Shown here: positions 1 through 64,000 of the stretch, in pieces
How positions within the stretch are numbered: the first letter of the stretch is position 1
Layout of the letters: each line of letters begins with the position of its first letter
Source: Neoscytalidium dimidiatum
Taxonomy: Eukaryota; Ascomycota; Dothideomycetes; Botryosphaeriales; Botryosphaeriaceae
Direction: 5' to 3'
Assembly (NCBI GenBank): GCA_037367355.1
Contig: CM074701.1
Location: forward strand, 2,542,001 to 2,606,000
DNA: 64,000 nucleotides
Notes under the pieces: model-generated
Databases searched by the model: none
Told to the model about the DNA's origin: nothing
Seen by the model: only the letters and a program-made list of their open reading frames with translations
Made by a program: the position numbers and the translations under genes

Positions 1-1082
1 GGCTTGGGTGAAGGGATCCACCGTTGAAGAGGCGGGCCGTTATTATCTGGAGAGCGCGCCTGTGCCCACTTCTTCACAACGGTAATGCAGATGATAGTCG
101 TGCTTTGTATCCCATGCGGCAACGAGGCCCTGGGCTGCCTCGCGCTGCGACTCGGAGCAGCGACAGGGATCCACCCTCGGCGCCGGGGCCCCCCTGCGTG
201 TCAAAGGCGCTCTCACCAGCGCCGGCTATCGAACCGTTCGGGGAATGAGGCGGCCAGGACAGGCCCTGCTGCACTGCAGATCGGCTGCTCTCAGGCCACT
301 GCCTCCCACGAGTCCAGCGTGACGGATAAATTCCTCGGCTGCGCTTGACGGCTGGCCAGGAATGCGTGATGTGCGCCGGGCTGCCCACGATCTTGCGGCA
401 GAGCGGCCAAGTGCTCGAGCTCCGCATGCAAGGGACCTGGTTGGCCGGCTCCCCCACAATCGCGCCCGTCATGCGCCGCGCCTGCCGTATATTGCGTGTG
501 CGACGGCCTGATGAAGGGAGCGGTGTTTATGGCCGCCAGGAACGCGAGCGGTCGGAGGTTGCTTGTTGTGCGGAGCGCGGGCAGATCGCTACCGCTTCGA
601 CCGCTGGAACGGCCCCAGGGTCCTGGATACTGACTGACTGGCCGCCCGCCGCTGGCGCTGGCACTGTGCTGGGCCCGCTGCCGCTGGGTGACGCTGCCGC
701 CGCCAGCGCGCGCCCGCCAGCCAGCAGACGGCAGACGCTGTCCGCCAACAGCAGCTCCCAGAGCAGCCCCAGCGCCCCCGCGCAGCCTCACGATGCGAGA
801 CGGGCCGAGTGCCAGCGTCAGGTGCGGCCTGCTGTCAGCCTGTGGCCGGCCGCCGTCGCTCGCCGTAGCGCTCGACCGCTCCACTCCGCACCGGCTAGCA
901 TCCTCCTCCCTCCTCTAGCGGGCAGTGCGGGAGGCGGACTCGCAGCGGGCGCAACTCGCAAAGACGCAATCGCTCAATCGCAGCGCGCGGCCTGCTCCGC
1001 CGCGGGTGCCCGTGTGAATCCTAGCGTGCCTGGCCGGCGCGGCGCGAGAGATGAGGTGAGAGGTGGTGGTGTGTGGTAGCGC

Positions 1083-1114
1083 TGGCCGTGGCCGTGGCCG
1101 TGGCCGTGGCCGTT
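1083..1114. repeat. GGCCGT hexanucleotide repeat
   Basis: About five tandem copies of a GGCCGT/TGGCCG unit lie inside the GC-rich gene-less stretch. No coding context is supported. Confidence 0.85.
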
Positions 1115-2717
1115 GGCCCGCCGCGGGCATAGGAGGAGTCGTCGCGCTGATCAGCCGCCCGCTCGCCCATCATCTGCAGCTAACCTTGAAGCCACGTTCG
1201 CTGCCTCACCACGCCGCCGACGCCCTCTCCGCGCGCGCAGCCGAATTGCTGCGTAAGCCAGCGTTCCAGGTCGCGCTGCTCGCTTGCGCCGCCGAGTTGC
1301 ACCGCATGCTGCCCGCGGCCTGGGCAATCAGTACGGGCTCTGGTGCCGGTGCTGGTGGACGGGCTCAATTAAACATACGACCACGCGCTGATTGCTGCCG
1401 GCCGATGCACCACCCGACGCAGCCCTGCCGCCAGATCGCCCATCGACAGCGACGTCGTCTTCGGCACTGCCGTGCGCGACAATAGCCGGCCGCTTGAAAT
1501 TTGAAGCTGCCTGCCTGCTCCGCACGCTAGTCTGCTCGCCCTGCAATCACAATTCCGCACGCCGTCCTCCGCACGCTCACCATTGAGCATTGTCTTATGC
1601 CTCCGCAGCCACGGTGGACCCTGATCACCAGTACGCGAGCGCTGTGCTCTCTTGCGCGTCCCAATCTGGCGCGGAGAGACGCACAATCGACACCGACGTC
1701 GACATTGGCACCCGGCCCTCCCCCCCCCCGCGCACCGCTGGACCGTCGCTCGCCGATGCTGGCTGCTGCCCAACGCGCATGGCAGCGCCGGCGAGCACGC
1801 TCCGAGTCGCACGCTCACGGTGGCTTCTCTAGCTGCATGGCCGCTGTTGGCGCTGGCGATGGCAATGCTGGCTAGGCCGGCACGAGGGTGCATCTCCGAG
1901 CAGGCTATATCAGGGTGGATTGTAGCTACCAACAATACCCACGCCGGCGGCACAGCGAAGGATCGCAGTCGACAAGGGCGGCAAGCCATGTCCCAAGGCG
2001 CCGGGAAATTGTCGCTTTGGGGCGCGCGCGATCGACTGCAGCACGACGCAGGTGGAGGATCAGAATCAGATCATGTCGAGGCCAAGCAGCCGCCGCCGAC
2101 CTCATGAGGAGAATGCTGGCACAAGATGCTGCACCCGCGGCCCGGCATCTCGTCGCCGTCATCATCTGCGCGCGCCGCTGGGATCGGGGCGCGTTAGTGC
2201 GTGATCCTCCCGGGCGCGAGGGTGGGATGAGGTTGGCGGCGGCCAAGGATGGCTCCCAGCAGCCAGCGCGGGCGGGCGGTTGCACGTCGATCGCAGCACG
2301 GATCAGTGGAAGCTTCGCCGGGCGCCCTGGAAGAGGGCGTCGAATTTCTGTCCCACCCGCGTCCCGGGCGCGAGGCGACGAGGCGGCACGGCGGCCTCCT
2401 GAAAAGCACGCACGCACGCACACATACACGCACAAACACACACACAGGGCCGGCCGTCTTCATCAAAAACTCGCGGGGCCATGCATGCACGCTGACCGAT
2501 CACCCACGCGAGCAGCGCCCAGGATGGCATCGCTGCCGCTCCCGAGGGCGTGACAGCGCTGATGCCTCGGCGCTGGGCGGCCTCGTACCGCTCTTCGAGA
2601 AGGCGTCTAGCGCGGCCGCGCTGATTGGGCCTGACTCGCGAGCAGGCAGCTTCTCCAGCTACTGCATCTGCGACTGCGTCGTTGTCTGCATGCAGGCCGA
2701 ACACGCGGGGCCACAGC

Positions 2718-2802
2718 CCACAACTCACAGCCCACAACTCACAGCCCTCAGCCCTCGGCCCTTGCGCCTCAGCACCCAGCACCCAGCACCCAGCACCCGG
2801 CT
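2718..2802. repeat. Short tandem repeats (CTCACAGCCCACAA, then CAGCACC)
   Basis: Two adjacent imperfect tandem repeats: a doublet of CAGCCCACAACTCA-like units, then four copies of CAGCACC. They directly precede the long CA microsatellite, so this is a local cluster of replication-slippage sequences. Confidence 0.8.
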
Positions 2803-2824
2803 CAACACCCTCTAGTGCGTAGCC

Positions 2825-2827
<3 letters not shown>

Positions 2828-2864
<37 letters not shown>
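2828..2864. repeat. (CA)n microsatellite
   Basis: An uninterrupted CA dinucleotide run of about 18 units, followed by a pyrimidine-rich tract. Not in a supported gene. Confidence 0.95.
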
Positions 2865-2866
<2 letters not shown>

Positions 2867-3167
2867 TCTCTCCCCCCCATGCATCGCTACTTGCTTGTTT
2901 CGGCGCGTACCACCACCGCCGCAGCGCCGCCTGCCCACCGCCGGCCGACGCGCCGCTTTTGCTGCTCACGACAGCGTCCGCCCCGAGTGCACCGCACCGC
3001 CCCCAATCACCGCTTCCCTGCACCTCTGCACCGCCGCCAGCAGCAGCAGCAGGCCCGCGCCGCCTGCCAGGCCTCCCGGCGCACGCGTGCTGTGCGTTTT
3101 GGCGACATTTGCCCGCCGCCGCGTCCAAAGCAAGCGACCCGGAGTCAGGTCTCTCGACGACCACCCA

Positions 3168-3168
<1 letters not shown>

Positions 3169-3198
<30 letters not shown>

Positions 3199-3199
3199 T
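3169..3199. repeat. (CCG)n trinucleotide repeat
   Basis: About ten CCG/GCC units in the GC-rich region. Similar CCG runs inside real genes of this window encode Arg tracts, but here no gene is supported. Confidence 0.9.
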
Positions 3200-3281
3200 G
3201 GTGGACCCGCGACTCGCGATCACCGCGTGCGCCGCGGGCGTCTCGCTTGCTGCCTCGCATCATCACCGCCGCCGCGCTGCC

Positions 3282-3330
3282 CGCTGCTCGCTACCCGCTG
3301 CCCGCTGCCCGCTGCGCTGCCCGCCGCCCG
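3282..3330. repeat. Imperfect GCTGCCC tandem repeat
   Basis: Several imperfect copies of a CGCTGCC/GCTGCCC unit in a row, non-coding as far as can be seen. Confidence 0.75.
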
Positions 3331-4699
3331 CCTGGCCAGTGACGGCCGCCCAGCCCGCAGCTGTCGCTCGTCGCTCTTTCCCTTTTGGCGCGCGTTTATC
3401 TGTGTTTCTCGCTTGTCAGGAGGATTTGCAATCGCCCGCCGCACCCACGCGCCCTGCTAGTCATGAATTGGGACCTACGCCCGGGATGCCCGATCTCCAT
3501 CCAGGAATGTCGGCCGCCGGAGAGTCTTCCTTCTTGGCGCGCCGGGTGCGACGTCCTTTGCGCCAACCTCACCACCAGCGAATCTCCGCGCTCCAGCCCG
3601 CCAGCGCTCTGGCAGTGCTGTGCCATGCGCCGGGCCAGATCGTGGATGCAGGCGGGAGGCGGCGCCTCAGCAGCCTGCGTTCCGAGCGTCGCAAAACAGT
3701 GCACCACGCTCGCGGCGCACGGCTCGTCCGCTGGAGGTGCCCCCCAAGGCAACGGTTCGGATCAGGGGGCAATTCCTCGGCTGATCTGCAACACACAAGA
3801 TTATCGCGCACAAACCTGGGAGATTCACCGGGGACCGGGGTCCTACTGCGAGATGGCGGTGACCTTGACACATTTCAGAAGCGATTCGGTCCTAAATGAA
3901 TCGCCCCTCGTCGCTGCGCGCGCTCGCGGCGCGCGTGATGCCGTTACGGGACTGCACTACGCCACTTTAATTGCTGCTGTCTAGAGGCCAATCTGGCAAC
4001 ACCCTTCGATCTTCACGATCCCTGCCTCCAAATTGCCTTGGTCTGCTGTGATCTCGTCAAATCAGACGCCTTCGTATCAAGGTCCAGCACCCGCTCCGGC
4101 CATTAGCGCACGCGAGCGCCCGTCCGACGACACGGCTGGCGGTGATGCCGCCAATATCTGCCCTCCAGCATGCATCGTCGGCCCAGAGCGTCCACTGCTC
4201 CTCTCGCGCGCTAGCCGGTGGTTACGGTGAGCGCCCGCATGTAACAGGGGTCACCACCTCAACGCCTTCGTGTGTCCGGATGTAGCGAAGCTTCGAAACT
4301 GCTCCGTGCTTGCCGCGTCGTGCCGGTAAGCGTGGCTTGGGATGGATCACCCTTGAATGGAGCACACGCCCAAATCGCCCGGCGACGGGCCAACGCAAGT
4401 CATCTAGTGATATTGATGCATCGCAGCTGACCGCAGCCCCTACAAGCACAGCGTTGCATCTGCTTATCCGCCCGCATCAGATTGGAACAGGCAACTGCGC
4501 TGCCTTCTTTGATCCTTCCCAATTGCCCAGGGTCCCGAAAACGGGTCGGGACTGGACAAGCATCGTCCTGAATGCCGGAGCAAAGCTACCGCGAGAGCGG
4601 CAAGGGGCCTTCTCCTTTCGGGTAGTAGACCGGGCTGTCACAAATTTGCGCAGCGCATGGCTCAGACGGCGGCTGACGTAGATCCTTTCGTCAGCCCGT

Positions 4700-7600
4700 C
4701 AGGAGCAACCACAACCGGTGCATCCCAACGCATCCCTGCGCCGCGACAGGCATTCCGCCCACGGTGCTGTGCCAAGCCGAGATCCCAACGGAGCGTCTTT
4801 GGTCGACTCCGCTCTCCTTCGGGCAACGTGCCTAATCCAATGCGTCCCACAGAGCACGCTCCTGTGGACATGGTTCTGGTGCCGGCACGGTCCTCCGGCG
4901 ATGCTCTCTGGTCCGCCTTTTGGTACGGTAGCTTCCGAAGGCGCTCAGGCAGATCTTCGCCCAAACTGACGTACTGGACGACCGGCTTGGGTTTTGGGGT
5001 TGCCGTGTGTCCACGCTCCGAACCGATTGGCGGCTCGATGGGCGACTAAAGCGGCCCGCCCTAAATCGTTCGCCTTGTACTCTAAACGTACGTTCCTCGA
5101 TCTCTGTTGCCGTGGAGAACCACTTCTTGATCGCTTCTTGCGCATCGTATCCTTGAGTTTGCCGTGCCGCAGCATCCTCGCGGAGCGGACACGGGATCGT
5201 CTCCAGGACGGCTTGCTGTGATTTACCCACCCCTGAGGCTAACTCTGGCATTATTGGCTGCGCAGGACAATCCCCCTGCACGCCCTGCACGTGTCCCTGA
5301 TGCTTGTTGGGCGGGTCTGAGCAACGAAGTGTAACAGAATTTCCCTTCATCGTCATATCAGACGCCAGTATTTTCCGAACCTTGAGGTACGTCGCGCCCG
5401 AGCTCCCGCATGACTGGCCAAATTTCCTCCACAACTAAATCGTATTGGCCGAGCGCCGTGCATCTTCCCTCCAGTCAGTGTCATAGACCTGACCAAATTA
5501 GCAACGCCGTCCCCCGGCCGCATCCTTTCGTGACTTCTACCCAGATCTCCCGTAATACAGCTGTCAGGGACCTGGCTGCTTTCTCTCGCTTCATCGCAGC
5601 CGAAATACCTCTACTATCGGCCCGCCCCTTTGGTGGAGCGGCGGTACAGCCATGGCGGCCATCGCGGTACTCCAGCATTGCATGCCTAGAGCAACGTCGT
5701 ACGACGTCGTCTGCACCTCCGGAAAATCTCCAGCCTCCTGTTGCATCTTGCGTAAGGATCTGCAGTAGACGAACACCGGGCATAACGGGTCATCTCCGAG
5801 ACCAGCGTGGCGCTGATCGCAGAGAGGAGGGCGGGGACAGAGGCATTCCCAAAGTGAGTTGACACGCTTCCGTGAGAGGAGGGCCCCTCCACCCTCACCT
5901 TTCCTCAAACGGCTCGCGAGCGGCTCGTTCGGTGGATGAAACCGAAGTGTCTTGGTATATGGCCGAAGGTAGCCCTTGCACGCAGCTGACGATACGAACA
6001 TCTTGATCCACGCATCGCAAACGGGCTTACGCCCTCTTTCGGCGCCTCAACCCTGCTTGGCTTACTCTTTGGCGACGTATGTCATAGTACCCCTCCGGCA
6101 TGCAACCGGCGGGAGGGCTGCGTAGGATGCGAGCGGATTCCCATCGATCATCGAAGATCACAGCATAATGTCGTCTGCAATATGGACATCCCCCGTCCGC
6201 CCCCCACGCGGAACGTCTGCCTAGGGTCCCGTCAGGCGAGCGCAACGACAGCGTTTCATCGTTCATGCGCTGGAAGCGACCAGCTTTCTCGCCAAGGCGA
6301 CGCAGGCAAGCGAACCACATCTTCACCGTCTTTCCATGCGGCACGCCGTTTGCCGTTTGCACTAATGCAGAGGCATGGCACGGGGCGCGTCAATCCCTGA
6401 ATGGGAATTGATGATCTTCGATTTGACAGTCTGCGATGCCCCAGCCCAGCATCCCAAAGCTTGAGTCAGCCTGCGAATGCCCCTTCGCGAAGGGCTAAGG
6501 AATCCAAGAAATGCGGTGAGCTACGCGGTTTGATCGCTGTGCCTGCACGCGTCGGCCCTGGACGATCATAGCTCGTTTCCCTACGGGGCGGGCTCTCTAT
6601 ACACCCACAGCTCATGCAACATTGCATGCACCGCCAGGTCCGCTTTCGGCAGTCTGACGCTCTTCTTCCAGTGAACAGGAGAGGCGCCATGATCATTTAA
6701 GACCCCTTCCCCTCTCATCCACTCTCGTAGCACTGGCCAGCGCAGAGCGAAGGCGGATCCCCATCCGACGGCACGCGCAGAGAGCAGCCGCTCGCCCAAT
6801 CAGCAGAATCTGGAATATCCAATTAACGTAAAGATGAGGATTTGCATCGGCGGAGCGCCCATCCATCGGTGTGATTTTCCGGTGATTCTCCCGAGCGCCA
6901 TGGAATGGTGGCCCTGTCCAACAATCAGACGACGCACGCAGCGGCAGCTAGGCTCAACACGTCCCTCCCGCCGCTTTCGACTGTTGTGTTCCCCACTGGG
7001 AATGTCTCAGCAAGTGCCCTCGTTTGCCGACGTCATTGTGGGCACTTCAAGGGGCGGAACCTGGGAACCCTGATCGATGCTGCGCCCACGTGCCCGGAAC
7101 ATGGCGAGTTCGGCAGAGCTCCGTTCGCAAGATTCGCCGTTGGGCTGGATGGCGCCGAAGCCAACCGTGATTTTCTCTGCTTTGACTTCCACCGCCAGAG
7201 CGGCCCTGCGACTGCCATGCACCGGACGAGGACCCAATGTGCGCTGGCTGTGTGCAACGGACTACTACCGCTGTGCCCCGAGACGCGCCGCCGGAGCATG
7301 AACTAGCGCCTACCGATAGTGCTTTCTCTGCTGCGCCCCATGGCGGGAAGCTTGAGACGCGCAAGCTGCGAATGCCGCCAGAAGCAGCAACGGAAGCACG
7401 CCATTAGGTGCGACAGCGAGTAGCTCCCGCGGCCAATCTTACCTGACCTGGGTGATGGTGCTGGCCCGCTGGCACGATTGGTTTGAACATAGAGCCCTTG
7501 GCTGCGTAGATTGGTGTGCATCAAGGTACAGTGCCGCAAGGGTGTGCCGAGTAAGCTTTCTAGGTGTGTCGGGCATCGCGTAAGTATACTTCGGTAGGTT

Positions 7601-10200
7601 TAGAGTCGCACCATTCTTTCGGTGCTTCACTTTGTTGCGTTCTTTTTCACCTTTAATGGGTTATCCCGATATTGAACCCTAATCTTGAGCCTGCGCCGGC
7701 GGGATAGGGCATTGCGGTTACTAATTCTGCCCCGGTGAACGTAGTGTTGGAAGAGCTGGCGATGGCGGACCAGCGAAATGACTTCCCGACCCCAGATCGA
7801 TGTGCCTCTCTTGGGCTTGTGTCGCAGACTCCATGCATTGGCAATCTCACACGTCACCTTGCAGCCAGAAGAAGCAGCGCACCGGCATGAGGAGCTAGAT
7901 CTTAGTCTATTTCTAGGCCAACCAGAATGGGTCACTAAAACCTCCTCTCCCCCGAGCTGCAGCTGCGATCAGAGTCATATCCATAACGGCGGAAGCGGCG
8001 GGAAAATTGGCATCCGTCACCACCTTCATCCCACATATCGTCACCAAAAAAAATATGCACCAAGAAAAGTGACCCAATTTCCGTCCTCGGAGACCTCCGC
8101 ACTAGACAGGCTTCCCCCCGCCATTTCAAGTCGATCTCGCAATTCCAAACACCAGGGCCAGGCGTCGACTGGGGAATAAGGCAGACTCCCGCCCTCATGG
8201 ATCTCGATAAGTCATCCCAATTAATGGGCTGGAGCCGGGATCTAGCGGGATTCGAGGGGATTCCTGGTTGAAGCGGGAAGAGAGCATGGAAAGGCATGGG
8301 GTCGTAGCCAAGCTCTGCCCAGATTTCCCTCTCATCTCATGATCATCTTTCTACGGACGTTCGATACGCTGCTGGCGGGTCAAGGTTAAGCTTGCGGGAT
8401 GCTTTGATTATTCTCGTTTTCGCCTCTTCGCGCGGCTACTATTTGCTGCATCGCCAGATGCCCATGGAAATCATCTCCCGAAACACTGGGGATGCTGCGC
8501 ACCATTGACACTATCATTACCGTCGACGCTACTTTTTTAGTTGTCGGGACCACGCTTTACCTCTTCCCGGCAATGGTAGTGCTGCTATTCTCACTCATTC
8601 ATGGGCGTTCAGAATTATTGCTCCTGCATTCGTATTCTGCTACTCATTTCCCAGACCACCGTCCTTCCCTGCATCAGCTTTGAGCAACGACATTCCCCCG
8701 CGAAGACATCTAGTGGTGTCGCAGAATCAGAAAGCAGCAACAGCAGCAATAGCAGCAGCAGGCGACGCGCGCCGTGCCGCACGGCAGCGCAGGGCAAACC
8801 GAGCAAGCCAAGGCGAGAAATGACGAGTGGACGCCTAACGGCGCGAGTCGCGCTCTCGCAGGACCCTGGGCCACGGGAGGTGCCCGCGCTCATGGGGCAG
8901 CGGAAGTGCGCGGCTCAGGAACCCTACCGGCATGACGCTGGCCCCCAAGGGCAAAGGCATGCCAGTCTGCCTTATCCGAACCCAGGCGATTGGGTAGTCG
9001 GAAAAGGGCCAATGATCAGGCCTGCTGGAGGCGACTTGTCTGAGGTGCCCAGCTAGCATGTGGCAGCTGCGGGCACGGCAATTCGGTCTCACTGGCGCAA
9101 GGCGGCTGGGTGTTTTGCGCTCGGTTTTGGATACGGCGGGCGACATCAAGGGCTCCTTCAAGGCGCCCAGTCGAGACTCAAGATCTAGGTAAAGCCGATG
9201 TGTCGGTGTCTCCCCGATGAAGTTCAGTCAGAGTCAAGGCCACGGCAACAACCGTCGCGGCAGCCGTTTTGGGTCCCTGGTCACGCGCGGCGGCTGCTGA
9301 TCTCCCTTGGGCCTTTTTTCTGCCAATCGCCACACCTTGGCTTCCCATGCGCACACACACCCGCCAGCTCAACGACAACACGGCCAGGCAGAGACATCCC
9401 AGCGCCCCAGAAGATCCACCCCGTTCAGGGAAGGCCAAACGAATACGATGCCGACGAGAGGGGGATTTCCCGCACCCCACCCATGTCAAGGCAGGCCGGG
9501 GGCCGGGAAGAGGGAAGGTGCTTGTCTCTCGATATGGTCCTATCTCCTGTGCTCCTTGGAGTAGCTACACGCCAAGGCAAAAGCCGCTACACCTCGCTAT
9601 CTGAGATGGTATAGAATCCTACTAGAAGGCCGGCCTGAACGGGGCGCGATCAGGCCGGATGCTCTAGATGGCCCTAGATGGCCCTACAAGGCGGACGCGC
9701 TGTGGCGCCGACACTAGGCGCACAGGTAACAGTCTCGATTATTCCTTCTCACCTTTCTCTCGCATGCATCGCACCAGACTGATGACGTGAAGTGCGTGGT
9801 TGAGGTTCACTTCGGCGAATTCAGCGGATACAAACGTCTGAGACAGCTAGATGCACTGACTCCAGGTAATCAATAGTGGCGGGCTATTATTACTTGCAGG
9901 CGGCTTACTTTGACTCTGACCGTCTGACTTGATTGATCGGAGAGCTAGCCGCGGGCCTCTGTGCGCCAGCATACATATCAGGTTTGAAGGTAATATCGTA
10001 CTGCTGGTCGGTCACATGACCGGCACAGATCCGCGGAACCAACGACAACTCACACGAACGCACGAGCATCGACTTCATCACCGTGATCGCCAGCCAACAG
10101 GTATCGCTGGCGCTGTGGGATGGGAGACAAGTCGACTTGGAGCTGCGACGGACAGCCAGCGCTTCGCTGCCAAGATTCGGCCAGCAACTGTCCGCTCATT
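4700..10200. other. Gene-less region, middle part
   Basis: Base composition is less extreme than further left, but again no supportable gene. The longest minus-strand frame (about 4832-5434) has a fairly natural amino-acid composition, with a stretch around 5000-5400 rich in Gln, Glu and Lys. It lacks a recognisable domain, does not link into an exon chain, and has no motif I can name. It could be an eroded gene. I see no RNA gene or mobile element here. Confidence 0.4.
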
Positions 10201-10762
10201 TCTGGCTTGCCTTTTGACGCAAAACCACAGGCACTAGCTCAAAGCGCCGCCTCATGAGTCCTCTCAGAAGGTTTGCCCCGTCTGCGTCTGCGTTCTCGGC
10301 GCAATTATTAGGCGCCAGACGCGCAGAGCAGCAGAGCAGCCCTGTACACCAGCGACACAGTAGAGGCCGCCGCTCAGTCCAGCAGCGGAGATGCAAGGCG
10401 AAGAAGCATACGTGCACTGCGAGCGTGTCGCGGGCCGGCCAAGGCCGTCCATCTGCCGCTCGGCGCTGCGCGGGTCTGCTGTCTTTGGGGAAGAGTGTGA
10501 AATCACGGCATGCCAACGAAGAGGGACAGCTCAAGAGACGGGGGGCAAAGAAGCTTTCACGCATCTTCTTGACTCGACATGCAGGGCAGGCACACGACGG
10601 CAAACCACCCACCCAAGGGACTCGCCCGGCACCACTACAAGGCCAGCGACCAAGGCGATGACGGTGGGCTGGGCTGGGTGGAGATTTGCGTCGTGCCTCG
10701 TCCCTGTGCGTCGCTTCTAGCTCGAGCGTGCAGCGCACGACCACAGAGCACGCGCAGCCCAG

Positions 10763-10792
<30 letters not shown>
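10763..10792. repeat. (AATC)n tetranucleotide repeat
   Basis: About seven tandem AATC units, followed by a CA-rich tract. Confidence 0.95.
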
Positions 10793-10793
<1 letters not shown>

Positions 10794-13276
10794 CAACAAC
10801 AGGCGCAAAGACGGTCACCAAAGGCTGCACGAGGGCACGAGCAAGGGCCTTCCTCCCGAATCAAAGCTCTCCCTTTTTTCCCTTTTACTCGCTGCTGTCC
10901 CCATTTTCACCCTGTTCTCATGGCAATCTCCGCGAAAATCGTACGTTGATACTCCGCCGCTTCTTTTTTCGTTGAATGATGGACGATGATCAGAGCGGTA
11001 AAAGAAGGTTGGTGAGGCCTGATGTGATGAGATTTTTTTTTTTTTTTTGGAATTGCGCTCCCAAGTCGTCCACGAGACGGACGGCGACTCGACCAATGCA
11101 GGGCTCCAGACAGAAAGAGAAAATTGGCATGGTATAGAGGGCGGAAGGAGGAAAAAAAAATAAGGCCCTCCGCGGCGACTCGCAAGTCAATCGACGCGTG
11201 CCGGGCGATGATCATCAACGAAAAGCAGACGGCCACCCACGCACCCACGCACCCTCCCCCCCGAAGCCCGCCCGCGCTCGTCTCCAATCCGAGCGCCCAC
11301 TTCACCGCTGCCTGCCCATCGCGGCTTTCCAGATCCGGGGCAACCGACAGGGAGAGGGGGAGGCAGCGAGGCAGCGCCGCGCCCCCCGTCACTGCAAGCC
11401 ACCTCGCCGTGCCTCGCCCTCTCGCACCCCTCTCGCCCCTCTCCTCGTCGGTCCCCGTTGATCACTAGGCAAATCCACCCCGGCTGTGTGAATCAGTTGT
11501 CGTCAGTGGGTGGGGTGCTGCGCCCGCGCCGGTCAATCCTCACAACGTGACATCCTAGCAGCAGCAGCAGCGAAGGCGGCGGCGCCAGCGCCTGCGGCAG
11601 CACCCTTTCTCCCGCCTCGCTTCCATCGATTCACCTCTCGTTCTCACGCCCAATTATTGTCAATCTCGTGAGCAAGCGAAGAGCAAGGAGAACGGTTGAT
11701 GCCCTTCCCACGTGCCAAGCAGCAGTCAGTACCTGGCGTACCGCACTGCCGCAAATCATCATCATCACCATTACCATGGGCATCATCAACAATCGCCGTG
11801 TTTCCCCGCGCAACAAGCCCCCGCTCAAAGAACTCCAGAACTCCTTTCGTACCGTGTCCTGGACTTTGGGTCATTCGTGTCCGCTACCCATCGTCATAAT
11901 TAGTAGCAACTATCATCCATTCGCCAGCCGCTCCGCCCATCAACGATCAGCGAATCGACGTCGGCCGCAAAAAGCCGCAATCACACACACGCGTGCATTG
12001 CCCATCACGAACGCACGTACGCAATGAGCATACGCACGCACTTCGCCCGCCATTGTCCGAGTTCCGCCAATTCCCAGCAGGGAATAATGAGGAGACAAAC
12101 GGCCGGCGAGACCGCAGAGTCCAAGAAAAATCAAGAAATTCAAATCATTATACAAGATCAGGAACAATAGTGCTGGACGCCTGGTCAGTTGATTGCCGGA
12201 CGCAAGACGGGAACAAGCGACCGCCCAGAGCGAGACCACATGGAGAAAGCCGGGACGGTGCGTCCCTTTTCCCTTCCTCTACATTTTTTTCGCCTGTTGG
12301 GAGCTAGACCAACTCGGCCCATCTCTCTGATCTTTGTGCCTTCCCCTCCCCTTCACCGTATATTCATGGCGCGCGCGTGTCTCTACGGCACTTCTTCTCC
12401 TCGCGCCCGCTGGGCGGTTGCTGGGAAGGCATCATCCGCAGGGCATGTACGGGGACGCTGACTCGGCCTCACAACAGAGCGTTAGCTCATGCAATGAACA
12501 ACAAGCGGTTTCATGAGTGCAACGCTTCTAGCGGAGCATATTTCCCCATTGCTCTTCAATCAACGTCGTCCTAGCGGGCCCGGATATTGCTCGCGGCGGG
12601 GCGGGGAGGGGGAGGGGGAGGGGAAGAGGGGGCGGCGCGCGTTGATGGACGTCTGCGAGTGGAGACCACAAACGCACGCCATGCATGCAAGAGAAGAACC
12701 GCCGAAGAAAGAAGAATGGGACCCGGCTTTCCGCTGACCCTTTTCTGTTTTTGCGGACCAGACAACAACCAGGTCCAGGCACGTGTGTGGCGACCGTCAC
12801 GCATCGTTCCAACGACAATTTGCTTCCCCATCCAAGTCGTCATCGTCGTACGTATACAACGCCCATCCTTCCCCGCTTCCAGTGGTTTCTCTTCGTCGTC
12901 GCTGCCGCGGCGATGATGACGATGATGATGATGATTACGGGCTTCATGCAGGGTTCGGCGAGCCCAGGATCTCGCACCGAGTCGACACGAGGACGAACGA
13001 CCGGCGCTCGCGCTTGCCGCAGCCGAGAAGGCCCGCTTCTCCGTCCGCCTTTTGCTGTCTGCCTGGCTGCCTGGCTGCCTGCTTTTCTTTCTCGTATACT
13101 CGACACCTCGCCGACGATGCTGCATGGCCGATAGAGTGCGCGATGCATGCGTGCATGCATGAAGCGGCCCGAACAAGGGACGTACATACAACGTGGTAGA
13201 CAATATCGGTAGGTCCATACGAGAGTCCCGCAGTAGGGGTCAGTAGGACGGTATGTAGAATTCGAGACGTAGGTGC

Positions 13277-13295
13277 GTAGGTAGGTAGGTAGGTG
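13277..13295. repeat. (TAGG)n tetranucleotide repeat
   Basis: About four TAGG units within a TAGG/ACGTAGG-rich stretch. Confidence 0.85.
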
Positions 13296-13858
13296 AAACC
13301 CGGCATAAACTCGCACTCCTTGACGAAATCAACCCTATCACCACGCGCCACAGGAGCAAACGATAGTCCCGATTAGCTTCGACCTCGAACCCACCACCCA
13401 CCATCGCGCCCTCGTCTTCCCCCACCCCCCACACAGACACTCGTCCGCTCTTCTCTCTTCTCCCTCTTTCCCTGCGCCAGCACCTAATATCGACTCGGCC
13501 GAATTCTTTTCTCGCCGCCGTCGAGAACGGGGGGGGAGACAAGCTTGCTTAGACACAACTTGTTGGAGAGAACCGCCGTGACGCCATGCCACGCCGCGCC
13601 GCGCCGCGTCGTCCCGACGGCGTCGATTAGCCTCGCTTATGATCCCATTCTTCCGCCTGTTGTAGATTTTTTTTTTTTCGAACCCATCCGCTGCTAGTGA
13701 GGCCTCACGCAGGGCGGCGGAGATACGACCGGCCGCGGCGACTTGGCTCCCCCCGCCCCATCGAAGTTTTCCCCCGCGCCACGCGGAGCGCTGCTCCGCG
13801 GACAGAGAGAGAGAGAGAAGGATGAGAGAGCGGTGTGTATGTACCCGTCATCTCATGC

Positions 13859-13874
13859 CACACACACACACACA

Positions 13875-13953
<79 letters not shown>
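13859..13953. repeat. (CA)n-(CT)n compound microsatellite
   Basis: A CA run of about nine units passes directly into a CT run of nearly 40 units with one interruption near its end. It is the longest simple repeat in the window. GT, GA and CT tracts also follow over the next 250 bases. Confidence 0.97.
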
Positions 13954-14278
13954 CCCCGAACTGACAGGAGAGGAGGATCAATTGCCATCTGTTGTCCGGC
14001 TGATACGTGTGTGTGTGTGCGTGTGCGCGAGAGTGAGCGTGGGCTACGTAGGAATCGGCACAAAAGTGAGAGCGAGGGACAGGATCCCAAGCAAGCATAC
14101 CGACAGTCTGGTAAGGGGACGACTCATCGCTCTCTCTCTCTCTATCTCGTCAGCGGTAACGGGATGATGCTGATGATGGGGTTGATTGCCGATTACCGAA
14201 GAAACGGCGATTGTGTGCTGGCCTTTTTTTTTTCACTCTTTTTTGCTGCTGAGAGGAAAAATGATGGACAATGCATTG

Positions 14279-14334
14279 CATGCATGCCATGCCATGCCAT
14301 GCCATGCACATGCACATGCACATGCACATGCAGG
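14279..14334. repeat. CATGC / ACATGC tandem repeats
   Basis: Overlapping arrays of CATGC pentamers (about four) and ACATGC hexamers (about four). Each unit contains the near-palindrome GCATGC, so the array can fold on itself. Long A and T homopolymer tracts follow within 100 bases. Confidence 0.9.
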
Positions 14335-17300
14335 CGTGTTGCGGCGGCACGGAGCGGTGGAAAAGAAAAAAAAAAAAAGAAAGGGCGCACATCAATTGCC
14401 CTCTTTCTCTTTTTTTTTTTTTCCCTTCGTTAACCTGTCATTTCCCCGCCTTCCTCTCTCCTTCGTTGACAGTCGTCGCGGGTCCTTTTCTTCTTTGCCT
14501 CTTTGCTCCGCTTCGATGCATGCCGGGCATGGATGAGGGGCAGGGGAGCCCTGACCTCGTTTGCTGCGCCGCCGTCACCGCCGCCGCCGCCGTTCATCGG
14601 CGAGGCTGTGCAGCCCGTTCTGCCGGGCGGCCTTGGACGTGCAGGCGTGTTTGTTTGCCTGGCTGTCCGTTGGTCGGTTGGCTGGCGTGCGAGGAGGGGA
14701 GATGTGGGTAGAGTGGGGGGCACCATTGTACGGCGACAAGGGGGGAGCGACAACGTGGTAGAGTGCCTCCGAAGTCGCCATCCCAGCGGGAAGGAGGGGA
14801 GGGGGGAAGGGGTGGATGTGCGTTTGATGTGTCGTCTTTCTCTCTCTCTCTCCATAAGATCATCCAGTAACCTTTCGTTCAATGACACTGAAGGTTTTTC
14901 TTCATCACACGACAACAGCAAGGGAGGGTATATTGCCGGGAGGGGCGAATAATTGGAGCGGAGATGGAGGGAGGGATGAACAGCCTGCCTCTCGTTTCTT
15001 CCTACCTGCCCATGTCGTCGGCATTCATCCAGCGACAATGCCGTGTTATTGATCCTGCATTTCCAACCTCCCCTTGCCACCCTGGTGTATTTTGCAAGTA
15101 GATTAGTGGAGCTACGCTCAGCTTCTGAGTAATGAAGGAGCCGGCGCCTGATGGAATCCTCCCTTCCTTCCTGACGTCTCTCGTCTCTTTCGGGGTGGAG
15201 GGAGGGGAGGGGGGTTGTAGGTGGGGGCCAAGCGGCACGTTGGCGCGTGTGACAACGCGAGAGCGAGATGATTTTCACCTTTTTTTTTTCGCTTTGACGA
15301 TTCGCTTCCGTCTCGCCTATGTACGCGCCCGGCCGGCCCCCCCAAAAAAAAAGAGCGCGCCGTCAGAAAAGACGGTCCGCGCCGCGGCCGCTTCGCGCGT
15401 TTCGCTTCGCCCGTCGCCTCATCCTCATGTTGGACGGATTGAAACAGCATGGCAAAATGGGCTGCTGGGGTCCAAATTGCCCAATGCCACCGAACGTCTG
15501 GCCAGGCTCGCCAATTGGTTGCCGTTTTGCCGGTCGTCCTGGACCGGATCGATTGAATGTCCGAATGATGCGTTGGCATGTTTCGCCTCGTACTTGCACT
15601 ACGTTGCTGGCAGCATCCGATGGGTCGCTCGACCTCGAAAGGCGGTAAGTGAAGAAAAAAGAGAGAGAATGTGCGTGAGAGAGAGTGTGTGTGTGAGAGA
15701 GGGAAAGACAGAATCCTTGTCGTGAATACCAAACTTCACTGCCCTGCAGGGGGTGGGGCTCATGATCCGCCAACATGGGAAAGCCATCTCGTCACCATTG
15801 GTAGGGCGTCAAGAGGGAAAGAGGAAGGAAGGGAAGGAGCAGCGGTTCATGCGAGGCTAAAACGAACATCCCCTTGCTCATCGGTGCACCGCCAGCGGAG
15901 CAGCTTACCGATCGTGGCGGCGCCTGCTTTAGCGGATGGATCCTCTTCCTTTCCCCGCCGTGTTGGGCCTCCGGCAGTTTGTTCTGATGTGTTGTACGCA
16001 TGGGCCATGTCGAAGTGGGGGACGACATCGTGAAAGGCGGTCTGCGGATGTACCACGCGTCCACCCCGCCGCGTTTCTTCGGCTGCCGCGGCAAAAGGGA
16101 GGTGAGTAAGGCACGCGCCTTCACGAGGAGGGAGGGGAACGGAAGAGGCTCCGACCGACAATGGCCGGTGCCCACTCTCTGGTCAGTCAGGCCGAGAGAA
16201 CCCTTCCCGGCCCCGGTGATGGCGCTCTCGTGTCTTCTTGGAGCCCGTATGGTAACGTCTGCGTAGTCCAATGTTGTTTCATTCCTTCTCCTTTCTAGTC
16301 TCTTGTGGCTGACAGGTGACTTTTCATGTAGTCTGTAGTAAATGCAGTTCGTGTGCCTATCGTAACGAGAGGAGTGGTTGAGGCTGGCGGCTGTTCTCCT
16401 TAATGCTAAAGAGAGCTCTGATGAGCATGGCGAGTTCCTGGAACGCTGACGTCCCATGCCTCTGATGCAACCGGAGATTGCTGCCGTCCTTTATATGCTG
16501 CCCTATCACCGTGTCTTCGCGCTACATACATAGCCTCCATCTGCATCGTCGATCGATGAAGCGGCAGAAATCACACGACCCCGCTTCGCTCCGCAGCAGA
16601 GCGGGTGGCGATTGAACTACCCAATATGCCCTCTCAATCTCGCGTGCCCGCCTCGTGGCAAAGAAGATTGACGAGCCTCGACTCCTTACCGGTGGCGCTC
16701 GTGAGAGGTCGATCGATGGAGACTCTGATGGAGTGGGCAGTAGAGCTGGTCTGTACGCGCCCCTCGAGCCTTGGTCGGGTTGAGCGCAAGAACCCACGCC
16801 AGGAAGATCATCACGTTGCGGTCAGTTCCACATGAAATGTCGGTCGGGCAATCGTCGAAGAGGCGCTATGCCGCTCACAATCTCGTCGAAATGTTGATGC
16901 GGCAATGGTATGGGTAAGGGCACGGTCATGTTAGGACACTGCGCGCAGGTAGGCTTCAGGAACAGTGTCTGTGGTCGATACGGTCTTCCAGGTAAAAGGA
17001 GCCGTAGATCTATTGACACCTACAATGGCGACGATGATGGGTTTGCCTCCTGAATTTCTTCCACCGTGGCAACTTGCCCTGAGACATGTGCCCTGAATGG
17101 TGTTTTCCATTTCTTGACGTGCATCCATCTGTTCATTTCAGATCAAAAAGTGTCCGTCTAGATCATCGGTGTGCTTGGTAGAAGTTAGCTACTGCCACTG
17201 CAATGCACTTGGAAATTGTGTCTTTTCTTTTATGTCTGCCAATAATTTGCTCATCGCTCAACTGCGTCTGGTGGAAACCCGAGTCAGCCTTTTCTTTGGC

Positions 17301-17670
17301 TTTAGATAAACTCTCCGCGCTGTAAAGGCGCAAATAAAGCCTCACTACCTACCGTATGAGCCAATATTTTCTTTTTCCTTTCAATTTTCCGCTCAGTGCT
17401 TTTCGAGTCCCTTTGCAGACGCCCCATTCCTGCTTCACGCCAGCCATCACTAAAACCTCCCGCCTTTAAACGCCATCGACAAATATCGCATGAGCCCGCA
17501 GAGTGTTTTTTTGGCCATGCAATGAGCTCATGGACATCATCGACAATATCAACAAGCTTTAAAGCGACACCAATACTTGTCACCGGTGGCTATACGGCAT
17601 TTCTTGATCAAGTAGTAGTTGCTTTCAGACCAGTGGATTATTTTTCAGTCGGTTTTTGCGAGATGGCTTA

Positions 17671-20600
17671 TCATTTCGAGGCTGTGATTACATTAGCTGC
17701 GTCGTCGAATAATGGATTCAGGAAGTCATAAAACAACGAACCTTTCTTACCCTTACCATATGACTTGCCTTTCTTCTGATGCCTCTTCCTATCACCCTTC
17801 TGACGAGCGTTGGGGTGGATGGACCCAGTCTCTTGGGATTCCGTCTTGACCGTTTCCTCCGCAGCTGGAGAGCTCTCCGCCTTGATCGAGGTGGTAGACT
17901 GAGTGTATGGGGCAACATCATCTGCCCAGCTGGATGTATTGACGAGCTGGGAGTTTGCTGCTTCGTCGACGTCGGTAGCATGGTTATCTGCAGCAACAGC
18001 AATGCCATGTTGTTCATCTGCTTTGTGTCCGAGCCTTACTTCTTCGGATGATGTACTGGGAACATCAGTAGCACCGGAATTTATGTGAGAGCTTTCCGCC
18101 TTGTGCTCGCTACGCTGCCGAGCTAGGTGTCCGCGTTCATCATTTCTTTTTGGCACGGAGGGAGGCTCTTCTTGGACTGTAACGAAGCTGTCATCCTTTT
18201 CTGGTGTTGTCTCGTCAGCGTTTCCCGCGCTGGTATTCATCGGCGTGGCTGGGGCCAGTGTCTTATCCGACTTTACCGAAGGAGACGAAGGGGTCTCCAT
18301 CGGAGTGAAGTATCTGCTCTCAGTATCTTGCTCCGAAACAGGTGATTTTGCCGCAGCGGATAAACTAGCAGCCGAGATAGGCGCTTTAGACACGGAAGCA
18401 GCTTGCGCATAGCTGACACGACCGGCCGAGGAGGCAGTCGAAGGAGCTCCTTGCCTCTCCTTGCGGCTATGAAGCGTTATGTCTGGAACTGCGACTTTTG
18501 CCACACGCTGGATGGGTGCAGGCTTCTCAGGCTCATTCATTAGGCTTGTACCGATATTGACAGAGCCGATCTGCTCCATAGATGAATCAGGCTGTAGTGC
18601 TGGTGCGTGAATGTTGGTGTAAGACGGGGTGTCGACGGCCTCAACTGCAAGAACACACTTTTCATCAGCCCATTCCCTCTTGTCATTCTCCTTTGACGTT
18701 TTGTCCTTTTTATTTGGACAAATTCTGCTTGCAGAATCGTTGATCAAGTTCTCTTCCTTCGGAGTGGCTTCATCCAGTTTCTCTTGCTCTATAGCCTCTT
18801 GAATAGTCGTGATCGTCTTGTCAACCATGCCCTCATTGCCACCTGGGGCAGTCGGAGTGGTGATATCAGGCGGCGGCTGTTTCTGGAAGATTGTACCGTG
18901 TTCGACGGAACTGGCGGCCGATGGCTCTGGGGTTTTGGTACTGCTTCTGGATCGGGTCGAAGACCTGTCCCTTCCTCTCATAGCCGACCGCTTCTTGCGC
19001 TTTGAAGGTGTCGCCGTAGAAGAAGCACGCGAATCCGACCGCTGTTCAATTTCTTGGAAAGGAGTCTTGGGCCTCACCGTCGGACTTTGCGTTGGCACCG
19101 TTTGACCAGGTTGCTCAGCAGGTAGCTTACTCAATATCAACTGCGCCGGCTGCATGCGGCGCGCATCCTGGGGGGAGTAAGACATGGGATTGTCAGCTGT
19201 CGCCTCATATGTACGCGAAGGTCCCCGACTGCGCTGGGTAACTGTAGCAGCAGATGGCCGGCGTTCTGATTTCGACTGTCGGCAATGGTCCGCGGATGTC
19301 GTGACTATTTCCGTACCAATTGCTGTGTTGGAGCCAATATGTTGACTTGTCGATGTCCGATCAAGACGAGTAAGAGGTAGCTGGGGTATGATGGGGCTAG
19401 GCTGGGTAAAAAGTTGGTGCTGCAAAATCTCTTCACGTATGCGCTGTTCTCTCATGGGTACTTTGACCAACAAAGGACGGCCGCTGAAATTGGTGCCGTC
19501 AAGAGCCAAAGCATCCTGCGCGTCCGAAGCTGTGGTGAAGTTGACATGGGCATAGTGCTGGAGGTTCTTGTCTTTATTGACTCTGACATCCACCACCTGC
19601 CGGCGGAGCAGTTTCTCAAAGTGTTTCCTCAGTTCAGCTTCAACTCGACTTGAGATTTGGTCATTGGGAAGATTGTGCACCCACACAGAGTGTCTGATTT
19701 CAAGATGCTCAGGCGGTCTAGGCCTGAAGCCAGATGCTTTGTTGCTCTCAACTGTAGGCATGAAGGGTGGGAACGGCTCAGTGACCTGTACTGGCAACCT
19801 GTGTTGGAAATGAGGACCGTCTTGAAGGCCGAACTGCCCAACAGGCGGATGATGGGCGTTGATACCACTGTGGTTTCCCCTAACTGAGTTGCGGCGGCTC
19901 CCGCGAGATCCTTTTCCAAATTGCTTGTGTTGGGATCGGGAGCCAAAGTCTTGGCGAGCCCCAGAGCCAGAGACTCGGCGCGGCCTCATGTTCTGCGGCG
20001 GTGCTCCGTGTTGCATGTTGGTCACATTCGATAGACCCAACGGGATCATTGGAGGGGAATTGTAGTCTGCGACCGGCATATAACTAACCGCGGTCGGAGC
20101 ACCAGCTAGTTGTCCGGAAGGTATGCGAGGGCCAGCCTGAGATACTGCATAAATCTGCGCTGGGTTCATAGGTAAGTCAAGGTAGCCCGGGTGCATGGGA
20201 GGATAATCCGGATAAGCCTGCACGGAGTCTGTAATGTATCATTATGTTAGCTTCAAAGCCATCTCTCCAGAGAAAGAAGGTTTAGTTATTGGATACTCAC
20301 TGGTCTCTCGCTGCATCGTGCCAACCTCAAATGCAGCTTGAGCAGCTTGCGCAGAGCCTGACATGAGAGCAGCAGGGCTAAGGTAGAGCTGAGTAGGGGC
20401 ACCGCGTGTAGTGACATCCGGAGGCAGAGAGCCATTCGGAGGCCCGCCTCTGGGAGGTGGTCCTGGAGGGCCTTGTGGGACGAAGCCAGCGGCCCTTGCA
20501 CTCATTCTTGGTGTACTACGGCCTCTTTGGTGCGTGCCCGAAGCACTAGGAGCAAATTGTTGCATACGAGGCGTTGTCTTAAGTTGGAGTGGCTTGTGAC

Positions 20601-21483
20601 TCATGTATGGAGAGTGCTGAGGCAACGATGAAGGAACAGGTGCTGAATTACCCGCCTGACCACGCTGGGGAAAGCGAGCATTGGTTGAGGTGGCTTGACC
20701 TGCAGGAACCACAGTTCTCAAATGGGATTCAGCCTCGGAAGACTGAGGAGGGGGCTGGGGCTGACGAAGTCCCACCCGATACAAGCCTTTGGATAAGGTG
20801 GAAGGAGGAACCTTGTCGGTACGAGGTTGCTCACGGTCACGCGTACCAGGTTTTGCAGTGGCATGATCATCTTTGCCGACGTGAGAGAGTTCCAGCCCAC
20901 GTGTTAGCTGCAACACGGCCGTCCTCTCCAGCGCGGTCCGAACGAAGATGATGGTTAATGTGAGGAATAGTTCTCCGTACTCGCGGAGCTCGGATGTACT
21001 GAACACGTCGCCAAGCGTGGTGCCATCGCAGATTTGTTGGACAACATGTCGATTGTTGGCGCACAAATTAATGGCGAAGTCCTGGACAGCTGCGCTGTTT
21101 TGCTCGGCGATGTGGTTAAGAACTGAATTTAGATGATCCTTGCCAAGACGAGCAATGTCGCATGGGTCAAAGTAGTCGCCAATTTCGTAATAACCGACGA
21201 AAATGTCCTTGCATTGGGCAGGAAATGCTTCGCGCAGCTGCTGTGCTAAGCGTTCAATCTGTAGCGGTAACTCGAACTTCGGGTTGTTAGGACCGCGTGC
21301 GATGACTGGCTCAGGCGGATCAGTTACCGGACGAGAAGCGATCTGACCGAGCTCAGTCGAGAATAGCGCTTTGCCGGCTACCTCAGACCTGATGATGGTG
21401 ACTCGGCGGGGATTGCCCGTACTGGCGACTGGCGCGGGAGGGGCCGAAGGAGGCTTTGGGGAGGAAACGCGCACACTCGTCAT
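17671..21483 (-). CDS. Large RNA-binding protein with one RRM domain
   Basis: Two exons, 21483-20301 and 20228-17671, joined by a 72-nt intron with a GTGAGT donor, give 1246 residues. The start is the ATG opening MTSVRVSSPK. A conserved-looking helical region (about residues 45-200) comes first, then a Pro/Gln/Ser-rich stretch, an Arg/Gly-rich stretch, and one RRM at roughly 570-660. RNP2 reads VWVHNLP and the RNP1 position reads HYAHVNFT, a weak version of the consensus, so RNA affinity or mode may differ from canonical RRMs. The C-terminal half is long, low-complexity and rich in Ser, Glu and Lys, with basic clusters near the end (GDRKRHQKKGKSYGKGKKG). The family is probably a fungal post-transcriptional regulator, but I cannot name an orthologue. 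Neighbouring genes share only orientation. Confidence 0.85.
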
Positions 21484-22261
21484 GTTTGGATACCATCTGC
21501 TGGTCGAGAGCAGCGAAGGGGAGCGCAAACGTGTGACTCTATGGGCGCAAGCAAAAGAGAGAGGATAGAGGCTACAGGAGCAGAGTAGCTGGTGAACTTA
21601 AGAAGATGAAGCGGAGAGGTTGGAAGGTAGCGAGGGAAGAAGGAAGAGCGTGGATGGTGGCCGCGAGAAGAAGGCGCGTAACCACCAACACGCTGGCGGG
21701 CAACAATAGCAAACGGAAGGCGCGTGGACAAAACTGGACGCTGCATGTAGGCGGCTCCAGCGCTGTGACCGCCTCACCTTATCAAAAGCTCCCCATTCAC
21801 CAAGTGCTGCTCGGACTATCTCAACTCATGCCTGTATTTCGCAGGCTAAACATCAATATGTAAGTATCATCCGTCCTGGTGGAAATACGCGCTGAAACTT
21901 ATAAGGCTGTCAGACCGACCTCATTTTGCGAAACGTTCAGCCACATCCAGCGTTTGATCGTGTGCAGCGGCCAGGAGCCCTTATGCATCGGCATCTGAAG
22001 CAAACAAGTGACATGAATGAAACGAACTTGTGGCATTCACTTCGACGCGTTATATTGTTTGCATCTGCATGGCCACCTTGACGCTGATCCTTCGGCGCGG
22101 GAAACGTAATCGGGGTGGGAGAACAGAATTGAGAGGCGTCTTACTGTACTCGTTCATACTCACGCATCATTCAACTATCTTACACTCAGCCAGCTGGCGA
22201 TATTGACTATGCAACGGTTTACATTTTAAGCAATCCTTGGACGCCGAAGGAGTGGATCAGG
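21484..22261. other. Intergenic; promoter of the RRM gene
   Basis: No gene seen. The stretch nearest 21484 should contain the promoter and 5' leader of the RRM gene, whose orientation points left. The far end carries the 3' flank of the Fmp46-like gene. Confidence 0.5.
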
Positions 22262-22886
22262 TTACGAGGAACGGGACTTCTCCAGCAGGCGCAGAATCTC
22301 AGACTGGTTGTCACCGACCACTGCTTTGCCCCCATTCCAATCAACAACCTAGAGAAGCGTTAGTGACCCGTTGTGATTTCCAGAAGGTAGAGGCCCTTAT
22401 CGCCCAGGGAGGCTCGGGGCAATGCTGCGGAAACCGCATACCAATGGCTTAACGAAGCTGTTTGCATTCAGCTTGAACTTCCTGATCGCCTCCTCCTCAT
22501 TCGTTGCGCCTTCGATGACCTTCCCCGCACTGTTGGCACCTAGGTACTCCAAGATGGTCTGCACCTGCTCACTCGTGGGCGGTTGTTCCTGCACATCGAG
22601 CTCAAAATCATTGTGTTCGTCCTTGGGCTGCTCCGTGCTGGAAGCCTGATCGATGGTGGTAGTGGTCGAAGCATTCGTTTGCGCCTGCTTGAGGAGGTTG
22701 AGGACGCGGACAGACGACGCAGAGCCGGGCTCGTGGAAGAGGGTGACGACGTTCTTGACGCCGGCCTGCAGCAAGCTTCGAGTCAGTTCCCGGCGCATGC
22801 GGAAAGCAATTGCAATCGAGATGTAGCGATCTTACCTCGCCGAAGAGTCGGCCAAGGATAGACATCCTGCTCAGTGTAGGGAACAT
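22262..22886 (-). CDS. fmp46: Fmp46-like mitochondrial thioredoxin-fold protein (DUF1687)
   Basis: Three exons (22886-22836, 22765-22442, 22348-22262) with phase-0 introns give 153 residues. The chain resembles yeast Fmp46, a small putative mitochondrial redox protein of the DUF1687 family: a short N-terminus (MFPTLSRMSILGRLFGE), then VTLFHEPGSASSVRVLNLLK, a variable acidic linker, QVQTILEYLG, and the family ending VVDWNGGKAVVGDNQSEIL. The last exon is only 28 codons but is needed for that ending, which strongly supports the model. There is no CxxC, so the family resemblance is structural rather than a classical thioredoxin active site. An upstream in-frame Met would add about 70 residues but looks less likely. 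Function is inferred from the family only. Confidence 0.85.
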
Positions 22887-23548
22887 GTTGTGCTGTGAGG
22901 TTGGCGGCTTCAATGGGAGTGAGATGGAGGGAGAATGTCCTTCAGAGTCATGGGATGACGTCGAGCGGGACGGCCTGCGCGCATGGGCCTGCCGCTGCAC
23001 CCCGGTCGTCAAACACTTGGCAATCGGGCGATCCTCGACACACGCCTGAGAGATCTCACACGTGACGCGGGAAGTAGGGAAGCATTGTAGGGCCCTTTGA
23101 TTCAATTGGATGATCCTCGAATGCAGTCACCGTTCAAAGTACCGATACCATGATAGAGTTGCGAGGAGCACAGGGATCTGAAGCCCTTGTCCAAATGTGG
23201 TCTTGGAGCGGGGCTTGCGACATTTTGATCTTGAAAGATGTTGCGGTTGTTCGTGTGACTGCCTCTTCTATTGTGAAACGAAGTGCTTTGCCAACCAAGT
23301 TCCGGAGAAGGTAATTATCTACACCAAAGTCATCACTCGTATCGACCGAAACCTACAACCGCTAGGTATATGCCGCCACCTGCTTTTCCGAGCCTAACCC
23401 ACCCGTCTTTTGGAAGACCACACTACCATCTACCACATCTTCTCGTCCCCGGTCTAGCAATAGTCCGAAAACATAACGCCTCGCTGGAAGAATAAGCCAC
23501 CCTGGTATAACATCATAGCCCACCGGAATACAGTAATTTAGAAGCGCA
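22887..23548. other. Intergenic; Fmp46 promoter and transporter 3' flank
   Basis: No gene seen on either strand. Both flanking genes run leftwards, so this holds the promoter of the Fmp46-like gene and the 3' end of the MFS gene. Confidence 0.5.
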
Positions 23549-25407
23549 TCACTTCCTGCGCAGCAATCCCGCTCTCTCACTCGCGTGAGAAACATCGTCT
23601 TCATCTTCGTCATCCGCATCCTCGTCTGCTTCACTGCCCGACTCTTCATCAAACCCTTCAGATTCGAGGCCTGCGCCTCGGATGCCGAAGCTGAGAAGGA
23701 ATCCGACGAAAGTAATCCCGCCGAAGATGCCGAACGCCAGCGCCTCACCCTTCGGCCTGATCCGTGTCGCGGCGGAAAACAGGCTGCCCGATACGAAAGG
23801 ACCAACCGCACGACCACCGGCGGAGAGAGTCTGGGCCAAGCCATTGAGCGTACCAAGGACGGCGTGATCGGGTGCTGAGTTCGTGATCTGGGACAAAGAT
23901 GTTAGCCGGCCGGTCGTAGGTCCGTGACAGATATGTCTCGCTTAGAAAGTCGGGAAAATGAAGACGTGCTTACCAAGAGCAAAGCTGAAGTCAAACCCCC
24001 GACAGCAGCCACGGTCTTGACAATAAGCACGAAGCCCAGCTCGACCCACATGACGCCCTTGCCGTGTCCGAGCCCGGACCCAGTATTCCTACCATCCTTG
24101 TAACCGACCCATGGCATGAGCAAGAAGGCCACCACAAAAGCAGCCAGGCTTACTCTGTACGTGCTCTTGTTGCCCATCTTCTCCCGCAGCTTGCCGTAGA
24201 TACCGATTTGGAACAGGATGGTAATCGCCCCTGCAAACGCCAGTGAGACACCAATCTCCTCTGTGCTCAAGCTTCGGCCAGTTGGTGGAGGAGCTTGGGC
24301 AAAGATAGGGTAGAGTGAGTTGTAGGAAATATTGGCGAACTGAAAGATGAGGAAGGTCAGGAGAAGGAGAAGGGTGTCGCGGTTGAGGACTTCTTTTCTG
24401 GTCAAGTGCTCGCCGTTAGACACATTTGGCAGGAGAGTGGGAGCGGAATCTTGAGAAAAGTCCGAGGCATTGTCGGCTTCATCCTCGTCTCCACGTGCGC
24501 TCGAGCTGCCACTGTGACGGCGGCGCTTGCCCACCATTCGTCGAAGATATGTCGGGCTGCGACTGAAGCTTGAGAACTGCCAGAGCCAGGCAAAAAGATT
24601 CTCAATTCTCTTCCCCAGAGGCGGCAGGTCTTTTGCTTCTTCTAGACTCTCTTCCAAGAGGAGCATTGTCAGGACCATGTCGACCAGAAGAATGGCGGCT
24701 GAAAATAAGTTTGGAGGCAGGTAGGGATACGTATTTTCCGTCCCCGTGAACGGATTCTTCTTGAGGACGAGCAGGCCACCTACGATGGGGCCAGTGATTC
24801 CACCGATGCCATAGACGACAGGCAGGTAGGTGAAGGCCCGGCTCTGGTTGCTCCGATCTGTGATTTCGCCCAAGCATGTGGAGATGACGCCCTGGTTGCC
24901 ATTCACGAGACCCATCAAGATTTGCACGACGATGGCTTGCCACAGCGTTTTGCAGAACCCGAAGGCAATGAAACACGCGGTGGTGAGCAAGGTTCCCAAC
25001 AGCACGACGGGTTTCCGGCCTATGCGGTCCGACAGCCAGCCCCAGAAGAAATTTGTCGCGAACTGGGCCAGAGCAAACGATGACGCTATCAAGCCCACGT
25101 ATATGCCTACTTTGTCTTCCGTCACGCCGGGAAATGTGGTTGTCATCTCGGGCAAGTAAGGGCTGATGGAGTTGAGGGCCGTCTGCTCGGCTAGCGCAAT
25201 AATGGCCAGCACTGCCAGCTGCTTCTTCGGGAGCGGCGACTCATGGTGTTGGGCGGACGCGTCCGAGTCGCCGCGACGATGGCCGAAGGACGGGTCAGGC
25301 GAGGGCGGGGCGCCGCGCGAAGTGGGAGGTTTGGTGGGGAAAGTCTGATAGTGCAGCGTTGACGACTTGCGACGGGATTCCAGGTCGGGCCTGGACGAGT
25401 GCTTCAT
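23549..25407 (-). CDS. MFS transporter (drug/H+ antiporter type)
   Basis: Two exons, 25407-23974 and 23887-23549, with a phase-0 86-nt intron, encode 590 residues. A hydrophilic N-terminus of about 60 residues is followed by transmembrane helices in the major facilitator pattern. The motif-A loop GWLSDRIGRKPVVLLG sits between helices 2 and 3 (about residue 125), and the antiporter-type motif GIGGITGPIVGG lies near helix 5. A long cytosolic loop with Ser/Arg and acidic clusters separates the two halves. The protein ends in a strongly acidic tail (ESGSEADEDADDEDEDD) and a dibasic LLRRK. The architecture resembles fungal relatives of yeast YCR023C and zinc-induced-facilitator-like carriers. Substrate unknown. 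Membrane location (vacuole or plasma membrane) cannot be told; the acidic tail plus LL could be a sorting signal. Confidence 0.9.
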
Positions 25408-27502
25408 GGCAGAGCGTGGCGAGCGGAAGTGGGAGGCCTGCGCTGGGGCAGGCGGGCGGGCGACGGCAGCGGGGGGGAGGCTAGGCGGCGCTGGGGCGGC
25501 GGCGGGTCAGATTGTGGGCTGCGGGAACGGAGGCGCATATGCACAGGCAAGGCACAGCAGCGACCGGCGAAGGGAGAGCAGGTGTTGTTTGGCGGGAAGC
25601 TGGCAGTTGCCCGCCCAGAGCGAGGCTGTCATACGGCAGCACATCGTCAGACCGGACCATCGTCAGACCGGACCAGAGAACTAGCGGCCGCCTTGAGCCT
25701 TGATAGACGGCCGCCCAGTTTTTGCCAGCCCAGCGCCCGCCCACTCTCCATCGCCAATCTGCAACACGTCATTGGCCCGCCACCCACGCCCTGCGCCCGC
25801 GCGCCCGCCGCCCTCGGCGCCCGTGCTGGTGCTGGCCCAGCCCGCCCAAATCTCGCTCTCCACCACTGCCGTTGTGCCGTCAGCCCGCCTGGACAACGGC
25901 GACCTTCACTCCTGCTCGTATCCCCCGTTCCGACGCGCCTGCAGCTAAAGACATCAATAAAGCTAAGCAGCCTGCCCGCCGCGGGGAAACATTGTTTTAC
26001 GTGCAAGGGCCTGCTCGGCTCGGATTCTTGTTCAAGCCAGCATCCTGCCACTGCTGCGTCGTCCTTGCTCGTCTTCTCTCGTCGATCCCCCGCATTCTCA
26101 GCTCGCTCTATTTTTACATACGCAGCTTCATATCGTCCCGCGCAATCTGCGATGGCTGCAGCCTACCGTGACGGATTGTGGCCCCCGGCCCATCGCACAC
26201 CGCAGCCGCTGCGAGGCGGCCGCTGGTGGTGGCGCTCGCCTGCGAAGCGCGTTCGCTATCGACTGTTGCACCGGAGTATTGATCCCACTACGTCGATGCA
26301 ATAATACCGCGCTCTTCTCTGCCCTACGACCTTCCTCTGAGACGGAGAAGTGCGCCCTCCGATTTGCGGTGTGCTCACATGCACGTGGACCGTCCTGGGC
26401 CGGCGCGCAGTTTGTCGCTGCTCGACGCTCCGAGCAACTGGGCAGACAGTTCAGAGCTTCTCTGCTGGCGATCACGCGGAATGAATGCGAGTACCAGCAG
26501 GTAGGGCCTTGGCGACGGGCAGCGCCGAATCGACTATTGTTTCCGAGCTCTGTTTCGTTTAAGCTTATGTGCCAGTGTGCCAGTAGTGCCAGATCCGGCC
26601 AGAGTGATCGGCTCCCAGTCCTGCTGCATCCCTGCCCCGGATGCGGCTCGTGGTCCCCTTCGTGCAAGGCCGCCCTCCATTCCGCTGTGTCAGCATACCG
26701 AGCCCGACCAGCGGTTGCCCTGGAACGTGCCTGGCCACTCAGGTGATGTTGTTCCTTAGCTTCTCCCGACGAGCGAGGAGCGGCCCCCGGAGCACGCCGT
26801 CTCGATCGCCCACCAACCTCCTTTGGGATCCAGACCTGCACCAGAAGCTGAACAGGCCCCTCCTGTTGGTTCCAGCTTCTTTCCAAAGCTTCCGTGTCCG
26901 TTTGTCTTACCGGAAAAGCGGTCGGACCAGTTCCGTTGTTGCGAGAGGACAACTTCCGCGTCCATTCAGGATGATATTCCGTCCCACGTTTGCATCGAAT
27001 CGGATTCTGCATAGACTGAGTTACCTCCTCACCGGGCCGCTCATCTCTCCCCTGCCTGTGACCGACGGCCGTCTGGCGCCTGATGATTGCGCGAGTGCTT
27101 CAGAAGGAAGCACGCTTGCAGTTGAAGGAAGTGATGGCCGCAGTCATTTGGAAAAACTGTCGCCGAGGTTTTACTACGTATCTCGTTGAATGGCTTTCTT
27201 CCCGCCTTCCGTTCCATGGCTCAGCTTCGCGTGACGCCTCCCGTAACCCAGGCATGCCCACGTTCTGTCCAAGCAGCACATGATGCTGACAGCTTGGCCA
27301 CAAGGGTCTGGTGCCTGCGACGAAGATGCAGAGGCCATCCTACGACGGTCCAACCCAAAATAGCCTTACGCTTAGCGGCACCGGCTGAAGCCCAGAATAC
27401 TTTAAAAAAGCCCTTCCAGCATTCCCAATTGCCCTCTTAAACAGCTCGTAGCCGATCAATTCTTCCTTCCCTTCGTCTATCACTTAGTCTATCGCTTCCA
27501 TC
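25408..27502. other. Divergent intergenic region, GC-rich
   Basis: About 2.1 kb between the leftward MFS gene and the rightward tyrosinase, so it contains both promoters. Long open frames on both strands overlap each other and lack domain motifs; I treat them as composition artefacts. A TTTAAAAAA tract near 27400, about 100 bases before the tyrosinase start, could serve as its TATA-like element. Confidence 0.5.
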
Positions 27503-29277
27503 ATGCGCTTCCTTGAGGCGTCCCTGGCACTCAGTGTCCTCTCGTCTCTCTCTTCTTGTGGAGTCAACGCTTCTCCAGTCTCCCTCGACGTTGATCTTGT
27601 CGAGAGGCAAGCAAACAGCTTCTTTGCCATCCCCGGAGTCACCGGTGGAGTTTCGAACCGCCTGGAGATCCGCGATTTGGCCAACAATGCCGACCAGTTC
27701 AATCTTTTCGTACTCGCTATGCAGCGCTTCCAATCACAGGCTCAAAGTGGAAAGCTGTCGTACTACCAAGTTTCCGGTAAGCCGCGTTAGCCTCGGCGGC
27801 TCGGGAGTTCACACGTTCGGCCACTGACGCTAACGCCATTCGTATATAGGTATTCATGGCAGACCCTACGTCAACTGGGATGGTGTTGGGCCGTATCAGT
27901 CCAGCCCTTGGTGGCCAGGCTACTGCCCCCACAGTTCGAACTTGTTCGGCACCTGGCACAGACCCTACATCGCACTTTACGAGGTGAGCGGTCCCAGCTT
28001 CGATTAGACTTTAGCCATATGCTTAACTTCTACGCTAGCAACTCATGATTCAGTATGCCAATGAAGTCATTGGTGAAATTCCGGATGCTGCGACAAGGAA
28101 TCGCTACCTGAACGCCGTTAGGACCCTGCGCTTCCCTTACTGGGATTGGGCCAAGAGAACGACTTCGATTATGCCGCCTCAAACGACTGCAAACTTTATC
28201 CGTGTAACGTTCCCTCAGAACGGTACCACGGCTGCCATTCCGAATCCGTTGTACAGCTATCGCTTCCAAGTTGTCCCGAACGGAGACTTCGACGCCAACT
28301 ACGCCCGTAGCACTCAAACCACTCGTCTGTCCAATGTCGAGAGCAACCTTGCCAATTCTTACACCAGCCGCCGCAATACCCTGCTGACTCTCTTCAGCAC
28401 CAATCAGCCATACAACAACTTCTCCACCGATGCCAACGGTAACACTGCTCCCAACCTCGAGGGCATCCACAACGGTGTTCACGTTGATGTCGGCGGCTTC
28501 ATGCAGCAGGTCGCTTACTCTGCTTTCGACCCGATCTTCGCCATGCACCACGCGAACGTCGACCGGGTTCTCGCCATCTGGCAGAAGCTGTACCCCAACA
28601 ACTGGGTTACTTCCGCTCCACAGGGTGCCGGCACCAGGACTATGGCGCCGTACAGCATCCAGAATGCCGACTCCCCGCTCACCCCCTTCCACCGCGACAC
28701 ACGCGGCACCTTCTGGACCTCCAACTCCGTCCGCGACACCACCGTCCTCGGCTACAACTACCCCGACCTCCCTGCCGGCATCAGCACCGCGCAGCTCACC
28801 ACCAACCTCAACCGCGCCTACGGCAACACCGCCGGCAGCGCTCAGTCAGCCGCGGCGGGCGGCTCCCCCGGCCCCACCTACGACTACCTGGCGCAGATCA
28901 TCCTGGACAAGACGGCGCTCGGCGGCAACTCGTACGCGGTGCAGTTCTTGCTGGGCGGACAGCCGGTCGCCTCCTTCGCCGCGCTGGCCATCCCGGCCTC
29001 GCCGGGCGCGAGGGCGGGCCCCGTCACCAGCTCCGGCACCGTCATGTTCACGGACGCGCTCAAGGCCAAGGGTGTCAACACGGCCGACGAGGACGCCACC
29101 ATCGACTACCTCAACGACAACCTCAAGTGGCAGGTCGTCCAGGACGGCAACGTCATCCCCAACTACCCCCCTTCCGCCGTCAACGTCACCATCTGCAACA
29201 CCGAGGTCAAGCCCGCCCGGGCCGCGAGCCAGTTCTCGACTTGGACGGCGCCGCCGACCGATATCAATAGCAACTGA
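27503..29277 (+). CDS. Secreted tyrosinase / catechol oxidase
   Basis: Three exons (27503-27776, 27850-27983, 28039-29277) encode 548 residues. The N-terminus is a signal peptide with a likely cut near NA/SP (about residue 24), and a VERQ segment follows. The type-3 copper site is complete. CuA His are at about 94 (GIHGRPY), 119 (PHSSNLF) and 128 (WHRPY). CuB His are at about 280 and 284 (GIHNGVH) and in [13 protein letters not shown] (about 307). PYWDW near 170 and the tyrosinase C-terminal domain (from [17 protein letters not shown]) are also present. It should oxidise phenols to catechols or quinones, probably outside the cell or in the secretory route. UstQ and PhomQ tyrosinases belong to ustiloxin and phomopsin clusters, so proximity to the RiPP-like locus (5.5 kb) is suggestive; an independent melanin or defence enzyme is equally possible. 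The C-terminal half is markedly more GC-rich at third positions. Confidence 0.95.
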
Positions 29278-30398
29278 ATTGCCAAAAAAAAAAAAAAAGA
29301 AAAACTGAAGTATTAGACCGTGAGGAGTAATGAGCGAGGGAGTTCTTGTTATAAACGTCTGGGATGGGTGTACTAAAAGTGGCCGCCATACGTAGCTTCG
29401 CGGAGGGTTTATTCACTTTTGATATAACTTAATTTAATATGGCGTATCTTTCTATTCAACTTTTTGGGATATCTTAATTAATTGTATAGATATTGCCTTC
29501 GTTGAACAATACCTCCTATGCTTACAAAAATCCACCCCTGCTGGTAATTTGTTATGTAAACTATTTAATCACGAAGAATTGTACTTCGAAAAGAAGCTCA
29601 TACCGGGAAGAGTTCCCGACCAATGGCAAAAGCAATACCGAACGCCTCAGGATAAGGTTACTTAAAGGGAAACTTCTTCTCCCACCTGCCCTTCAGAAGC
29701 TCACACGCTGTGCCACGTGAACATGGCAAACGAACGACTCATCTGAACTATCAGGGGTCAATTCCTATCCATGCGTACATTCATCGGTGAAGCCACCTCA
29801 GCCAACAAACCAGCCTGCTTCGAATAATATTTACAAAACAAGAAGGAGATAGAAAAATCTAAAATCGATACACCCAATCGTAGAATCCACAATAGTCCTT
29901 TTTCGCCGCCCCAGCCGTATGCCGCATTTCCAAGGAAACATTGTCTTTCATTCCATCATTGTTTGCCATGGCATGATACCAGTCTAGCCGTGCGGATGCC
30001 TGATGCCCGTGGTCCAGTCTAACCTTCCATCGAAACGCCGCATGAACATCCTCCTCGGTGAAGGGAGAGAAAGAGAGAGAGAGAAAGGAGAGAAGAGAGA
30101 GAGATTTGGCGATCGGCGACGAGAAATCGAAGTCACAAACCCGCCGACCTCCAACACTGCGCGCCTTTTGAAGTGCCCACGCTCTCAGGTGAATTGGGTA
30201 AGTGAGGAGAAGTAAGAGGGTATCAAAGAAGAGAGAGTAAAAAAACCTCCCGAATAAGCAGCTGGGTGGAGAATCAAAATGGAGGGAGGCTCTCGGAGCA
30301 TTTCTCAAGACGCAATTGTTACAGTAGCTAGGGCTCATTCCCGTCGGATAGCTACTCCAGCCACCACACTGGCCGCAACATGTTAGACGACCAGAATA
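29278..30398. other. Convergent intergenic region
   Basis: Tail-to-tail spacer between the tyrosinase and the coiled-coil gene. It has an A15-like tract just after the tyrosinase stop (about 29284-29300), an AT-rich 3' flank, and a GA-rich simple tract at about 30059-30105. No gene seen. Confidence 0.55.
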
Positions 30399-32532
30399 CT
30401 ATGGACTGAAAGGCGAAGTCGGAGGTACCGAGCTGCGAGACGTAGCTCGACTATCCCTACGCGAGGGCGGGAGGCTGAACTCGGTGCCGCCACGAAAATT
30501 GCTTCCATCAGAAGCTCTATGCGGGAAATTGAGCTCAGCCAAGGATGTACTCGAAGGAGGGCGCGACGGAGTGCGGTTCGAGCGGAACGAAGAGTGCGTA
30601 AAGGTAGAGCTGCTGCTGCTGGGGCGCGGGCGCTTATTGCCGGCCTGGGGGGAATCGGCGCGGGAGGAAGAGGTGGCGATGGTGCGGATGGAGAGCTCGC
30701 GCTTAAGCTCGTCCAACACGGCCTTTGCCTTCTCGAGGTCGTGGCTTTGCCGGTGGACCGAGTTGCGGAGCTGCGATACCTCTTGATTGGCATGGGACAG
30801 CTGGCCCTCCGTGACCGATAGCCTCTGCTGCAGCCTCTCCATGTTCGCGCCGAACTGTTGGCTGAGGCCGATGGCCTTGCTGAGGTCTTCGCGGGCCTGC
30901 TTGAGCTCTTCTTTCCTCTCGCTGCGGGACCTCTTTAAGCTGTCAATCTTCACCTCCAGACGTTTGACATCTGATTCCAACTTGGCCTTTTCGGCCTGGG
31001 ATATCTGCAGAGCTCTCTCCAAATTTTGCTTTTCGGCGTGGAGCCGAAGTTTCTCATCAATCGCGCCTTTGAATTTGTGTTTCAATCTTTCCGCTCTTTC
31101 GGCCTCACTTATTATCTGCCTCGGTTCCGTAGCAAGTTCGTGCATAACAGGGGCCGAAACCGAGCGAGGGGCCAAAGTCGGAGCATGAGGGCCGGAAGAC
31201 CTTGATTCTGCTCTCGATGCGGAGTTTCGATCTTCTTCATTCAGGGAAGACATAGCCTTGGCACGGCCAGGTTGAAACACTTGTGTATCATGATCAGATA
31301 TCATACAATGAGTACTGCAGCCCGTGAGGTTGTCTTACCTTGACCGTCGATGATACGGAGCTCCCTTTGCTCATTCCTACCATAAAACATCTTTTCGGAT
31401 GCATCGGTTGCCCTGGCGACTGGGCTTTCGTTAGCCGATTTATGGTCCTTTGAGCCTTCCGCCCCATGGAGAAGAGCAGACATACCCTCTGCAGGTCCGA
31501 GTGGTGTAGTGCCATCTGCTGTGAAAGGCGAAGGGGTGGCATCATTGCTTGAATTCCTGAAGGAATCGTTGTCTGTCCCATGCCAGCTTGCGAACTCGGT
31601 ATTCAGATCAGACATAGGTACAGAACTCTGTCTGGCATCTTGACTTCTGAAAATGAATGGGTCGGGCTGTCCATTTTGCTCAAATCGATTTTGACTGGCT
31701 GACACCTGAGAACTATAAGTTCCTTGCCTGTGAACGTCGATTTCAGCTGGGCCTGTGTTGAGCACAGACAAGAAGTCTGTGTCTTGCTCCATGAACTGTC
31801 CAACAGCCATATTCGAATGAAATATAGAATTGCGAGCATCTTGATAGTATTGTGTGTTCCCAGCATAGCTTCCTGATTGGACCGGCGGCCCATTGAACGG
31901 CTCGTAGGCGTCCACAGAGGTGTTCATGTTATATGCTGCGGCTGATAGAGCTTCTGGTGTAGGGACCCGAGTGCCTTCCGACCCAGAAACATGACGGTTG
32001 GTGGCAGGCCCACTAACGTTATTCGTGTCGGCATGAGGGGCTTTCCGATTTCGTTTCGGAGGAAGGTAGGGAGCGAGGTACCCTTTCGCGTCGGACTGGG
32101 CCCAACTTTCAAGCGATCGTACGCGGATCCATTCTGGCACCTTGCTCACCAGAGACGATTTCCTAGTCGTTCATTAGACAGTCAGGCATGAGAATAACGG
32201 CGACAGCATGGACGGGCAAGTACTCACGGTAGCAGAGCGGGTCCTTTCTTTGAATTCCCAAAACGGGAGGCCTCTGCGATATTCTCAAAAGAGAAGCCGT
32301 CAAGGCGCAGAGTGGCAATTTCCGATTTGAATATTTCAAGAGGTTTCTTGACCTTGTCCATGTCGTCATCCGTCAAGTCGAAGTCACTTTCCTTGAACCT
32401 GTCCAGGATATTGTATTTCGTACACCCTTCGCTGTAGAACTGGCGAGACTTATTCACGAGGCGCACGCTTCGACCGCAAGGGTCGAGAGGTCCCGAAGAT
32501 AGATGCCGAACAGCAGCGAAGTTGTCGTCCAT
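30399..32532 (-). CDS. Coiled-coil protein of unknown function
   Basis: Three exons (32532-32228, 32162-31339, 31279-30399) give 669 residues. I do not recognise the family. The N-terminal 140 residues, split over the first intron, look globular and conserved (for example LDRFKESDFDLTDDDMDKVK, VPEWIRVRSLESWAQ). A long Ser/Asn/Gln-rich linker follows. Residues about 425-570 form a clear heptad-rich coiled coil (RAERLKHKFKGAIDEKLRL through LKRELSIRTI). The C-terminal 100 residues are a Ser/Arg/Pro-rich disordered tail. This layout suits a cytoskeletal, spindle-pole or scaffold protein, but that is only a resemblance. The second intron (59 nt) uses a CAAG acceptor chosen because it keeps the frame; the alternative CAG acceptor creates a stop. 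No link to the RiPP-like locus is evident. Confidence 0.75.
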
Positions 32533-33182
32533 ACTGTAGGCTGAGGAAGAGCTTAGCCTGGCCTCGAGGATTCCCGCGACGCAACCGAGGTAGGTGATCG
32601 GGGAGCGGGCGGTCGGCAGAGCTAGGATGTGTCGACAGTGGGTTGACGAGAGGGTGGGAGCTATAGCAGCGCCAGGGAGTTTCTATCCAGTCAGCACGAG
32701 CTAGGTCGCGTGTCTACTAGCAGGTGTCCGGCTTACTCGGTGTTGTTTGCGCGATGACTATGGGAGAGCGGAAGAGTGGTTGACAGCTCTTGACCGATAG
32801 GCGTCTTACGGACCATAGCATGACGAAAGGGAGCGTCGAGGGATTCGACAAAAGGCCGGCGGAGAGTGGAAATGTTCGCGGACGAACATTTGGTCGGCGG
32901 CAGCTAGCAGGGAGCCTGGTAGGGGCCTGAGCTCGGGGATCGGGAATCCCCCGCAGTGGTAGCGCGATTGACATCTGGCGTGCTCCTGACACGTGCCGTT
33001 TCAGAAACGGGCCCAAATGCGCAGCTGCGCGAGTGGTTGGAGGTGTCGGTGGAGGGTTGGGTGATTTGCAAGCGGAGACGGGCAGGTGGTCGCTGGGTTG
33101 GTGATGATGCGTGAGGCCGCAGATCCATGTTGCGCGGCGGCATGCTTGTCCCCCGCAGTCAGGCCTTCCAGCTAGGAACGGC

Positions 33183-33212
33183 ACAGGAACAGGAACAGGA
33201 ACAGGAAACGGA
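33183..33212. repeat. (GGAACA)n hexanucleotide repeat
   Basis: Four to five tandem copies of AGGAAC within non-coding DNA upstream of the coiled-coil gene. Confidence 0.9.
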
Positions 33213-33685
33213 CCCCACACCAAGTTTCTCGCTTATCTCCGCTTCTGTGCACCCACGTCCGTACCTGCAGCTTCGGCGGATGACTGCTTCAACTGCTCAT
33301 AAACCTTCATTTGAGTGGCCTCGTCCTGCTAAGTGAAGGCCCATCCATTTTACCAACCGCTATAGGGCGAAATTTGAGGAGTGACGGAACCACCGATGCT
33401 CATCCGCTGACCTGTGACGCAGCTTTGAGCGGTGCTGTAAGATTGGTTGCCGCTGCCACCCAAGTGCGCGACCAAATACATAGTCGTATGCACATATGTT
33501 CGTCGACGCCCTGAACGATCTGTTGCTCGCGATCTTTCGCTCTTGCGGCTGTACGGACGAACAAATATTCGATTAGAGAGCCATGATAAAAGTCGACGAT
33601 TCGCCGGCCACGATGTCGAGATCCACCACCACACCATCTCCCAAGTCTTTACTCGCTCCCGAAAATTACCGCAACGATACCCAAC

Positions 33686-33805
33686 ATGTCTCCAGAGTTC
33701 TGGGTCGCCCTCGCGAACCTCGTCGTTGAAGTCGTTCAGGCTATCGCACACGCCTTGCACTTATTCGAGACCCGCCGACGCCGCGTACACAACAATGGCC
33801 CGTGA
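33686..33805 (+). CDS. Possible 39-residue small ORF
   Basis: An ATG opens a 39-codon frame reading MSPEFWVALANLVVEVVQAI and ending in an Arg-rich ETRRRRVHNNGP tail. The first 30 residues would form an amphipathic or membrane-inserting helix followed by a basic tail, a composition not expected by chance, yet the ORF is very short and nothing else supports it. It could also be an exon of an unrecognised gene or pure coincidence. Confidence 0.15.
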   Translation: MSPEFWVALANLVVEVVQAIAHALHLFETRRRRVHNNGP

Positions 33806-34727
33806 GGTATTCACTCCGAAACGTTTCCAACTTTGTTCTGCTGCATTTCCGCTGACTACTGCAGATTATGGCCATTGCAATCGACGAGGTGGGCGACAAG
33901 CGGTTGAGAGATCAAATTTTGAGGCTACGCCTTGGGGGAGAGGGTCACTGTCTGGAACTGGGTCCGACGGATTGTATCACAGGAATATGCCCAATCAGCG
34001 GCGGTGTATTGACGATGTTTTAAATGCGATACGGCCATCGGTACGCTATTACATGTAATTATGTGTGAAACGCACCAAGACTGAAGCCGTAACGTATCTT
34101 TTCAGCTATTATCACGGCCGAACCCGCCAACCAGTCTCGAGCGGCCCCGACATGCCCAAGGGCGGCTCGGCCCGAAAGAGGTGGGGATAGAGCCCCCCCC
34201 GGGCGGCCCACAAACCAGGTTCTACCATCGTACAAGAAGCGAGTACAAATTACGAGAAGTATTGCTAAGCGTACCTGACTAAGTGGGCTTGCAAGCCTAC
34301 TTGGTCACATCGTGCTTTATCAACTTTACACATCGCGGGGTGTTCCGGCGGATCTGCCTATGTTTGATACTCGTTATCCTTATCTTTCCAGGCCGTCAAT
34401 GCTTCACCTCTTAATTCAGGTCGCAAGAGCCGCATCTCGGCTACGTCACAAGTGCTATTATCCAAATCTGCTTGCGAACATGGTATATTCATTTTGGTTT
34501 GCGCTACAATCTTGAACAAGAGTTTGCTACATCCCAGCTATGCCAAATTCACCGTCCCTTTGCCACACCCGCATCATCATGAGCTGAAGCGCAATATCAA
34601 CTCTGACGCTTCTGGTTGAGCACAGCGAGCACCCTATGGACATCAGTCATGCACACTCACTTCGCCACAAGCTTAACGTACATGAGTATACCAGTGAGAG
34701 TCGCACACACCTGTGTACCTGGCCAAA

Positions 34728-35255
34728 TTAGATCTTCTTGGCCGCCTTCTTGTCCCAGTACTGGACAGCAGCGGTCTCGGCCTCGGCATCTTCCTCACGC
34801 TTATCCCAGTACTGAACAGCAGCAGTCTCCGCATCAGTGGTCTCCTCCCTCTTGTTCCAGTACTGAACAGCAGTAGCCTCAGAATCCTCCTCTCGCTTGT
34901 CCCAGTATTGAACGGCAGCAGCCTCAGCCTCGGTAGCTTCCTCACGCTTGTCCCAGTACTGGACGGCGGCGCTCTCGGGAGCGGTCTCTTCCTCCCTCTT
35001 GTCCCAGAACTGAACAGCGGTAGCTTCGGCTTCGGTAGCCTCCTCTCTCTTATCCCAGTACTGAACAGCAGCAGCCTCGGCCTCACCAGCCTCCTCCCTC
35101 TTGTCCCCGTACTGGACGGCGGCGCTCTCGGGCGCAGTCTCCTCGGCGCGCTTCTCGGGGACGGCGATGATCGACTTGGCGGGGGCAGCGACGGCGCCGG
35201 AGCTGAAGAAGGCGCTGAGGAGCAGCAAGGCTGCGGAGGTGGTGGTGGACTTCAT
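34728..35255 (-). CDS. Repeat precursor of a dikaritin-type RiPP (UstA/PhomA-like)
   Basis: A 175-residue intronless CDS. A signal peptide (hydrophobic LLLLSAFFSSGAVA, cut near A/AP at about 22-24) leads to a first Lys-Arg at 35-36, then eight tandem units of 15-17 residues, such as EEATEAEAAAVQYWDKR. Seven end in Lys-Arg, the eighth in Lys-Lys before a short AAKKI tail. Kex2-type cleavage after KR would free each unit, and the acidic x-Ala spacer suits dipeptidyl trimming. The conserved core is AVQYWD; variants are QYGD (unit 1), QFWD (unit 3) and QYWN (unit 6). Signal peptide plus KR-bounded repeats with a Tyr-containing core is the hallmark of ustiloxin, phomopsin and asperipin precursors, and four UstY-type genes lie within 10 kb. 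A pheromone precursor is the main alternative, made unlikely by that context. A TATA motif lies about 130 bases upstream. Confidence 0.85.
   Translation of the reverse strand: MKSTTTSAALLLLSAFFSSGAVAAPAKSIIAVPEKRAEETAPESAAVQYGDKREEAGEAEAAAVQYWDKREEATEAEATAVQFWDKREEETAPESAAVQYWDKREEATEAEAAAVQYWDKREEDSEATAVQYWNKREETTDAETAAVQYWDKREEDAEAETAAVQYWDKKAAKKI
34746..35147 (-). repeat. Eight tandem coding repeats (7 x 51 bp, 1 x 45 bp)
   Basis: Direct repeats that encode the core-peptide units of the RiPP precursor. Seven copies are 51 bp; the sixth is 45 bp because its spacer is shortened to EEDSEAT. Silent differences are common between copies while the core residues stay nearly fixed, which points to selection on the encoded peptide rather than recent duplication alone. 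Confidence 0.9.
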
Positions 35256-35682
35256 TGTTTCGTTCCGGTGATTTGCTGCACAGTGGTGCGGAGGTTTGGA
35301 GAAAATGAGGCTTGAGGGGAGATGAGAGGGAGGACGAGGCTCGATGGTCGATCTGTTATGTGGCTTTGGAGTTGTGGGGTGTGCTATATACACACCGATA
35401 AGTGTCTTAAACTTCAGCCGTTGGAATCAATAGTTTGAAAGTAACGGTGACTGGACTGACAAGGAACATGACGGCAAGGAGTCATTGAGTTGGTACTGGG
35501 CTGACGGGTGACGGGTTGTCATGTCAAGCGTCAGTATGCACTTGACAGGATGACACCGAGGGTGACAGTTGCCAGATTCGGTTAGCTTGATTCTGAACAA
35601 ACTTGCGGTTTAGTCAAACCTCGACATTCTATCATCCTACAGCTGTTGTTGCAGCAAAAGATTTTGGAGGATATCACTCACA
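35256..35682. promoter_or_regulatory. Bidirectional promoter, precursor / MFS gene
   Basis: 427 bases between divergent start codons. On the precursor side, TATATAG (about 35384-35390, minus strand) lies about 130 bases before its ATG. The middle (about 35445-35575) is dense in TGAC/GTCA half-sites: TGACGGGTGACGG, ATGTCAAGCGTCAG (35521), TTGACAGG (35542) and GGTGACAG. TGAC(G) is the core bZIP recognition half-site, and a bZIP gene lies in the cluster, so autoregulation by that factor is a reasonable inference. Part of this arrangement recurs in the promoter at 44190-44601. Confidence 0.6.
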
Positions 35683-37474
35683 ATGGCGAAAAAGAGCCCA
35701 TCCCTGGCACTTTCCACGTGTGTTGTCGGAGGGTAAGTTACCGCACCAAACTATTTAATGTGAAATGAGAAGAACTATCCAAAGAGGGCAAAAAAAGATG
35801 GAAAAAAAAAACATGGTTAACGCCAAAAATACAGCCTCCAAGTCGTCTGGGCCATCATCATGGCCAACGGCACTGTAAGTCCCCCATCAACCCCACACAA
35901 CCCTCCCCCTCCGCCCTCCCCCACCACAGCGAACCGCACAAGCCAACCAAAGGAAAAAAAAAAAACTCTACTAACGTCCTCATCCTCAGCCTCACCTCCT
36001 CTCCCTCAGCATCCCCGCCCCCCTCACGCCCCTCATCTGGCTCACCGGCCCCATCACCGGCACCCTCCTACAACCCCTCCTCGGCGCCCTCAGCGACGCC
36101 CGTTCCTCTTCCTCTTCCTCTCCATGGCGCGGCGGACGCCGCCGCCGCCGCCGCCGCCGCCGCCCGCTCATCCTCCTCGGCGCCCTCCTGACCAGCACAT
36201 CCCTCCTCCTCCTCGCCTGGACGCGCCCGCTCGCCCTCCTCCTCGCCCGCGCCTTCACCTCATCCTCATCCTCACCCTCCCACCCCCCTCACGCAGCAGC
36301 CGACCGAGCCGCCACCATCACCGCCACCTCCCTCCAGCGCGCCTTCGCCCCCCTCCTCGTCCTCGCCCTCAACGCCAGCATCCAGCCCGTCCAGGTCGGC
36401 ATGCGCGTGGTGCGGCGCGTGGACGGGGGTGGGGAGCTTGGTCGGGTACGCGGCGGGGAGCGTGGTGCGTGAGGGAGTGAAGGAAATAGGAGGAGGAGGG
36501 ATGACGCGGTTCCAGGTGCTGGCGGTGGTGGCGGCGGCGGCGATGCTCGTGAGCGCGGGGGTGACGTGCGGGGCGGCGGAGGAGAATGAGGAGGAGCCAT
36601 GCTGTGGTGGTGGTGATGGTGGGGAAAGGCGGCTGTCGCTGGTCGGGGGGTTGGGGCACACGTGGCGGGCGATGTCGCGCAGATTGCGGGCGCTGTGTTG
36701 GGTGCAGTTTTGGGCGTGGATGGGGTGGTTTCCGTTTTTGTATTATGCGCCTACGTGAGTTTCCTTTTCTTTTCTTTTTCTCCCCATGATCGAGGCGTTG
36801 GCGGTTCGGCGAAGAAAGGAATAAGCTGACCGGCCTCTGCAGATACGTTGATAAGCTGCGTAGGTGCTCTCCGTCCAGCGTTGTGCAGTGTGATCAATGC
36901 TAACGTCCGTACAGATAGACGGGAATCGCGGATTGCTGACGACGGCCTCTCCATGGGCTCCTATGCTGGATTCACGATCACGGTTGTCAGCCTCTTTACG
37001 ACCGTCTTCCTTGTCGCGCATAGCTCGACGGGGCAAGCTGATGACGAAACCGAGTGGGAAGAAACAGATGAAGGAGTCGAGAGGAGTCCCCAGCTCGCGC
37101 ACAATCAAATTGCTCGCCTCTGGACGCTCGCACATGCGTTCTTCTTCGCACTCCTCTGGAGCACCATTCTGGTACGATCTTGGAGGTCGACAGCAATGTT
37201 GATAGCGTATACAGGTATTCCGTGGGCAATGACGCAATGGGTCCCATATGCCATCATTGGTGAGGAGGCAGCGTTGCAACAAGAAGGCAAGCTCGGAAGC
37301 ATTATCGGCCTCCACAACGTTGCCATATCGGCGCCGCAGATTCTATCAGCTGGGGTCAGTGCGGTCGTGCTTTGGGCTGCGCAGAGTTTGGGAAGCGAAG
37401 ACGGTATCGGTTGGCTTCTGAGGATTGGCGCGTGCGCTGCGGTGCCCGCCATTTATGCGATAAGACAGTTGTAG
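35683..37474 (+). pseudogene. Sucrose/GPH-type MFS transporter with internal frame break
   Basis: Exons 35683-35732, 35835-35874, 35990-36754 (approximately), 36843-36859 and 36915-37474 spell a sugar-transporter-like MFS protein: SIQPVQVGMR, then VGSLVGYAAGS, then VQFWAWMGWFPFLYYAPTYV and a normal C-terminus (IGWLLRIGACAAVPAIYAIRQL). Within the third exon, near 36396-36405, the frame that carries helices 1-4 and VQVGMR ends up one base out of register with the frame carrying AWCGAWTGVGSL. Relatives have about 15-20 more residues at this point, including a conserved D-x-x-P-x-x-Q-x-x-A-N segment. The simplest reading is a small out-of-frame deletion, so the gene is either broken or mis-assembled in GC-rich sequence. 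A (CCG)n expansion nearby makes a ten-Arg run in the loop after helix 2. If intact in other strains it would be the cluster exporter. Confidence 0.6.
36136..36164. repeat. (GCC)n expansion encoding poly-Arg
   Basis: About nine CGC/GCC units inside the third exon of the transporter gene, translated as an uninterrupted Arg run in a cytosolic loop where relatives have only RRRP. Confidence 0.9.
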
Positions 37475-37560
37475 AGAAAACGTCATGTGAACCCAGGGCT
37501 TTGCGGCCTTGTTGCATGTTTAGCTAATGGAAGATAGCTGCTTTCGTGAATGCTCGTTAT

Positions 37561-38764
37561 CTACGGAAAGTCTTCTAATTCGACCTCGTCTCCTTTCTTC
37601 CAGATGTGATGTGTAATGGGTGCCGCATTTTGTTGTGCCCAATCCAGAACCTGCTCCGGATCTTTGCATCGGTGCTGTGCAGGCTATTAGCATCAAAGAC
37701 CTCTGGTTGCTTGCGTCTTCCTGGACTTTGGAACATGACGAAACATGGATATGCCCTGCAGGGGATCGAGCGATGTGTTGGGCTACCTAAGGCATAGTAA
37801 AATGACTTACCACCGTGCTAAAATCTGGCGTGGGCGTGCCGGTCTTTTTAACCCAATGAAACATGACCAGTCCCGTGTCGCTGTGACACATGATGAACTG
37901 GCGAAGTATGTCAATGCTATGATCTGGCGGATTGTAAGCACGCAAGTATTTCTGAAGTGCAGAAATTGAAGGGATTCACCTGTATGCTCGCGAAGATGGT
38001 ATCTGTTAGACTCGGCCCAGAAATGATCAATCTTTTGGTAGTGATCTATATATGTCCATTTCCGCAGCATGTTCTGAGATCAGCGAAATTAGCCTCTGAA
38101 AGACTTGTAGTTCTACTTGTATGTGCTTACGAGACAGTGGAGTTGATGGAACAGCTCGAGACCCGCCATATATCCACCTCCAGTTTTCCTCGTCTAGCTC
38201 GACCAGAGTGTCGGTGGAGAATGTGTTATTGGATAGCTGCACGTCATCACGTCATCAAGGGAAACGCCAAGTACGGTCGCCGTGCCTGGCATCCATTCTA
38301 TGAAGACTCAGCCTCGGCTTCGACAGGAAAGGGCGTTCCTACAGAGGGGTTTACCGTTATCGGTGAACCGATTCCACGCGTTATCGAGCTGCTCGCTTGG
38401 GGGCACGCGGTACTGGTTGGCCCCATACTGTGACCCACTGAACCTGGTCCAGCGGGCTTTTATCTGAGCTAGTTCACTAGCTGATGTTGTTCGCAGCGTT
38501 AGAGGAGTAGTTCCAAGAGAAATGCAGTCGCTTACACCAAAATAGTTCAGAAGGTAATTTATCGGAGGGCTGCGGAACCGCTGTGGCTGGCCAGGTGAGT
38601 AAGGGAATGGCGATTCCGAGGCCGATGCCGACTATAAGGGCGGTAAACGCGACTAAACCCAGTTTCCGCCGTGATGGATTATGTGCAATGCCAACAGAGA
38701 TACTGCCTCCTTTCTCGCTCTCTTCGGTAGACAGAGGCGCGTAGCTGCCTCCGGCCGATTTCAT
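37561..38764 (-). CDS. UstYa-type DUF3328 oxidase, second motif altered
   Basis: Seven exons: 38764-38536, 38468-38355, 38297-38251, 38193-38131, 38073-37980, 37923-37811, 37674-37561. The five introns after the first are 56-137 nt, mostly 57, and all junctions keep frame, giving 257 residues. A short cytosolic N-terminus, one transmembrane helix (about 35-57) and a lumenal domain follow the UstYa plan. YMAGLELFHQLHCL carries the first HxxHC. The second, expected in HTDHSIDILRQFIMCHSDT, has Ser where Cys is normal (HTDHS). The ending HRCKDPEQVLDWAQQNA is typical. UstY proteins cyclise dikaritin core peptides, installing the Tyr ether bridge in ustiloxin. The Cys-to-Ser change may alter or abolish oxidase activity, leaving a partner or scaffold role. 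It runs tail-to-tail with the transporter gene (86 bases apart) and head-to-head with the next UstY gene. Confidence 0.85.
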
Positions 38765-39018
38765 GTTGATGAGAGACAGCGTTGAAGCCAGTACACTCTG
38801 CTAGTAGGAGCGCACCGGGGTTCGAATAAATGGAGTTTGAATGAGGAGGAAGGTGACAAGTGGGTCATGGCTGACTTGGCTGCAGCGCGTCAGCCAGCGG
38901 CAGCGGTGCGCATCTGACATTCGTAGCACGCCTCATAACCAAGCTCGGTGAGCGGCATATTTGATCCCTAGATCGACGCCAGATCACTCCCACTGCATAC
39001 CTCTGCCCGACCACAGGG
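38765..39018. promoter_or_regulatory. Bidirectional promoter between two UstY genes
   Basis: 254 bases between the divergent starts. Contains several TGAC/GTCA half-sites (GGTGACAAG, GGCTGACTTGG, GCGTCAGCC, TCTGACATT), consistent with bZIP control, but no obvious TATA box. The two flanking genes belong to different UstY subtypes. Confidence 0.5.
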
Positions 39019-39758
39019 ATGTCTCGGTAGGTAGGCATCAATGGCTGGATTGAAGCGAATGGCTGGCTGACCTGTGCAGGGCGACGTGGAAATACGAGCA
39101 GGTGCGGACGAGCACGGAAGAAGACGGCGGGGTGGATCGAGAGAGACAGCGGCAAAATTGGGCGCGAGTCGCTGGGGTGTCTGCAGCGATTCTGGGGATA
39201 GTGATGTTGATGGGACTATTGGGGGCGATGATAACGCGAGGTGCGGGCCGGGCGGGCAGCGACGCTGGGCAGGCACAATCAGTGGGCCAGAGTCAGAGCC
39301 AGCCGAAGGACTGCGGCGCCACACCAGACGACGCCAAGGCCCGCGGCTGCCTCTTCGACGTGCTGACGTACAGCTGGCAGCCACCCGCCTGCATCGACGA
39401 GACAACATCCTCCGAGTCCCGCGAATGGCTCAACGGCCCTGATCTGCTATACGGCCCTTGGCCCTTTTTCTCTGCCTCGTCGCCCGATGACGCCCACCGG
39501 GTATCCGACGAGGCGGCCCTGGGCCTCCGCGTCGGCCAGAAGACCTGGGCCACCCAGGAGGAGCATCTTGCCCACTGCGTCTTCATGATGCGACGCCTGC
39601 AGCGTGTCGCCGATGGCCTGGTGCCCCACCTCCAGATCGAGTCGCGCGACCATGTCCGCCACTGCACCCATGAGATACTGGGTGCCTTGCATGGTGTGCG
39701 CCCTGCCACCGCCGAAGGCCTTCGCACAGTGCTTACCGTTGGCATCACCTCGTGCTGA
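39019..39758 (+). CDS. Short-type UstY/DUF3328 oxidase
   Basis: The body of the protein lies in 39080-39758 without an in-frame ATG at its head. A tiny first exon, 39019-39026 (ATG TCT CG), joined over a 53-nt GTAGGT...GCAG intron, supplies a start and keeps frame; 228 residues result. The start is therefore inferred. One transmembrane helix (about 30-53) precedes a lumenal domain that opens CGATPDDAKARGCLFDVLTY and has both histidine motifs, HLAHC (about 165) and HVRHC (about 194). It shares this layout with the gene at 44602 and differs from the two longer UstYa-type proteins. Such short forms accompany classical UstYa proteins in fungal RiPP clusters and are presumed oxidases; the actual reaction is unknown. 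Confidence 0.8.
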
Positions 39759-39976
39759 CAGGATTCACTAGCTGCATTCTAGCTAGACTGTCTACCTATC
39801 TCTCTCTGCCTACCATTCCTCTTTGATGCGGCTCCGGGATTGTCTTGTGTGATGATACAAAAGCTTATATACCTGCCCAGCCATCTGGCCTCTCAGGTAA
39901 ACGTCGAAGAGGACCGGATGGAGAGAGATCTATTGCTCGTATCCCTTAATAAAAAGTCCATTCTCACCCCTAAGTC

Positions 39977-41215
39977 ATGGAGGACGAACTGGACTGGACT
40001 TCGGTCCAAGATGCTCGAGACCGCAAGAAAATACAGAACCGCATGGCCCAGCGTCGTCGTCGTACGCCTCGCCGTTGTTTGCTGATGCCCGTCTTGGCTT
40101 ACACCAACCGTTCTACGGGCCAAAAGCTTCGCATTGAGCGCCTTTCGGGCGCACACTCCATTACAAGTCCTCTCTCCCCGTCAGCCAATGACCCTGCGTT
40201 ACCGTGAGACACTCGCCCGACATTGATCTCACTAGCTGACATCGTTGCAGAAGCTCGCCGTCGCCGCCAACTCCCGCCGAACCAAGCTTGTCGCCAGCTG
40301 TTCAACAAATTAACGTATTCGACGACTTTCTGTTAAACCTCAGCCCCGACTCGGTCCACACTCCAGCCGGCCGTGAATCTTCTGGACAGAACGTCTTTCC
40401 TTGGCCCGAATCTGCCAGAGACATGACCTCGGACAGTTCCCAATTCATGGTCTCTCCGCCATCTTCATCAATTCGGATAGAGCCGGAGTCTCTGGGTATT
40501 TGTTCAAGACTGTCTACTCATGACGGCCTTCAGAGGGCCTTGGCGGACGCCCAGGTCACCGCATGTGAGGAGACGCAGGCAAAAAGGAAAAAGCCGGTGT
40601 CGCTCGAAGAACGATTCGAATCAGTTCTGACTGCTCTTGGCCAAGCTGGGTTTGTAGATTTCGACGACATGATTACTCAGTACTACACAAGTACCTTCGC
40701 GGAACATTCAGCTGCGTTCGAAGCACAGCGCCTTAGCCGGACTAGACGCCTGCGGGGCCTCCTGACCTCTCTTTCCACCTCTGCTAGTGCCTGGCCCGAG
40801 AGAGAGAAGAGGTCCTGGGCGGATGCTGTAGTCGAAGCCGCCGAGAGCGCCTATGTGGACGAAGCTCGAGGGGCTTTGGCCGATCAGTTCGCCGCTACAA
40901 GCGAGCAGCAGCACCAGGGTGCCGATCGCTCGGCTTCTGCAAAACGAGGCCAACCCTGGATGAAAGTTTTGGAGCGATGGCTAGTCGACGCGGAGGATCC
41001 CGCTGCCGACAGAATGCGCCACAAGTCGTCGGTGAGGGAACAGGTACGTACCTTGTCATGCAGCATTTTACCGGTCTATGCGTCTGAGAATGTGATATCC
41101 TTAGTTGCCCGAGCTGTGGTCACTGCTGTCTCAAATTGTTTCCTTATCGGGCTTGCCCCAACCACAGGCCGTAGACGCGGTTTACACTACTATCTTGATT
41201 CTGCTCGGGATTTGA
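39977..41215 (+). CDS. bZIP transcription factor, probable cluster regulator
   Basis: Three exons, 39977-40203, 40251-41043 and 41168-41215, give 355 residues ending AVDAVYTTILILLGI. The N-terminus WTSVQDARDRKKIQNRMAQRRR is a fungal bZIP basic region (N-x-x-A-Q-x-x-R). After it there is no clear leucine heptad series: the chain turns into RTPRRCLLMP and a Ser/Pro-rich stretch, so the zipper is missing, atypical, or hidden by an intron I could not place in frame. The C-terminal half (EERFESVLTALGQAGFVDFD, then ITQYYTSTFAEHSAAFEAQR) matches the helical domain found in many fungal bZIP factors. Reading through the second intron instead extends the frame to 41259 with a less natural ending. Position inside the cluster and the TGAC-rich promoters suggest it controls these genes. 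Confidence 0.75.
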
Positions 41216-41652
41216 CATGTCCAAGCGATAAGCACGACCATTTCGGAGTCCTGGTGTAGGATTCTGACCACCTTCGAATTTCCAGGCGCTTTCAGGACAC
41301 GCATAGCCATTATGCTCTCCATTTATCATTACAACACCGTTGCACACTTTCCATAGACGTTGCGCGATTCGGCGTTGTGAGATGTCGGGCTCTGTAGCAT
41401 ATGCCAGCCGTTGGTGCAAGCTGAAGTTCTATCAAATGGTTATAAAGGTATCCCTTCACTGTTGGGGTTTACCGTCAGAATCCAGACTCGGAATTTCCGG
41501 TTTTGCATGAATGATCTTCCAGCTGACGTCCGCCCTGTTTGTTGCAAGCGAAGGAGCGCGTCAGCCCTGACATGGGTACAATGAAGCGGCTGGATCTGGA
41601 GCAGCACAAAACCCCGCACAATCGCCGTGAGATTCGTGCGCATCCAGGCAGA
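41216..41652. other. Intergenic; promoter of the fasciclin gene
   Basis: 437 bases between two rightward genes. It includes TATAAAGG near 41441 and two TGAC/GTCA sites (ACCGTCAGAATCC, AGCTGACGTCCG). No gene seen. Confidence 0.5.
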
Positions 41653-42955
41653 ATGCATTTTCTCGCGTATCTCGCTATAGCAATTTGTTTAAAAAGCACC
41701 GGCGTGACAGGGAATGCCATCCACCAACTGCCTATTTCGCCCGAGAAAGGAATTCGAAGGATTGCCGACGATAGCGAGCAAGCTATCAACGTTGCCCAAC
41801 ACGACCATCTTCTCCACGCTGGTCCAGCGGCATCCAGACGTGCTGCAAGCGCTGGAAAACCGCAGCGCCAGCTACACGCTCTTCGCCCCCACCGACGCGG
41901 CATTCCACGGCGCCACCCTCGCCGCCTCCACCGCCGCCGCGGCACGACCACACAGCAACGACGACGACGATGACGACGACGACGACGACAACGTCGAAGG
42001 GCAGATCCTGCGCTACCACATCGTGCCCCACGCGGTGCCCGCCCTGCTCATCCCCTGCATCCCAACCGTCCCGACCCTCCTCACGCCTGCCTCGCTGGGC
42101 AACCACCCGCAACGCCTCGCCCTCTCGCTGACCTTCGACCCGTTCGCCTCCGCCCTCGTCAACTCGCACGCCCGAATCACGACGCACGACATCCGCGCCA
42201 CCAACGGCGTGATCCACGTCACCGACGCGCTGCTGGCGCCGCCCCTCCCGGCGCCCGTTCCGCGCGTCGTCCTCGAGCGCCTGGACCCCGCCCGCTACGC
42301 CAAGTATCGTGCCGCGGTCAAGCTCATCGGCGGCGCCGATCGCGTCTTGGAAGAGGAAGAGGAAGAAGCAGCAGCAGAAGCAACGGCGGCCCGCCCCTGC
42401 CGCCGCCGCCGCCGCCGCTGCGGTGGCGCATTCGCTTCCACCTGGCTCGCGCCCACGGACGCCGCGTTCGACGCGCTGGGCCCCGTCGCCAACGCGTTCC
42501 TGTTCTCGCCCCGCGGCCGGTGCCACCTCCGCGCGCTGCTCCGCTTTCACGTCCTGCCCGGCGTGGCGCTGTACTCGAACGCGCTGTACGGCGGCAGCGG
42601 GCGCGGGGCGGGAGCGGTCGGCGGCGTTGATGGGGAGGTGGAGGAGGACGACGACTACGACGAGCTGCTGGGGGCGGAGGGCGTGCGCGATTGCCGTATC
42701 GGGACGCGTCGGTTCGTGATGGACACGCTGCTATTGGAGGGCGGCGCGGGGGGCCGCCGCCGCGTTGTGGATTTCGCGCGGGTGCCTGGGGCCATTTCTA
42801 TGGTGTTTGATGGGGAGGCCCGCGTCGGGGCTGAGAGAGACTTGCTGGCTGAGGACGGCGTCGTGCATGGTGTTGATCGCATCGTGCTTCCTCGGGATTA
42901 CGGGGAGCTCTGCTCAGATGGCGTTGATTTTCACGATGGCATGGTGCGGCCTTGA
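41653..42955 (+). CDS. Secreted two-domain fasciclin (FAS1) protein
   Basis: A signal-peptide exon (41653-41703, MHFLAYLAIAICLKSTG) is joined by a 46-nt GTGACA...AAAG intron to 41750-42955, for 418 residues. Without that splice the signal sequence and the FAS1 domains lie in different frames. FAS1 domain 1 runs from IFSTLVQRHPDVLQALE, with YTLFAPTDAAF, to NGVIHVTDALLAPP. Domain 2 begins near VLERLDPARY, repeats the WLAPTDAAF motif and ends DGVVHGVDRIVLP. Three homopolymer insertions interrupt surface loops: an Asp run from a GAC microsatellite, an EEEEEE run and a CRRRRRRC run. FAS1 domains usually mediate cell-surface adhesion. Lying between UstY genes in a RiPP-like locus is unusual and could mean a carrier, chaperone or tailoring role, which is pure inference. 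Confidence 0.8.
41958..41990. repeat. (GAC)n coding microsatellite
   Basis: About ten Asp codons, nearly all GAC with one GAT, inside FAS1 domain 1 of the secreted fasciclin protein. Confidence 0.9.
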
Positions 42956-43024
42956 ATGCAGAAATTACGTATTTATTGCACACATGAAGGTTTCTAGTAT
43001 TATCTCTTTGCGGCTGTTCCACTT

Positions 43025-44189
43025 TCAGAAAGGGTTCTCCAAAAGCTCGCTCGCCCCGCGTGGGACAGTCAGCGGCTGCTCGATTGCAACGGCGTTGCTT
43101 AACGCCCACCGAAGAATCGCATCCGGATTGCGACACCGGTGCTCGGTGTTGTAATTCGGCCACGGAGCAGCTACACCCTTGACCCAGTGGAAAAAGACCA
43201 ATCCGGTGCCACTGTTGCACATAAGCACCTGTCTGATGGTCTCGATGCAGTGATCTGGATGCCAAGGGTCAGCAGTCGTCCCAATCGGGAACTTGACGCT
43301 GCAGCAATTGCTTACCGTAGTGGCCCTGATTACTGGGCTGGAACGGACCGTAGCGCTCCGGGTGCACGGCTTTGCGGAGCATGTTCTGCAGCACGGTCAG
43401 TCTTGCTTTCCTAACGCACGTTCCCTACCATCATGGCTTACGGATGCCTTTACTTACCAGGCAATGCGTGACGTGAAACACGTCAAGCGTTGCGACGTAC
43501 CGCTGCTCGTGGCCGTCGACCACCTTTACCACTGTCTCTGCTAGCTTCGCATCCCAGCCCTGTGTTGCTTGCCGGAAATCGGCTTCTCCAACTGTCATCA
43601 CGCCGGATCGCCCATCGAGCATGGCTGTCCACCAATGTGAGCGGAGATGTTCAGTTGAAATTTCCCGGGGAAGGGGGACGTACGATGCATGGTGAACTGC
43701 TCCCATTGCTGATCAAGGTTGTCGTCCAGCGCGCCCTGGAACTGTGATGGGAATTTAGACGGGAACAGGAAGGATTCATTGAAACGCGTTGACTGGGGAG
43801 AGATAAGGTCTAGGATGGGTGCTGTGAGGAGACGGTTAACCAGCGTTCTCTTCTTCCTCGCTTGTTTGCGATAGATTTTATGATGCGGATCATCCGAGGC
43901 GGGAACACCTACACCATGAGATCTCGTCCGATGCACTCCGGACGCGGGACCGGATCCATGTCGGATGATAGGACACAATGAGCAAATGCGCCGCAAGTAG
44001 CACGGCCGTGCAGATGCAGAGGGCGCCATGCGCGACCAAAGGCCTATTGCGCCGCAGCCATGGCGAGGGGTGCGGCTGCCGCGACATCGACTCGTCGTCA
44101 TCTTCGGAGAACTTGCCATTGTTGCGTAGAGGCTCGAATGCTGCGTCTCTAGATGCTTGGTTTCTTTTGGCGATGTACGTCCACCACAT
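43025..44189 (-). CDS. UstYa-type DUF3328 oxidase
   Basis: Five exons (44189-43913, 43821-43684, 43624-43458, 43385-43316, 43254-43025) encode 293 residues. A cytosolic N-terminus of about 55 residues, one transmembrane helix (about 60-80, HGALCICTAVLLAAHLLIV) and a lumenal UstY domain follow. Both catalytic motifs are intact: FHVTHCLN spans an exon junction, and HYDHCIETIRQVLMCNSGTG spans the next. The ending HRCRNPDAILRWALSNA parallels the gene at 37561-38764, and both genes share a phase-1 junction right after a Trp codon, which shows common descent and supports both models. This is the best candidate for the main cyclase of the precursor. The extended C-terminus (EQPLTVPRGASELLENPF) is specific to this copy. 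It converges on the fasciclin gene (69 bases) and diverges from the next UstY gene. Confidence 0.9.
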
Positions 44190-44601
44190 CTTAGCGATAT
44201 AGTGTTTCTGTGGGGAAGTGGTGAGGACGGATGGTGGAGAGGACTGGCCAAGCTCTGCCAATGCGGAATGCCATGGCGTTGTTGCCTCAATGAGGCATCG
44301 GAGGATGGTTCTGTCAGGCTGCCTGCAGTGAACACTGTTTTGACGTTGCGGAGTAAGGGTAGGATGTCAGGCAGTCAGAACGGTGACAGGCGAAGCTGAC
44401 GGTGCAGCGCGGCTGACGTGCACGCCAAAACATCATACATGACGGCAAACACAACATCACAAAGATCTTGATTTCCCTAATGGGTATTGACATATTTTCT
44501 CTGTCCTTAGAGAGCCGCGTCGTCGTAGGTATGTGAAATGCTACTCAAAATATTTACCGCAAAAGGACATATCCTTGCTAACGCAGCCCAATCAAGCAAA
44601 A
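44190..44601. promoter_or_regulatory. Bidirectional promoter between two UstY genes, shared element
   Basis: 412 bases between divergent starts. It contains ATGTCAGGCAGTCAG (44364) followed 20 bases on by TGACAGG (44384), closely matching the pair ATGTCAAGCGTCAG and TGACAGG in the precursor promoter. GCTGACGG and GCTGACGTGCAC follow, the latter containing a full TGACGTGC bZIP-like site. Confidence 0.6.
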
Positions 44602-45330
44602 ATGGAGCACACCAGAGGAGAAGCCCCTTCGCAACGCGCCTCTCACGACTCCTCCCTCTCAAGCATCGACGAAAGCACGGTCGGCCTCCTCAGCAACACC
44701 GAACAAGAAAAAGACCCCGCAACCACCTGCACGACCACCATCCACCCCCTCAAAAAAGGCAACCGCACCCCGTTCCTCGCCACCATCTTCCTCGCCCTCC
44801 TCGTCCCGCTCGGCCTCCTCCTCTACAACACGCTCCCCAAACCCGCCGCCCAGCCGGCCGCCAGCGCCACCGCCGGCGCCGAATTCGGCGCCTGCGGCGC
44901 CACCATCGCCGAGGCCCGCGCCCTCGGCTGCGTCTTCGACATCCTCTCCTTCGCCTGGGTGCGCCCGGAATGCCTGTACGCCGACCTGCTCGCCGACTAC
45001 CGCAACCGCTCCAGCATCGCGTACTACCGCAGCCCGGCCTTCGCCCCGGCCGACCGCATCCCGGACGAGGAGGTGTACCGCGGCGACTGGCTGCACACGT
45101 ACGCGGACAAGGAGCAGCATCCCGTGCACTGCATGTACATCCTGGCGAAGCTGAACCTCGCGTTGGCGGAGCATCGCCCGATCGACAGCAGGGCGCTGGA
45201 TCTGGTGCATACGAGGCACTGCGGCATGGTGCTGTTGGATGGCTGGTTGCATGAGATGGAGGGGTGTTGGGAGGGCGGGTGCGGGCATACGAGGACGAAT
45301 GCGTTGTTTACGAGCTGTGGGTCTGCGTAG
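44602..45330 (+). CDS. Short-type UstY/DUF3328 oxidase
   Basis: Single exon, 242 residues, starting at the ATG of MEHTRGEAPS; an upstream in-frame GTG is not a credible start. A Ser/Thr-rich cytosolic tail, one transmembrane helix (about 57-77, FLATIFLALLVPLGLLL) and a lumenal domain follow. It opens with CGATIAEARALGCVFDILSF, nearly the same block as the gene at 39019-39758, and carries HPVHC (about 170) and HTRHC (about 200), both complete. Together these two form a pair of diverged duplicates distinct from the UstYa-type pair. Third codon positions are strongly C/G-biased, more so than in the UstYa-type genes. The function presumed from the family is oxidation or cyclisation of the core peptide on the lumenal side of the membrane. 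Confidence 0.88.
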   Translation: MEHTRGEAPSQRASHDSSLSSIDESTVGLLSNTEQEKDPATTCTTTIHPLKKGNRTPFLATIFLALLVPLGLLLYNTLPKPAAQPAASATAGAEFGACGATIAEARALGCVFDILSFAWVRPECLYADLLADYRNRSSIAYYRSPAFAPADRIPDEEVYRGDWLHTYADKEQHPVHCMYILAKLNLALAEHRPIDSRALDLVHTRHCGMVLLDGWLHEMEGCWEGGCGHTRTNALFTSCGSA

Positions 45331-46000
45331 GTTGGAAGGGGGGAGAGGAGGGGAATTCCCAGAGGCGGGGATGACGAACAGGGGAGAGGTGTGGAGGGTG
45401 GGTCTCGCGCGGCATAATTGCTGGCGTGTTAGGTGAGAAATGGGCTTTATCAGGGACCTGTTTTGTATTCGAGATCTCGCGTAATAATGCCAGTGATGCA
45501 CTGTCCTGGAATTTATTTTTTTTTGGACGTAATTGGCAAACTTCGTTGATTGCTCTTCCACGATGACCGAAACTGTTATTAACCAAAAGAGCCATCCTCA
45601 TCTATTCAAAGAACAGGGGAAGAAATTATCAATCTCCGTTGCAGACTCCAATAGTTAAAAGAAAAGAAATGAGCTGTCTCTGATTGTTATAGATACTGGA
45701 TTGGATATAGTGCCATTTCATATGATTGATTCGTTGATTGGTGATACGCACTGGCACTGGCTCGTGTCACCAGTGCTGAGAGCCACACAAATCATCTATG
45801 TTTTGAAACATGTTGTGATTAACGGGCAATGGTATCACTTCGATGATCTTTTGGCTGACATATTATTACTGTCACACTTCAATCACAAAACCTACAATCA
45901 TCCACCCAAATTCTATTATATGAGTGAATTGTAAGGGCGAGCTCGCTGCTGGTGTAGATATCGGAGAAACTTTACCTTTTCTCAGACGTAAAGACTGACA
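45331..46000. other. Convergent intergenic region, AT-rich
   Basis: Tail-to-tail spacer between the last UstY gene and the sterol reductase. Markedly more AT-rich than the cluster; T9 tract near 45513. No gene seen. It marks the likely right edge of the RiPP-like cluster. Confidence 0.5.
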
Positions 46001-47569
46001 TCAATAAACCCAAGGCAGGATTCTCCACCGTACCATCTTTTTGTACTTTTCCCAATCCTCACCGTACTTCTTCGCACACATAGCATCATCCCTCCGCTCC
46101 CGGTGTATCAGCAAAGTGGCAAAATACACCACATAAAAGTACGTGAAGAGCATCCCCCAGCCCTTTGCCTCTCCCTGCACGACTTCTCTTCCATCAAGCA
46201 TTCTATATACATGCTCCGCAGCCGCCGCCCCACCCGCCGGCAGTACCGTGTACCCAGCCAACCCCGTCGGCAAGCTGAACGGCAGAGCCTGCAGCCAATC
46301 GCCAAAGTAATTGATGTGCCGCGAGATGCCCCACCAGCCCGCCGTGAGCAGCCGCGTGCCGCGCTTCGTCCGTATGTACGACAGCTGCCTCACGCTCGGG
46401 TCCTCCGGCCGCGTCCGGAACAAGTTCTTCTGGTCGTTCGCGGCGCGGAAGATGTACAGACCGAGCACGAAGACGGCCGCGACGGCGAGCACGCCAGCCG
46501 GGCCGAGCCGCACCGGGTGCGTCGCGAGGTATCGGCACTGCGTCGAGTAGAGGAAGGGGACCCACACGAGGTCCCCGAAGCAGAGCATGAAGCCGAACCC
46601 GTCGGTCGTCACGTCCATCATCGTGAGCAGGCCGGCTTCGTTCCACTGCCCCGAGAGCACGTACCATGTCTGCACGCCGGCCGTGAAGAGGAGGCTGTCG
46701 GATAGGTGCCCGTAGTTGCGGTACTGCTGCACGGCGAAGGCCAGGTCGAGCAGGATCCAGCCGGTCAGGCCCGGTCGCATCTCGCACCAGGTTTTGAGGT
46801 CGATGGTGCCGAGGAGCGGGAGTGTGATGCGCGGGTTGAGTTCGCGCCCGATGTAGAAGTCGTAGATGATGCTTCCGGTGGCGCCGCCCACGGCTAGTTC
46901 GCGGAGCTGGGAGTTGGGGTAGTTCGTGTTCACGGTGAAGCTACGGAGATAGACGAAGATGGAGAGGGCGTAGGCGATGAGTATGTTGGCGGTGAGGATT
47001 TGCAGATAGTTGTCCGTGATGTAGGTCCAGACGAAGAAGTTGGCGCCTTGGAGGTATGTTCCGATGGCGCAGATGGCTAATTGCGCAATTGAGGATGAGA
47101 AAGCTGGATCGGATGTCAGGCACGAATGGTGATGGGATACTATTTTTGAGAGGTTGCATGCGTACAGTTGAAACGGTACTTTAGCGGGCGACCATGATGG
47201 ACAAGTCTGGTACCGTAGATCTCTAGGGCCGGGAGGGATTTTTCGAGTATTATGCTCAAGAGATAGTAGCCCAGGACTGCACCAGTAGCCTCTAAGCTGA
47301 ATAGATCAGAAATGCCGCTTTCAGGCCATCCGATTTCTGACTTTAAACGATGCCAATCGAAGGTTTGAAAGTCTAGCAGAGAGGGAACAGGACAGCCGCT
47401 TATATCGTTGCAGGTAAAAGCGAAGATATATAGGAGGATTGGAAGACCGAAAGTGATAGCAACGGCTCCGAGACTAAGAAATTAATAAGCGATGCTCAGG
47501 AAGCGATACCGAAAAAAGGGGAACATACGGTCCACCAAACTCGTACTCAGTGTGTGCGGAAGTAGCCAT
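46001..47569 (-). CDS. erg24: C-14 sterol reductase (ERG24 family)
   Basis: Three exons, 47569-47529, 47473-47166 and 47103-46001, give 483 residues, the usual family length. MATSAHTEYEFGGP opens the protein as in fungal Erg24. The characteristic blocks are present: GRPLKYRFN, YDFYIGRELNPRI, LKTWCEMRPGL, MDVTTDGFGFMLCFGDLVWV, then LLTAGWWGISRHINYFGDW (the NADPH-binding ERG4/ERG24 signature) and the ending VRWRILPWVY. About nine hydrophobic segments fit an ER membrane enzyme that reduces the C14=C15 double bond of ergosterol intermediates. All expected motifs are intact, so it should be active. Whether it is the only copy in the genome cannot be seen here; a second copy beside a biosynthetic cluster would hint at self-resistance or a dedicated role. 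Confidence 0.93.
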
Positions 47570-48571
47570 TACCCACAAAAGAGTGATTGTTGTTGTTGGC
47601 TAAAGATATGGCGCCTTGATTAAATTTAAATATTCGGACCTACAGAGAAAGGATGCGGGCAGAAAATGGCGCCAGCCGGATATCGAGCTTCCGGCGTTGT
47701 AAATCATCATTGTGATTGGCTCCACGATAGAGCCGTGCTGAGCGCATCCTTCGGCAGACTCGCTTAAGCCAAACACGTAAACATAGGGCTAGCGCGTAAA
47801 TCCATCATTTCAGCCTGCAAATACCTACACAGGAGCATCTATATTATGCTAATATAAGCACTACTTAGGCACTAGAAGGAGGTCGGTATGTGTGGTTTCG
47901 AGCTTTATCGTTTTTCCTGAATCCGTGATGTCGAAACTTACTACCAATCCCTTCATAGCATCTCTCCGCTCACGCCGTGAGTCAACAATGACTTTGCACA
48001 TTCGCCCACCGTAAGCAAGACCACGCCTGATTCTTCTCGTCACCATACCCGTCAATCTGGGATAAGGGCAGCGCAGTGTAAACTTCAATCACCAGGAAAA
48101 ATGTGTTATCTTAATTCAGCTGCAAGACTATCCAGGCCGGTTGAAGGAGGGAGCGGGTTGCAGGTTAATCAGGATGAAGCTGTGGGATTGGAGGAAAAAG
48201 GAGAGGGAGGGGGGGGGGGGGGTGGCATTGCCGGGTATAGGCCGAATAGCTACTTAGAGGATGGCTCAGCGTAGGATACGGATAAAATTTCTCGCCGGGG
48301 AATGATCGGGTCTGGCTGCCTACGGTCAAATTTGTTTCCTTTGTATAGAGCTTGTACGATACTGAATTCAGAAGCATATGCAAGAGTAAGAAGCGAAATC
48401 TAAAAGACAATTGAAGTACGAATGCGAATTCTTGTTGCGAGGCAGATCCGGCACATCCTCGAACAGCCTGCTGTAGCAACCATTGACTCGTAATTTTCCG
48501 CCGAGCAGACCCGCAGCTTCTAGATACAATCTTATGCCTGTATGATAAGGGACTCGTCCCCCTCTATCCTT
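47570..48571. other. Intergenic; ERG24 promoter and RTA1 3' flank
   Basis: About 1 kb with no supportable gene. A poly-G run of 14 bases lies at about 48209-48222 after a GA-rich tract. Confidence 0.5.
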
Positions 48572-49538
48572 CTACTTCCTGGGAATTTCGCGGATGAGAA
48601 AACTGCTACTTTCGAAGGCATCGATGGTGCCTGGTCTGATGGGTCGCATTTGCAGAGACAGGGAGCCTGGATGCTTTGCGCTGAAGATGATCATGACCGC
48701 AAGCATGAGCGCCGCATCAAACAGGTAGAGGTAGGCTTCGTTCGACCGAATCTCGCCCTGGTCCCCCTCAACATACTCACTGACACGGAAGATATTTCGT
48801 ATCAGGATAAGGCCGCCAGCCCAGTAAAGAGTGCCAACATACGTGTCCCAGGGTACGTTCCATGAGGCGTCGGTAGGGTTGCTGCGAAGTTTGAGATCGT
48901 AGTGAATGACAGCGATCATGAACAATAAGAAGACGGCGAGCTGAATGATCAAGCCGAGAATGATAATGTCTTCACCGCGGTCTCTGGCTGATTGTGAAGT
49001 GGCACTGGAGAGCATGATTCCTCCTAAATCGTTCTCGAATCAGCTAAGTGAATGCTATGTGCAGACGTGAATCGTACCGATTGCTTGTATGATACCCGAG
49101 ACTATGTCGCCCATCGAGAATAATTTGGTGAGCCAGGCTGTTCGGATGACAGAAAGCGCCTCGCCACCAGTCTCCCGAATGATGCGGCCCAAGAACATAT
49201 ACATAGTTGCTATAAATTGTGCCGTAGCCACCAGGGGGAGTATGTTGTTGAGGATGTACGGTATAGTGCTGCAATCCGGATACTCTGCAGCCCCGATAGA
49301 GCGCCCGACGTACCCGACTGCTTCGACTGGCAAGTGTGTCAACTAAATCCAAGTTCATTCTCGCTCGACTAGACTTACGCATGCCACCCAAAGCAAAGGG
49401 AATAAAGAACCATGTCCGACTCCGTATGAGTTGGAAAAAATGAACTGAGGAGGCTAAAGCGAATGATACCACCATTATGATTGCAATGACCAAGCTAGGC
49501 TTGTATTGAGCATAGCATTTTCCATTAGTGTCTGCCAT
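48572..49538 (-). CDS. RTA1-like seven-transmembrane protein
   Basis: Three exons, 49538-49379, 49326-49078 and 49023-48572, all joined at phase 1, give 286 residues. Family blocks are clear: WFFIPFALGGMLEAVGYVGR, PYILNNILPLVATAQFIATM, GDIVSGIIQAIGGG, and the conserved loop RNIFRVSEYVEGDQGEIRSN near the C-terminus. Seven hydrophobic segments are visible. RTA1-family proteins sit in fungal membranes and are linked to resistance to amphiphilic toxins (7-aminocholesterol in yeast Rta1) and to lipid translocation (Rsb1). Next to a sterol reductase and a RiPP-like cluster it might help tolerate a membrane-active product, but that is inference. Confidence 0.9.
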
Positions 49539-50940
49539 TTCAGGAATGAGTGTAGAATTCAGAGCTCAAAAAAACAAAGACTTGGTGGAAATGAAGATCG
49601 AGCGACCGCTCCAGCTGAATATGGGCAAGGAGAAGGGTTCAAAGTCTTGTAATGAATGAAGCCGAACGAAATATCGTGTGTGTTCTCTTATATCTCTACT
49701 CGTGTTTGTTTTGGAGGTTATACGACCTTTGCTACTTCGCCACAGAGGCTGGACGGTGGCCACGTACGCGTCCAAGGTCCCTGGTCCTATTATTATTGCC
49801 TTATTTGACTGTTTAGGTAAACCAAGGATAATGTGGTTTGCGCTAAAACCCCTGCCTGGCTGCTTTTGCGGCAGTATGCGGCAGTACGCGGGTATGCGCA
49901 CTGACTGATCCGGATTCGTGAACGAGTTGTCGGGAAAGCGTCTTGCTGGTTGGTCTGTCTCAGGAGCTCAGGCCCCATGTCTGGATCTCTTAGCGCCTGT
50001 CGGAAGCTTTTCCATAGCCCTATGTGAATATGCTTTCCTGAGAGGTCCTCAGGGCGAACGTCGCCACGTATGCAATCTCGAATCCGATGTAAGCAGTCTT
50101 GAAATTGCCATATTGGGCTTACTTAACACCACCTTCAGGCACTTCCGTTCCCCAGAACTATCTTCCAATATCTTCACACGGTCCATTAAGCTAAAGCGAT
50201 GTGCAGTCTGAAAAAGGGCGGCCGCTCTCAGGCTGCAAGTGGCAGGGTCCAGTCCTGGTCATGGCCCACCGGTCAGTACCCAGCCGCTTGAAGTTCGACG
50301 CGCTGCAACTCTCGGATGTTCAGATCATTATTCTCCTGAAGAATGTGAGCTCTAGCTTGATTGGAGAGCCTCTATCAGGCCTTGACGAATTGGGGAAACC
50401 TGAAACCCGCTGACCGCATTTGGCCGTTCCTCAGCTTGACTACCTGAGTCAGACTGGTTCCGATTTAGCCCCGGAACGAAGATCAGCGGAAAATGTGGTC
50501 CACCCGCGGAGCCGATTGCACAGGAATTGAATCCGGAATCCCCATTTAATGTGTCGCAACTCGATCAGAGTGTATGTAACTTCGGCGACCGGGAAATCGG
50601 CGCTATGATATGCGCGGATCTACTGACCGTAGCTTGGAGCCCCTCACGTAAATACATGCTCTTATAATCTCGACAGCTTCTCGTGTGCTCCTTTGCCTCA
50701 ACCTTTCCGTGAACCCCTTTAGTAACTACTCTACAGACAGACACCCCGGGCTGTATTCTGGATCTAGTATGAACCTCCTCCGGCTCAAGTCGTCGAGCGG
50801 CCGATCAATCGAGGATGAATCTACCAGATTTATTTCATCCAAATGATAAAAAAGAAAAGCGCTCGTAGGCCAACACAGAGTCATCTTGAAGTATAAACGA
50901 ATGCTAATTAGAGAGGGACCCCTAAAAGAGCATTGCCACA
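49539..50940. other. Intergenic region, no gene seen
   Basis: Holds the promoter of the RTA1-like gene next to 49539. Otherwise no coherent reading frame, repeat or RNA gene. Confidence 0.45.
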
Positions 50941-51480
50941 AAACGAACAAGTTAAATATGCCCAAGAGCTCCTACAGCTGATCGCGGTGGGCCTGGAAAA
51001 ACTCGAAAAGGGCAACATCAGCGTCACCGGCGGCGCTGCTGACGCCCTCTTGATTATCGCCACCTCCTAGTAGCTCGGTACGACAGACTAACTGGTCGCG
51101 ATGCGGCCTAACTGCTCCGGCAAAGCTAGAGGCGCCGCGTGCCTTTGGCTGGGCAATCTACTTTATCGATCTGCACTTCGGCAACGGTTTCCGGCACGTC
51201 ATGGCGGCCATCTGCACGGCTGTCCAGCCCAACACCAAGCTCATCATGCCATCTATACACATAAATTGGCCAACTTGATGATGGTCCGTGAGTGCATGCG
51301 CATGGCCAGGTGTCTACTCGTCGTAAATGAGATGTGCGCGGATACCACGTACGCACCCAAGCTACCAACCACCGCAGCACTGGACGAGCGTTTGTTATTT
51401 TCAGCATCGCATCCCATTGGAATTCGTGCGCCGATGGAAGCATCCGGTTTAACTGGGCGGTAGTCTAAAACGCCGGGGTT
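50941..51480 (+). pseudogene. Degraded coding remnant, possibly O-methyltransferase
   Basis: Three successive plus-strand segments in shifting frames look protein-like: KYAQELLQLIAVGLEKLEKG (to a stop at about 51068), then FGWAIYFIDLHFGNGFRHVM with AVQPNTKLIM, then LLVVNEMCADTTYAPKLP up to PMEASGL. The order and spacing (Y-F-x-x-x-L-H, P-x-x-K-L-I, L-L-V-x-N-E-M, A-L-D, E-A-S-G-L) recall the C-terminal half of fungal O-methyltransferases. Stops and frame changes between the segments mean it cannot be expressed as one protein. The identification is weak. Confidence 0.25.
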
Positions 51481-51682
51481 TAGACGCGTACGGCCCTTCG
51501 TCACGCTGCCGGGTTTAAGCAGTGGGGCTATGAAGTTTTTGTGCCCTTCTGCTCGCAGTTGAAAAAGTTATTGGTCCATAATCAAAATCATAATGAACTT
51601 TTCTATAACCATCCGACCTTTTTTCCATCTTCCCCATCTTTTCCTTGCATCATAACCTCCCTGAGTCAACGCTCCGCGTGTC

Positions 51683-53778
51683 TTACACTGCGGTCTCCGT
51701 GACCGAAGAGAGTTTGGCTTCGGAAATAACAGTGGGGGCCTGGACGGAACGCCCAGCTGCATCGTGTGTAGCGTCCCACTCAGCGACCTCAGCATTAGGT
51801 ATCTTCCGGAGCCTGTGGCTCTGAGCGCCGTCGTCAAGGTAAATGAGTTCCTGTCGTAATTGGTAGCCCTTCCACTTGGGAAGTAGGAAAGCCCAGAACC
51901 AATAGTATATTGCGCATATGAGGAGAATTGCGATACCAGCAACAGCGTATGTAGCGTACCAGAAGCTGACATCGCCGGCATACTGGCCGCCAGCGGGTGG
52001 ATACCAGGGCATAACCAGGAGGTAAAACTGGATAAGGATGTTGAAAATGATGACAACATGCCACGCCTTGAACTCGGGCTCGGGAAGGTTGGCCTTGCGT
52101 CTGCGCCAGCGAACGACATAGACACCGACAGCCATGGCCAAGTTGAAGACTGCGTTGGGAACAATTGCCAGATCGTTGACGAAAGTGAACGCATCACCAG
52201 CAGGGACGGCCAGAATCATCAGGATGGTCAAGAACCAGATAACGAAATAAGGTCCGAGAGGGGTTCCAAACGGCTTAGTAGAAACCCAGAAGGTAGTGCA
52301 GGGAAGAACTCCTTGTCGTCCGCACTCTCGAATTCGACGAGACAGACCGATGATGACAGCTATCATGTTACCGAAAGAGGCCAGAGCAATGAGGAAGTTG
52401 AGGCCACGGACAGCGCCACTGTTGCCAAAGACCTTAGAAAAGAATAGGCTGGCAGTGGTGAGTTCCGAGTTCTCAAGCTCGTCCTTGGGGACTGTAGTGG
52501 GATCCGTAATTAGACTCAGATTTTTCAGAAAATTATCATTTACTTACCAGCAGCGAAGAAGGCTACGTTAGCAAACATGTACAGAACGTATACAGTGGTG
52601 AGAGCAGCAGTAGCGTAGATCTTCAGTGATCGTACAGGATTCTACCAGACTTCAATATCAGTCCAACTCTTCTGAAAACAGCCTAACGAGGCGCCATACC
52701 TTTACTTCATTAGCAACATTGAAGGCGTTGTTGTAACCACCGTAAGAGAAGATTATACGATAAAGTGCGGTAGTCATGCCATACGCTGAAGCATTACTAC
52801 TACCGGACCATGCATCTCGGAAGTTCGCCTTGGGATCCTTGACCCTGGTGTTACCACCCAAAACAACAAAGCCGGTGAGGATGACGAAGACCAGGGTGCA
52901 AATTTTGACGAGACCGACGGCGTTAGAGAATCGGTATGCATACTTAGTGTTGAAAACAAGAGCTACGTTCCGTCAATTGCCGAAAGCGAATAAAGATCTG
53001 GTGATGGCTATCTTACTCAAAGTAGCAAGGGTGTAGCATGCGAGAGCAGTGCCTTTGATCTGCCACTCAGTACCTTTATGCCCAGATATGGCAATCAGAT
53101 AGTTGGCCATGACTGTTACCCCGCGTGAGCTTTTGTCACAATACATCCACGGAATCCGCTTACCGGTAGCATTGGCACTTCCGAATGAGAGAATAACGCT
53201 CTGGACGGCAAATGTTGTCGGGAAGAGCCACATGGGACGAGGGTAGGCTTGTTCAAGGAAGACGACTTCGGAACCCGATCGACTAGGGAAGTAGGCTGTG
53301 AATTCAAGGTAGACAGACCCTGACGCCATACATAACTTTGAAGTCAACTGTTAGTCACTGGTCGTTTGCTGTGTCTCCGCATTTGGTAATAGACGACGTA
53401 CGAGGTAACCAAGTGTCCAGTAGACAAAACTGACACCAACAGAACCGGTTCCAGATAGGATGGAGGATGCTTTGCACAGTCAGTGTAACCTTTTCGATGG
53501 GTGCGTAAAACTCAGATCTTACGTGTAGAGTATATCCCAGCTCCAATCATCATCGTGATGTTCAGCAAGGTAATCGTGACGGGGCCGACCGAATAACCCA
53601 GCGGCGAATTATTTTCAATAGGCGCGCCTGAAGCATCTTGATAGGTGGCGGGCGCATCGTTACCTCCCTTCTCGCTGATGTACTTGGTTCCATTTGCGGA
53701 GATCTCCTCGCTCTGGCTGCCCACCATCGAGCCTTGCGCGTCCGCGCGATGGCTACTATATGGCTGCCGCCAAGACAT
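51683..53778 (-). CDS. Amino-acid permease (APC/LAT, methionine-permease-like)
   Basis: Seven exons: 53778-53523, 53469-53402, 53335-53164, 53112-53017, 52962-52700, 52641-52548, 52491-51683; 585 residues in one frame. A hydrophilic N-terminus of about 65 residues precedes GPVTITLLNITMMIGAGIYS, the first helix with the unwound G-A-G-I-Y-S substrate site. Later family blocks are EVVFLEQAYPRP, VVLGGNTRVKDPKANFRDAW, FSYGGYNNAFNVANEVK and PFGTPLGPYFVIW. About twelve membrane helices are visible. It resembles the fungal high-affinity methionine permease (Mup1) branch. A TATATATA box at about 53898-53907 lies some 125 bases upstream of the ATG. It should import neutral or sulphur amino acids across the plasma membrane. 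Link to either neighbouring cluster is unproven. Confidence 0.92.
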
Positions 53779-56425
53779 TGAGAGGACAAGGACCAGGATA
53801 CAACAAGATGGGTCCGAAAGAGGTGTGTTTCACGATGAGAAAGGACAATGTACTGTGCATGTGCTCGAGAAAGAAATGAAACACCCGTTCCCAGTGACTA
53901 TATATACGGTGTGCCCTTTTCTCCAAACAGATGTGGATTAACAACATTAGGCGACTTTCTGCCTAGTTCGGTTGGCTTTGCCGTTCGCCTAATTTCGGCA
54001 TCGGAGTGGCCAATGGTACAACGTCCAAAAGTGGGAGTTTGGGTGGAGGCTGAACAGGGTGAGGCGATCACAACAGACGTCACGGAAATGGCGAAAACGC
54101 CCCGTCAAAGCACGATCGCGCTGAAGAAACAGCGTTTTGCATTGCACAGTTCATAGTGATGTTCGGTCAGTTCGTTTGCATGAGGCTTCAGTGAAAAGTT
54201 GGAGATCTTATGGTGTCAACATTGAGCAATCCAAGAGTTGTAGGGTCTCATTTTCATCCGCTACCTATGCAAAGTGTGTATACCATCTGCCGCATAGCAA
54301 AACACGAGTGGCATTCTCCGAAACATCTCGACGCGTGTTCAATAATTATGCAATAATCGGTCCATTTAAAACCGACCTGCGATCAGTCCGGCAAACACGG
54401 TTTTTAATCCGCGGCCTCCGATGGGTTTCATGACAGACACTAAGAATTATCCCGCCATGTTGGATTTGCGGGCGCTGGGCCTCGCCTTGGTTTCCCCGAG
54501 ACACTACCTGAGGATGTCACTGTTGCGCTTGTCGGAGGGAGAGTACCTTCCGTACCATAGTCCGAAAATTTGCACAGCTGCCGACTCCACAAGAAAAGTT
54601 TTAGTGAATCTCTCACTTGCACGCCTTGTTTGAATGGGACAGTAAGACAAATCCTTGTTGAGGAGACCATGAAAATAAAGTTTCTCTCGAGTCTTTCCAT
54701 CTGACTTAAAGAAGAGAAATGTTTCGGCGTATAGTGGCAAGTACAGCACAAGATATTGGGACCAAAGTCGAGGATATGCGGCGTCGCGGAACGTTCCACT
54801 GCCTTTAATGTTACAATTTCTAAGCATGTGAAAAGACCCACATAGCCATACGATAGCCATGGAAACAGCAGGCGGTATCTCAGTCTCAACAGTTACCGCC
54901 GATTGAAAAACAGGTGCCGAGATCATATACCAGCACCTAATAATACTCACCACTTACCCACGATGAATTATACAGCTGCCTTTGATCAAGGGTACGCTTC
55001 CGACAATCAAATCCTGTCCATTAAAAGAACCTTTTTCACCTCCGCAATCATGAGTCAGTCCTGCGTTCGTCATAGACCCTTGCGTCGACCTCTGGAGCAA
55101 CGTCAGAGTCCTGCTCCGCGAAACTCTCTTCATAACCAACAATGATCCTCCCTCCTTGACCACCGGCTAGCCCAATACTATCTACTCCTCCATTATCGGC
55201 ATCCCGCTCGGCGACATCGAGCTCTAATCCAGCGCAAGCACACACGTCGTTTTCAACACGTCCTACAAGACCGTGACCTGCTAAATACATCCCCACCCGT
55301 TCGCGCTTCGCCGCGCGCCTCAGCTACGACGCCCGACTCGGCCTAGCGGTCAACGAGTTTCTCCTGCGCGACCAACCTCATCGCAACAGGCAACCGATTC
55401 GGCACACGGCGTCGCTTGCTCTACGAAATCCGCACAAGAAACTGCACGAAGAAACATTCAGCTGCACCCTGCACGCGGAATGCACGTACGAAACAAAATC
55501 TCCAGACGTGGGGATTAACTGCACCGAACATATTCTCAGCGCCCCGCGCGTGCGCAACGACACCAGCCTGTCGCATGCCGAGTGTCCGTCGCGCGCGCCG
55601 TCCTTCTCGGCGAGCATTCCTGGCTCTTGCGAAATGCTCCACGATGGCGTTCAACTCGTCCAATTCACTCAGCAACCTACGGTACTGCTTGCAGGACCTG
55701 GACCACCCGTGGAGTTTGGATAATAGACCTACACCGGTTGGGGTGGATGCCAAGGCTTGAGGATGGCGCATTGCGTTTGACGCAGCTGATGGGCGCAGTT
55801 TGTGTGACCTCAATTATGATTTACTTAGTGTCCGATTGGGCGCGTCTCTAATCTGGGCGAGTGTGCGGATTTGATCGAGAAGTGGACCGCGGAGATCGCG
55901 AGGCTTGAGGGGACGCTGCAAGCGAGTTCCCGCTCCCTGAGGCGCGATCAGAGGTGGCTGGTTGTCGTGCTTGTGGCGGCGTTCGTGCCTGCAATGAGTG
56001 GGGCGGGGATCGTGCTCAGTCTCGTGACGATGGCGCCGGACTTTCATAAGAATGCCTCGACCAAGATTCAGCTAAGCTCGTACGCGGGAGAGCTGCCGGC
56101 ATGTGCGACAACGCCGGAATATGGGGAGATGGTGGGTTTATTAAAGAATCTGAGGATGATGATGGGGCATGTGCAACTGAATGGGTAGGTGGGAAAGATC
56201 TTGGTCGTGGCGATGGGTTCTGAATCCGGGAGAGTAGAAAGGATAAGAGCTGAAGGACTGCGCGAATGAAGGTGTCTCAGAGGTTGTCTTGAAATTAGTC
56301 TATGTGCCAAACGTCTTATAGAACGTAAATGTCCCCTCTGCTGATGAAGCCGTGCAATCATACTGCTGAAGATCATAGTGCGCCTGACGGGTGAGCTGGC
56401 CAGCATAGGTTTTGTCTACAAACAA
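53779..56425. other. Intergenic region with possible gene remnant
   Basis: The first part is the promoter of the permease. From about 55200 to 56190 the plus strand has protein-like fragments in different frames: a Cys/Asn-rich piece (SCTLHAECTYETKSPDVG-like, NCTEHILSA) and a piece with a membrane helix (WLVVVLVAAFVPAMSGAGIV, about 55870-56188). They do not join without stops, and I cannot assign a family; they may be the remains of a secreted or membrane protein gene. Confidence 0.3.
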
Positions 56426-57612
56426 TTAATCGAACACCATTGTATTCTCCAACACACCAATTGAGGATATCTCAATCTCTACGACGTCCCCGTTCTTGAG
56501 GCTGTACTTTGGTTCCTGGAAATACCCAATGCCAGGGGGAGAGCCAGTCAAGATTACAGAGCCGGCCGGCAGAGTTGTTCCTGCCATGTATGATGCATTA
56601 GCCGGACGAGCTAGATATTATCAGAAACTGGTTTATTGTGGATGGACTTACCGCGAGAAAGGAAGCTTATAAGAGTAGCGGGTCCATGGATTAGATTGCA
56701 AGAGCTATTTTGAAACACTTTTCCATTGACCTTGGTTGTGATTGTCTGTTTTTCCACGTTGCCAAAGACGGCTGGGCTTGTGAGGATTGGTCCGAGGGGA
56801 GCAAAGTTGTCGAAGGCTTTGCACCGAGTGAACTGCCCTCCCGCACGTTTTGGGTCTTGATACAGCCGCGCAGTCAAGTCGTTTCCCACGGTGTACCCGA
56901 GGATATAATCTGGGGCGTCCTCGACACTCACGTCACGAGCATCTTTTGACGTTACAATAGTCAATTCTCCCTGAGAGTCTGTTAGCTTGGCTTCAATCTT
57001 CCTGGTGACTAAAAGTGTATTTCAGAAGCTTGACATGAGCAACGGCGAGAAAAGAAAGCCATACCTCAAAGTCAAGGAAGCTTTCGGCAGCGGACTTGGG
57101 AATGGGGATACTCCCAGGTCCGGCGAGCGCTCTTTTGGGTTTGTACCACATGACGGGATCAAGCGGGACGGTGAGCTATAAGCTCGAGGACGTTGAAATG
57201 CATGAGTAAGATACTCTCCAAGGTAAGGTGTCGCGGAAGAGCCGAAGAAGCTGATGGATTTCTTACGTTTGCCTCCTCCGCATGTTCACGGTAGTTCACC
57301 CCGATACATATTATTTCGATGTCTTTGTATGGCACTGGCGCCAGCACCTGTGAAATTCGGCGAGGGCTTAATCAATACAATGAAATGAGAAGCCGAGAGG
57401 ACGTTCAATCCATCGGAACATTGTTCATCAAACTTTACCTCCTGAACAGTGACAGAGTGCCACTTTGTTTGGTTCTGAAGATCCTCAAGCGAGGAGAAAC
57501 CAGTTACCGAAAGCTGTACTAACTCGGACGCCTTCTTTGGGGCATCAATCGAAGCGAAGTAAACTTTCCCATCGGTCGCCTTGAAGCGTATCAAATGGTT
57601 CCAGGAGGTCAT
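56426..57612 (-). CDS. Fumarylacetoacetate hydrolase-family protein
   Basis: Five exons (57612-57439, 57347-57267, 57175-57065, 56970-56652, 56580-56426) give 279 residues. The start chosen is the Met of MTSWNHLIRF, which aligns with relatives; a Met five codons upstream is possible. Family landmarks are IEIICIGVNYREHAEEAN, MWYKPKRALAGPGS, FEGELTIVTSKDA, DYILGYTVGNDLTARLYQ and GSVILTGSPPGIGY. The metal ligands of the FAH fold (Glu in the GEL block, Asp in GYTVGND) are present. Such enzymes hydrolyse or isomerise 2-oxo acids formed after aromatic ring cleavage (as in homoprotocatechuate or catechol meta-pathways). The next gene encodes an extradiol ring-cleavage dioxygenase on the same strand, so the two fit consecutive steps. 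Confidence 0.9.
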
Positions 57613-58336
57613 CGTAATGAAGATCAAGAAAGAGTTGTTCGAGTTCTAATCGCTGGATTCGCCATGCGCCTGCAAGACGTATAATATAACTGGAGCAGAT
57701 CCAGGTATTTCCGTGCAGACGCCAAGCGTCTGGGATCATCAGTCTGTCCGAATCGGTGTAACATTTCGTCCGGATCAACTAGTTCATGATCTCAACCCGC
57801 TAGGTTCCCAGACCGCGACTTCCGTATGTTGTACTGGGATGGGGGGCTCGTTTAATGCGGGGCATAGGGCGGTCGCTCCGGAAGCCCGGAGCGTCTTTCG
57901 CGAAGATCCTCCGAAGACAACCGTGCTATTAGCTGAAATGGCTGTGGGTCCGTCTACCCAATTCTCTGTTGAAGGCATCCCATAGAAGCATACCTATTGG
58001 TTAACGAAAATAGCTATGTGACAATTTGCATAAATAATATTAACAAACGCATGAGGGTTTTTGTCTAGGAAATCGTGAATCTTTGACGTCAGGTGCTGTC
58101 TTCATCCTCAGATTCGATGCTGATGCATCGACAGAACGGGTTTGCTATGTTAAAATTTGTAAATATTCACAGTTATGGCATTTTAGACCAACACTGTCAG
58201 CAAATACTAGATAGTGCATAACAAACACACAACAGACGTGTAATAGAGTGGAGAGTTATTTTGATAATTGCAAACGTGACATTTGCGCTACATTCAAAGC
58301 TATGCTGCCGAGGAATACAATCTAGGATAATGTTTT
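57613..58336. other. Intergenic; FAH promoter and dioxygenase 3' flank
   Basis: No gene seen. AT-rich in its right half. Both flanking genes run leftwards. Confidence 0.5.
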
Positions 58337-59391
58337 TCACATGTCCTTCGGCATGTCTGGGCCCCAGATTGCAAAAGGGCCTGCTTTAGACCTTTTCGTC
58401 CCCGTATGCACGTTGACCAGATCACCATCAGCGTAATGCTCGATTATGAATCCACTCGTATCCCGCCAATAGTCAAAAATCTGCGAGCCAAGAATATGCC
58501 TGCCGACACCCCAGAAGGGTTCGTAACCTTGTTTCGCCAACCATTCATGGCCAAGAAGCTGCGTATCGAAGTCCTCTACCTCATAAGATGTGTGGTGCAT
58601 GCCCTCCGTCTTTCCAGGTGCAACGCGGGCCAGGAAGAGCGCATGGTGGTCCGAGAAGCGTTCCCCTAGGTCAAGATGCATGAAGGTGATGACATCAAGG
58701 TCGTGATTCTCAGGGTGGTACTGAACGTCTGAAGGGACGAAGTTAAAGTTGTCTGTGTACCATCGTACCTCGTCTTCCCATTTGGACACCTCGAATCCGT
58801 AGTGGCCGAGCTTGTGGACCATGGCCGGCCCTGGATGGAAACGCTGGAATTTGCCTGAGTATCTCATTAGAATACATATTTTGTGAGTTATGGTGGTCCA
58901 AGAAGCCCACCCAGTCTCTGCTTGTGTAAGCTTCCATTGAGGGGACCAGACTCTTCGACTTGCGCGGATGGAACGGAAGCTGCCTCTGGTCTCTCCTCTT
59001 GGCCGTACACTACATGCATCAGGTAGCCGGATGGTGTCTTCAAAGTGACTCTGCGTCCGCCACCGGGGAATGGTGAGAGATCCGCTACTACCGCTCCATC
59101 CAGGGCGAGGGCTTTGTTGAAATCGGCCTGCGTCTGGGCAACCCAGGCGCCGCCGCCGAATGTTGAGGATCCCGTAGTAGACTGGCGAGCTACGTAGCAA
59201 TACGGGTCTTTGCCGTAGCCGCGGTACAGGATTGTATCCTTACTCCGCCAGGCTTCGACCAGGCCGAAATGGTTGGAGAATTCCTGAAATTTGGCCAGGT
59301 CCGCATGCGAGAAGTAGACATGTGATAGACGCTCGAGCTGGATTTTGTAAGATTCGTTGTGGATCTCAGGGAGGCGCGTAGCTGCCATCAT
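58337..59391 (-). CDS. Extradiol (catechol 2,3-type) dioxygenase, VOC superfamily
   Basis: Two exons, 59391-58911 and 58854-58337, joined at phase 1, give 332 residues. Two glyoxalase/dioxygenase modules are visible: the N-terminal one around ERLSHVYFSHADL to PSGYLMHVVYG, and the catalytic C-terminal one from VHKLGHYGFEV. The iron ligands fit the type I extradiol pattern: His in HKLGHYGF, His in MHHTSYEV, and Glu in FIIEHYADGD. These enzymes open catechol rings next to the hydroxyls. The start is the first of two adjacent Mets (MMAATRLPEI). Upstream, the P450 gene diverges from it across about 500 bases. With the FAH-type hydrolase, the P450 and the FAD monooxygenase it forms an aromatic catabolic set; the natural substrate is unknown. 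Confidence 0.9.
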
Positions 59392-59907
59392 GGAGATGTC
59401 TGTCTGGACGATAGAAAGCTGAATGGTGATATTTCTGGGTTGAGTGACCGGCACACTGGGCTGATCCAAGGCCACCCGCTGACAACTATATCACTGATGA
59501 ATCCGGCGCAACTAGGGCTCATCAAGTCTTAATTCTGACCAAGCTTGGATTTTGTACCTATCTTGACGATCATCTATAGTGCCGACATCTATTCGCTGTG
59601 CTGCAGATCATCCGGCGGAAGAACGCTACTAGTTCTTCCGGATTGCGGAGGAACTGCGAAAGAGGTACTAGTTTACGTACTTCTTTGCTACGTTTGACCA
59701 TTCACAGAGCTTTCTGCGGAAATAGGAGGAAAAGGACGGAAAATGATCTGCTCGATGATTCACGGTCGCCCAATAGTCAATGTCGTTAAGTGATGGACTT
59801 TTCACGTTGAATTCATTTGCAAAGAGTTCAGAAACTGCAACACCCCCTCGATCCTCCCGAATTATTTCGATCGAACATATTTTTGTACATAAATTCGAAT
59901 CACTACC
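59392..59907. promoter_or_regulatory. Bidirectional promoter, dioxygenase / P450
   Basis: 516 bases between the divergent starts of the ring-cleavage dioxygenase and the P450, so co-regulation is likely. No specific operator recognised. Confidence 0.5.
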
Positions 59908-61744
59908 ATGGAGTTGAACCTTTCCATTGCCACATTGGTGGTTTTGATCGCTGCGTTTACGCAAGTATTCAGTATCATTCGGTCTGCCTTTCGGAGTGGA
60001 ATTCGTCAGGTTCCAGGCCCTTGGATGGCCAGGGTCACACCATTCTGGCGTGTTTGGTTTGTATGGAATGGCAATGCACACGAAGAGTATCGGAAGCTTC
60101 ATGAGAAGTATGGACACATCGTTCGTACGGCACCGAATGTGGTTGATATATCCGACCCGGCAGTTCTGTCGAGGATTTATGGCATCAATAGCAAATTTTT
60201 GAAGGTAAGTTTTGAGGAAACTTGAATAATGGGCAATGGCTTATTGCACGCTTCAATGTGTTCTCCTGCAGTCTGAATTTTACTCTTCTCTCGCCACGAT
60301 ATACGAGGACAAAAAGATGGACAGCATGTTCACGGAGAGAGACCCGGAACAGCACAAGGCCCTGAAACGACCAGTGGCCCAGAAGTTCTCGATGACTTCT
60401 ATCCGCACATTGGAATACCTCGTCGATCCCTGCAGCGAGCTCTTTGTGAATACAATGCTAGACTTGCAAGGGCAGGTTGTCGACCTGGGTGTCTGGCTGC
60501 AGTGGTATGCCTTCGATGTTATCGGAGCCATAACATTCGGGAAGACTTTCGGCTTCATGGAGAGACACGAGGATGTTCAGGGTATTATCTTTGGGATAGA
60601 GTCTGGCCTTCGGTACGCTGGAATCGTTGGCGAAATACCTTGGCTCCATCCGTTTCTTCTTGGCAACGTCACGGTTAGAAAGATTCTAGCAAAGACAGTT
60701 TTTAGGAGTAGGGACCCTGTTCAGGTTGTGACGGAGGTAGGGATGTCCTAACAAAAGCAAAGACACAGAAATTAGCATTATTGACGCACGAGAACAGATG
60801 GTGCTGGACAGTATCAAACAACACGATGCTGAATCTGAACTCAATGATGGACAGAAACGGACGGACTTCTTGGCCTATCTTCGACAACAGCAGAAGTCCA
60901 CCGGGGCCCCGATGAGCACCCGCGATCTGATGAACCACTTGACGAACAACCTGTAAGATTCAAGTCAGCAACAGGTATTATCATTATAACTCATCACTTG
61001 CATACAGTCTAGCAGGGAGCGATACTACAGCCATTTCACTCCGTGCAGTGTTCTATTATCTCTTGCGCAACGAGCGAGCTTACCGTAAGCTCCAAAAGGA
61101 GATCGATGACGCCCACGCAGCCAACAGACTTTCAGAAGTCATCACATATGGCGAGAGTCTAGAGTTGCAGTACTTGTGCGTCGAAAGCCTGTGAACCCAG
61201 GATTTTGCAAAATCATTGACGATGATTGACAGGCAACTCTGCCTTAAAGAGGCAATGCGCATGCATCCCGGGGTCTCCTATCCTCTCGAGCGAGTGGTTC
61301 CTGAGGGTGGAGCGGAACTATGCGGTGTCAATCTGGATGCTGGTACTGTTGTTGGTGTGAATGCGGCAGTGATCCATCGCAATCGAGACATCTTCGGCGA
61401 CGACGCCGATGAGTTCAGGCCTGAACGGTGGCTAGATAACGAGGAAAAGGTGAAAGAGATGGATAGGAATCTACTGACTGTAAGTACCCCATACCGTTAC
61501 TCATATAATTTATCTTTCCAGTTCCACGATAAGAAGCTAAGCGAGGAGATAGTTTGGGGCCGGCGTTCGGACTTGTATTGGAAAGAATATCTCCATCATG
61601 GAGATGGGAAAGCTTGTACCCCAGATACTGAGACAGTTTGACCTGGCATGGGCTTCGAATGAGCCCGAGTGGACCATTAAGACGTATTGGTTTGCCAAGC
61701 AGAGTGGGTTGCTTGTGCGGTTGAGGCCCCGGGCGCAAAAATGA
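59908..61744 (+). CDS. Cytochrome P450, pisatin-demethylase-like
   Basis: Six exons (59908-60204, 60272-60736, 60798-60952, 61008-61175, 61233-61479, 61553-61744) encode 507 residues. An N-terminal membrane anchor (LSIATLVVLIAAFTQVFSII) and a PGPW hinge are followed by the full P450 core: I-helix LLAGSDTTAISLR, K-helix CLKEAMRMHP with the E-x-x-R pair, PERW, and the haem loop FGAGVRTCIG with the axial Cys. The last intron was placed so that the haem loop is in frame; the AG before TTTGGGGCC serves as acceptor. The N-terminal half resembles fungal CYPs related to pisatin demethylase and benzoate-type hydroxylases. It is an ER monooxygenase, probably demethylating or hydroxylating an aromatic substrate before ring cleavage by its divergent neighbour. 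Confidence 0.92.
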
Positions 61745-62605
61745 GCTCACCAATAGTGCGAGAACTACAGAGAATGGTCTGAAGCAATCTATTAACAAGA
61801 GTAGTTGTCGCGGTAAATCTGCTATTAGTTGGTTCATAGAGATAAAGTGTTGAACTAAGTACATGCTCTAATAAATCATCTTGCGAGAAATACAGAACAT
61901 TTGCTAAACGGGTATTTACCGCCCTCCATCCCATTGACACAGTGCTGTCCTCGTCAAGAGGAGAACGTTCGAAGAAGCACCCTCAACTTAACAATTACCA
62001 TCGTATCCCCCAAATTGAGGTAGCTCTACAAGCCAGGTACACTGCCGATGCTGCCAACAGCAAATCCTGGGATGATTGTATACGCACCCGGAAATGCAAT
62101 CCTGGCGCTGTCAAGCGTTCGCGTGGGTAAATATTCTCAATAAAGATTATCTGTACGTCATGCGAAAAGTTCTAGAGCCGTTGTTGAGAGGTATCGATCT
62201 TCCATTGACCTTTTGTTCCGGATCGCGGAATTCATCTACGGCCGCGAAGCAAAGCAATGCTCTGCAGGTCCTACAATGCAAGTTATGCTCTCCATATCCC
62301 AGTGATCAATCCGAATACCTCACTGAGCTACAGATAGGCAACGTCGTAGCATCATAACCTCCGTAAGATCCTCCGAGACGATCGACGGTTCGTCCGTTGG
62401 GGTTCTCCCGAGCCCCGCCCCGGTTCGTCGGAGGAACACAAGACTGGACCAAATCACATTCCGAAGCCAAACGCAGGCCACTGTTCCGCCATGATGATTC
62501 TGCCGCGAAAGCCGAACAAAGCGGGACGGATTACCTGTAGTTATTAAGCTCATAGTCCGAGGCACAAGGGCAGGAAAATGCTTGTCCAACTATGATAAGC
62601 TATCA
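61745..62605. other. Intergenic; promoter of the FAD monooxygenase
   Basis: No supportable gene. Both flanking genes run rightwards. Confidence 0.5.
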
Positions 62606-64000
62606 ATGGAGGAAACAACAGTCATCGTCGTTGGAGCTGGCCCGGCTGGTCTTGCCCTCGCCATTGCGCTTTCCCATTGGAAGATCAAAGTCAGTACTAT
62701 CCATCTTCTCATAATGAATACTTTGACTGATCGCGCGTTATGCCTACAACACAGTCGATCATCCTTGAGAAGAACCTGGACATATGCGAAGACCCGCGCG
62801 CCATCGCGCTTGCCGGTGACGCCCACCGCGCTCTCGAATTCCTCGGAATAAACCACAGCAGACTGCGAGAGTTTGGGCAAGGCAAGTATTCATTATGTCA
62901 ATATGGAGCGGACCTGGGCTAAATGACAGTTGCATCCAGGATTGACCTCCATTCATTTCCATCCCGGCGCTTGGACAACCAAACCATTCATTACCCTGGA
63001 CCAACATCATGATTGGCTTGAACAGGTGCATCAGCCATCAACTGTTCTTTTGCAACCGGGGCTGGGTAAATGTCAATTCCGAAACCGAAGAAGGCCTATC
63101 AACTGAACGTCTGTAGAGCAAGCCTTGCGTGATCAGGTCAGTGCTTCCGAATACGCTGAGTTGCGGCTTGAATGCACGGTAAAATCGATCCTCGAGGTCC
63201 CGGATGGCGTTCATGTGTCGTATACTCAGAGAGATGGGACCGAGGCCAAGTTAAAAGGCGCTTACTTGGTAGGCGCTGATGGCAAGCGCGGCTTTGTGCG
63301 CAAAGGATACCTCGAAGCGCAGGGCATAGAGCAGATACCAGGATTGTTTGAGCCCCTGTACCTGGCATTTTGATAACAGTTGGCTGATGAGAAGGGTAGG
63401 ATACAATACGATGCGGAGTGGATTGCGGCGAATCTATACGTTACGCTACCGACTCCGACATCGCATCCGGATTTCCCATTGTGGAGCCTTGGATATAAAC
63501 CTGAAGAGCTGTGGGATTTGTTCTGGCCGGAGGGGTTCCAGTACGAATGATAAGCCTCAGTTGCACTGGAGTGATAACTGATCGGCTGATAGTTTCTGCA
63601 ACCACCCGACTATGCCTGTTGCCACTGGCAGATTCGGCCCTGTAAATGATAGATACTGGAGGTACGAACGTGCTCTTTGGGACAAAATAAAAGGAAGAGC
63701 GTTGGCTGACTATTGACGGAAGGTTTGAGTATGAACTACCTGCAGGTTTCAAACATGACGATTTCGAGCAGCATCTGGAGGAACAGATGCGTCCGCATTT
63801 GATTCTTCCGAAGGAGCGCCTTAGGTGAGTAGGCCTTGCTTCGTATCTAAAAACATCTGCTGAAGTTGATCGAAGACGGAACGGCAAGACTGTTCCTGAT
63901 CTGGTGCAGTTTCCGTGGGACTGCGTTAAGGTCATACGGTGTGCTCCTGCAAAGTAAGAAATCTCGTCCTCCGTCCAACTCTCAGAATCCCCGGATTGAC
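62606..64000 (+). CDS. FAD-dependent aromatic monooxygenase, 3'-truncated by window edge
   Basis: Eight exons can be read: 62606-62689, 62755-62881, 62940-63025, 63119-63345, 63400-63540, 63593-63661, 63723-63824, 63876-63953; an intron then begins (GTAAGA) and the rest lies beyond the window. The start MEETTVIVVGAGPAGLALAI gives the FAD-binding G-x-G-x-x-G. The second motif is LVGADGKRGFVRK, and NLYVTLPTPTSHPDFPLWSL and FPWDCVKVIRC follow the group A flavoprotein hydroxylase pattern. The second intron starts with GC (G|GCAAGT), the only GC-AG intron in the window, and the fourth has an unusual GTTTGA donor. Homologues continue with a GD(A/S)AH FAD-ribityl motif, expected just past the edge. 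It would hydroxylate a phenolic substrate, feeding the ring-cleavage dioxygenase. Confidence 0.85.

What the first reader, a model, noticed from the sequence alone, without database searches (positions are those of the whole stretch)
34728..45330. Candidate undescribed dikaritin-type RiPP gene cluster
Seen: a secreted precursor with eight KR-bounded repeats, four DUF3328/UstY genes, a bZIP regulator, an MFS transporter gene and a secreted FAS1 protein packed into 10.6 kb, in three divergent pairs. Known: ustiloxin, phomopsin and asperipin clusters pair a KR-repeat precursor with UstYa/UstYb oxidases. Inferred: the product is a cyclic peptide derived from Q-Y-W-D-type cores, which matches none of the dikaritin cores I know (YAIG, YVIPID, FYYTGY, GLKLAF).
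Basis: partly seen in the sequence, partly recalled or inferred. Interest (0 to 1): 0.95.

Follow-up and report, generated by a model that had tools for sequence, protein, structure and literature searches.

The report
Fungal cyclic-peptide gene cluster, new core
A fungus carries a compact set of genes that very probably makes a small oxidised, perhaps cyclic, peptide from a repeated precursor; this kind of cluster is well known in fungi, but the repeated sequence and part of the enzyme set look new.

Summary
A 175-aa precursor with a signal-like start (34728-35255, minus) carries eight Kex2-bounded repeats ending in VQYWD or a variant. Two spliced neighbours are full UstYa/DUF3328 proteins (6.5e-46, 9.5e-42). 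Two more proteins (39.1, 44.6 kb) share the layout, one membrane helix and HxxHC...HxxHC, but do not match PF11807; they are each other's only clear relatives in the genome.

Corrections: a tyrosinase at 27503-29277 was missed, the enzyme type needed for ustiloxin and phomopsin. The transporter-like gene appears frame-broken. The 'bZIP' call rests on a motif only. One UstYa has Ser for Cys in its second copper motif.

The kind is ordinary: a survey lists 1758 precursor-DUF3328 pairs, and 4 of 8 UstYa loci in this genome lie near a Kex2-repeat precursor. VQYWD was in no main text of the library searched; one unnamed database protein has the same core three times.

Most likely a new dikaritin-type RiPP cluster making a Tyr/Trp-oxidised, probably cyclised peptide. 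Product, crosslink, expression and species are unknown.

The parts
34728..35255 (-). Precursor gene, 175 aa, signal-like N-terminus, eight Kex2-bounded repeats with core VQYWD or variants
35683..37474 (+). Transporter-like gene (MFS), spliced, with an apparent frame break between 36394 and 36420
   Evidence: MFS_1 E 3.1e-4 on one piece, below cut-off; break; start by eye
37561..38764 (-). UstY-1, canonical UstYa protein, seven exons in the model; motifs HQLHC and HTDHS
   Evidence: PF11807 6.5e-46; splice model; motifs
39019..39758 (+). UstY-2, look-alike with one hydrophobic helix, HLAHC...HVRHC; start unresolved (main exon from about 39080)
   Evidence: No PF11807 match; motifs; alignment with UstY-4
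39977..41259 (+). Putative regulator with a bZIP-like basic region; not confirmed by Pfam; gene model uncertain
41653..42955 (+). FAS1 (fasciclin) protein, two domains, possible signal exon at 41653
   Evidence: PF02469 4.3e-28; first exon options
43025..44189 (-). UstY-3, canonical UstYa protein; motifs HVTHC and HYDHC; one acceptor site ambiguous
   Evidence: PF11807 9.5e-42; splice model
44602..45330 (+). UstY-4, look-alike, single exon, 242 aa, HPVHC...HTRHC
   Evidence: No PF11807 match; motifs; genome search
27503..29277 (+). Tyrosinase with signal-like N-terminus; likely but unproven member of the cluster
   Evidence: PF00264 2.1e-48, Tyrosinase_C 2e-12; exons; position control

Best explanation
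It is a dikaritin-type RiPP cluster. Shown: a precursor with a signal-like N-terminus and eight Kex2-bounded repeats; two proteins of the UstYa copper-oxidase family; two look-alikes with the same motif pair; a FAS1 protein and a nearby tyrosinase. Inferred: the precursor enters the secretory pathway, Kex2 cuts after each KR, and exopeptidases strip the acidic/Ala spacer and the basic ends, leaving a core of 5-7 residues, (A)(A)VQYWD. Membrane-anchored UstY proteins with their catalytic part in the lumen, helped by the tyrosinase, oxidise the core at Tyr and perhaps Trp, most likely making a crosslink from the Tyr side chain. The peptide is then secreted. FAS1 may steer the coupling.
For: Eight repeats with the core kept and the spacers variable. 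PF11807 6.5e-46 and 9.5e-42. HxxHC pairs and one strongly hydrophobic stretch in all four UstY-type proteins, except HTDHS in UstY-1. DUF3328 proteins characterised so far are binuclear copper enzymes with a lumenal domain (PMC12435403, passages). Tyrosinase 2.1e-48; gene disruption showed the tyrosinase and both UstY genes of ustiloxin to be essential for the first intermediate (PMC6514808 passages). By position alone 0.0077 tyrosinase loci would be expected within 10 kb of this cluster (11 loci). In the survey tyrosinase genes peak two genes away from precursors that have DUF3328 neighbours (PMC7329392 section 7). Unnamed protein P0001 carries AVQYWD/N three times behind KR with a signal-like start. 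4 of 8 UstYa loci of this genome, this one included, have a Kex2-repeat precursor within the stretches scanned.
Against: No expression, product or knockout data. DUF3328 proteins are also found in polyketide and nonribosomal clusters (PMC12048977 section 22). Apparent transporter frame break. UstY-1 lacks one copper-site Cys; alanine substitutions of the conserved His and Cys abolished CctR activity. No peptidase or methyltransferase was recognised among the reading frames scanned with Pfam, which were not all frames of the window. P0001 has E 0.14 by score. FAS1 and a bZIP-like regulator are not standard dikaritin parts. Tyrosinases as a class do not accumulate around precursors in general (341 counts, 4.3% of 7878).
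Confidence: 0.8

Rival explanations
1. Decaying or inactive cluster: these are the remains of a dikaritin pathway, and the broken transporter and the altered copper motif of UstY-1 mean that no mature product is made.
For: Apparent transporter frame break; HTDHS in UstY-1; one repeat with Gly for Trp and one with Phe for Tyr.
Against: Precursor, both UstYa genes and UstY-4 have open frames with consistent splice sites where spliced; core codons vary while residues hold. The transporter region is GC-rich, so the break could be a sequence error. Asperipin needs few genes (precursor, one UstY homologue, transporter, reductase).
Confidence: 0.12
2. A linear secreted signalling peptide such as a mating pheromone; the UstY genes act on something else.
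For: Layout like alpha-factor; an X-Ala dipeptide stands before V in all eight repeats, which would suit Ste13-type trimming.
Against: In the survey no yeast mating factor and only three putative fungal pheromones had DUF3328 neighbours (PMC7329392 section 8). The core has no Cys pair. A WCxxxGQxC pattern search gave 3 hits (control pattern 2), two with a stop in that frame by eye; the genome's own pheromone was not found, so this test is inconclusive.
Confidence: 0.05
3. Narrower cluster (not exclusive of the best explanation): the tyrosinase at 27.5 kb and the FAS1 gene are bystanders, and the pathway is precursor plus UstY genes only.
For: At least one unrelated-looking coiled-coil gene lies between tyrosinase and precursor. 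Tyrosinase genes were near only a few percent of precursors in the survey (341 counts for 7878).
Against: 0.0077 chance tyrosinase loci expected here, 0.046 over all eight UstYa loci; two known dikaritin pathways need a tyrosinase. The FAS1 promoter holds GCTGACG twice (P 0.0027 against other loci), though the motif was picked after looking at the other promoters.
Confidence: 0.35

Closest known systems
Ustiloxin and phomopsin clusters (dikaritins)
   Same: Signal-peptide precursor with KR-bounded repeats, DUF3328 proteins, tyrosinase (PMC6514808 passages; PMC9233826 passages)
   Different: Different core; no methyltransferase, S41 peptidase or zinc-finger regulator recognised among the frames scanned here; two UstY-like proteins outside PF11807 and a FAS1 protein
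Asperipin-2a cluster
   Same: Small cluster with precursor, UstY homologue and transporter; a core with more than one aromatic residue
   Different: No isoflavone-reductase-like gene recognised in the frames scanned; four UstY-type proteins instead of one; transporter apparently broken
Kex2-processed repeat proteins with DUF3328 neighbours (Umemura 2020, PMC7329392)
   Same: Fits the survey's repeat criterion (three or more repeats of eight or more residues between Kex2 sites) and has DUF3328 genes close by; 1758 such pairs listed
CctR, copper-dependent DUF3328 hydroxylase (PMC12435403)
   Same: HxxHC(x)nHxxHC motif and one membrane helix
   Different: UstY-1 has HTDHS; UstY-2 and UstY-4 keep the motif but show no PF11807 match

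Membership tests
Dikaritin-type RiPP cluster | Precursor with signal peptide | tested here: inconclusive
   Hydrophobic N-terminus, best 19-residue hydropathy 1.75 at residues 8-26, followed by AVA-AP; no signal-peptide predictor was available
Dikaritin-type RiPP cluster | Multiple near-identical cores bounded by Kex2 sites | tested here: met
   Eight repeats
Dikaritin-type RiPP cluster | DUF3328/UstYa genes beside the precursor (named as the defining feature in a 2021 review, as cited in PMC12048977 section 22) | tested here: met
   Two PF11807 proteins within 9 kb; the same section notes that such genes also occur outside RiPP clusters
Dikaritin-type RiPP cluster | Tyrosinase in the cluster (ustiloxin/phomopsin branch) | tested here: inconclusive
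   Tyrosinase present 5.5 kb from the precursor; membership of the pathway not shown (one search gives the position control)
Dikaritin-type RiPP cluster | Product cyclised through a side-chain crosslink | not testable with these tools
   Needs mass spectrometry or NMR and gene deletion
UstYa/DUF3328 family (UstY-1, UstY-3) | PF11807 match over the curated cut-off | tested here: met
   157.4 and 143.8 bits, cut-off 25
UstYa/DUF3328 family (UstY-2, UstY-4) | PF11807 match over the curated cut-off | tested here: not met
   No PF11807 match at E<=1; profile comparison with UstY-1/3 aligns only the motif region, probability 3.6, E 0.012
UstYa/DUF3328 family (UstY-2, UstY-4) | HxxHC(x)nHxxHC after one membrane helix | tested here: met
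UstYa/DUF3328 family (UstY-1) | Both HxxHC motifs intact | tested here: not met
   Second motif HTDHS; only one intron was found that joins these exons
Alpha-factor-type mating pheromone | Pheromone core of a known type, no DUF3328 genes nearby | tested here: not met
   DUF3328 genes adjacent; core unlike WCxxxGQxC; the genome's own pheromone was not found

The most novel reading that the evidence does not exclude
UstY-2 and UstY-4 are a second, unrecognised branch of HxxHC copper oxidases, outside the DUF3328 model, acting together with a canonical UstYa pair. UstY-1, with Ser in its copper motif, is then a structural partner in a mixed UstY complex rather than an oxidase of its own, and FAS1 directs the coupling. 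The peptide would carry an oxidative link involving Trp as well as Tyr, unlike the links described for ustiloxin, phomopsin and asperipin.
Probability: 0.2. Interest if true: 0.65.

Novelty: new member of a known kind. Interest (0 to 1): 0.42.

Why it matters
DUF3328 enzymes were shown to be binuclear copper oxidases only recently (PMC12435403), while the 2020 survey counted 1758 precursor-DUF3328 pairs. This cluster offers a short core with one Tyr and one Trp, four UstY-type proteins of two sequence classes, one with a natural change in the copper motif, and a tyrosinase nearby. It would be a compact test of how UstY proteins share the work and whether Trp can be crosslinked.

Tried and rejected
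Pheromone search: pattern WCxxxGQxC, three hits in the genome (two forward, one reverse; control pattern two); two hold a stop in that frame by eye; nothing concluded.

Precursor relatives: the single-sequence search scored only the 7998 candidates sharing most words; 2 had E<=10: P0001 (E 0.14, kept) and P0002, a Paraphaeosphaeria minitans repeat protein with another core (E 3.1, dropped). The profile search (7996 candidates scored) returned only P0001, which was part of the query. Scans of viral and prokaryote contigs: 45 and 34 pattern matches, none confirmed. The third and last protein search, with UstY-4, had 1078 candidates and none at E<=0.001. So neither the species nor orthologous clusters could be named. 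UstY-1, UstY-2, UstY-3 and the tyrosinase were not searched in that database.

Structure: UstY-4 modelled with a two-row alignment, mean pLDDT 38.3; discarded, no fold search made. No solved structure matches the UstYa pair (best E 0.55, DpHF18).

Profile link between the two UstY classes: not shown.

Kex2-repeat scan: 33 records, 264,768 bases, with overlaps. Counts in other frames of the same arrays (L016, L014, L009, window) and a weak three-piece match in a 1295-residue frame of L020 were dropped. Seven other UstYa loci were covered by 20 kb each in two halves; an array split by an intron or by the boundary of the halves would be missed.

Promoter motif: five 7-mers shared by the three divergent promoters against a mean of 1.2 for 500 random triples, of which 3.8% reach five. 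GCTGACG then counts 6 in 1703 bp of five promoters against 0.33 expected from other loci, 0 of them in the regulator's own promoter. Chosen after looking, so suggestive only.

Full report
C7 is 3,085,783 bases long, so the cluster lies about half a megabase from the nearer contig end. No relatives of this genome are held, and the protein searches named no close species, so the organism stays unknown. Fungal origin is inferred from the spliced genes and the UstYa family.

Precursor. The coding sequence runs from 35255 to 34728 on the minus strand, one exon of 175 aa with a hydrophobic N-terminus followed by AVA-AP and the first KR. Eight repeats follow, seven of 17 residues and one of 15. Each ends in VQYWD or a variant (VQYGD, VQFWD and VQYWN once each), then KR, or KK in the last. 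The residues before the core vary but end in X-Ala in all eight, and V follows 10 residues, or 8 in the short repeat. Synonymous codons vary inside the core and at the Arg. There is no second copy in the genome.

A second precursor with the same core. The protein search returned P0001, 145 aa, unnamed, from a 14,326-base ENA contig. It has a signal-like start and three cores, AAVQYWD twice and AAVQYWN once, with KR before each. Its E-value is 0.14, so score alone does not carry it; the shared block, its repetition behind KR and the same D/N variation do. Outside the core the two proteins differ, which suggests selection on the core. An even number of residues between KR and V is not kept in its third repeat, so strict dipeptide trimming remains only an idea.

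UstY proteins. Splice models for the two minus-strand genes rest on GT-AG introns between conserved pieces. UstY-1 and UstY-3 match PF11807 over nearly its whole length with 157 and 144 bits. UstY-3 has HVTHC and HYDHC. UstY-1 has HQLHC and HTDHS; only one intron was found to join those exons, so the Ser does not come from a choice among introns, though a sequence error cannot be excluded. In CctR the two HxxHC motifs form a binuclear copper centre, and alanine substitutions of the conserved His and Cys abolished activity (PMC12435403, abstract and passages). The plus-strand proteins UstY-2 and UstY-4 have one strongly hydrophobic stretch, a shared CGAT...GC.FD...W..P.C region and both motifs, but no PF11807 match at E<=1 and no convincing profile link to UstY-1/3. 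A whole-genome search with UstY-4 found itself, UstY-2 (32%, 2e-11) and one weak match at 0.0016. So 'four UstY genes' is right by motif and topology, but only two of four are UstYa by the family model.

Other genes. The FAS1 protein has two fasciclin stretches and a possible signal exon. In a polyketide pathway a fasciclin protein changed the regiochemistry of a laccase's oxidative coupling (PMC13207265, passages); a steering role here is only an analogy. The putative regulator has a bZIP-like basic region and nothing else to confirm it. The transporter-like gene has one piece with a weak MFS_1 match; its frame changes between 36394 and 36420 with no GT-AG intron of 30 nt or more to span the change. 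That is a lesion or a sequence error in a GC-rich stretch, if my reading of the pieces as one gene is right.

A missed gene: tyrosinase. At 27503-29277 (+) lies a tyrosinase with a signal-like N-terminus, PF00264 2.1e-48 for its first 334 residues and Tyrosinase_C 2e-12; solved mushroom-type polyphenol oxidases match at 3e-48. By eye, and with recalled motif knowledge, the six copper histidines are present. The genome has 11 tyrosinase loci by my grouping of 21 matches, a lower bound. By position alone 0.0077 would be expected within 10 kb of this cluster, or 0.046 pairs over all eight UstYa loci. At least one coiled-coil gene without a match over a family cut-off lies between it and the precursor. 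Ustiloxin needs its tyrosinase together with both UstY proteins (PMC6514808 passages). In the 2020 survey tyrosinase genes did not accumulate around precursors in general but peaked two genes away when DUF3328 genes were present (PMC7329392 section 7). I treat it as a likely but unproven member.

How common this kind is. The survey (PMC7329392; abstract; section 6 part 1 of 2 and sections 7, 8 and 13) found 7878 Kex2-repeat proteins in 1345 of 1461 strains, 1758 with DUF3328 neighbours at a mean of 3.09 genes. 2560 of the 7878 had no homologue in the set, so a new core is common. DUF3328 genes also occur in polyketide and nonribosomal clusters (PMC12048977 section 22). In this genome PF11807 matches fall into eight loci by my grouping of 20 matches. 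A scan found Kex2-repeat precursors near four of the eight: this one, C3:2247458 (ten repeats with YVWASAG), C4:2263567 (28 by the script, mostly YVWASKG) and C3:1441042 (seven, ending DAILPYKE); none met the criterion in the 20 kb taken around the other four.

Co-regulation. GCTGACG occurs six times in 1703 bp of five promoters, 0.33 expected from 140 kb of other loci. The FAS1 promoter, not used to choose the motif, holds two (P 0.0027); the putative regulator's own promoter holds none. Suggestive, not proof.

Literature. The search for VQYWD, QYWD, VQYWN and QFWDKR matched 64 papers, 30 listed, all with QYWD alone, apparently as chance letter strings. Papers with VQYWD would have headed the list. 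Searches listed no paper that names this cluster in title or abstract. Supplementary tables, subscription journals and MIBiG were not searched, so 'not in print' goes no further than these searches. The review passages on dikaritins are in PMC9233826.

Verdict. A well-formed dikaritin-type cluster with a new core: a new member of a known kind. The unusual parts are the UstY pair outside the family model, the HTDHS motif and the FAS1 protein. They make it more interesting than average but do not by themselves show new chemistry.

Noticed in passing
G000:C4:2263567-2265549 (L016:5567-7549) and G000:C3:2247458-2248462 (L014:7458-8462): Two further Kex2-repeat precursors, 28 and 10 repeats with YVWASKG and YVWASAG cores, each 3-4 kb from UstYa-family matches; they look like related clusters.
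   Followed up: partly
G000:C3:1441042-1441710 (L021:7042-7710, minus strand): Seven-repeat Kex2 precursor (VIAAPESLPDSDAILPYKE) about 2 kb from a UstYa gene.
   Followed up: no
window 37886-38007: UstY-1 carries HTDHS where the family has HxxHC: a natural change in the copper motif of an otherwise full-length UstYa protein.
   Followed up: partly
window 36362-36458: Frame change in the transporter-like gene with no GT-AG intron to span it.
   Followed up: partly
window promoters 35256-35682, 38765-39018, 41260-41652, 44190-44600: Shared GCTGACG motif, six copies against 0.33 expected in five promoters; perhaps the binding site of the cluster's regulator.
   Followed up: partly
window 51686-61638: Amino-acid permease, fumarylacetoacetate hydrolase, glyoxalase and P450 pieces downstream; possibly a separate metabolic cluster.
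   Followed up: no
window 46004-47305: ERG4/ERG24-family sterol reductase beside the cluster (4.6e-131), probably outside it.
   Followed up: no
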